DNA of 28,577 nucleotides, taken from positions 1 through 28,577 of the IMG/VR virus record IMGVR_UViG_3300037133_000013, one strand, 5' to 3'. Source of the stretch: a virus. The notes under the pieces were generated by a model. It searched no databases and was not told where the DNA came from. It was given only the letters and a program-made list of their open reading frames with translations. Shown piece by piece: positions 1 through 28,577 of the stretch; the stretch's first letter is position 1; each line of letters starts with the position of its first letter. Both the position numbers and the translations under genes were made by a program.

Positions 1-127
1 GGAGCCTGGGAGCCTGGGAGCCTGGGAGCCTGGGAGCCTGGGAGCCTGGGAGCCTGGGAGCCTGGGAGCCTGGGAGCCTGGGAGCCTGGGAGCCTGGGAG
101 CCTGGGAGCCTGGGAGCCTGGGAGCCT
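1..127. repeat. Tandem array of an 8-bp repeat, about 16 copies
   Basis: The octamer GGAGCCTG is repeated head to tail without change for 15 copies, and a sixteenth ends after seven bases. The array starts at the first base of the window, so it may extend to the left. No plausible gene uses it. Such arrays in phage intergenic DNA can be protein-binding iterons, origin elements or simple slippage products; nothing here decides between these. Confidence 0.95.
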
Positions 128-217
128 CTACGAGAAGGCCCTTCGGACCTCACCAGGCACTCTGAGAGCCTCTCGGGCAGGTCCCGGAGGCGTAAGGGGC
201 CTAAGTGCCTGAAATCA
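128..217. other. Fold-prone spacer between the two octamer arrays
   Basis: This 90-bp spacer holds several inverted repeats. CAGGCACT (154-161) pairs perfectly with AGTGCCTG (204-211). A short hairpin GAGA-GCC-TCTC lies inside it (164-174). AGGCC (136-140) can pair with GGCCT (198-202), which would cross the first stem as in a pseudoknot or offer an alternative fold. No coding frame is convincing. With the flanking arrays it could be an origin, a packaging or regulatory element, or a leader RNA; this is inference. Confidence 0.5.
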
Positions 218-249
218 AGCCTGGGAGCCTGGGAGCCTGGGAGCCTGGC
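218..249. repeat. Second short array of the same octamer, four copies
   Basis: Four copies of AGCCTGGG, the same 8-bp unit in a shifted phase, with the last copy ending in C instead of G. It lies about 30 bp upstream of the likely promoter of the first gene, so proteins bound to the repeats could influence that promoter. Confidence 0.9.
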
Positions 250-276
250 CAGGTTGGTTCCAGGGCACAAATAAAC

Positions 277-307
277 TTGCCCTGCTCCCTGTGTACTGCT
301 GTATAAT
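277..307 (+). promoter_or_regulatory. Candidate sigma70-type promoter for the leftmost operon
   Basis: A perfect -10 box TATAAT lies at 302-307 and a TTGCCC -35-like box at 277-282, 19 bp apart (17 is ideal). The AT-rich patch stands out from its GC-rich surroundings. The first gene starts 28 bp downstream of the -10 box, preceded by GAAAGGA at 321-327. Confidence 0.5.
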
Positions 308-334
308 TGACATAGCAGTAGAAAGGACTGCTAA

Positions 335-808
335 ATGATGGAACAAGCTCCCAAAATGACAACATCACTTGCAACTCTAACCAAGTCGATGAGAGGCACG
401 CTTTGTGATTTGATGCGGCATGAAAAGCGAATGGCCAAGCAGCGAGACGGTGTCTACGTGCCAACCGTGGAGATGACGAATTTGAGCCGAGCGATCATCT
501 TCATCGAAACCGGTACACCAAGTCTTAGCGATGTGAAGTTGGCGCTTCAATACGTCGATGACATCGAGCGCGGAGCTTTTGGCGATGCTGATGGTGCTAT
601 CAAGGATGATGGTCAGATGCCAGAAACTACCGCGCGTCTTAAGGCATACCGCGCAGCACTCAACGATATGTTTTGCGCTATTACCGGGCACGACTTCCCC
701 AACCAGGTGGTCTTCAAGCGGCGGACCGGTCTTGACGAACCACACTGCAGTCGGTGCGGTCTTCTCTTCTCAGAGTTCAAGCAGCAGGTTAGAGCGGTGA
801 CGCTATGA
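335..808 (+). CDS. Unrecognised phage protein with a C-terminal CxxC
   Basis: A 157-residue soluble protein that I do not recognise. The ATG has a good ribosome site (GAAAGGA, 7 bases upstream); a second ATG follows immediately. The C-terminal part holds a Cys-Ser-Arg-Cys pair next to a His that could form half of a zinc knuckle, but no second Cys pair is visible, so metal binding is a guess. It is the first gene behind the candidate promoter and overlaps the next gene by four bases (ATGA), which suggests translational coupling in an early operon. No function can be assigned. Confidence 0.75.
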   Translation: MMEQAPKMTTSLATLTKSMRGTLCDLMRHEKRMAKQRDGVYVPTVEMTNLSRAIIFIETGTPSLSDVKLALQYVDDIERGAFGDADGAIKDDGQMPETTARLKAYRAALNDMFCAITGHDFPNQVVFKRRTGLDEPHCSRCGLLFSEFKQQVRAVTL

Positions 809-1047
809 CCAAGAAAGAAGCACTTGTCAAAGAGCTGAAGATTGCTGCTGCGGCTAATCTTGCGGCAGCTCGCGCTTATCGGCGAATGGAGTACGTTCCA
901 GGACTCACTTACGAAATGGGTGTAGATAGAAAGTTCGCCGATACAATGTGGCTAGGGTGCATGACCAATGTACACTCTAGCCTTAGTATGTTGCGCGTTA
1001 TCTTGAAGAGTGGTACAGCGGCAGAAAGGACCGCCTACACCAGATGA
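805..1047 (+). CDS. Unrecognised small alpha-helical protein
   Basis: An 80-residue protein that starts inside the stop region of the previous gene (ATGA overlap) and whose own TGA overlaps the next gene's ATG. The N-terminal half is Lys/Ala rich and probably helical; the rest has no recognisable motif, signal peptide or membrane segment. The operon junctions on both sides are the main evidence that it is real. Confidence 0.65.
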   Translation: MTKKEALVKELKIAAAANLAAARAYRRMEYVPGLTYEMGVDRKFADTMWLGCMTNVHSSLSMLRVILKSGTAAERTAYTR

Positions 1048-2942
1048 CAATGAAAGCCAAGAACATCATACCAGCAAAGCGGCAACCACTAGGCAGTCTC
1101 GTCTTCTCTTCCCAAGAGGAGATCGCAGCGGCCTACAAACCCAAGACCCAAGAGGAGCTTGGGGCGTCGCTCAAGAGCGGTGGCGAGAAGGCGACACAGC
1201 CCGCGGTTCGAATCAGTAACGGCAAGAAGCACGTCGACATCACGATGGACGAAACCAGCGAGAAAAGTGACGAGGACGCCAAGGCGCCTAATCTCGTAGC
1301 ACTGAGCGAGAAGGCGGGAAAGAAGAAGCCAACGGTAGAGCCGGTGCCTACTGTGCCGCCGACGAAGTCTGAGCTGCACCGAGCGCTGAAGCACGTCGGG
1401 TTCAAATTCGCCCAGGCCGTCAGAGCTGGCGACGCCGTCGCTTACGGTTACGTTCATAAAGACAAGCGAGCGGTGATGCTCACCGTCGCCGCCGACGGCT
1501 CTGAGACTTGGGTGGCCAGGTGGCCGGTGGCGGAGAAGAACGAAGAGAGCGGCGATGATGTCGCGAAGTTGGTCAAAGCTCTAAGCATCTCCACCGCGCG
1601 TCGTCAAGCCTCCTTGGATCGCACCGCAAAGCAGTTGGCGGCTGACAAGGCCAAGGCCGCTGAACTAACCGAGGCACAGGTGGAGGCGGCTAAGGATACG
1701 GACGTTGCCGTAGTAGCCGCGCCAGTCGTTACCCAACTGCTGCCAAGCGGGCCGCCAGATCACGTCTGCAAGGCTCTGATGATGCTGGACAATCTTACCG
1801 CTCATCAGTTCAATATGGACCTGCTGCGCGGAGACAAGCACTACAGCGACCGCGTGGCTCTGCTGCGTACTCTGTGCAATCGTGGCAAGGGCGATTACAA
1901 GGCAGCTGAAACCGGCATCAATCTACTGACCCAAGGGTTCTACACCTCGGTTGGTGTCGGTGAAGGAACATCAAGAGCGGCCCAAGCTAATACCTTCGCC
2001 GAACGCTGCGCGGACATCGTAAAGACGTTCAAGGCCGCTCAGGCCGCGGCTCGTAAGGTGGAGAAGAAAGCCCAGCTGACGGCTTGGCGGGTGGAACGGA
2101 CCAAGTACGAGGTGCCTGGGGTAATCCTTCCGCACAGCAAGCCGATGAGCAAGAAGCAGCGTGCTGTTAAGGACGCCGCTGCGCGAGAAGAAATTCACGC
2201 TCGCGTTCTGGCTTTAGCCGTCAGCCCAGAGCAGCCGGCGGTCCCTAACCCGGACGTCGAGCTCAACCTGGTCGTCGATGAGTTACAATTACTAGAGGAC
2301 CCGAAGAACCATCTGGTGATGATGCAGATGGAACGGGCTAACTCCCAGGGCGCCATTTGCATTTACAACAACGGTAGTAGAGTAGCGACAGGTGTCGTGC
2401 CGTTGGAAACTCTGAGGAAACTGCGACCTGTAAAGACCGATCCTGAAAATGGGTTAGACGTCAATACGATGTTGCTGCAAGTCGCTCACCAGTTACTAAA
2501 TCCCACCGTTCCCGGGGTTCCAGTAACGCCCGTGGCCGCACGCCACTTAACCGCAGTTACTGACTGCAAGGAGCTTACCGTGAAAAACGAAACAGCAGTT
2601 TCCTCGGGTCGCAAGTTCGCAGCACCCGCCGCCGCCACGAAGTCAATCGTCAAGGCCGCCAAGGCGCCCAAGGCCGCCAAGGCGCCCAAGGCCGCCAAGG
2701 CGCCCAAGGCGCCCAAGGCGCCCAAGACCGCATCGACACCGCGTGGCTCCTACGTCGGCAAGAAGATCAAGGTGCTGAACAAAAAGCATGACGCGCGCGA
2801 AGGCACGAAGCGCGCCAAAGCGTTGGACATCCTTCTTTCGGCCAAGACCACCGACGAGGCGATTCCGAAGCTGGCGAAGATCGGCGCGAATAACACGTTC
2901 ATCGCTTTCGCCATCGCGCAGAAGTTCATCGCCCTGGCATAG
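1044..2942 (+). CDS. Large unrecognised protein with histone H1-like Lys/Ala/Pro tail
   Basis: A 632-residue protein that starts at an ATGA overlap with the preceding gene. Residues 1-100 are charged and low in complexity. Residues about 110-510 look globular but match no family I know. At about 537-560 lies a tract of KAAKAP and KAP units, encoded by the 18-bp unit AAGGCCGCCAAGGCGCCC and its 9-bp halves (2652-2723), like the tails of bacterial H1-like proteins. After the tail comes a compact basic domain (about 568-632) with a helix-rich end. Binding to nucleic acid is likely from the tail. An internal GTG with a strong ribosome site (see 2568-2582) may give a separate 120-residue product. 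A hairpin follows the stop. Confidence 0.8.
   Translation: MTMKAKNIIPAKRQPLGSLVFSSQEEIAAAYKPKTQEELGASLKSGGEKATQPAVRISNGKKHVDITMDETSEKSDEDAKAPNLVALSEKAGKKKPTVEPVPTVPPTKSELHRALKHVGFKFAQAVRAGDAVAYGYVHKDKRAVMLTVAADGSETWVARWPVAEKNEESGDDVAKLVKALSISTARRQASLDRTAKQLAADKAKAAELTEAQVEAAKDTDVAVVAAPVVTQLLPSGPPDHVCKALMMLDNLTAHQFNMDLLRGDKHYSDRVALLRTLCNRGKGDYKAAETGINLLTQGFYTSVGVGEGTSRAAQANTFAERCADIVKTFKAAQAAARKVEKKAQLTAWRVERTKYEVPGVILPHSKPMSKKQRAVKDAAAREEIHARVLALAVSPEQPAVPNPDVELNLVVDELQLLEDPKNHLVMMQMERANSQGAICIYNNGSRVATGVVPLETLRKLRPVKTDPENGLDVNTMLLQVAHQLLNPTVPGVPVTPVAARHLTAVTDCKELTVKNETAVSSGRKFAAPAAATKSIVKAAKAPKAAKAPKAAKAPKAPKAPKTASTPRGSYVGKKIKVLNKKHDAREGTKRAKALDILLSAKTTDEAIPKLAKIGANNTFIAFAIAQKFIALA
2568..2582 (+). 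promoter_or_regulatory. Possible internal ribosome site and GTG start for the H1-like tail domain
   Basis: AAGGAG at 2568-2573 stands six bases before an in-frame GTG at 2580. Initiation there would release the last 120 residues (the Lys/Ala/Pro tail and C-terminal domain) as a separate small basic protein. The spacing is ideal and the site falls at a junction between globular and tail regions, but no direct evidence of use can be seen. Confidence 0.4.
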
Positions 2943-2975
2943 CTCTCGCGCTCTCCCGACACCGTTGTAACATTG

Positions 2976-3004
2976 ACGACCACCTCTAACCGCGAGGTGG
3001 TCGT
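2976..3004 (+). terminator. Strong hairpin between the first and second gene groups
   Basis: A perfect 11-bp stem ACGACCACCTC / GAGGTGGTCGT with a 7-base loop, then TCTATGTTT, which is only a weak T-rich tail. It lies between the stop at 2942 and the ribosome site at 3014-3021. It may terminate or attenuate transcription or protect the 3' end of the upstream message. No clear promoter is visible between it and the next gene, so full termination would leave the next operon without an obvious start. Confidence 0.6.
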
Positions 3005-3027
3005 TCTATGTTTGGAAAGGATGCCCT

Positions 3028-3609
3028 ATGCTCACGAACGTAACCAAGCTGCACACCGAGTTGATCGAGGCTTGGTGCCAAGGTCAAAAGCCGCTGGTGA
3101 TGATGAATGAACTTGATCGTTTGATCGCCGCTCAACACCATCATAACTACACACTCTGGCGGCTGGAGGACATAGCTAGAACGCCTGGTTTACCTGACGC
3201 TGATCTGGCTAAAACCAAGCGAGCCATCGACGTCGAGAATCAGCTGCGCAACGATGCCGTCGAGTGGATTGACGAGTGGTTACTGGTCAAAGCTGGTAAG
3301 CAAGTCATCTACGCTACACTACACTCCGAATCACCCGGTCTTATGATAGACCGACTGTCGATCTTGTCCTTGAAGGTTTTTCACACCGGGCTGGAGGTTG
3401 CCAGGGCTGAGGCTCCTCCAGGGCACGTTGCGCGAGCTCAGGCCAGGCTTGAGGTACTCCGCACCCAGCGCGAGGACCTCTCAGCCTGTCTGGTTGAGTT
3501 CTGGGAGGCTGTTATGAACGGCGTACGAAGGTTCAAGGTTTACCGTCAGTTAAAGTCTTACAACGATCCTGATCTGAATCCTGCGATCTACGGGAGGGAG
3601 AAGCGATGA
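3028..3609 (+). CDS. DUF4254 family protein, partner of the adjacent glycosyltransferase
   Basis: A 193-residue protein that matches DUF4254 along its length. It shows the Gln-His...Asn...Leu-Trp...Glu-Asp segment at 36-48, the Asp..Asn-Gln..Arg-Asn-Asp...Asp-Glu helix at 68-83, and the hallmark SPGLMIDRLSILSLKVFH at 102-119. In bacteria DUF4254 genes often lie beside glycosyltransferases in surface polysaccharide clusters; the biochemical role is unknown to me. Here it overlaps a glycosyltransferase by four bases inside a nucleotide-modification operon, which suggests work on a modified base or its sugar donor (inference). The start is set by GGAAAGGA at 3014-3021. Confidence 0.85.
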   Translation: MLTNVTKLHTELIEAWCQGQKPLVMMNELDRLIAAQHHHNYTLWRLEDIARTPGLPDADLAKTKRAIDVENQLRNDAVEWIDEWLLVKAGKQVIYATLHSESPGLMIDRLSILSLKVFHTGLEVARAEAPPGHVARAQARLEVLRTQREDLSACLVEFWEAVMNGVRRFKVYRQLKSYNDPDLNPAIYGREKR

Positions 3610-4589
3610 AGAACGGCGTTTTTTGTACAGCGAAGATAAGCGATGACTCGATGCTGTCATCTGTCAAGATGATCAAGTACATCTCTGAGGTACTCGGTCT
3701 GAAGATGTACGGTGACGTCGACGTAGAGGAAGTGGATGGCACTCTAGTTTACTGCGCAGGTCCTAATGCCTGGAATCACAAAGCAACGCACGCGTTGATG
3801 AAGGCTATGATCAAGTGCCACACCCTGGTCTTCGTCGAAAATGATTACGCGATCACCAGGCCAAGAATGATCGGTCACGCCAACGACGACTTCGGGTCTG
3901 CTTGGTGGAAGAGAGCCAAGACCGGTCGACCGCCGGCCATCTTCTGGAGCACCGTCAAATCTACGTCGGGACAGCGCGTGCATCATCCCGCAAGCTACGT
4001 AAACTGGAACGCGCTGACGATGACCTACGCCTTCAAGCCGATGGCGAGGAAGACAGCCGATCGTGATCTGCTCTACTACGGTTCGTATCGTCCGAATCGA
4101 CGCGAAGCCTTCGAGCGGTACCTCGTCAGTGCTAAGGTGCCCATCACCATCGCCGCTAGAAAGAAGTCGGCAGATCAATTCGAGGCGTTGTATGACGGCG
4201 ATGTACCTGGCAACGTCACCATCGTCGATGCCATCCCCGAGATCGGGTTCCTCGACGAGCTGACCAAGCACGGCCTTGGACTTTACGTCGAGGACGAGCG
4301 TTCGCACTGGGAGTTCCATTCGCCGGCCAACAGATTTTACGAGATGCTTTCGGCTGGGCTGCCGATGGTGTTCCAACCTGAGTCGGTGAAGATGCTTGGC
4401 GAGGCCGATCTTGACGTCACGCCATACGTGGTTGAGGATGCAGCGGCTCTGACCAGAGCGATGCGAAATAGATTCAAGCTTGCCGAGCAGCAGCAAAGGC
4501 AGTGGCGAGACTGCACTCGCTTCGACCTCGACCTTAAAAGGCAACTAAAGGCGGCGTGGAAAGCACTGCCAGGAGGAACGACGAAATGA
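3606..4589 (+). CDS. GT-B fold glycosyltransferase, candidate DNA hydroxymethyl-base glycosyltransferase
   Basis: A 327-residue protein with a GT-B look. The C-terminal half starts with a YYGSYRPNR strand-loop (157-165), as is common at the start of the donor-binding domain. It then has a segment with His-Ser-Pro-Ala-Asn-Arg, a Tyr-Glu pair and Ala-Gly-Leu-Pro (238-253), which resembles the sugar-nucleotide binding motif of retaining GT-B enzymes. No signal or membrane segment is present, so it acts in the cytoplasm. The ATG overlaps the DUF4254 stop and follows GGGAGGGAG. The hydroxymethylase-like gene of the same operon suggests the acceptor is 5-hydroxymethylcytosine in DNA, as for T4 glucosyltransferases; this substrate is inferred. 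A cell-surface acceptor cannot be excluded. Confidence 0.7.
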   Translation: MKNGVFCTAKISDDSMLSSVKMIKYISEVLGLKMYGDVDVEEVDGTLVYCAGPNAWNHKATHALMKAMIKCHTLVFVENDYAITRPRMIGHANDDFGSAWWKRAKTGRPPAIFWSTVKSTSGQRVHHPASYVNWNALTMTYAFKPMARKTADRDLLYYGSYRPNRREAFERYLVSAKVPITIAARKKSADQFEALYDGDVPGNVTIVDAIPEIGFLDELTKHGLGLYVEDERSHWEFHSPANRFYEMLSAGLPMVFQPESVKMLGEADLDVTPYVVEDAAALTRAMRNRFKLAEQQQRQWRDCTRFDLDLKRQLKAAWKALPGGTTK

Positions 4590-5968
4590 ACGTTGTAACG
4601 ATAAACACTTATGCCGGCAGTATGCTGCTAGGCGCCACCGCGGCCAAGGCGAACGTTCTAGCCACAATGGAAGATTGCGGCTTCGGCTCAGATCTGCAAG
4701 CGCTGAACTTCCCCAAGGTACCGAGGTACGAAAAGACTGAGGACTGGCCTGAGAAGTTTCCCGGCGTAGCGTGGCGGGACATCGACATCATCGCGCACCC
4801 ACCTTGCGCCAGCTTCAGCGTGATGGCTGCCAGGTACGACTTTCAGCGTGGTACGGATTCGGACGGCTTCGAGTGCCATGCGCGAGTGATCAACTACGGC
4901 TTGGGTCATCGCTGCCGCAGCGTGATCATTGAAAGCGTGGTTGGGGCTTACGAAGGTGGGCGGGGAGAGTACGAGAAGCTGGCTAGTCGGTACGGGTACC
5001 GAGTCAACTACATCTTCCTCAACGCCGTCAGCTTCGGCGTGCCGCAGTGGCGCCCCCGGGTTTGGGTCGTCTTCCATCGCTTGAAGACCTTCAGGGTCAA
5101 TTTGGTGCCACGCTACACGTTGCTGAAGGAAGTCCTTGGCGCCGGTCCCACACCGGTCGAGGGGATGCTCGGCGGCCACATGGGGAAGCTCTGGGAAGGT
5201 ACGCGCAAGGTGCTGAAGGGTAAGAAGCCGGTGGGGCACATTCACCAGGTCCTTCGCCGAGAGTATGGCTTGACATCGTACGAAGAGCTTGAAGCCAGAT
5301 TCCCGCACGCACATGGTTACGTGTCTGGGCACATTAGGTTCGTGGACCCTAACTGGTTTAGCACCGCGATCCTCGGCAACACCGCTCTGGCGTACCAGGA
5401 TCGTCTGCTCACGCTCGAAGAGTTCTGCGCCATCATGGGCTTCCCCAGAGAATACAAGTTCGGGAGGCGAATCCGCCAAGCTCGTATGTACTTGTCGAAG
5501 GGTGTCTGCCCGCAGGTAGCTACCTGGATTCTAAAGACCGTCGACAAGAACCTTCAAGGATGGACTGGGCCCTTAACGCATGAGACTAGTGACCAAGGTG
5601 GTGTGATCGATCTGCGAGTGAAGCGCGGCGAGATCGTCGCGGCACTGAGTGGTAAGGTGGTGCCGATCAAGCAGGTACGCGGTACTCAGCCGGTGACACC
5701 GAAGGCAGCCAGGGTTTCGTCCTCACCCGGAGGACATCACTACGCGCTCGTTAATGAGTCTCGCGTTCATGCTCCAGGATCGCCGCAAGCAACGTTCATT
5801 CTGGCGATGTTGAAGAAGGCTGGTCGGCGCGGCTTGAACCGGCACGAGGTTGTCGCAGCGGCGGTCAAAAACGCGAAAGGCTTCCCGACTAATCAGCCGC
5901 ATGATCGTGCCGTAGGTTTTTGGCTGAGTAAACTCAAAAGCCAAGGCGCGTTGGAGTTTGCGGAATGA
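4586..5968 (+). CDS. C5-cytosine DNA methyltransferase homologue with C-terminal winged-helix-like extension
   Basis: A 460-residue protein that starts at the ATG overlapping the glycosyltransferase stop, with AGGAGGA at 4571-4577. A longer version from GTG 4556 lacks a ribosome site. It shows C5-methyltransferase motif IV (Pro-Pro-Cys, Cys74), a variant motif VI (Glu-Ser 116-117, usually Glu-Asn-Val), motif VIII (QWRPR 154-158), a target-recognition-like stretch, the LTLEEFCAIMGFP block (275-287) and a degenerate motif X near 306-318. Motif I is divergent (Ala-Gly-Ser, not Phe-Ala-Gly-x-Gly). Residues about 400-460 resemble a winged helix. It may protect DNA or modify cytosine in another way. 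No restriction enzyme lies nearby. Confidence 0.85.
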   Translation: MNVVTINTYAGSMLLGATAAKANVLATMEDCGFGSDLQALNFPKVPRYEKTEDWPEKFPGVAWRDIDIIAHPPCASFSVMAARYDFQRGTDSDGFECHARVINYGLGHRCRSVIIESVVGAYEGGRGEYEKLASRYGYRVNYIFLNAVSFGVPQWRPRVWVVFHRLKTFRVNLVPRYTLLKEVLGAGPTPVEGMLGGHMGKLWEGTRKVLKGKKPVGHIHQVLRREYGLTSYEELEARFPHAHGYVSGHIRFVDPNWFSTAILGNTALAYQDRLLTLEEFCAIMGFPREYKFGRRIRQARMYLSKGVCPQVATWILKTVDKNLQGWTGPLTHETSDQGGVIDLRVKRGEIVAALSGKVVPIKQVRGTQPVTPKAARVSSSPGGHHYALVNESRVHAPGSPQATFILAMLKKAGRRGLNRHEVVAAAVKNAKGFPTNQPHDRAVGFWLSKLKSQGALEFAE

Positions 5969-6867
5969 CGACCGCAGCATCGGTTGTTATCCTGGAGGGT
6001 CCTGACGGCGGCGGCAAGACTACCCTAGCGCGATGGTTGCGTGATCAACGTGGTTACCAGATCGTCAAGACCAACGCACCGAGCCCAAAGGAAAACGTGT
6101 TCAAGAGCTACACCGACTCGCTGCTAGCTGCGGTGGAGAGCGGCCAACCGACGGTACTGGATCGTCACTACTTAGGTGAGGGCATCTACGGCCCACTACT
6201 CAGAGGCGAAGATCGCCTAGGCCGACAAGGGCGCGATCTGCTGGAGAGGTTGATCGCCGCTTGTGGGGTGAGGTTAGTTATCTGCAGCCCGCCGTGGGCT
6301 GAGTTGGTCAAAGGTTGGGCTGGCAAGGACGATCTGCTAAAGCGCCAAGCTCAGCTCCGCCAGGTTCGTCAAGCCTATTTGAGCGAATCTCGCAGACTTG
6401 GCCTCGAGGTGTACGATTGGACCAGGGCCGCTGATGGACCGGCACCTTACCTCAAGGCGACCTCGTCGCTGCCTGACGGTGTTACCGGGTATCACACCGC
6501 CGATGTGCTCTTTATCGGTGAGCGAGCTGGCAAGAAGACGGTGGTGTGGGATTTGCCTTTCCACAACGTCACAGGCTCGGCTAAGTATCTCTGGGACACA
6601 CTTCAGAGTATCGATGGCTGGGAAGAACGACGCGGGGCGTGGACTAATGCCTTCGACGCTGAGGGTAAACCGCGCGCTTTGTGGATGATCGTCAACGCTT
6701 TGCCGAGGGTGCGGCGAGTGATTACCCTGGGTGAGGTAGCTGATTGTGAATGCGTACGTCAAGGCGTAAATAACGTCGTGGTACCACACCCGCAGTACTG
6801 GCGCCGCTTTCATCGCAACGACATGATCACCTACACGAAGAAGTTGGAGGATGCTATCAATTGTTAG
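5965..6867 (+). CDS. Deoxynucleoside monophosphate kinase fused to a uracil-DNA-glycosylase-like domain
   Basis: A 300-residue two-domain protein. Residues 1-165 are thymidylate-kinase-like: Walker A GPDGGGKTT (12-20), Asp-Arg-His (66-68) in place of the usual DRY/DRW, and an Arg-rich lid near 84-90. Residues 178-300 show UDG-superfamily signatures in the right order: FIGERAG (183-189), PFHN (198-201), WTNAF (226-230), an ITLGEVA strand-turn (253-259) and VPHP (273-276). The kinase half probably makes diphosphates of a pyrimidine dNMP, perhaps hydroxymethyl-dCMP as T4 gp1 does. The role of the second domain is unknown; base binding or removal is possible. The ATG overlaps the upstream stop and TTG of the next gene lies inside its end. 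Confidence 0.8.
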   Translation: MTTAASVVILEGPDGGGKTTLARWLRDQRGYQIVKTNAPSPKENVFKSYTDSLLAAVESGQPTVLDRHYLGEGIYGPLLRGEDRLGRQGRDLLERLIAACGVRLVICSPPWAELVKGWAGKDDLLKRQAQLRQVRQAYLSESRRLGLEVYDWTRAADGPAPYLKATSSLPDGVTGYHTADVLFIGERAGKKTVVWDLPFHNVTGSAKYLWDTLQSIDGWEERRGAWTNAFDAEGKPRALWMIVNALPRVRRVITLGEVADCECVRQGVNNVVVPHPQYWRRFHRNDMITYTKKLEDAINC

Positions 6868-7688
6868 TAAGTACTGGTAACTTCTCCCAAGCCTGGTTTG
6901 AGCTGCTTGAGAGACTCTACGAAGAAGGCCGTCCGGTGTCGCCGCGCGGCTATGAAACTCACGAACTAATTGGCGTTCAACTTCGCGTCGAGGATATGAC
7001 GCAGAACATTCTGGTTCATCCTGGTCGAGGTTTGTCCTATCGCTTTATGATCGGTGAATGGCTGTGGATGGCAGCCGGTCGTGAGGACGTCGCGACCATC
7101 GTTAGATACAACAAGCAGATCGCACAATTCTCCGATGACGGTATAAAGTTTGCCGGGGCCTACGGCCCGCAGATGTTACGCCAAATACCATGGGCGATGA
7201 AGCAGCTTGAAAAACCGGGATGTCGACAAGCAGTCATTCAGATCTGGCATCCTACACCAGCGCCAAGCAAGGACATTCCATGCACACTTAGCTGGCAGCT
7301 TCTCGCTCGAGATGGTCGGCTTAATACCATCATTACGATGAGATCGAGCGACGTTTGGCTTGGACTGGTTTACGATTTCTTTAATCTCTCACAACTTGTA
7401 TCTGGTATCGCCGGTGAGCTCGGCCTGATGACAGGTGAGCTTATCTTTAATCTCGGCTCAAGCCACCTCTACGACCGAGATAGAGCAAAAGCTGGTGCTG
7501 TTTTGCTACAGCCAGAGTTGCTGGATGCCGTGATGTCACCGCTACTTCCAGGACGACCACCGGCAGATGACATCCTCGACAACGATGAAATCTTGCTGAT
7601 CGAACCATGGGCCACCTACCGCGACGTACTGAGGTCGAAGACCCAAGCCGAGGCGCTAATGAAGCTAAGAACCTTGGAGGAGAAATGA
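6861..7688 (+). CDS. Thymidylate-synthase-fold enzyme, probable dCMP 5-hydroxymethyltransferase
   Basis: A 275-residue ThyA-fold protein. Conserved residues: nucleophile Cys141 (Ile-Pro-Cys), phosphate-binding Arg161-Ser-Ser-Asp164, and His202-Leu-Tyr204. The residue equal to E. coli ThyA Asn177, which selects dUMP, is Asp172 here (LGLVYD where ThyA has LGLPFN). Asp at this site is the known hallmark of dCMP hydroxymethylases such as T4 gp42. A ThyX gene in the same operon already covers dTMP synthesis, which fits a different role here. The likely reaction is dCMP plus methylenetetrahydrofolate to 5-hydroxymethyl-dCMP. The start is TTG at 6861 with GGAGG about ten bases upstream; no better start exists. 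A divergent thymidylate synthase is the alternative. Confidence 0.8.
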   Translation: MLVSTGNFSQAWFELLERLYEEGRPVSPRGYETHELIGVQLRVEDMTQNILVHPGRGLSYRFMIGEWLWMAAGREDVATIVRYNKQIAQFSDDGIKFAGAYGPQMLRQIPWAMKQLEKPGCRQAVIQIWHPTPAPSKDIPCTLSWQLLARDGRLNTIITMRSSDVWLGLVYDFFNLSQLVSGIAGELGLMTGELIFNLGSSHLYDRDRAKAGAVLLQPELLDAVMSPLLPGRPPADDILDNDEILLIEPWATYRDVLRSKTQAEALMKLRTLEEK

Positions 7689-8446
7689 GAAGGCCGTCTA
7701 TCGACGACTACTACCTGGCGATGCTACCCTTGATCGCATCTCGCGCCACCTGCCCTCGCCGCCAGGTAGCGGCTATTTTGGTTGACCGTGGTGGTAAGCT
7801 CGTGGCCACTGGCTACAACGGACCACCAGCTGGGATGCACCATTGTCTAGACGTTCCATGTCCAGGAGCGACAGACCCGTCCGGTGACACCGGTCGCTGC
7901 ATCGCAATACATGCTGAGATGAATGCCTTGTCTCAGGCCCAAGCCTCTCGCCGCTCACCTCATACACTTTACTGCTCTACCACACCTTGCTTTAACTGTG
8001 CAAAGATGTTGATCACCGAGGGTGTCAAGCGAGTGGTCGTCACCAGTGAGTACGCGGACCAGAGCGGCGCTGACCTGCTTCGTCAAGCCGGTGTTACGGT
8101 GTGCGTGGAGATCGTGCCGGCGCGGCCTAAGGTGGTTTGCCTCTGTGGTTCAACGAGGTTCTCGGACCAGATGCTCGTCAAACAATGGGAACTTACGAAG
8201 GCCGGCTACATTGTTCTTTCATGGTGCGCGCTTCCACCAAGCTACTCACATCAAGGTCCGCACGTCGGCGACGCGGAAGGTGTAAAGGACATCGTTGATG
8301 AGCTGCACAAACGTAAGATTGACTTGGCCGATGAGGTACTGGTCTTAAACGTCGGCGGATACGTAGGTGACTCGACGCGGAGCGAGATCAACTACGCCCT
8401 GGCGCACGATAAACCTGTAAGATACTTGGAGGAGGAAACGAAGTGA
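7685..8446 (+). CDS. dCMP deaminase fused to a nucleotide N-glycosidase/deoxyribosyltransferase-like domain
   Basis: A 253-residue protein from the ATG at 7685 (GGAGGAGA just upstream, four-base overlap with the previous gene). Residues 1-145 form a zinc dCMP deaminase: His-Ala-Glu (76-78) with catalytic Glu, and Pro-Cys-x-x-Cys (101-105). Residues 148-250 look like the nucleoside 2-deoxyribosyltransferase fold: CGSTRF (154-159), a DEVLVLN strand (216-222) and a Ser-Glu-Ile helix with Glu234 where the catalytic Glu is expected, followed by HDKPV. That fold includes DNPH1/Rcl, which hydrolyses hydroxymethyl-dUMP in human cells. The deaminase supplies dUMP for ThyX; the second domain may remove unwanted deaminated nucleotides (inference). 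Confidence 0.85.
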   Translation: MRRPSIDDYYLAMLPLIASRATCPRRQVAAILVDRGGKLVATGYNGPPAGMHHCLDVPCPGATDPSGDTGRCIAIHAEMNALSQAQASRRSPHTLYCSTTPCFNCAKMLITEGVKRVVVTSEYADQSGADLLRQAGVTVCVEIVPARPKVVCLCGSTRFSDQMLVKQWELTKAGYIVLSWCALPPSYSHQGPHVGDAEGVKDIVDELHKRKIDLADEVLVLNVGGYVGDSTRSEINYALAHDKPVRYLEEETK

Positions 8447-8703
8447 GCGCGAAAGCCGGCAGGGCAGTTAAACGTTCAATGTGGGAAGAGCACACCGCCG
8501 ACCTCGTCAATCACCCTCAGCACTACACCTTTGGCAAGATCGAGGTTATCGACGCCATCGAGGATTGGCAACTTGGTTTTCATGAAGGCAACGTGGTGAA
8601 GTACGTGGCTAGAGCCAAGCACAAGGGCCGTGAACTAGAGGATTTGAGGAAGGGTGCCTGGTACTTGAACCGTCGCATTAAGAATCTGGAGGAGAAGAGG
8701 TGA
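8443..8703 (+). CDS. DUF3310 family protein
   Basis: An 86-residue protein with the DUF3310 pattern: VNHPQHY near 21-27, an EVIDAIE helix, then GNVVKYVARA and a DLRKGAWYL helix. DUF3310 proteins are common small phage proteins found near nucleotide metabolism and replication genes; their activity is not established, although they are sometimes labelled nucleotide kinases. The GTG start lies six bases after GGAGGAGGA and overlaps the deaminase stop (GTGA). An ATG at 8479 is a weaker alternative. Confidence 0.85.
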   Translation: MSAKAGRAVKRSMWEEHTADLVNHPQHYTFGKIEVIDAIEDWQLGFHEGNVVKYVARAKHKGRELEDLRKGAWYLNRRIKNLEEKR

Positions 8704-9398
8704 AGATTGTCAAGCCGTACGCAAAGATCATGGAACCGGAGTCATTGGCCGGAGCCTTGGCTCGTGTGGAGTACGCCGCTCGGGTCAGTCATCGCTCCGA
8801 AGATGGGCAGACCGACGAGTCGGCGGAGCGATTCATTCGCGCCGTTGTTCTCCAGCACGGTGACTGGTCGGTGGTGGAGCACGTCTCGGCCTCGGTTGAA
8901 TTTCTTGTTGATCGTGGCATCACGCACGAGATCGTTCGCCATCGCATCGCCAGCTACACGCAAGAGTCGACGCGCTTCGTGAACTACGCGAAGAAGATGC
9001 CGCCGAGTTTCATCTACCCGATACCTGGAATGTGGTGTGATAAGAGCGAAGACCACACCTTTAAAATTGCTTACGATCATGACTGCGTCTATAACGGCTC
9101 CTGGTTATGCGCCATTCAGGAGTGTGAGCGCGTGTACCAAGAACTACTCAAGCAGGGGTGGAGGCCGCAAGAAGCGCGATCGGTGTTCCCGAATGCGCTG
9201 TCATCGAAGATCGTCGTGACGATGAATCTTCGTACATGGCGGCACTTCTTCTTAATGCGAACCAGCAAGGAAGCGCATCCGCAGATGCGACAGGTAACAA
9301 TCCCGTTGCTGGCTGAGTTTCAACGACTCGTGCCGGTGCTCTATGAAGACATCGCGCCAGAGTCGCGGCAAGTCGATAATATTGCAAAGGGAAGGTGA
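8700..9398 (+). CDS. thyX: Flavin-dependent thymidylate synthase ThyX
   Basis: A 232-residue ThyX, the usual size for the family. The signature RHR...S (RHRIASYTQES, 80-90) binds dUMP and FAD. The later LRTWRHFF segment matches the conserved substrate-binding helix. It makes dTMP from dUMP with methylenetetrahydrofolate, NADPH and FAD, fed by the dCMP deaminase two genes upstream. The GTG start overlaps the previous stop (GTGA) and follows GGAGGAG. Its presence beside a ThyA-fold gene argues that the latter does something else. Confidence 0.95.
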   Translation: MKIVKPYAKIMEPESLAGALARVEYAARVSHRSEDGQTDESAERFIRAVVLQHGDWSVVEHVSASVEFLVDRGITHEIVRHRIASYTQESTRFVNYAKKMPPSFIYPIPGMWCDKSEDHTFKIAYDHDCVYNGSWLCAIQECERVYQELLKQGWRPQEARSVFPNALSSKIVVTMNLRTWRHFFLMRTSKEAHPQMRQVTIPLLAEFQRLVPVLYEDIAPESRQVDNIAKGR

Positions 9399-9402
9399 TG
9401 AT

Positions 9403-10011
9403 ATGAAGACGTGCAAGGAAATGGTCGCAGAGTTTCACCTGCTTAATGGATCGGTTATCGATGCGAAGAGTCCCGGTCCGGAGGTTGCGGTCGTCAGGAC
9501 GCGGTTGATGATTGAGGAGTTCGCTGAAACCTACGCGGCGCTGCATCAGCAAGATGTCATCGAAGCTGCTGACGGGTTGGCGGACTTCCTCTACGTCATC
9601 TACGGAACGGCAGTTGCGTACGGAGTAGCTTGCCCAGATGCGTTTCGTCGGTCGACTTTGCCGCCTGCTAAGATATTCGCCAGTGTTGACGTGCTAAGGT
9701 TCAGCAACAGGATACTGCCGCGTCTGACTCGCGCTTGCGACATGACGATCGGTCCCAGCCTGGATCTGAGCGCTGCGTTGACGAGCTTGGCAGACGAGAC
9801 TTGCCGCCTTGGCACCGCGCTCTGGGGCATGCCACTGCGTGAGCTCTTCGAGGAAGTACACAGATCAAACATGACGAAGACCTTCTCACCGACGACGAAC
9901 ACCGCAGGTGGGAAGTACGGCGCGGGCGTAAACCCGAAAGGCCCAGGGTACTCTCCTCCAGACATCCAAGGTGTCCTGAATAGAGCTAAAGAAGGAGAAT
10001 CATATACTTGA
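9403..10011 (+). CDS. MazG-like nucleoside triphosphate pyrophosphohydrolase with an insertion
   Basis: A 202-residue protein starting at ATG 9403, preceded by GGGAAGGTGA. It shows the metal-binding Glu-Glu-x-x-Glu (38-42) and Asp-Gly-x-x-Asp (57-61) of the all-alpha NTP pyrophosphohydrolases, and ends with the family's FEEVHRSNMTKTF segment and PPD motif. In relatives the DGxxD helix (up to 'YGTAVAYG') runs directly into the 'RELFEEVHRSNM' helix; here about 70 extra residues separate them. Phage MazG-like enzymes hydrolyse NTPs or dNTPs; removal of unmodified dCTP, as T4 gp56 does, would fit the operon but is only inferred. Its TGA is followed by C, a weak stop context (see 9980-10135). Confidence 0.8.
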   Translation: MKTCKEMVAEFHLLNGSVIDAKSPGPEVAVVRTRLMIEEFAETYAALHQQDVIEAADGLADFLYVIYGTAVAYGVACPDAFRRSTLPPAKIFASVDVLRFSNRILPRLTRACDMTIGPSLDLSAALTSLADETCRLGTALWGMPLRELFEEVHRSNMTKTFSPTTNTAGGKYGAGVNPKGPGYSPPDIQGVLNRAKEGESYT

Positions 10012-10135
10012 CTCCCTTCGTTATGATGAGCGATTTAGACGCTTCACACCGGCACAGTTTGGTGAGTGGTATGACCAAGAGCGTGGACGTAAGGAAGTAA
10101 AGACAGCAGCAAAAACCAAAGGAGCTAAATACTAG
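9980..10135 (+). other. Open, protein-like frame without a normal start codon, between MazG-like and methyltransferase genes
   Basis: After the MazG-like stop, the +1 frame is open to a TAG that abuts the methyltransferase ATG. It reads DSLRYDERFRRFTPAQF and continues to a basic end in KTKGAKY. It has no ATG, GTG or TTG. AAGGAGAA at 9992-9998 precedes an ATA at 10004. It may be read from a rare start, joined to the MazG-like protein by a +1 shift at TGA-C, or be a remnant. The overlapping frame 10008-10100 (TTG start, 30 codons) is a less protein-like alternative. Confidence 0.3.
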
Positions 10136-10936
10136 ATGGCAAACTCACTTCCCAAGGTGATTCTTACGCACGGTGAATGCTTGGCAGAGATGGCTGAGAT
10201 ATCGGACAACTATGTGGACATCACAGTTACATCACCACCCTATGACGACCTTCGCACATACAATGGTTACTCATTTGACTTTGAACCCATTGCGCGTGAA
10301 TTGTTCCGTGTGACCAAGCAAGGTGGTGTGGTGGTCTGGGTGGTAGCAGATGCAACTAAGAAGGGAAGCGAGACAGGCACCAGCTTCAAGCAAGCTCTCT
10401 ACTTTATGCAGTGTGGCTTCAATCTACATGACACAATGATATGGAACAAAGAGGAGTTTTCTGCCGTTGGTGCTCTTGTTTCTCGCTATGCTCCGGTATT
10501 TGAGTATATGTTTGTGCTCTCTAAGGGGAAGCCTAAAACATTCAATCCAATAAAGGATAGAAAAAATAAATGTGCAGGTACTAAGCTGCACGGAAACGTG
10601 CGCCAAAAGGATGGCTCTGTGCGTCCACAGGCAGGGATAAAGCAAGGTAAAGTGATTGCAGAGTTTGGGCAGCGTCACAATGTTTGGTGCATCACTGCTG
10701 AAAAGAACAGCAAGGCTTACGGTCACCCCGCAATGTTTTCTCTCCAGCTTGCTACTGACCATGTGCTTAGCTGGTCAAATAAGGGTGATGTGGTGATGGA
10801 CCCATTCTTAGGCTCCGGCACCACGGGCGTGGCGTGCGTCAACACCGGCCGGAGATTCATAGGCATTGAGCAGGATGCTGCGTACTTCAAGATTGCCAGC
10901 AAGCGCATCGCTGCTGCACAGAAAGCCAAGCGATGA
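10136..10936 (+). CDS. Beta-class DNA methyltransferase (N4-cytosine or N6-adenine)
   Basis: A 266-residue DNA methyltransferase. The catalytic motif Ser-Pro-Pro-Tyr (33-36) comes first and the SAM-binding DPFLGSGTTG (222-231) last, which is the beta order. Ser in the first position is common in N4-cytosine enzymes but also occurs in N6-adenine ones, so the base is open. It uses many more A/T-ending codons than the operon before it, with A-rich patches near 10555-10570, which suggests recent acquisition. AAAGGAG lies about 12 bases upstream, a rather long spacing. No restriction endonuclease lies beside it, so it is probably a solitary methylase that protects phage DNA. Confidence 0.9.
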   Translation: MANSLPKVILTHGECLAEMAEISDNYVDITVTSPPYDDLRTYNGYSFDFEPIARELFRVTKQGGVVVWVVADATKKGSETGTSFKQALYFMQCGFNLHDTMIWNKEEFSAVGALVSRYAPVFEYMFVLSKGKPKTFNPIKDRKNKCAGTKLHGNVRQKDGSVRPQAGIKQGKVIAEFGQRHNVWCITAEKNSKAYGHPAMFSLQLATDHVLSWSNKGDVVMDPFLGSGTTGVACVNTGRRFIGIEQDAAYFKIASKRIAAAQKAKR

Positions 10937-11120
10937 AGCCGGGGAGTCAAGTATATAAATCCCTAAAGAAGCCTTCTTAAAAGCCTGAACGGCGTGACCC
11001 AGACAGGCTGAGTGAGGCCGCTGCCAGGTCTAGCAGGGTAGAACACCCTTGAGCAGAAAGCACAAGGTAGATTCAATAGGGAAACACAGTTCAATAGAGA
11101 AACTAGCATCACAAGGCACA
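10937..11120 (+). ncRNA. Hairpin-rich intergenic stretch, possible structured RNA
   Basis: No gene is visible here. On the plus strand several small stems follow each other: AAGAA-gcc-TTCTT near 10967-10979, AGCCTG (10980-10985) with CAGGCT about 16 bases later, CTGC...GCAG near 11021-11036, and AGGGT-AGAAC-ACCCT near 11035-11050. A near-perfect direct repeat TTCAATAGGGAAAC / TTCAATAGAGAAAC lies at 11072-11085 and 11090-11103. The pattern could be an untranslated RNA or the 3' end of the methyltransferase message. It does not fit a tRNA: there is no T-arm consensus. Confidence 0.25.
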
Positions 11121-11156
11121 AAAAGACCCTCGGCGCCACGACCGGGCACCGAGGGT
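11120..11156 (-). terminator. Rho-independent terminator of the leftward late operon
   Basis: Read on the minus strand, an 8-bp GC-rich stem (ACCCTCGG / CCGAGGGT, with further inner GGC/GCC pairing) is followed by TCTTTTTGTG, a proper T tract. It lies about 155 bp past the endolysin stop, just beyond the small convergent gene, and so ends the long minus-strand transcript. Confidence 0.8.
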
Positions 11157-11171
11157 GGAGGTAACTGGTAA

Positions 11172-11327
11172 ATGACGATCGAGGAACTTCGTCACTGGAT
11201 GACGAAGGTAAGTACGCAGATGCTAGAGCTAATTCTGCTGCAAGGCGATACTGGTAAGCCGAAGTGGTTCACTGCCGAGGTAGAAGCCGAGATACGTCGG
11301 CGCAGGACACTTACTTCAAGGCCCTGA
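11172..11327 (+). CDS. Small unrecognised protein, 51 residues
   Basis: A short gene with a well-formed ribosome site (GGAGG at 11157-11161, ten bases before ATG). It encodes a soluble, probably helical 51-residue protein that begins MTIEELRHWMTKV and ends in an Arg-rich stretch. Its last 17 bases overlap, antisense, the end of the endolysin gene. The ribosome site overlaps the downstream edge of the minus-strand terminator hairpin. I do not recognise it. Confidence 0.5.
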   Translation: MTIEELRHWMTKVSTQMLELILLQGDTGKPKWFTAEVEAEIRRRRTLTSRP

Positions 11328-11874
11328 TCCACCAAGGACCGGGTTGGTCGGCGGTACCCAGGTACCGAGCATCTGACGGGTTAGCCGCGACCACCGCCTG
11401 GTAGTCCGCCAACCGTGCTGCGCGCAAAGCCGCAAGCAGAGCGTCTTGGTCGCAGGCGTTCGCCGCTGCTACCGTCGCCGGTCCCCAGCGCCCGTCTACT
11501 ACGAGCGCACCACCGCAAGCGTTGACGGCTGTCTGCAGCACCTTGACGCCATTGACACCACCACGATTCACGGCGGTATCAAGTACGCGCTCAGCTATGG
11601 CGTCAGAGAGCGACCCTTCCCACGTGTTCCAGAATAGCGTCTCGTAGAATTTCTCCACCGCCGGTCCGCGCTGGTTCTGCGGCAGCGTGGCGATGGCGGC
11701 GAAGTCCGTAGGGAACGCCTTCGAGTTGATTCCTGAGATCGCCCAGGCACCCTGCCACGTCTTGGCGCCGGCCACAACAGCCCACGTTCCTGGCGCGTCT
11801 GGCACCAAGGCGTGGGCTTGCGTGGAATCTTCGTTGGTCATCATGAAGTTAAAGTCAGTGTCGAAGTCCGCCAT
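11311..11874 (-). CDS. GH108-type endolysin (N-acetylmuramidase) with peptidoglycan-binding C-terminus
   Basis: A 187-residue lysin. The N-terminus resembles glycoside hydrolase family 108: the expected catalytic Glu is Glu15 in MTNEDS, followed by a shortened DpGG-like region and AISGINSKAFP (45-55), where the family has xxGI. Residues about 105-187 match the family's peptidoglycan-binding domain: a GVxxLQxAVN helix, then VDGRWGPATVAA, ending in a Trp-Trp-x-Arg-Ala-Leu motif. It cleaves cell wall glycan at lysis. There is no signal peptide, so it needs a holin, and candidates lie upstream. It is the last gene of the leftward operon; GGAG precedes its ATG. Confidence 0.85.
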   Translation of the reverse strand: MADFDTDFNFMMTNEDSTQAHALVPDAPGTWAVVAGAKTWQGAWAISGINSKAFPTDFAAIATLPQNQRGPAVEKFYETLFWNTWEGSLSDAIAERVLDTAVNRGGVNGVKVLQTAVNACGGALVVDGRWGPATVAAANACDQDALLAALRAARLADYQAVVAANPSDARYLGTADQPGPWWIRALK

Positions 11875-11875
11875 A

Positions 11876-12124
11876 CTACACTCCAGGCTTAGAAGAGTTG
11901 ACGAGCGCGGTCAACTCCTCGTCGATCTTGCCTTCAGGGATGAACCACGGCTTGTGTGTGTCGCCAACGGTCAGTGTCAGCTCAATTGGATCGTACACCC
12001 AACTGATCGTGATCCCGCTCTTTGTAGCTGACCCTTCGTTGCCGTTGATGGTAATACCAAGCTGTTGCTGAGCTTTGGCTTCGATGTTAGCTAACCACGT
12101 CGGTGCGATGCCGGTGTAGATCAT
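11876..12124 (-). CDS. Unrecognised small protein in the lysis region
   Basis: An 82-residue protein with an N-terminal helix followed by a strand-rich part (GITISWVYDP, ELTLTVGDT) and a C-terminal helix. It has no signal or membrane segment. Its ATG overlaps the stop of the upstream beta-barrel-like gene by four bases and the endolysin ATG follows two bases after its end, so it belongs to the lysis group. No function can be assigned. Confidence 0.65.
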   Translation of the reverse strand: MIYTGIAPTWLANIEAKAQQQLGITINGNEGSATKSGITISWVYDPIELTLTVGDTHKPWFIPEGKIDEELTALVNSSKPGV

Positions 12125-12699
12125 CGCTGCGCCGCCATCGCACGTCTGGCGATCATCTTCTTGATGGCTACGCTCTGAGACACCTGCGGATTGAAGAAGT
12201 ACGCAATACCGGTCGACATCTCAACGGCGCTCTTCGACCCTACGCGGAGGAAATGCACCGATAGCGCCGACCATTGCAGGTTCGGTGTTGCACGATAAGA
12301 TAAGCCGCCGCCTGCCAAGAACGCCACGTGGTTGCCCGTGGTAAATGTCGACACGCCGCCCGCACCTTGCAAGAACACGCTCAGCGATCCGGCCTGGATG
12401 TTCGTCTTACTGATCAGCGATGAAATGTTCGGCGTAAACTTGACGCCGCCCAGGTAAGCGTTAAACGGTGTAGACACCAGTTGATGCCCCTCAACGTTGA
12501 GGCTGTTACCCTTCTGCGCGCCCCAGTCGATCAGGTCGAAGCTCTCCGTTGTATGCGCCGCCGGTCCCCACGTACCGTTGTAGTTGAGCGCTGTGGCTTC
12601 GGCGGTTGTGGAGAACACGATACCGCCGGTAGTTGGTGCCTGGGCTGCTGCTGTGATGGCCAGGGCCAGAATTGCGATGAATGACAGGATGGTTCTCAT
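12121..12699 (-). CDS. Secreted, outer-membrane beta-barrel-like protein
   Basis: A 192-residue protein with a clear signal peptide (MRTILSFIAILALAITAAAQ, cut after Ala-Ala-Ala or next to it). The mature part has alternating hydrophobic residues and Gly/Ser turns, and a near-terminal strand ending in aromatic residues (GIAYFF), as in outer-membrane barrels. After that comes a basic tail. AAGGAG precedes the ATG. It sits between the papain-like protein and the endolysin, so it might affect the outer membrane during lysis or block further infection; both are inference. Related sequences occur as bacterial surface proteins, so a host origin is possible. Confidence 0.6.
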   Translation of the reverse strand: MRTILSFIAILALAITAAAQAPTTGGIVFSTTAEATALNYNGTWGPAAHTTESFDLIDWGAQKGNSLNVEGHQLVSTPFNAYLGGVKFTPNISSLISKTNIQAGSLSVFLQGAGGVSTFTTGNHVAFLAGGGLSYRATPNLQWSALSVHFLRVGSKSAVEMSTGIAYFFNPQVSQSVAIKKMIARRAMAAQR

Positions 12700-12731
12700 T
12701 TGGTCTCCTTGCTCAGGGGTTGATACTACGT

Positions 12732-13475
12732 TTACTTAATAACCGCGAGATCAGCCTGCATTCCTGCAAGGTCGAATCCCGAAGGCGTTTTGTTATTATG
12801 AATCCACGTGGCGAGCAAGAGCGCGTGCGCCTCGTCTACGAACTGCGTCCAGAATGCGGCGCTCATGCGGTACAGCTTGCCCCATGAGATGCAGGTAAGC
12901 GTCCCGTCCGCATCGTACTTAGGCACAAAAACGCAATGGCCCCCGATGATGGTGTTGTCGCCGTTCACGTCCCAAAGCGCTGTGGGGTCGTCTGCGCTGT
13001 CCATGACGCTCTGAGGAACATTGAAGCCGATGTAGACCCCAGAAAACAGATTGATGGCCTGTTTGATTTGGGTCATGTTACTCACAACCGGATCAGCAAA
13101 CCCCAACAGATGATGACCGCCAAGGTTCGACTTGCGCCAGTCATTCAGCACATCGAGTTCGACGCCGCCATTGTCGGTTGACGGATCGCCGGGAACGTAG
13201 CCGTCCCACGCTGAGTATGCGGATTCAATCACCTTGTCAGCCAGCGTCTCATAGTTGAAGTCGTAGCCCACATTCAGGCCGCAGACTTGGACCGCATGAG
13301 CGCACCCGGCGATGGTGCAATCTCCAAGCGAATCGTTGAGCATCGTGCCCCAGTTCGTCTCGCCTTTCGTCCAGTCGCAGGAATCAGGGGGCAAAGGAAG
13401 GGCTGCGGTGTACTTCGCCATCTTGAGCGTGCGGGAATCCGTCTTAACGGCCTTGCGGCCTAGCATATAGTTCAC
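12732..13475 (-). CDS. Papain-like cysteine peptidase family protein
   Basis: A 247-residue protein with a C1-like layout: Leu-Gly-Asp-Cys53-Thr at the start of a helix (candidate nucleophile), Gly-Gly-His180-Cys on a strand, and Ser-Trp-Gly (197-199), where papain-like enzymes have the Asn/Trp-Gly part. I have seen similar proteins near phage lysis genes. Peptidoglycan or protein cleavage is possible but unproven. The GTG start overlaps the upstream stop and follows GAGGAGAC; later Met codons at residues 4 and 19 are weaker. It has no signal peptide, which fits a late cytoplasmic or virion role. Confidence 0.6.
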   Translation of the reverse strand: MNYMLGRKAVKTDSRTLKMAKYTAALPLPPDSCDWTKGETNWGTMLNDSLGDCTIAGCAHAVQVCGLNVGYDFNYETLADKVIESAYSAWDGYVPGDPSTDNGGVELDVLNDWRKSNLGGHHLLGFADPVVSNMTQIKQAINLFSGVYIGFNVPQSVMDSADDPTALWDVNGDNTIIGGHCVFVPKYDADGTLTCISWGKLYRMSAAFWTQFVDEAHALLLATWIHNNKTPSGFDLAGMQADLAVIK

Positions 13476-13846
13476 TGCTTCGTCTCCTCAACGGTAATTA
13501 CCGGCGGATGCTTCTCTGCGCCAGCCTGCATCGCGCCTGGCATCGGCGGCGCCACGAGACCCTTATAGGCGGCCTGTTGTAGCGCCCACTGCTGCGCGAA
13601 TCTAGCCGCGGCATGCAGCAGATTGACTGCCGTAAGCCCTGAGATTGTCAGCACCCCTGTTGCGTGGTCGAAGCTGACCAAGATACCGACCGAACTCAGG
13701 AGTGCAATGGCCGCTCCCATGAACCGATTAAGCGCCTGGGTCTCAACCGTCAGCCAAGGAAAGAACTTGCTCTGCTTTAACCACTGCAGCGCGTAGGTGG
13801 AGATTAGTGCCAATGCGAACTGATCGCCTAGGGCGGTATCTTGCAT
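13472..13846 (-). CDS. Small membrane protein, candidate holin
   Basis: A 124-residue protein with one clear hydrophobic segment (about 42-60, MGAAIALLSSVGILVSF) and weaker ones at 12-22 and 66-82, then a hydrophilic Pro-rich tail. AAAGGAG stands five bases before ATG. Its place upstream of the endolysin, with a second small membrane protein next to it, suggests a role in forming the lysis pore, but the sequence matches no holin family I know. Confidence 0.55.
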   Translation of the reverse strand: MQDTALGDQFALALISTYALQWLKQSKFFPWLTVETQALNRFMGAAIALLSSVGILVSFDHATGVLTISGLTAVNLLHAAARFAQQWALQQAAYKGLVAPPMPGAMQAGAEKHPPVITVEETKQ

Positions 13847-13860
13847 AGAAGCTCCTTTCG

Positions 13861-14151
13861 TCAGTGGTGCATAGCCATGTTAAGTGCCCAGCCCAGGAAG
13901 CCGCCTATCAGCAAGAAGGCAGCTGCAAATCCTAACGTTCTGAATTGCCAAAGTTCCAGGGCAGTAACACGCTTGGTAAGGTCGGCTAACACACTGGTAC
14001 GCTCTACTAATACGCTAAGCTGCTTGTCGATTGCCGTTAGCAGCCTACCGTGATCCTTCAACGTAAGCGCTTGGTCTTCTTCTCTAAGCACCGTGAGCGC
14101 GGCAATTGATTCCGCCAACTTGTTGATTGATAGAACTTCTGCAGACTCCAT
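13861..14151 (-). CDS. Small coiled-coil protein with C-terminal membrane anchor, candidate holin or spanin-like
   Basis: A 96-residue protein. Residues about 1-65 form a Leu-rich heptad-like helix; residues about 70-90 are a transmembrane helix (GFAAAFLLIGGFLGWAL) with a short tail. I chose the ATG at 14151, which has AAAGGGACGG upstream, over the GTG at 14181. The anchored coiled coil resembles the small proteins that many tailed phages carry beside holins. The pair with the 124-residue membrane protein points to lysis; the exact role is not known. Confidence 0.6.
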   Translation of the reverse strand: MESAEVLSINKLAESIAALTVLREEDQALTLKDHGRLLTAIDKQLSVLVERTSVLADLTKRVTALELWQFRTLGFAAAFLLIGGFLGWALNMAMHH

Positions 14152-14216
14152 CTCACCGTCCCTTTGTATATATCCCGACACCGCTTAGCACATGGCGGCC
14201 TGCCTATTACTGGAAC

Positions 14217-15173
14217 CTAGCCGGGGTTGTGGCCGTAAAATGCTACGATGTTAGCTTGCAGAGCAGCATCCTCCGCGTCGGTAGTAACCGCTGCCGAAAT
14301 GCCGCCCTCGATGAAATTGATGGGTGAGTTTGACGCATCTCCGCCGGCACCTAAAGATAGGCCGCCCTCTAAATTCAGAACGGTATAACCTGGCGGCAAC
14401 GGACCGCTATAGAGCGTGACCAACTTACCCTGAGTGGCGTCACCTGACTTAAGCGTCATGGTCCCAGTAGTAGGGTCGTACTTGCCTAGGATGGTCAGAT
14501 ACTTCGCAGTTGGTGTCGGGCCGTATCCCCACACGCCGAGTTCAAGGTCAATTCCAGGCCATGGGCCGGTGCCGCTTCCTTCTACACCCATACCGCCAGT
14601 GCTCCACGCAAGGCCGAACATATAGCCCTTTGGACCACCTCTCTGCGGAGATTCTCCGTCATTGTAGCTACCGCAGCACCCAGACACTTCGCCACCCTCA
14701 GATGTGTCTTCGACGATCATATACATAGAGATTGCGACATTGCCGATAGGCAAGGTTCCGAGCGCAGAAAACCCTGGGTTGCAGCAGGCTCCCATGTAAT
14801 AGCCTTCGCCGGGGACGATTCTGGCCACGGTGATCGTGACTCCGCTAGGCGGTGTCGTCCAGCCTAGCGGCGCGGGTTTCCTTCCATACGCTCCATTAGG
14901 CACTAAGTTGTTTCCTAGTGCGGCGGTGCCCATCTGGTCATAAATTTCTGCAATGTCTGTCCCTGTAAGTTGGTAGAAACTTCCTACGTAGAAAGCTAGG
15001 GCCGGCCGCGCCAGATTATGCGCCGCAACACACGGTCCCCAGACGTCACACGGACCTTGATAGGCGACAATAGACATCGGGGTCACCGTTAACGCCGTAG
15101 GCGGCAATGGTTGGGCGCAACCCAGTGGCACGGCTAGAAGCGCGGCCGTAACGGCTAGTAGTGTGCGCCTCAT
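14217..15173 (-). CDS. Secreted GH54 alpha-L-arabinofuranosidase-like catalytic domain
   Basis: A 318-residue protein with a signal peptide (MRRTLLAVTAALLAVPLGCA). The rest resembles the catalytic domain of fungal GH54 arabinofuranosidase B: GPCDVWGPCVAAH (40-52), the adjacent Cys166-Cys167 pair (GH54 has a vicinal disulphide here), GPWPGIDLE with Glu211 at the nucleophile position, LGAGGDASN with Asp279 at the acid position, and INFIEGG (285-291). The arabinose-binding CBM42 of fungal enzymes is missing. It may remove arabinofuranose from host surface or environmental glycans. The ATG overlaps the upstream stop by four bases, within the fibre cluster, so a receptor-processing role fits (inference). 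Confidence 0.8.
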   Translation of the reverse strand: MRRTLLAVTAALLAVPLGCAQPLPPTALTVTPMSIVAYQGPCDVWGPCVAAHNLARPALAFYVGSFYQLTGTDIAEIYDQMGTAALGNNLVPNGAYGRKPAPLGWTTPPSGVTITVARIVPGEGYYMGACCNPGFSALGTLPIGNVAISMYMIVEDTSEGGEVSGCCGSYNDGESPQRGGPKGYMFGLAWSTGGMGVEGSGTGPWPGIDLELGVWGYGPTPTAKYLTILGKYDPTTGTMTLKSGDATQGKLVTLYSGPLPPGYTVLNLEGGLSLGAGGDASNSPINFIEGGISAAVTTDAEDAALQANIVAFYGHNPG

Positions 15174-15637
15174 CGTCTGGCCATCACCTTCAACTTGATT
15201 ATCGACGGTTTATCGACTGACGCCGTTGCGGCGTCGGAGGTGAGAACCGGCGCGATGGGTACCAGGGCCGCCGTAGCCGGCGCGCGGCTAACGATATAGG
15301 TGTAGCCGGAGGCTCCAGTCCAAGAGAGCGATGCGATTGGAAGCGTCGCGGTGATGACTACCGGGCCGGCCACGTTCGACGGCAAACTAACCTGATAGAC
15401 CGTCGCCGGTGATATGATTGCCCAAGACTGAACGACGTAGCACCAGTTGCCCACTCCAGGCGTATCAGCGTAGGTGGTGCCTGTGATCGACGCTGCCGTA
15501 TTATTGTTCGGGGCGGCGTTCAACGGCGTATAGACGCCGACAGCGGGGCATGTAGCTACTGTCGGGGTTGGTGGAACCTGTGCGTGACATCCGACGGCCA
15601 GAAGCGCAGTGGCTGCAACTGTGAATAGCTTGTTCAT
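15170..15637 (-). CDS. Secreted Ig/fibronectin-like protein
   Basis: A 155-residue protein with a signal peptide (MNKLFTVAATALLAVGCHAQ; Ala-Val-Gly-Cys could also act as a lipobox). The mature part is strand-rich and Thr/Ala/Val rich; the segment SWTGASGYTYIVSRAPA resembles a fibronectin type III strand pair. Two Cys residues near 34 and 67 might form a disulphide, in keeping with export. AAGGAGA precedes the ATG, which overlaps the previous stop. It is probably an adhesion or surface accessory of the fibre cluster; no precise function is visible. Confidence 0.6.
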   Translation of the reverse strand: MNKLFTVAATALLAVGCHAQVPPTPTVATCPAVGVYTPLNAAPNNNTAASITGTTYADTPGVGNWCYVVQSWAIISPATVYQVSLPSNVAGPVVITATLPIASLSWTGASGYTYIVSRAPATAALVPIAPVLTSDAATASVDKPSIIKLKVMARR

Positions 15638-16350
15638 GCTCTCATCTCCTTGCGTCTCGATCTTTCGTCAATCCAGCAGGGTCCTGATAAGTCGTCCAAG
15701 CTGGAACGAATGAAACCTGGAAAACCAAAAACTGGAGTTACCCAACTGATCGTAACGGTGCCGTCTATTCCCTGCCCACCGTTGGTGCCCCTGCCCCCAT
15801 TTGCACTACCGCCGTCACCACCGACGCCAAGTGTTATGGTCCACGTCGCTCCGGGAACGCTCGATACGGCGCCGGTTCCATAGTCGCCGTTGCTTCCTGT
15901 ATTCGCCGTCGCTGCGCCAAACCAACCACTGCCTCCACTGCCGCCACTGGAGCCCCCGTACGTTGTGAACGTCAAACCGATTCCTATATTCGATCCATGC
16001 TGACTCCCATTGGAATCTACCGAGCCGCACCCTATACTTGACCCGCCGCCAGACGCACCACCGCCGCCGCCGCCGCGGACCTCTAGGCTCAATCCACTAC
16101 TAGTTATCGTCGTGGTGAACCCGTAGCCTCCATTTGAGCCGTCTACCGATATTTCACAGTCGCCGCCCCCGCCCCCTCCGCCGCCAGCACCGTTCATTGT
16201 CACCGTAACCGAGGTTACTCCGGCAGGAACCACCCAATATTGGGTGTAACCGGCCCCCGATGTGAAGGTGCAGGGGCTAACTGTGCATAAAGCGAATGAC
16301 TTCGTCGTGAAGCACAGCGCGATTGTTAGCAGAAAAATTGCTCTACGCAT
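15634..16350 (-). CDS. Secreted glycine-rich adhesin-like protein
   Basis: A 238-residue protein from the ATG at 16350 (GGAGG seven bases upstream, TGATG overlap with the fibre stop); a GTG 21 bases earlier would mask the signal peptide MRRAIFLLTIALCF..SFA. The mature part starts with WVVPAGVTSVTVTMNGAGG, the motif of phage glycine-rich tail domains, followed by three Gly-rich blocks with runs up to eight Gly. Such poly-Gly regions build the receptor-binding tip of T-even gp38 adhesins. It lies directly after the large fibre and so may be its tip or helper. The last 25 residues are charged and unlike the rest. Confidence 0.75.
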   Translation of the reverse strand: MRRAIFLLTIALCFTTKSFALCTVSPCTFTSGAGYTQYWVVPAGVTSVTVTMNGAGGGGGGGGDCEISVDGSNGGYGFTTTITSSGLSLEVRGGGGGGASGGGSSIGCGSVDSNGSQHGSNIGIGLTFTTYGGSSGGSGGSGWFGAATANTGSNGDYGTGAVSSVPGATWTITLGVGGDGGSANGGRGTNGGQGIDGTVTISWVTPVFGFPGFIRSSLDDLSGPCWIDERSRRKEMRA

Positions 16351-19307
16351 CAGTTCGCCTCCGCCGTCCACGGCTTGTGCGGCCAGGTGATTGTGACCAT
16401 CTGGAGGTTGCTGGTTCCATTTCCTAAATCTCCCTGCGCGCTTATCTGAAAGTTGATAATACTACCAGCCGAACACCCCGACATCGTAGTTGAATTTAGC
16501 TGCAACGTCTGCGTATACGGAGTATTGGCTGTGCTGCCCGTAGTTGTGGTAGAGAACGTCTGAGCCGCAAGCCAACTAGGATCGTCGGTGGTCGAAGAAC
16601 ACGCGCCTTGAATCGAGTAGATGATCGGTTGTCCTGAAGATGAAGTTGCTTGTGTAAAGTTCACACGCACGTATGGATACTGGGATGTATCCCAATCTCC
16701 GGGAACCTCGTCTTGGAACTGTGCGGAACCTCCGCTGGCCCCATTGAATTGCAGGTAACCTGTTTGTACGTTGCTACCAGTACGACACACCGCGGTGGGG
16801 TTTGTATAACCAGAGAGAAGCGTAAGTCCGTTGCCGGCCGTTCCATTGTTGCAGTTCGCCGGCACTATCTTCTCTGGCAGCCACGCATCTGGAGGTGAAC
16901 CACTGAGCTGTGAGTAAGCGACTTGGGCGCAAGTTGGCGCGGTACCATTGGCGATGGCATCGACATACTGCCCTGACGTACACGTGCCTGGGCCGGGCCA
17001 AGATGACGACGTTGGTATGGTTGGTGGGCCGGTGAGCAGTGAGTATGGAATGCTTCCGGTGCTTAGAGTACCAACTCCCGTGATCCCTGTGTACGAGCCG
17101 CTGATCCTTCCGGAAGCCACAGTTCCACTCGAAAGGTTATTGGCATTACTGGCGTAAGTTTGGGCGTTAGACTGAGCCGTAGCTGCGGAGCCGCTAGCAT
17201 CATAGGCCGTTGATGCTGTGAACGCCGCGGAGCCGAACACGCCGCCAGATACGGTGGTGAGGCTCGATAGAGTCGTAACACTCGACGTCACGAATGATGA
17301 TGCCTTGTAGCCGCTGTCTAGTATCGTTGTGCAGCCGGTGTTGCCGCAAGATGCGAAGTCGTTCACCGTGGAACTGCTGCCGCCTGGGCCGGTAACGGGG
17401 TTGGTCAGCGCGTTCTGCTTTCCGTTCCAATTACTTTGATCCGTCGTCGTCGGCATGTAATAACCTGCCGCGGCCGAGGCAGTGATGGATGTGGAACCAG
17501 ATCCGGAAAGAATGCCACCCAGTGTGATGGTCTGATTGCCGGTGAGGTACGTCGTGGTGCTAAGTGCGAAGGTGCCTGCGGCCGTCATCGTCACGAATGG
17601 CGTACCCGTTGACCAGACCGGGTAGTTCAAAGCAGCCCAGGTCCCTAGCGTCGGAGGACCGCTGAGTTGAGAGTAGGCTATGGTTGCGCAGTTAGGCGCA
17701 GACCCGTTTGTTAAGCCGTTTACATACTGACTTCCAGAGCACGATCCGGCGTTAGGCCAGCTAGATGACGTCGGCACGGTCGGAGTACCGGTAAGCTGGC
17801 TATACGGCAGTGAGAGACCTGACAACGTATTCAGCGTCGAGTTACTAGAGGCGCTAATGTTGCCGACGGTAAGGCTCGAGGCCGCAACGTTAGCCAGTGT
17901 ACCAGAGGCATTGGTGAGTATGTAATTATTGGTGCCGCTTGCGATGGTGGTGGTGCCTACCGTGATGGACCCGGCCGATGCCGAGATCGTGCACGTCCCG
18001 CCCAGGGCGCAGGTCTGCCCGTTGACGGTCGTCGACGTAGCCGGCGTGCCGGTGAGCTGGCTGTATGCGATGGAAAGACCGGATATAGCCAGGTTGCCCA
18101 GCGTTCCGGCGTTGTTAGAAAGCAGGTAACCAGACGTGCCGCTGGCTACGCTCGTTACCCCGACACTGACGGTGCCGGCCGACGCCGTGATGGTGCAGGT
18201 TCCGCCTAGAGCACAGGTCTGCCCATTGACGGTCGTTGACGTAGCCGGCGCGCCGGTGAGCTGCGAGTATGGCAGCGACAACGCCGAGAGCGTCGTCAAC
18301 GTCGAGTTGCTCGATGCCGTCACGTTGGCCGCGGTGCCGGTGGTACTCTGGTTCCACGTCGGAACTGAACCCCCAAGCTGTGCGTACTGCACCACCGCAC
18401 AGGTGATTCCACTGGTGGTCGTGCCGGTACCGTACTGCCCAGACGTGCAGCTGCCGGTCGCGGCAGGTGAGTAGCCGATCGTACCCTGCTTACCGTTCAG
18501 TTGCGTCTGAATGGACGACGTGGCGTCCAGGTAACTCATCGTCGTCGGCGTTACGCCGTCGATGGTGATCCCGGTCAAGGTTGCAGGCACGTCGGCATTT
18601 ACCAGGTATCTAAATCCTGGGGTCGTGGCTGAACCCGTAGCTGGGCCGGCGAGGAACTGATTAGCCAGTTGGTTGTTAATACTAAAGACCTGCGAACCAG
18701 AGGCACTGAGTGTCGACGGCGTGGCCGTCATGAACGACGGAACCGTCCAGGCGATACTGCCGACGCCGCTGCTAGCACCAGTGAAGGTGCATGTCGTAGT
18801 GGTGCAACTTACGCCAGAACCAGAGAAGGTAAAGGCTCCAGCGGTTCCGTTGATCTGCGTCACGCCAGACGAGGTACTGGTAACCCAACCGGTGGGCGTG
18901 CAAACGTACTGTGCACTGTGCGTGGTGTCCGTATAGGGCCGTCCCAGCGGGTAGAAGTCCAGCGTGACGCCGGTGTTGCTAGCCGTAGCGTTAGCCGTCA
19001 GAGTCACCTGCACCGATACTGTGTTCACCGCACTTACTGTGGTACTGGACGGTATGCCGGTCCCAGTCACTAGTAACCCTGGCACTAGGCCCGCCACGCT
19101 AGCCACCGCCACATTAGGACTGCTTAGCACCGTGGTGCCAGTAGTGACGTACGGGCATGTCGCGCTCGACGGTACACCAGCGCCGGTAGCTTGATACCAA
19201 TTAACTTGCGTCACCGGGTTAACCTGCGACGCTTGGCCATAAGCAAACGTCGCAGTAAACAGGGGCAGTGCTAAACTAAACAGAGTAAAAATATGCCGCA
19301 TAGACAT
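16350..19307 (-). CDS. Large repetitive tail-fibre-like protein with signal peptide
   Basis: A 985-residue, Ser/Thr/Gly-rich protein. The N-terminus is a clear signal peptide (to about residue 26, YGQA), which is odd for a phage fibre. The body holds repeats typical of trimeric fibres: (I/L)(A/P)YSQLTG-TP modules, two 68-residue units sharing TTVNGQTCALGGTCTI (DNA copies 204 bp apart, around 18010-18060 and 18214-18264), and two SSWP..G.C.(S)GQYV units. The C-terminal 150 residues are non-repetitive and could be the binding head. GGGGGA precedes ATG 19307; ATG 19301 is possible. It overlaps the upstream gene by 32 bases. Confidence 0.8.
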   Translation of the reverse strand: MSMRHIFTLFSLALPLFTATFAYGQASQVNPVTQVNWYQATGAGVPSSATCPYVTTGTTVLSSPNVAVASVAGLVPGLLVTGTGIPSSTTVSAVNTVSVQVTLTANATASNTGVTLDFYPLGRPYTDTTHSAQYVCTPTGWVTSTSSGVTQINGTAGAFTFSGSGVSCTTTTCTFTGASSGVGSIAWTVPSFMTATPSTLSASGSQVFSINNQLANQFLAGPATGSATTPGFRYLVNADVPATLTGITIDGVTPTTMSYLDATSSIQTQLNGKQGTIGYSPAATGSCTSGQYGTGTTTSGITCAVVQYAQLGGSVPTWNQSTTGTAANVTASSNSTLTTLSALSLPYSQLTGAPATSTTVNGQTCALGGTCTITASAGTVSVGVTSVASGTSGYLLSNNAGTLGNLAISGLSIAYSQLTGTPATSTTVNGQTCALGGTCTISASAGSITVGTTTIASGTNNYILTNASGTLANVAASSLTVGNISASSNSTLNTLSGLSLPYSQLTGTPTVPTSSSWPNAGSCSGSQYVNGLTNGSAPNCATIAYSQLSGPPTLGTWAALNYPVWSTGTPFVTMTAAGTFALSTTTYLTGNQTITLGGILSGSGSTSITASAAAGYYMPTTTDQSNWNGKQNALTNPVTGPGGSSSTVNDFASCGNTGCTTILDSGYKASSFVTSSVTTLSSLTTVSGGVFGSAAFTASTAYDASGSAATAQSNAQTYASNANNLSSGTVASGRISGSYTGITGVGTLSTGSIPYSLLTGPPTIPTSSSWPGPGTCTSGQYVDAIANGTAPTCAQVAYSQLSGSPPDAWLPEKIVPANCNNGTAGNGLTLLSGYTNPTAVCRTGSNVQTGYLQFNGASGGSAQFQDEVPGDWDTSQYPYVRVNFTQATSSSGQPIIYSIQGACSSTTDDPSWLAAQTFSTTTTGSTANTPYTQTLQLNSTTMSGCSAGSIINFQISAQGDLGNGTSNLQMVTITWPHKPWTAEAN

Positions 19308-19674
19308 TGTCCCCCAAGTTCGTTGGCGTGGCGAGCGTGACCAGGTTGCCAGTTACGCTGTAGTCTACGCCGTAGCGCAATAACAATCCGTTGACGGTAA
19401 ACTGCAGCATGACGGCTGGTGTCGGCACGTGGCTCAGCGTGTAGACCGTCCCCGGCACCGCACCGGTCGGTGTCTCAGCTGTGGATGGCGGCAGCACGAA
19501 GTTACCGGCGTTGCCGGCCGTGAGTACGCCCACGCTCAGGGCCGGTACCGTTATCTCACCGCCGAAGATCAGGTCTAGTCGGTTCCAGTTATAGTTCGTC
19601 GGAACCTGCCAGTTGGCTTGGTCGAAGGCTGCGATCTGCAGGCCGATATTCGGTGTTGTGGTCTCGCTCGGCAC
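19276..19674 (-). CDS. Short tail-fibre-associated protein
   Basis: A 132-residue protein with no signal peptide. It begins with a hydrophilic segment (SETTTPNIGLQIAAFDQANW) like the N-termini of phage fibre connectors, then a strand-rich domain ending in VYAAYFYSV. The GTG start at 19674 lies five bases after the previous stop. Its position between two fibre genes suggests a fibre adaptor or chaperone. I cannot name a family. Confidence 0.6.
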   Translation of the reverse strand: MPSETTTPNIGLQIAAFDQANWQVPTNYNWNRLDLIFGGEITVPALSVGVLTAGNAGNFVLPPSTAETPTGAVPGTVYTLSHVPTPAVMLQFTVNGLLLRYGVDYSVTGNLVTLATPTNLGDNVYAAYFYSV

Positions 19675-19678
19675 GGTA

Positions 19679-20674
19679 TTAGTACCCCCACTCTGTCCAA
19701 GCCACCAAGGTCAGTGGATTAGTGTCTGTTCCCACGTCAGTCTGTACCTCGTAGTACCAACCGGGCGGAACGATGAACGTCACTCCGGCGTAGCCGGGGC
19801 CGTTGGTGACTGAGTTAGCTGCCACCGGGTTAGATGCTGAGCCTGATCCGATGTACGCCACCGCACTAGCGTTGTGCCCGACGCCCAAATTCAGACTGCC
19901 GTATACGCTCACCGTTCGTGGCGTCGCGTCGGTATTCTGATACTGCGTGCCGAAGGCCCTCGACCCAGTAACGAAGCTCGGTGTCACGCCCGAGATGCCA
20001 GGAGCCGGTACGTAGCTCGTGCCATTGCCGGTGAGCACCTTGCCACTCGGTGCTGCTCCGGCCACGGTCAGCGTCAGAGCATTGACGGCCGACCCGGTTA
20101 GACCATTGACTGAGACAGCCGGACCAACGGCGTCCAGGTTACCGGCGGCGTCAGCTTTGAACAGTTGACAACTTAGTACGCCTGCCGCTGAGTCGGGCTG
20201 TGCGCCGCCATTGACGTTGCCCGGAAAAGTTACCACGCGGCTGCCGGTGCCGTCCTGCACCCAGATGAGACCGACGATTTGCCCCGGTGTCTGGCCGCTG
20301 ATAGTGAAAGCTGTACTGGCGCCAGAGAGTGTGACTTGAAAACCACCGTACTTCGCGGCGTTGAACACCGGTGTGGAGGTCCACGGCACACTTTGCAAAC
20401 CGATCGGTACGTCGGCCGTGGTGAGTAGGTTCGCCATCACAGCGGTGAGCGTAGCCAAGTTCGAGTCTAACGTCGTGAAGCCCTTGGTGGCCATCATCTG
20501 CATCAAGGCGTACACACCACCAGCGACTTGATAAAGCGTCTTATTGGCAGAAGGACTGGGCCAGAGGGCATCCACACCAGCGCCGCCGGTGCGTGTAGCA
20601 TCCACTAAGTACGCAGAATCACTTTCCTGGTTAGCTTGCGACGGGTTGAACGGGAGGAAGTTTGTAGAACCCAT
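19679..20674 (-). CDS. Tail fibre protein
   Basis: A 331-residue fibre. The N-terminus (LPFNPSQANQESDSAY, then RTGGAGVDALWPSP and NKTLYQ) is the type that many phages use to attach a fibre to the baseplate. The C-terminal 90 residues (TQYQNTDATPRTVSV ... VTFIVPPGWYYEV ... WTEWGY) match a common fibre head domain. The middle is Gly/Ser/Val rich. The ATG directly follows the upstream TAA. It probably acts in host attachment. Confidence 0.85.
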   Translation of the reverse strand: MGSTNFLPFNPSQANQESDSAYLVDATRTGGAGVDALWPSPSANKTLYQVAGGVYALMQMMATKGFTTLDSNLATLTAVMANLLTTADVPIGLQSVPWTSTPVFNAAKYGGFQVTLSGASTAFTISGQTPGQIVGLIWVQDGTGSRVVTFPGNVNGGAQPDSAAGVLSCQLFKADAAGNLDAVGPAVSVNGLTGSAVNALTLTVAGAAPSGKVLTGNGTSYVPAPGISGVTPSFVTGSRAFGTQYQNTDATPRTVSVYGSLNLGVGHNASAVAYIGSGSASNPVAANSVTNGPGYAGVTFIVPPGWYYEVQTDVGTDTNPLTLVAWTEWGY

Positions 20675-21313
20675 TTAGATCGCCCACTTTCCTACGTCGA
20701 AGCCGGCGACGTATGCATTGTTGAGATCGAAACCAAAGGCCGGAAGCTCTGGGAAGGCGTACGTATACTCAACGCCCTCAGGACGTGGAACGATGTAGCC
20801 GTTGGTGACGAGGTCCTGGATTATGGAGGTGAAGCTGCCACTGAGCAGGATGGTCGCCGTCATGTTCTGATTGTCGGCGATGATAATACCGCCAGCCGGA
20901 AACAGGTATTTCCAGATGAAGTAGAGACTGGTAATCGTGCCATCCCACTGATTCTGCGCGATCTTAGCCTTGATGTAGATTCGGTAGGTGTCATCATCCA
21001 GAACCGGGCTGACCCCGTTAGACGGCTGAAAACCTACCGTCCGCGAGGCACCGGCGATAGCGCCCAGTGCGTCTAGTTGCGGCCCAACGGCTGAGTCAAG
21101 ATCGAAAGCTGTGTCGAAATTTACCAAGCACTGTGAGACATCGTCAAACTTCTTCAGCAAGACGTAGAGGAGCGCATTCAGCTTTGGGCTACTCGGAGCC
21201 TGGTACTGACTCGTCAGCAGCTGCTGGTAGTAGCCGATGGGCAGGGTCTCGATGGGCTCGTTACCGTAGCCGCCCTGCCCGTAGCCGCTTGTTCCGTATC
21301 CTGGGTTCGGCAT
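20675..21313 (-). CDS. DUF2612 baseplate protein (P2 gpI-like position)
   Basis: A 212-residue protein with the DUF2612 pattern: a YYxxLLTSQY segment, FDLDSAVGPQLDALGAIAG (about 69-87), DDDTYRIYIKAKIAQNQWDGT, and a C-terminal half with FDVGKWAI. DUF2612 proteins sit next to baseplate J genes in contractile phages and join baseplate to fibres, as P2 gpI does. The Gly/Tyr-rich first 20 residues are low in complexity. The start follows two bases after the J gene's stop. Confidence 0.85.
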   Translation of the reverse strand: MPNPGYGTSGYGQGGYGNEPIETLPIGYYQQLLTSQYQAPSSPKLNALLYVLLKKFDDVSQCLVNFDTAFDLDSAVGPQLDALGAIAGASRTVGFQPSNGVSPVLDDDTYRIYIKAKIAQNQWDGTITSLYFIWKYLFPAGGIIIADNQNMTATILLSGSFTSIIQDLVTNGYIVPRPEGVEYTYAFPELPAFGFDLNNAYVAGFDVGKWAI

Positions 21314-21315
21314 CG

Positions 21316-22785
21316 CTACACCGCCGCCACTACAACGTTTGCTAGCACACCCTGCGCAGCTTGGTAGAACAACAGACTCAGGTCGGACGTTCCAGCCGGT
21401 TGCACGGCGGTGATGTTAACGTAGCCGCCAGTTCCTGATCCGCCCGACACGGAGATGGCACTAGCTACCGCGTAGCCGGCGCCAGCACTGGTAACCTGTG
21501 GATTGATGCCCGTGATCACGCCAGAGCCGTTAACGCTTGTAACCGTAACGGTACCACCTGCGCCGCCTGCTACCGTCAGCACATCATTTACCGCGTAACT
21601 GGTGCCAGCGGATGTTCCAGGCACTACGGTAAAGAGCCCGGTAGCCGTGGTGTTGAGTGTGACGGCCTTAATACTGAACTCCGGCTGCGAATCGTTGGGC
21701 ATCACACTGCCAGCCGCGATGTAGAGAGAAGAGTAAACCACCTCCTCGCCTATCGCAAGCGAGTTGAGATACGCCACCAACGCCGCCTGTACCGCAGCTA
21801 CGGTAGCTGTGCTGAATCCTGTGAGGCCGTGCAGATACATGCCGATGAACGGCGTAACGTAGCCCGGTCGATAGAAGCTGATCGTTTCTTGGTACCCGGT
21901 ATTCGGGTCAGTCACCAGTGAAGACGTGGTACCATTGGTGAGGCAACCGATGGTCTTCTTAAGGTAGATACTCAGAGCCACCGCGGCGTCCGTGCCACCC
22001 TCAGCTACGATGGTAATGGAATGCGCCGGGTTAGTCCAGTAGTCTGCGGCACCAGTAGGATTCTCAATGGAACTGCCAGGACCACCAGGCGTAGGATAAC
22101 CCGGTGCTACGCGCGTCACACCTGGCGTAGCTAGCACAGCAGCTACCGTAGCTGCGATCGGTGTCAAGGCTGGCAACGCTACACTGATAGCTTGCCGCGC
22201 GCGAAGGTTGCTATCTGGCTCCACTGGGTCACCAGCCACCGCTGCCGAGGCATTAGTAACGCTTGACCAGGTGCCGGATGGGCCGCTAACGGGGCTTGCG
22301 ATGATGTTGATGGTGCCCGGTTCTGCCGTAATGTTTCCGGGCGTGGTGCAGGTAGCGGTAACGACCACGCTACCGCCTACGATGGTCGTCGGCGACGGCA
22401 ATGCCCAGAGATTCCCTACTTGGTCTTGTGCAAAACAGTTCACCAACTGCAACCCGGCTGTGCCCACGCAGGTGAGAGGCGCCGTGGAGTAGGTAAACGG
22501 CAGCCTGACTAGGCCATTCATCTTCACAACGCGGTCAAGTCCGGCACCTACAGCTGTGAACGGCGAACTTTGATTGTAGTCAAGCTGCAAGGCATTGTTC
22601 TGATCAGCTTGTTTAAGGCTCAGGATGCTCAAGAGTTGGTAAATTGCGGCGTCTGGAGCCACATACTGATTCTGGCCATAGATGTTGAGATACGCGCTTA
22701 GATTGTCTGCGAATATGCTAGCGTAACTAGCGACCGTCAACCCGGCCGGGCCTACGAAGGGCGGCACATAAGGAGGTGTGGACAC
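21316..22785 (-). CDS. Baseplate J-like protein (gp47/gpJ family)
   Basis: A 489-residue baseplate wedge subunit. The central block is typical: VVVTATCTTPGNITAEPGT, then NASAAVAGDPVEPDSNLRAR, followed by a VLATPGVTRV segment. A C-terminal insertion of about 90 residues (from about 385) is rich in Gly/Thr/Val and contains two similar VTxAGAGYAV / TVAGGAGGTVTV stretches. It is probably an extra surface domain. Proteins of this family form the iris of contractile baseplates, which supports a contractile tail. The start is GTG 22785 with AAAGG farther upstream than usual. Confidence 0.9.
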   Translation of the reverse strand: MSTPPYVPPFVGPAGLTVASYASIFADNLSAYLNIYGQNQYVAPDAAIYQLLSILSLKQADQNNALQLDYNQSSPFTAVGAGLDRVVKMNGLVRLPFTYSTAPLTCVGTAGLQLVNCFAQDQVGNLWALPSPTTIVGGSVVVTATCTTPGNITAEPGTINIIASPVSGPSGTWSSVTNASAAVAGDPVEPDSNLRARQAISVALPALTPIAATVAAVLATPGVTRVAPGYPTPGGPGSSIENPTGAADYWTNPAHSITIVAEGGTDAAVALSIYLKKTIGCLTNGTTSSLVTDPNTGYQETISFYRPGYVTPFIGMYLHGLTGFSTATVAAVQAALVAYLNSLAIGEEVVYSSLYIAAGSVMPNDSQPEFSIKAVTLNTTATGLFTVVPGTSAGTSYAVNDVLTVAGGAGGTVTVTSVNGSGVITGINPQVTSAGAGYAVASAISVSGGSGTGGYVNITAVQPAGTSDLSLLFYQAAQGVLANVVVAAV

Positions 22786-22805
22786 TTTGGTTCAAGCCGC
22801 CTTTC

Positions 22806-23198
22806 TCAGCTTACACTGGCGATGACGGCGCCGAGCGCCGGAACGTTGCTTATCGTGACTGGGCCGTAGATAGTCTGCACGTTCGCCGTGTATGACAATT
22901 GCCCGTTGATGAAACTGACCTCGACATTAGTAACTGCCGTAACGTACGGCGTAAACCCGGTAATGTTCTGCTGTATGGCCAGTTGCATCGCCCGCAGCCC
23001 GCGCTGACTACCGAGTTGCCCCAGCATCTGCTGGAACACCGGCAAACCTAGGTTCAAATTTTCCCACCACTCACCCAAGAACAGTTGAAGTCTGGTCAAT
23101 ACCGCCTGGGCTACAGCGGCGCCGTTCGTCAGCGACGTACCGTCGGCGAAGATGGGGTCGTTCTGCGCATCGAGTTGAAGGTAAGCTATACTGGCCAT
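22806..23198 (-). CDS. gp25-like baseplate wedge protein
   Basis: A 130-residue protein with the gpW/gp25 layout: an AVAQAVLTRLQLFLGEWW segment (about 28-45), then LGLPVFQQMLG, and a strand-rich C-terminus. T4 gp25 homologues start sheath assembly in contractile tails. It lies between the spike and baseplate J genes, its normal place. AAAGGACAG precedes the ATG. Confidence 0.85.
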   Translation of the reverse strand: MASIAYLQLDAQNDPIFADGTSLTNGAAVAQAVLTRLQLFLGEWWENLNLGLPVFQQMLGQLGSQRGLRAMQLAIQQNITGFTPYVTAVTNVEVSFINGQLSYTANVQTIYGPVTISNVPALGAVIASVS

Positions 23199-23199
23199 A

Positions 23200-24048
23200 T
23201 CACTGTCCTTTCAGGACCGTGGTTTCACAGCCCGTCAACGGAATGGCTGGGCCTACGTAACCTTTGCCAACCAGGAATGGCTGAATATTCGTCTTGTACC
23301 ACTGGTAGAAAGTGTCTGTCATAAGTGCTTGTGGCGTACCAGCGTCGGCGTTGGCATTGACGGCCGGGGCGGTAAGTTGGATAGTGGCACCGGTGGTCAC
23401 CGTAACGCCATCTGTTTGCGAAACGTCGATGACTGTAGTTCCGTCGTCACTGCGAATCTGAAGCGAGTCGGCGGAATAGCCCGTCAATAAGTTCTTCTGG
23501 CTCCACAGGCCTGGGTAGAAGCCGCAGTCATGCACGTAATGCCGACGTACCTCGTTTTGCCGCTGCGACCCTGATGACGCGCCGGTGTTGGCGGCCACCG
23601 GACTGTTGGTCTGGCCGTTGACCCACCAGTTGTCAATACAAGCGTCGCAGAAGATTACCATGCCCTCGTCACCCTTCTTCAAGGGCAATGTAACGGAGTA
23701 GCCGCCGCCGCGTGGGGTCATGATGGGAACATGCACTATCGGCGGAACGTCCCACCACTGCAGTACCTTGGGCGGCGGTCCACCAGCGGCTGCAGCCTTG
23801 GCTAAGGTGGCTGTGTTTGCCGCCGACGTTGCTTGTGGAACCACTCTCACTCGCTCTTGGATGGCCAGCTGTACCGTCACCGTCTGCTTGTCCGCGTTTA
23901 AGTCTTCAGTCAAGAATCCCGGGCAGGCGCAGCGCGTATCAGCCAGCGCTCCGCGTAGCAGTTCACGCCACTGCGCGCTTTGAGCCGCGATGACCTGACC
24001 TGGCGTGAGCGCGTAAAGCGGATTAGGACCTGGCGAACTGCTTCCCAT
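23200..24048 (-). CDS. Gp138-type baseplate spike protein
   Basis: A 282-residue protein with a Gp138 N-terminal domain. The order is: tVTVQLAIQERV, a WWDVPPIVHVPIMTP segment, GGGYSVTLPLKKGDEGMVIFCD, then the RxHYVHDCGFYPGL motif (about 168-180). Next is a beta-helix-like stretch (SLQIRSDDGTTVIDVSQ, GVTVTTGATIQLTAP). It forms the central spike that pierces the host surface. It contains several Cys residues. GGAG lies seven bases before the ATG. Confidence 0.85.
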   Translation of the reverse strand: MGSSSPGPNPLYALTPGQVIAAQSAQWRELLRGALADTRCACPGFLTEDLNADKQTVTVQLAIQERVRVVPQATSAANTATLAKAAAAGGPPPKVLQWWDVPPIVHVPIMTPRGGGYSVTLPLKKGDEGMVIFCDACIDNWWVNGQTNSPVAANTGASSGSQRQNEVRRHYVHDCGFYPGLWSQKNLLTGYSADSLQIRSDDGTTVIDVSQTDGVTVTTGATIQLTAPAVNANADAGTPQALMTDTFYQWYKTNIQPFLVGKGYVGPAIPLTGCETTVLKGQ

Positions 24049-24051
24049 AAA

Positions 24052-25110
24052 TTACTCCGTATAAAGGTTCAAAAGGTTTTGCGCATAAGCTGTCGAGAAT
24101 CCAGTCACTTCGGTCTGCCACTCGTTGCCGCGCGTATCGCCAGAGTGCCGCACCTGCGCTACGAAGAAAGTGAGGTTGCTCTGCAGCGCCGTCGGCAACT
24201 CACTATTCGGACTGGGCGTGCGCTCTAGTTGACTGATCTGAGTACGCACGAGTTGCACCAACAGCGGCGGCAATTGCACCTGAAGGCGCGGGTCTAACAA
24301 CACCGTGAACGTTACCCCTTGCTGAATCTGCTGCGGCGTGCCAATGATGCTCTGGTTAGTACCCGTCGGCAGTCCACTAGAGTTCCCGGTGCTTCCTGGT
24401 GGAAAGGCCGGGCTGTAGATGAGGTCAGGTTGCGCGCCACCACTGCCACCAGAGTCAACCTCACTGATGTAGGTCTTGAGACCGTTAGTCCAGGTCTGCA
24501 CCACATTGTCATCCGCGATCTGCGCGAAGTACTTGCTCACCTTACCGAACACCGTGTTACCACGCGGATACTGCGTGGCAGTCATACGCTGCGCAGCCAC
24601 CGGCCCTTGCGTGCCGGCTTTGACGCTCACCGCGGGCAAGTTTGTTTCGCTGATCATGCGCGCAACCAACTGCTGTTGACTACTGAACTGGCCCATGGAA
24701 AAGCCGACGATATCCGTCGGTGACACAGCGGGGAACACAACACAATGCAGCGTCAACTTCTGATCAACCACGGCCTCACGGGTATACAGCACCTGGAACA
24801 CCGGCCCATTCCAGATGATTGAGGACACTTGCGCGCCAAACTGAAAGCCAGCCTTCAACGTAGCCCATGTAGCATTCAGGGCGATGTTCTGCGCCGTTTG
24901 ATCGTCCAGGTTGTAGATAGAAATATCGGCGTACCACAGCGGCGAGGTATTCATAGCCTGCAGCACGTCGAACGTGATTCGCAGGGCCTCTGGTTCCCAA
25001 GTGTTAGAGCTAATAGTCGTGCTCTGCGAACCACCACTAACAGTCGCACAAGTGATGCTAAGTTCCCAAGCCTGACCCCATAGCGGCGTTCCAGATGACG
25101 GTGAACTCAT
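24052..25110 (-). CDS. Baseplate hub protein (gp27-like)
   Basis: A 352-residue protein. I set the start at ATG 25110, which overlaps the plug gene stop (ATGA) and has GGAGA about ten bases upstream; ATG 25128 has no ribosome site. The first 130 residues (ALRITFDVLQAMNTSP, ADISIYNLDDQT, VLYTREAVVDQKLTLHC) show the strand pattern of gp27/gpD-type hub domains. A 40-residue Gly/Ser/Pro-rich linker follows near 220-260, then a C-terminal strand domain. It should carry the spike encoded by the next gene. Confidence 0.75.
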   Translation of the reverse strand: MSSPSSGTPLWGQAWELSITCATVSGGSQSTTISSNTWEPEALRITFDVLQAMNTSPLWYADISIYNLDDQTAQNIALNATWATLKAGFQFGAQVSSIIWNGPVFQVLYTREAVVDQKLTLHCVVFPAVSPTDIVGFSMGQFSSQQQLVARMISETNLPAVSVKAGTQGPVAAQRMTATQYPRGNTVFGKVSKYFAQIADDNVVQTWTNGLKTYISEVDSGGSGGAQPDLIYSPAFPPGSTGNSSGLPTGTNQSIIGTPQQIQQGVTFTVLLDPRLQVQLPPLLVQLVRTQISQLERTPSPNSELPTALQSNLTFFVAQVRHSGDTRGNEWQTEVTGFSTAYAQNLLNLYTE

Positions 25111-25445
25111 GGAACGTTGTCTCCCCATACTAGCGTAAATTGCGGCAAGTTAGACTGCCCCGGATAATCGGCTGATGAGTCACTCGTATTCAGCAGGTAC
25201 GCGCTTCCGATCTGAAGGTACTGGTACTGAGCAAGCAGGTTCGCAGCTGGGTACTCCCCAGTGATCAACGGCACACTGCCGATCAGCAAGTTACCGTTCA
25301 CATCAGACACCGACATCTGCCAATAGCCGGCCATGGCGGCGTAAGATATGCCAAGGTTCAGGGTCAAGGGCTGCCCGTTCACCGTCAACTGTACGGCGAA
25401 AGTCTGGTTATTGGCCGTGGTCAGCGGCACCGTCTGATTGCTCAT
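25107..25445 (-). CDS. Baseplate plug protein (Pam3 gp18-like)
   Basis: A 112-residue strand-rich protein. The pattern VPL..ANNQTFAVQL, LNLGISYAAMAGYWQMSVSD, NLLIGSVPLITGEYPAANLL and the final QFTLVWG fits the small plug domain described in cyanophage Pam3. This plug sits in the simple contractile baseplate. It lies between the Dit-like and hub genes, as expected. The ribosome site is weak, so it may be coupled to the gene before it, whose stop is two bases upstream. Confidence 0.75.
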   Translation of the reverse strand: MSNQTVPLTTANNQTFAVQLTVNGQPLTLNLGISYAAMAGYWQMSVSDVNGNLLIGSVPLITGEYPAANLLAQYQYLQIGSAYLLNTSDSSADYPGQSNLPQFTLVWGDNVP

Positions 25446-25447
25446 AG

Positions 25448-26410
25448 TTATGGTGGCCCCATATAGCCCGGAAGAGTTAGCTGTCCCGGTATGCTGGAAA
25501 ACAACCCCGCGCCATTTACGACCGGCACCACACCACCTGCCATGCTAATAGCTGGCTGCTTTGCCAATGAAGCGCCCTCGGTCGCTAATGGCGTCGCGAA
25601 TTGTCCGGCAGTTACTGCCGACAACGCCCCAGAGTTTACCTGCCCCAAACCAGTTTGCTGCGTCGCGTCAGGTCTGGCGCTAACCGCGCTGAGACTAGCT
25701 ATTGAAGCACTGCCGGTAACCGACGTAGAAGTTGTCGCCGTGAATATCTGCTCGAACTCGATGCGCATCTTCAAACCGGCGATGGTCTTGAAGTCCTCGC
25801 GCGGACTGATCGAGGTGATAAGCATATTGGTGTAAGTGCGCAAACGCGTGGTAACGGTAAGCGGCGACCGCGCAGCTTGCAGGGTGATCATCGTCTGATA
25901 CGCGTTGACGCTTTTGCTAGTGCTGCTACCGCTGAAGGGTGCTGCCGTGTCCGGTGTCGCACTGGTAGTGCTGGCGTTGTTAGCACCACTAGCGTACGCG
26001 GCCATGGCATCACTCATGCCGATGTACATCATGACGCGCGGCGGCATGAGGTAGGCGTGGCTGCTAAGATTGGCGCCGGTCTGGACAGGGTGGCGCGTCT
26101 TTTCCAGCCGCTGCTCATGCTCCAATTCCAGTACCGCGTCAAAAACGTAAGTTGTAGGAGCGCTACCACTACCAGTTATCGCGCCAGGACCACCGCCAAG
26201 TGTACCAGCTAATGGACCGGTGGCAGGCACCTCCGTGCCTGGTACGTAGTTACTAGCATTAACCGGCAGTGCCGCTGGCGAGAGGCTGTTGGTAGAACCT
26301 TGTACCGGCACCACAGTGATGCTGACCATAGCCGGCCCAGAGGACCACTGTGGCGGGCGATAACCGATGGCGGCGGCCTGACTAGAGGCTGCTGACGCTG
26401 CGCTGCCCAT
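25448..26410 (-). CDS. Dit-like tail/baseplate hub protein
   Basis: A 320-residue protein. Residues about 88-230 carry the Dit-like pattern: VFDAVLELEHEQRLEKTRHPV, a NLSSHAYLMPPRVMM strand, then RLRTYTNMLITSISPREDFKT and LKMRIEFEQIF. The flanks (1-85, 230-320) are Ser/Ala/Gly-rich and low in complexity. Dit-like proteins join tail tube and baseplate hub. GGAGG precedes the ATG. Confidence 0.8.
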   Translation of the reverse strand: MGSAASAASSQAAAIGYRPPQWSSGPAMVSITVVPVQGSTNSLSPAALPVNASNYVPGTEVPATGPLAGTLGGGPGAITGSGSAPTTYVFDAVLELEHEQRLEKTRHPVQTGANLSSHAYLMPPRVMMYIGMSDAMAAYASGANNASTTSATPDTAAPFSGSSTSKSVNAYQTMITLQAARSPLTVTTRLRTYTNMLITSISPREDFKTIAGLKMRIEFEQIFTATTSTSVTGSASIASLSAVSARPDATQQTGLGQVNSGALSAVTAGQFATPLATEGASLAKQPAISMAGGVVPVVNGAGLFSSIPGQLTLPGYMGPP

Positions 26411-26419
26411 GTCGACCTC

Positions 26420-27982
26420 CTAGCCGGTGGCGTACAACTGCGCCCACTCTTGTTGATTGCGTTGCACTTGCTTAGCAGATTCGTCACGAAGTTTTGAGAT
26501 CACGTGATTCGATATCTGCTCTGGACTGGCGCCAGGCTGCGTCACGTTGATGACGATGCTGCCGACCTGCACACTTCCGGTGGCGCCGGTGCGGGCCAGC
26601 ACGGAGGCGATGTAGTTCTTGGTCTCGTTCGGCAGCGTAGCTTTGCCGGCCAGAAAGGCGTCCATTCGGCCTGGGCCGGCGTTGTAAGCGCCCAGGGCCT
26701 CGGGCACGTTGCCGCCATAATGAGCCAGCATCTGACGCATGTACTCTGTGCCACCGGCCAGGTTCTGCGCAGGATCGTGCGGGTTCACACCCAGCGCCTT
26801 AGCGGTGCCAGGCATGAGCTGCATGAGACCCATCGCGCCCTTCGGACTAACGGCTTCGTTGTTCCCGCCGCTTTCCTGGCCCATCATGGCGTTGACGAGC
26901 GTCGATGATGGGGTGAAGCCGCCTTGAGAGGTTAAACTGCTCTGGTCACCACCATGCAAAGCGAAGTGCCGATATAAATCAAACCCACCACCAGCTGCGG
27001 CTCCTACGCCGCCACCGATGAGCGTCCCAGCGGCTCCGCCAGCAATACCCTCGGCGACGATTCCAACAGGGCCGCCCGGTATTCCGGCGATACCGCCGAT
27101 GATGGTGCCTAGTACGCCGCCCACGGCCGCACCACCGACGGTGCCTGTGAGCAGGCCGATAAAGTTTGAAAGGTAGTCTGTAGCTACTGCGATCCAATGC
27201 ACCACGATCTCAATGGAGTGGGCGAACTTGTCGAAGCTGGCTACGCCCATCAAAGTGTGGTCGCCGCTGAGCAGGCCAACGATGGTGTCAAACACGCTGG
27301 CGAAGTCCATCGCTACCTGCCAGACGTCCGTCATGATTCGCCAGATGTCCTTCAAGATCGGCACCAAGTACGTAGTTAGCTTGCTAGCTATCTGCGGCAG
27401 ATTCTTGATAAACCACTCATTGAAGTCACGCAGCTTCTTCAGCAGCACATCGGCACCCGGGCCTAACGCGCGCATCAGGTCGTTGACGATAGCAAAACCC
27501 AGATACTTTACGCCTACCTCAAGGCGTGTGACCTCAAACCGTACATCACGAACTTTGCGCATATTAGCGTCAAAATCCGGCCCAATCTCGGCGGTCATCA
27601 TTTTCTGGTCTTCAATAAGCTGACGCGTGCGGCCGCGCAGCTCCGTATCCCACATCAGGTTCTCAAGCGGCTGCCCGAGCGCGTCCATTGCTACCTTAAG
27701 AGACCTAGCCGCGTCCTTGGACATATACATGTGAAGTGCGAAAAGTCTAAAATCTTGGTCAGCCATCGCGACCTTGTCCACCATTCCAAGAATAGCACCG
27801 CCGATGGTAGCAAAAGCGCCAACCAATGTAGCCTCAACTTTAAGGGCGCCACTGGCGATGTCCGCTAGGTTGGTAGTCGCTACTGATGTTGCTTCTTGGA
27901 ATGCGCGCTGGAAGTGCGCCATACCAGATTGGTCGACCACGGCGCCGAGTTTGATCATGTATTCGTCTAAGATATTTGGCAC
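26420..27982 (-). CDS. Tape measure protein with a lytic transglycosylase domain
   Basis: A 520-residue protein. Residues 1-275 are mostly helical, with hydrophobic stretches. Residues about 280-333 form a long Gly/Ala-rich hydrophobic stretch that could insert in a membrane. Residues about 362-465 are a soluble lytic transglycosylase domain: catalytic Glu370 in GQESGGNN, GAMGLMQLMPGTA (382-394) and AYNAGPGRM (432-440). It sets tail length and cuts peptidoglycan during DNA entry. At about 0.15 nm per residue the tail would be near 80 nm. The GTG start directly follows the chaperone stop with AAGGAGG upstream. Confidence 0.9.
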   Translation of the reverse strand: MPNILDEYMIKLGAVVDQSGMAHFQRAFQEATSVATTNLADIASGALKVEATLVGAFATIGGAILGMVDKVAMADQDFRLFALHMYMSKDAARSLKVAMDALGQPLENLMWDTELRGRTRQLIEDQKMMTAEIGPDFDANMRKVRDVRFEVTRLEVGVKYLGFAIVNDLMRALGPGADVLLKKLRDFNEWFIKNLPQIASKLTTYLVPILKDIWRIMTDVWQVAMDFASVFDTIVGLLSGDHTLMGVASFDKFAHSIEIVVHWIAVATDYLSNFIGLLTGTVGGAAVGGVLGTIIGGIAGIPGGPVGIVAEGIAGGAAGTLIGGGVGAAAGGGFDLYRHFALHGGDQSSLTSQGGFTPSSTLVNAMMGQESGGNNEAVSPKGAMGLMQLMPGTAKALGVNPHDPAQNLAGGTEYMRQMLAHYGGNVPEALGAYNAGPGRMDAFLAGKATLPNETKNYIASVLARTGATGSVQVGSIVINVTQPGASPEQISNHVISKLRDESAKQVQRNQQEWAQLYATG

Positions 27983-28231
27983 TTAGTGGCCTCCTTGCTG
28001 CCGCGCCTTCCACTCCGAGTAGCGGCGAGTGTTTTCCTCTTTAACGTCTAGGTACTCCAAGGCGTCGCAGAGGTCTTGCACGTCGTATGTACCGTCAAAC
28101 GTCTCATGCTGACGCCACAGCCCAGCGGCGACGGGACGCCAAACCAACGCATCCAGGGTGTGGAAGGGCGCGGGGTCCCAACCTAGGTCGCCGTCGTCGT
28201 TGCCCCGCCCGTACGCAGAAAAGACGCGAGA
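27983..28231 (-). CDS. Tail assembly chaperone extension, apparently read by -1 frameshift
   Basis: This frame is open from 28231 to a TAA that abuts the tape measure start, yet has no good start near its beginning. It reads as real protein (DDGDLGWDPAPFHTL ... YDVQDLCDALEYLDVKEENTRRYSEW) and lies in the -1 frame relative to the upstream gene, which it overlaps by 49 bases. That is the arrangement of phage lambda G/GT chaperones. The likely slip point is TCTTTTCTG at 28224-28216 (Phe TTT re-pairs with TTT); GGGCGGGGC at 28210-28202 is a second option. The fused product would be about 200 residues and helps assemble the tail tube around the tape measure. Confidence 0.75.
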   Translation of the reverse strand, partial: SRVFSAYGRGNDDGDLGWDPAPFHTLDALVWRPVAAGLWRQHETFDGTYDVQDLCDALEYLDVKEENTRRYSEWKARQQGGH

Positions 28232-28575
28232 CTAAACACCAAGGCCTCAGTGGTCAGCTGCGTCACCAGGTTAGGGTCGTCCTCCAGCTCTGGTACCGCC
28301 CAGCGCCCGTCCGACATCTGTACCGGCATGGGCTGCTCATCGGTAGCACCGGCAGGACGCTCTAACCTACTCGTCACCGCGAGCGCGGCCTTCTGCACAA
28401 ACTCCATCTCCTCAAAGGTCAGGAACATGAACCCAATACCGCAGGTGGTTCGGAGTCTGTCCTCAGGCGTGGCCTTTGCCAAAGCCTCTTCGATGCGGGC
28501 TTTGTCCTCGGCGCTTTGCTCTACCTGCGCAGCCGCGGATTGCGACTGCGCCGACCTGAACATAGCGGCCATCAA
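28183..28575 (-). CDS. Tail assembly chaperone, short form
   Basis: A protein of at least 129 residues. An ATG lies at 28572 and a TTG at 28575, but the frame is open to the window edge, so the true start may be outside. The N-terminus is Ala/Gln/Glu-rich and helical; the middle carries EEMEFVQKAALAV; the end reads SFLRTGG. I recognise it by its position just before the tape measure gene and its -1 overlap with the downstream frame, not by a family motif. It corresponds to the G form of lambda-type chaperones. Confidence 0.65.
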   Translation of the reverse strand: MMAAMFRSAQSQSAAAQVEQSAEDKARIEEALAKATPEDRLRTTCGIGFMFLTFEEMEFVQKAALAVTSRLERPAGATDEQPMPVQMSDGRWAVPELEDDPNLVTQLTTEALVFSLASFLRTGGATTTAT

Positions 28576-28577
28576 GC

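Follow-up and report, generated by a model that had tools for sequence, protein, structure and literature searches.

One integrated relative ties a large group of uncultured soil phages to Acidobacteriota, and this group appears to send its tail fibers through the host's Sec system. In the window (a whole IMG/VR record of 28,577 bp, which is a fragment of a contractile-tailed phage), five late proteins start with signal peptides. The largest of these is well supported, on sequence and modelling grounds, as a modular tail fiber. Export of the signal-bearing proteins, and their folding outside the cytoplasm with disulfide bonds, are also well supported by several features of their sequences.

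Layout of the late genes

The + strand of the window encodes nucleotide metabolism and DNA methylation. The late genes are on the - strand, in the order tape measure (with an SLT domain), hub, baseplate wedge, DUF2612 protein, GSTN, NIGLQ adaptor, the block with signals, and endolysin. The features that matter here (all on the - strand, with the predicted cleavage site marked by ^) are:

20675..27982, - strand: tail module without signals (DUF2612 tail protein, baseplate J/wedge, hub, tape measure with an SLT domain, and others)
19679..20674, - strand: GSTN, a baseplate-distal protein of 331 amino acids, no signal
19276..19674, - strand: adaptor of 132 amino acids (NIGLQ domain and beta domain), no signal
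16350..19307, - strand: tail-fiber-like protein of 985 amino acids, signal MSMRHIFTLFSLALPLFTATFAYG^QASQVNPVTQVNW
15634..16350, - strand: Gly-rich adhesin-like protein of 238 amino acids, signal MRRAIFLLTIALCFTTKSFA^LC
15170..15637, - strand: putative Ig/Fn3-like exported protein of 155 amino acids, signal MNKLFTVAATALLAVGCHA^Q
14217..15173, - strand: GH54 alpha-L-arabinofuranosidase catalytic domain of 318 amino acids, signal MRRTLLAVTAALLAVPLGCA^Q
13472..14181, - strand: two small proteins with hydrophobic segments (124 and 106 amino acids), no cleavable signal
12732..13475, - strand: cysteine-protease-like protein of 247 amino acids (phrog_19005), no signal; inside the interval, outside the exported set
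12121..12699, - strand: predicted outer-membrane beta-barrel of 192 amino acids, signal MRTILSFIAILALAITAAA^Q
11311..11874, - strand: endolysin (PG_binding_3, phrog_315), no signal

The first four signal-bearing genes are contiguous. Overlaps of 4-32 bases join them to one another and to the tail genes, which suggests that they share one late transcript. The original prediction placed all five signal-bearing genes in one cluster. The signals are there, but the genes are not contiguous: the signal-less genes for the 106-, 124-, and 247-amino-acid proteins lie between the GH54 gene and the barrel gene. The two smaller proteins are likely to be holin- or spanin-like. The 247-amino-acid protein is conserved beside the lysis genes, both in several of these phages and in Komagataeibacter phages.

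Elsewhere in the window (4556-10936), a single cluster contains a dCMP deaminase gene and a pair of dissimilar genes of the thymidylate-synthase type, and it is flanked by DNA methyltransferases. Modified-base chemistry is possible there.

Signal peptides and their start codons

We called signal peptides with a hand-made sequence rule, not with SignalP. When the 34 main ORFs of the window were taken at their longest starts, five passed, and these are exactly the five proteins that had been claimed to begin with clear export signals. All five have a charged n-region, a hydrophobic core, and a cleavage site of the A/G-x-A/C type.

Ribosome-binding-like sequences lie just 5' of the signal starts for the fiber (GGGGG), the 155- and 192-amino-acid proteins (AAGGAG), and the Gly-rich protein (GGAGG). 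(The site for the GH54 gene is weaker.) Given the upstream GGAGG, the start of the Gly-rich gene should be the ATG at 16350, which gives 238 amino acids, and not the GTG at 16371. We also looked for starts downstream of the signals. In the window's fiber gene, no in-frame start codon follows the signal ahead of the conserved mature motif; across the group, 25 of 38 testable genes likewise have no alternative start before the motif. On the basis of this start-codon test and of counts at three offset limits (see below), we rejected overlong ORF calls as the source of the signals. We considered whether the 155-amino-acid protein might be a lipoprotein, with AVGC as an alternative lipobox; that box is non-canonical.

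The signal recurs in related phages

Alignment of the NIGLQ adaptor yielded 74 viral loci, or 56 once near-duplicates were removed. Among these 56, the first fiber gene after the baseplate could be scored at 49 loci, and it carries a signal at 47 of them. Depending on the start-offset limit, the rule was passed by 42/49, 45/49, or 47/49 fiber genes versus 4/352, 4/352, or 7/352 upstream genes (Fisher p < 1e-44). The upstream genes that pass include two long fiber-like genes (in L055 and L073). L044 fails the rule, with a start that was called far upstream; its signal, MLKKLTVLLAVLFATTLACA, is found 209 codons after that start. L028 fails as well, and its start (MKLLYTMLLFLSFIRIGGCQTRIDP) looks signal-like on inspection.

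GSTN provides a second and independent anchor. With this anchor, the first large gene has a signal in 26 of 30 cases. As for the exceptions, L122 and L153 have signals at later starts; the first gene in L150 is the adaptor, and the next gene has a signal; and in L154, the signal is on a following gene of 1,061 amino acids.

The fibers occur in two architectures. In the first, a signal-less adaptor (mostly 126-135 amino acids) is followed by a signal-bearing fiber, whose mature protein starts with, for example, Q-INPVTQINWP. In the second, the signal is directly ahead of an NIGLQ fiber of several hundred to about 1,800 amino acids. PNIGL starts at mature residue 6 in 12 of 20 proteins with the second architecture (range 4-11) and near residue 8 in the signal-less adaptors. 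Because this position is alike with and without a signal, the signal looks like a removable piece that was added ahead of a complete protein. (A large relative, G397, of 69.6 kb, has a signal-first NIGLQ fiber of 1,541 amino acids; this is in L203-L206.)

Searches of cultured phages with a related fiber (from L068), with its N-domain, and with its GSTN protein found no match. As a control, we applied the rule to genes after baseplate J in cultured phages, and 4 of 50 passed. One of these is the tailspike of Burkholderia phage BgManors32. Of the other three, one looks like an endolysin whose N-terminus is a signal, one probably has a wrong start, and one seems to be a small unknown protein.

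Cysteines are consistent with oxidative folding

A sequence rule alone cannot separate a signal from an anchor. The N-terminus might stay uncleaved and form a helix for packing or membrane interaction in a virion protein that is made and assembled in the cytoplasm and is not exported. But several observations make this quite improbable.

First, there is a cleavage motif, and the spacing between the predicted cleavage site and the start of the conserved fiber domain hardly varies. Second, cysteine makes up 1.81% of the mature signal-bearing proteins versus 0.72% of the upstream proteins (2.5-fold, p = 2e-28). Third, cysteine counts are even (and non-zero) in 52 of 63 exported proteins, as compared to 96 of 228 upstream proteins (p = 6e-9) or 18 of 43 tail-region genes from cultured phages (p = 2e-5). 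Given the comparison with cultured phages, we rejected the idea that high or even cysteine counts are a mere property of fibers. Within the window, the exceptions are the Gly-rich protein, with an odd number of mature cysteines (5), and the barrel, which has none. Fourth, the NIGLQ domain also occurs without any hydrophobic segment. Finally, the GH54 protein, which is a free enzyme, has the same kind of signal.

The signals themselves diverge but remain hydrophobic, while the mature N-domains of the fibers are 38-72% identical and have two invariant cysteines. The signals very probably work and are cleavable.

The large protein resembles a tail fiber

The window's fiber (with 20 cysteines) consists of the signal, a mature N-domain (predicted to begin at Q25) with the invariant cysteine pair, a shaft of YSQLTG repeats, and a C-terminal head (about 747-985). 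The first 150 residues are conserved across phages, but the shaft is not. The head is 85% identical to that of another phage with a differing shaft. The gene is in the tail operon, directly after the baseplate genes. In three relatives (G398, G399, and G400), the exported fiber is the sole long fiber candidate in the late region.

Structure predictions, which were made for monomers, give a similar picture. The model of the mature N-domain (mean pLDDT 79) has 22 matches among phage tail and virion proteins at E <= 0.001. The best match is to a tail collar protein of a Bordetella phage (E = 1.3e-7), and a virion structural protein of Synechococcus phage S-PM2 is also matched; matches in the PDB are weak. 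The model of the adaptor, whose first half is low-confidence, is weakly similar to the N-terminal domain of CBA120 TSP4 (E about 0.01).

Pfam and PHROG scans of the window's fiber found no family, and most of the other exported fibers had weak or no family matches in domain scans. One exported fiber of the group ends in a tailspike domain, K1-lyase_C, with a score above the cutoff. The original prediction had suggested that the large protein may not be a virion fiber. The tail-protein-like fold of its N-domain, the swapped head, and the position of its relatives as the only long fiber candidates argue against this.

The GH54 enzyme, the barrel, and the Gly-rich protein

The GH54 domain is matched by Pfam with E = 3e-30 (105.7 bits versus a cutoff of 25). 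The catalytic Glu and Asp align with those of AkAbfB, where we take them to be the nucleophile and the acid/base, and the vicinal cysteine pair is retained. AkAbfB (PDB:1WD3) and the window protein share the catalytic domain, the Glu and Asp, and the cysteine pairs, but the window protein is a catalytic domain only and is phage-borne.

The 192-amino-acid barrel has no Pfam match. It is 29% identical to an OMP_b-brl protein from an Acidobacteriota host, and this host relative alone matches the OMP_b-brl profile; we leave the window protein outside that family. Barrels of the lambda Lom type are small, signal-bearing outer-membrane proteins that are encoded near tail genes. The window's barrel is also small, signal-bearing, and near tail genes, which we take as a lead only: it has no sequence family match, and the nearest protein in this comparison is the Acidobacteriota one. 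Queries of viral contigs with the GH54 enzyme and the barrel found no match. A signal-bearing homologue of the barrel, with 61% identity, did emerge when we read the whole of a relative (G398). The Gly-rich protein is 72% identical to its counterpart in L045, which also has a signal.

It had been suggested that the block consists of host surface genes that were captured by the phage. This could describe the GH54 enzyme, whose relatives, mostly with signals, occur in 10 of 396 Acidobacteriota genomes, and the barrel, given its similarity to the host protein. It does not suit the fiber: the set of fiber, adaptor, and GSTN is nearly absent from host genomes, and it recurs in the same order in dozens of phage contigs. 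For the block, we consider capture to be very improbable.

Link to Acidobacteriota

The alignment of the NIGLQ adaptor matched no host genome. The alignment of GSTN matched just 1 of 84,980 genomes. The match is to a prophage that sits in a Bryobacterales MAG and is flanked on either side by host genes. This prophage has the adaptor, but its fiber lacks a signal, which is a clear exception. (Its GSTN gene is also immediately preceded by a GIY-YIG-like gene on the other strand, in L086:9225-11732.) The N-domain of the fiber has weak matches in 6 of 396 Acidobacteriota genomes, and more distant prophages in this phylum have signal-bearing genes in their tail regions. Given one flanked prophage and the more distant prophages, Acidobacteriota hosts are likely. 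In one Acidobacteriota prophage (L169, in G340), several successive signal-bearing genes lie beside collagen-like fibers that have no signals.

A proposed route for the fibers

We propose that a contractile-tail operon ends in this block, which serves receptor binding and lysis. The host Sec system would export the fiber and its partners, and late in infection, fibers would accumulate in the periplasm and fold oxidatively. Tails without signals, bearing the NIGLQ adaptor and GSTN, would be built in the cytoplasm. Once holin and endolysin open the cell, fibers and virions would mix, and the N-domain of the fiber would dock on the baseplate adaptor, so that infectivity is acquired outside the cytoplasm. 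The role of the GH54 enzyme might be to help progeny escape from host polysaccharide, and that of the small barrel to modify the host envelope late in infection; neither need be part of the virion.

We give roughly an even chance to this reading, in which the fiber folds oxidatively in the periplasm and attaches at or after lysis while the GH54 enzyme and the barrel act on the envelope or polysaccharide. That the particle comes from two compartments, with cytoplasmic tails and Sec-exported, disulfide-bonded fibers that are joined at or after lysis, has a chance just short of even. Attachment to virions outside the cytoplasm is a step that we infer. The fibers or spikes of T4 and P22 attach last and can attach in vitro, so a late docking step is plausible. 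A point against our model is that in the first architecture, the adaptor is cytoplasmic, so the exported fiber must meet it later.

The main rival is that the signal-bearing proteins act off the virion. They could be secreted depolymerases, adhesins, or decoys that alter the host surface, prevent superinfection, or loosen the matrix for progeny, and the receptor binder of the virion would then be GSTN or the adaptor. This may well hold for the GH54 enzyme and the barrel, which may act off the virion: the same set includes a free GH54 enzyme without fiber parts, and a barrel. Also, two to four signal-bearing genes often occur in a row in these loci, and some of the exported proteins carry carbohydrate-binding domains. 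Nevertheless, off-virion action seems rather unlikely overall, because of the fiber architecture, the virion-protein-like fold of the N-domain, the swapping of heads, and the lack of any other long fiber in the late regions that we read. Free fibers at lysis would presumably also compete with the phage's own progeny.

Comparison to known systems

To our knowledge, tail fibers and tailspikes are made and assembled in the cytoplasm and have no signal peptide, and tailed phages assemble all parts of the virion there. The fibers that we describe are like those of other Caudoviricetes (CBA120 TSP4, the phi92 endosialidase, and AP22 gp54) in their position after baseplate J/DUF2612, their modular N-domain, shaft, and head, the tail-protein-like fold of the N-domain, and, in one relative, a tailspike domain. 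They differ in having a Sec signal and high, even cysteine counts.

Export of a late phage protein via the host's Sec system is already known from signal-bearing endolysins (fOg44 Lys44, and SAR endolysins; PMC6116005). In those systems the cargo is a lysis enzyme, whereas here it seems to be a fiber module, and the endolysin of the window is signal-less. What appears to be new is the presence of signals on the fiber module. In the open-access literature, we found no report of signal peptides on tail fibers or of such two-compartment morphogenesis, an absence that counts as weak evidence.

If the fiber export signal is indeed lineage-wide, it would break the rule of cytoplasm-only assembly. 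It would also explain the use of disulfide-stabilised adhesins by phages, and the host's Sec and oxidative-folding machinery would join the determinants of phage infectivity. A signal peptide encoded immediately behind the baseplate genes could also serve as a simple sequence mark of receptor-binding proteins in soil phages that lack cultured relatives.

We detected no relation between the window's fiber and the tailspike of BgManors32 (L186:10188-12143; UEW68612.1), which matches phrog_32740 with E = 5e-34. That tailspike does have a signal-like start, MKKIVFTLTAAFALLFSFVPRVAVA^QFVPGQ, with Gln26 as the predicted mature N-terminus, and as a cultured phage, BgManors32 offers a direct test of fiber export.

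Follow-up and report, generated by a model that had tools for sequence, protein, structure and literature searches.

A probable -1 frameshift in a phage tail assembly chaperone gene, at a U_UU.U tetramer in the place of its relatives' T_TTT_TTN heptamer

The programmed -1 frameshift of lambda G/GT was reportedly described, together with its conserved counterparts, by Xu et al. in 2004. For lambda, a product ratio of 30:1 has been reported (PMC5009743), so that shifting of a few percent would suffice. Two classes of -1 motif, Z_ZZ.N tetramers and X_XX.Z_ZZ.N heptamers, are distinguished by Sharma et al. (2014; PMC4066793). In E. coli, the same source places U_UU.U third among 16 tetramers when a stimulator is present, the order of the best six being A_AA.G >> U_UU.C > U_UU.U > C_CC.U = C_CC.C > A_AA.A. 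With a strong pseudoknot these six gave 0.26-5.6% shifting, and almost none without it (PMC4066793). For P2-like phages, no structure is reportedly predicted downstream of TTTTTTG (PMC3091744). In the annotated phage set of PRFect, most frameshift overlaps contain no heptamer (PMC10885494), and a non-heptamer site in a tail gene is thus not new in kind. Among the papers listed, titles and opening lines of abstracts mention no tetramer or other non-canonical site in phage tails, which we do not take as absence from print.

The window analyzed here is a virus DNA record of 28,577 bases with a tail module encoded on its minus strand. Of the gene for the tail assembly chaperone, G, the window holds the 3' part, an open 0 frame (28183..28575, minus strand) that ends with the TAG at 28185-28183. 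Its 5' part is cut off by the end of the window (28577), and relatives place the start upstream; in the relative L002, the whole of G occupies 2887-3393, counted from the first ATG. The second frame, T (27983..28231, minus strand), consists of 82 codons and a stop at 27985-27983, and can be reached from G by a shift of -1. Directly after this stop, the GTG at 27982 starts the tape measure gene (26420..27982, minus strand), whose product has an SLT transglycosylase domain (PF01464, E 6.7e-23) and matches tape measure family phrog_167 (E 2.7e-10). The gene order upstream was read in one relative, L002, as sheath, virion structural protein, G, T and tape measure; the gene preceding G is annotated there as 'virion structural protein' and would be the tube by position. 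On this order, T is a downstream -1 frame between tube and tape measure. From the sheath and virion structural genes of L002 and the baseplate hub and wedge matches downstream in the window, we infer a phage with a contractile tail, judged by its relatives' genes.

The 0-frame protein is related to tail assembly chaperone families, although the match of the window clade itself is weak. At E 0.01 or better, phrog_1688 and PF21822 (Phage_TAC_15), both tail assembly chaperone families, were matched by 44 and 46 of the 58 aligned G rows, respectively. G of L015, a member of the window clade, matched phrog_1688 with E 0.0017 and PF21822 with 18.2 bits, below the cut-off of 22. The AlphaFold model of this protein had a pLDDT of 91 and no significant match in the PDB, the HK97 chaperone 2ob9 appearing at E 1.4. 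In phage records, no protein match of G was found at E 0.1 and no DNA match of the G/T region.

Several features of the neighborhood were recorded alongside. In contig IMGVR_UViG_3300023101_000041 (L004:2509-3153, minus strand), about 670 extra bases separate the stop of T from the tape measure gene. They hold a 214-aa ORF on the opposite strand, which we take by eye to resemble an HNH/AP2 homing-type endonuclease. The tape measure protein of L006 is 94% identical to that of the window (26420-27982). For L007 the best segment reaches only 61%, although in G/T DNA the L007 contig shares 93% identity with the window. Close phages thus seem to have partly exchanged their tape measures. Two long ORFs of the window were without family matches: one of 985 aa on the minus strand (16350-19307) in PHROGs and Pfam, and one of 632 aa on the plus strand (1044-2942) in PHROGs.

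G and T overlap by 49 bases (28231-28183, minus strand; 28183..28231), as the initial annotation had described. Both frames are kept in four close contigs with about 93% DNA identity. Across these five contigs, 39 nt of the overlap (28230-28192) are identical, and variable columns are rarer there (2 of 49) than elsewhere (60 of 543), although with p 0.08 this low variability is a tendency only. Among the overlap's 16 in-frame heptamers, not one follows the strict X_XXY_YYZ pattern, which bears out the initial annotation. It had proposed TCTTTTCTG as the slip site, with full re-pairing limited to one codon. Indeed, full one-codon re-pairing within the overlap is offered solely by the tetramer T_TTT (U_UU.U; 28219..28222, minus strand), which contains the Phe codon TTT at 28221-28219 inside TCT TTT CTG (28224-28216). 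The re-pairing codon would stand in the A site if G_TCT_TTT is the reading and in the P site if T_TTT_CTG is. T_TTT (28222-28219) is also the sole shift-prone tetramer of the overlap and allows the A-site re-pairing that defines Z_ZZ.N motifs; upstream in G, the six shift-prone tetramers occur at a background of 206 in 9357 codons (2.2%). The site had been called non-classical. This is correct with regard to the heptamer, but U_UU.U belongs to the Z_ZZ.N class, which PMC4066793 treats as recognized and measured in E. coli. Since the site is invariant in the five close contigs, substitutions among them do not set it apart from neighboring positions.

A search with T, followed by one with a T alignment, yielded at least 130 loci, for which the viral scan supplied the best 80 of 210 matches. 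L032, with 19 T residues at a contig edge, was left out and two phage records were added, giving 131 loci, 98 of them distinct around the T core; a third phage match, AB434P3, lies outside this survey. For alignment, a subset of the 98 was used, with 58 rows for G and 59 for T (58 loci plus the window). An in-frame TTTTTTN in X_XXY_YYZ phase was found in the G/T overlap of 85 of the 98 distinct loci (again with the best 80 of 210 from the viral scan), N being C in 60, T in 16, G in 7 and A in 2. Maximal runs of at least six T in the 300 nt that precede the T core were in this phase in 87 of 90 cases, and in the inspected loci TTTTTTN falls on F-F or F-L of G. TCTTTTCTG occupies the same place as this TTTTTTN, and together with its being the only shift-prone tetramer of the overlap this supports the proposed slip site, an assignment by homology in which the place was read by eye from the G motif. 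In the unverified record L013 (MT840050.1), the G-like reading seems by eye to change frame before the T frame, which may reflect a sequencing error or a second shift.

Lineages near the window carry TCT TTT TTG (L021, L022, L025), AGT TTT TTG (L019) or CCT TTT TTA (L034) at this place. Compared with their T_TTT_TTG/A, the TCT TTT CTG of the window clade leaves the G protein unchanged, and the second codon can no longer re-pair. L033 also has CTG, but carries another strict heptamer, GGGTTTT, one codon earlier. TTTTTTN is absent from 13 distinct loci, three of which form the window clade. Strict heptamers of other sequence are present in two of the 13, L033 and L075 (GGGCCCT and CCCTTTC in the latter), while G is cut by the contig end in L065 and not intact in L109 and L143. 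This leaves the window clade, L018, L046, L053, L057 and L088 as heptamer-less with an intact G. Their tetramers are T_TTT (window, L046, L053), T_TTC (L057) and C_CCT (L018, L088), each at the matching codon, as judged by eye, or one codon before it. In five of these six the tetramer is the sole shift-prone one of the overlap; L088 has two, which makes its site ambiguous. The tetramer sites probably descend from heptamers, so their agreement is not independent evidence for each of them.

These comparisons suggest that the U_UU.U of the window is a remnant of a T_TTT_TTN heptamer, decayed to a weaker known motif. On a quick, weakly supported tree of 38 rows (8 of 35 inner branches starred), built without L088 and L075 from an alignment that included the slip columns, at least four changes between the heptamer and tetramer states were counted. 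We tentatively propose, as a possibility that we rate below even, that the classical heptamer decayed several times independently (in the window clade, L018, L046 and L053/L057), each time leaving a tetramer with A-site re-pairing. The least that programmed -1 frameshifting requires would then be A-site re-pairing and not the full heptamer, and RNA structure or host tRNAs would offset the loss of efficiency.

Our preferred reading, which we consider very probable on the sequence comparisons, is a G/GT pair in which a minority of ribosomes slip by -1 at the U_UU.U left from a T_TTT_TTN heptamer and thus make a G-T fusion. Most ribosomes would read G through to the stop at 28183. In the minority, the Phe-tRNA on TTT (28221-28219) would slip back by one base onto the overlapping TTT, and reading would continue with Ser-Ala-Tyr-Gly (...LASF-SAYGRG...). 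If it begins at the MTDK start of L015, the predicted fusion is about 230 residues long. If lambda is a guide, G would cover the tape measure protein, and subunits of the tail tube would be brought in by the T part. The occurrence of slippage and its frequency, its timing in the A site, the role as a chaperone and a possible RNA stimulator are what we infer here. Overall, the sequence evidence supports the initial annotation, which had proposed that the chaperone gene contains a programmed -1 frameshift.

We favor the A site as the place of slippage. Alternatively, the Phe-tRNA could slip at the same site, with the same product, while it occupies the P site and the Leu CTG codon is empty or slowly filled, T_TTT_CTG being a degenerate heptamer. 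P-site re-pairing at T_TTT_CTG is perfect, and the heptamer of the relatives covers the same seven bases. However, L046, L053 and L057 have lost full P-site re-pairing and kept A-site re-pairing, and the most efficient motifs in E. coli are described as allowing cognate A-site re-pairing (PMC4066793); L018 (CCT TAC) and L088 (CCT ACG) are compatible with either timing. P-site slippage thus appears rather unlikely, although it differs from A-site slippage in timing only, so that the probabilities assigned to the two are not exclusive. A -1 shift at another point of the overlap, such as G_GGC_GGG (P codon 28209), is very unlikely. There, each site re-pairs at two of its three positions and neither can re-pair fully, and the relatives use a different place.

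One argument against slippage at U_UU.U is that tetramers are reported to shift very little in E. coli unless a strong stimulator is present (PMC4066793), and the fold downstream in the window is ordinary. A possible stimulatory hairpin (28166..28210, minus strand) has the 5' arm GGGCGGGG (28210-28203), which begins 8 nt after the TTT codon, and a 3' arm within 28175-28166. All five contigs preserve the 6 bp of its core, and the single change in the stem of L005 replaces a bulge by a G-U pair (seen in the fold of L014, from the same contig). Folds of 57 and 77 nt were compared with dinucleotide shuffles, and folds of 60 nt with 60 shuffles each. The window gave z values of 1.35, 0.21 and 0.24, so its downstream folds are not more stable than shuffled sequence; at 60 nt the window had 0.24 and L014, of the same clade, -0.16. 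Being no more stable than shuffles (z 0.21), the hairpin is unproven as a stimulator. Over the 85 heptamer loci, many of them related and thus not independent, the mean z of the downstream fold was -1.2, with z < -1 in 56%. The nine other rows (eight loci and the window) had a mean z of -0.6. Among them only L018 stands out, with a strong hairpin just after C_CCT (z -3.0), which, if the slip sites did decay repeatedly, would suggest that RNA structure can offset lost efficiency. No Rfam match was found in the window at the gathering score. We rejected a pseudoknot between the loop CGGCGAC and a downstream GTCGCCG, since one of its pairs is disrupted in L002 without compensation. The initial annotation had suggested that the mechanism may rely on an extra RNA structure. 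This is plausible, since Z_ZZ.N motifs were almost inactive without a stimulator in PMC4066793, but the stability of the window's own fold does not add to it.

The T frame is protein-like up to the tape measure gene, as had been claimed. Of the 20 columns that vary among the five contigs after the overlap, 18 are third positions of T codons (binomial p 2e-7, assuming independent columns); of the 40 before it, 32 are third positions of G codons (p 2e-9, on the same terms). Ka/Ks of T was 0.00-0.09 between the window and three of its four close relatives. The lack of a convincing start, also noted initially, was confirmed: the T frame of the window contains no ATG, and its TTG (28147), GTG (28081) and TTG (28060) are each missing in at least one of the four close relatives. 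Codon phase, Ka/Ks and the comparison of start codons together indicate that T is selected as a protein without a conserved standard start. A separate protein that starts inside the T frame is most improbable. Such a start could use the TTG or GTG codons of the window or the CTG at T codon 25, which is kept in all five contigs, and among 95 distinct loci with a placed site 33 have an ATG between site and T core and 37 only GTG or TTG. However, 25 of the 95 have none of the three codons there, the five contigs of the window clade share no ATG, GTG or TTG in the T frame, and there would be no need for a slip heptamer in phase within the overlap. That an assembly or sequencing error split one gene, or that T is decaying after heptamer loss, would fit the absence of the relatives' heptamer from the window clade, but has a negligible probability given the same frames in four further contigs and the Ka/Ks of T against three of them. 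Transcriptional slippage is unlikely on a run of only four T.

T of the window matched Pfam DUF6889 (PF21829) with 31.4 bits, above the curated cut-off of 23.9, and also phrog_4364. At E 0.01 or better, PF21829 was matched by 58 of the 59 aligned T rows and phrog_4364 by all 59; because the rows were collected using T, the PF21829 matches show unity and not independence. The AlphaFold model of the window T had a pLDDT of 84.5 and no significant match in the PDB, and a literature search on DUF6889 found no paper in the collection searched. In the annotated records of Agathobaculum phages AB434P2 and AB434P3, which match T, the T region carries no annotated feature, yet AB434P2 (L012:2932-3180) has GAT TTT TTC close to the end of the gene before T.

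The frameshift itself is standard, and the gains are modest: a likely function for DUF6889/phrog_4364 and a series of decaying slip sites. In most loci surveyed, this family of unknown function is likely the tail that a frameshift adds to a TAC_15-type chaperone, and searches restricted to heptamers miss members of it. The series from heptamer over partial heptamer to tetramer offers a panel for the minimal slip needs of the bacterial ribosome. If the repeated decay to tetramers is true, phage tail genes would be natural experiments on the minimum for programmed -1 frameshifting.

Like lambda G/GT, the predicted pair of the window combines a -1 shift near the end of the chaperone gene with a short T extension that adjoins the tape measure gene (PMC5009743); it differs in that T is DUF6889 and the slip site a tetramer, not a heptamer. 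The P2 E/E+E' frameshift at TTTTTTG likewise lies between the major tail and tape measure genes (PMC3091744). This very heptamer is found in 7 of the 98 distinct relatives of T, whereas the window has TTTTCTG, whose second codon cannot re-pair. With the Z_ZZ.N tetramers (Sharma et al. 2014; PMC4066793), known also from IS1- and IS3-family elements, the window shares U_UU.U and its cognate A-site re-pairing. That study surveyed insertion sequences for these motifs and used a strong pseudoknot when measuring them, whereas here the motif lies in a tail gene and its stimulator is putative. The pair would work like lambda G/GT and P2 E/E+E', with which its gene order and chaperone family place it.
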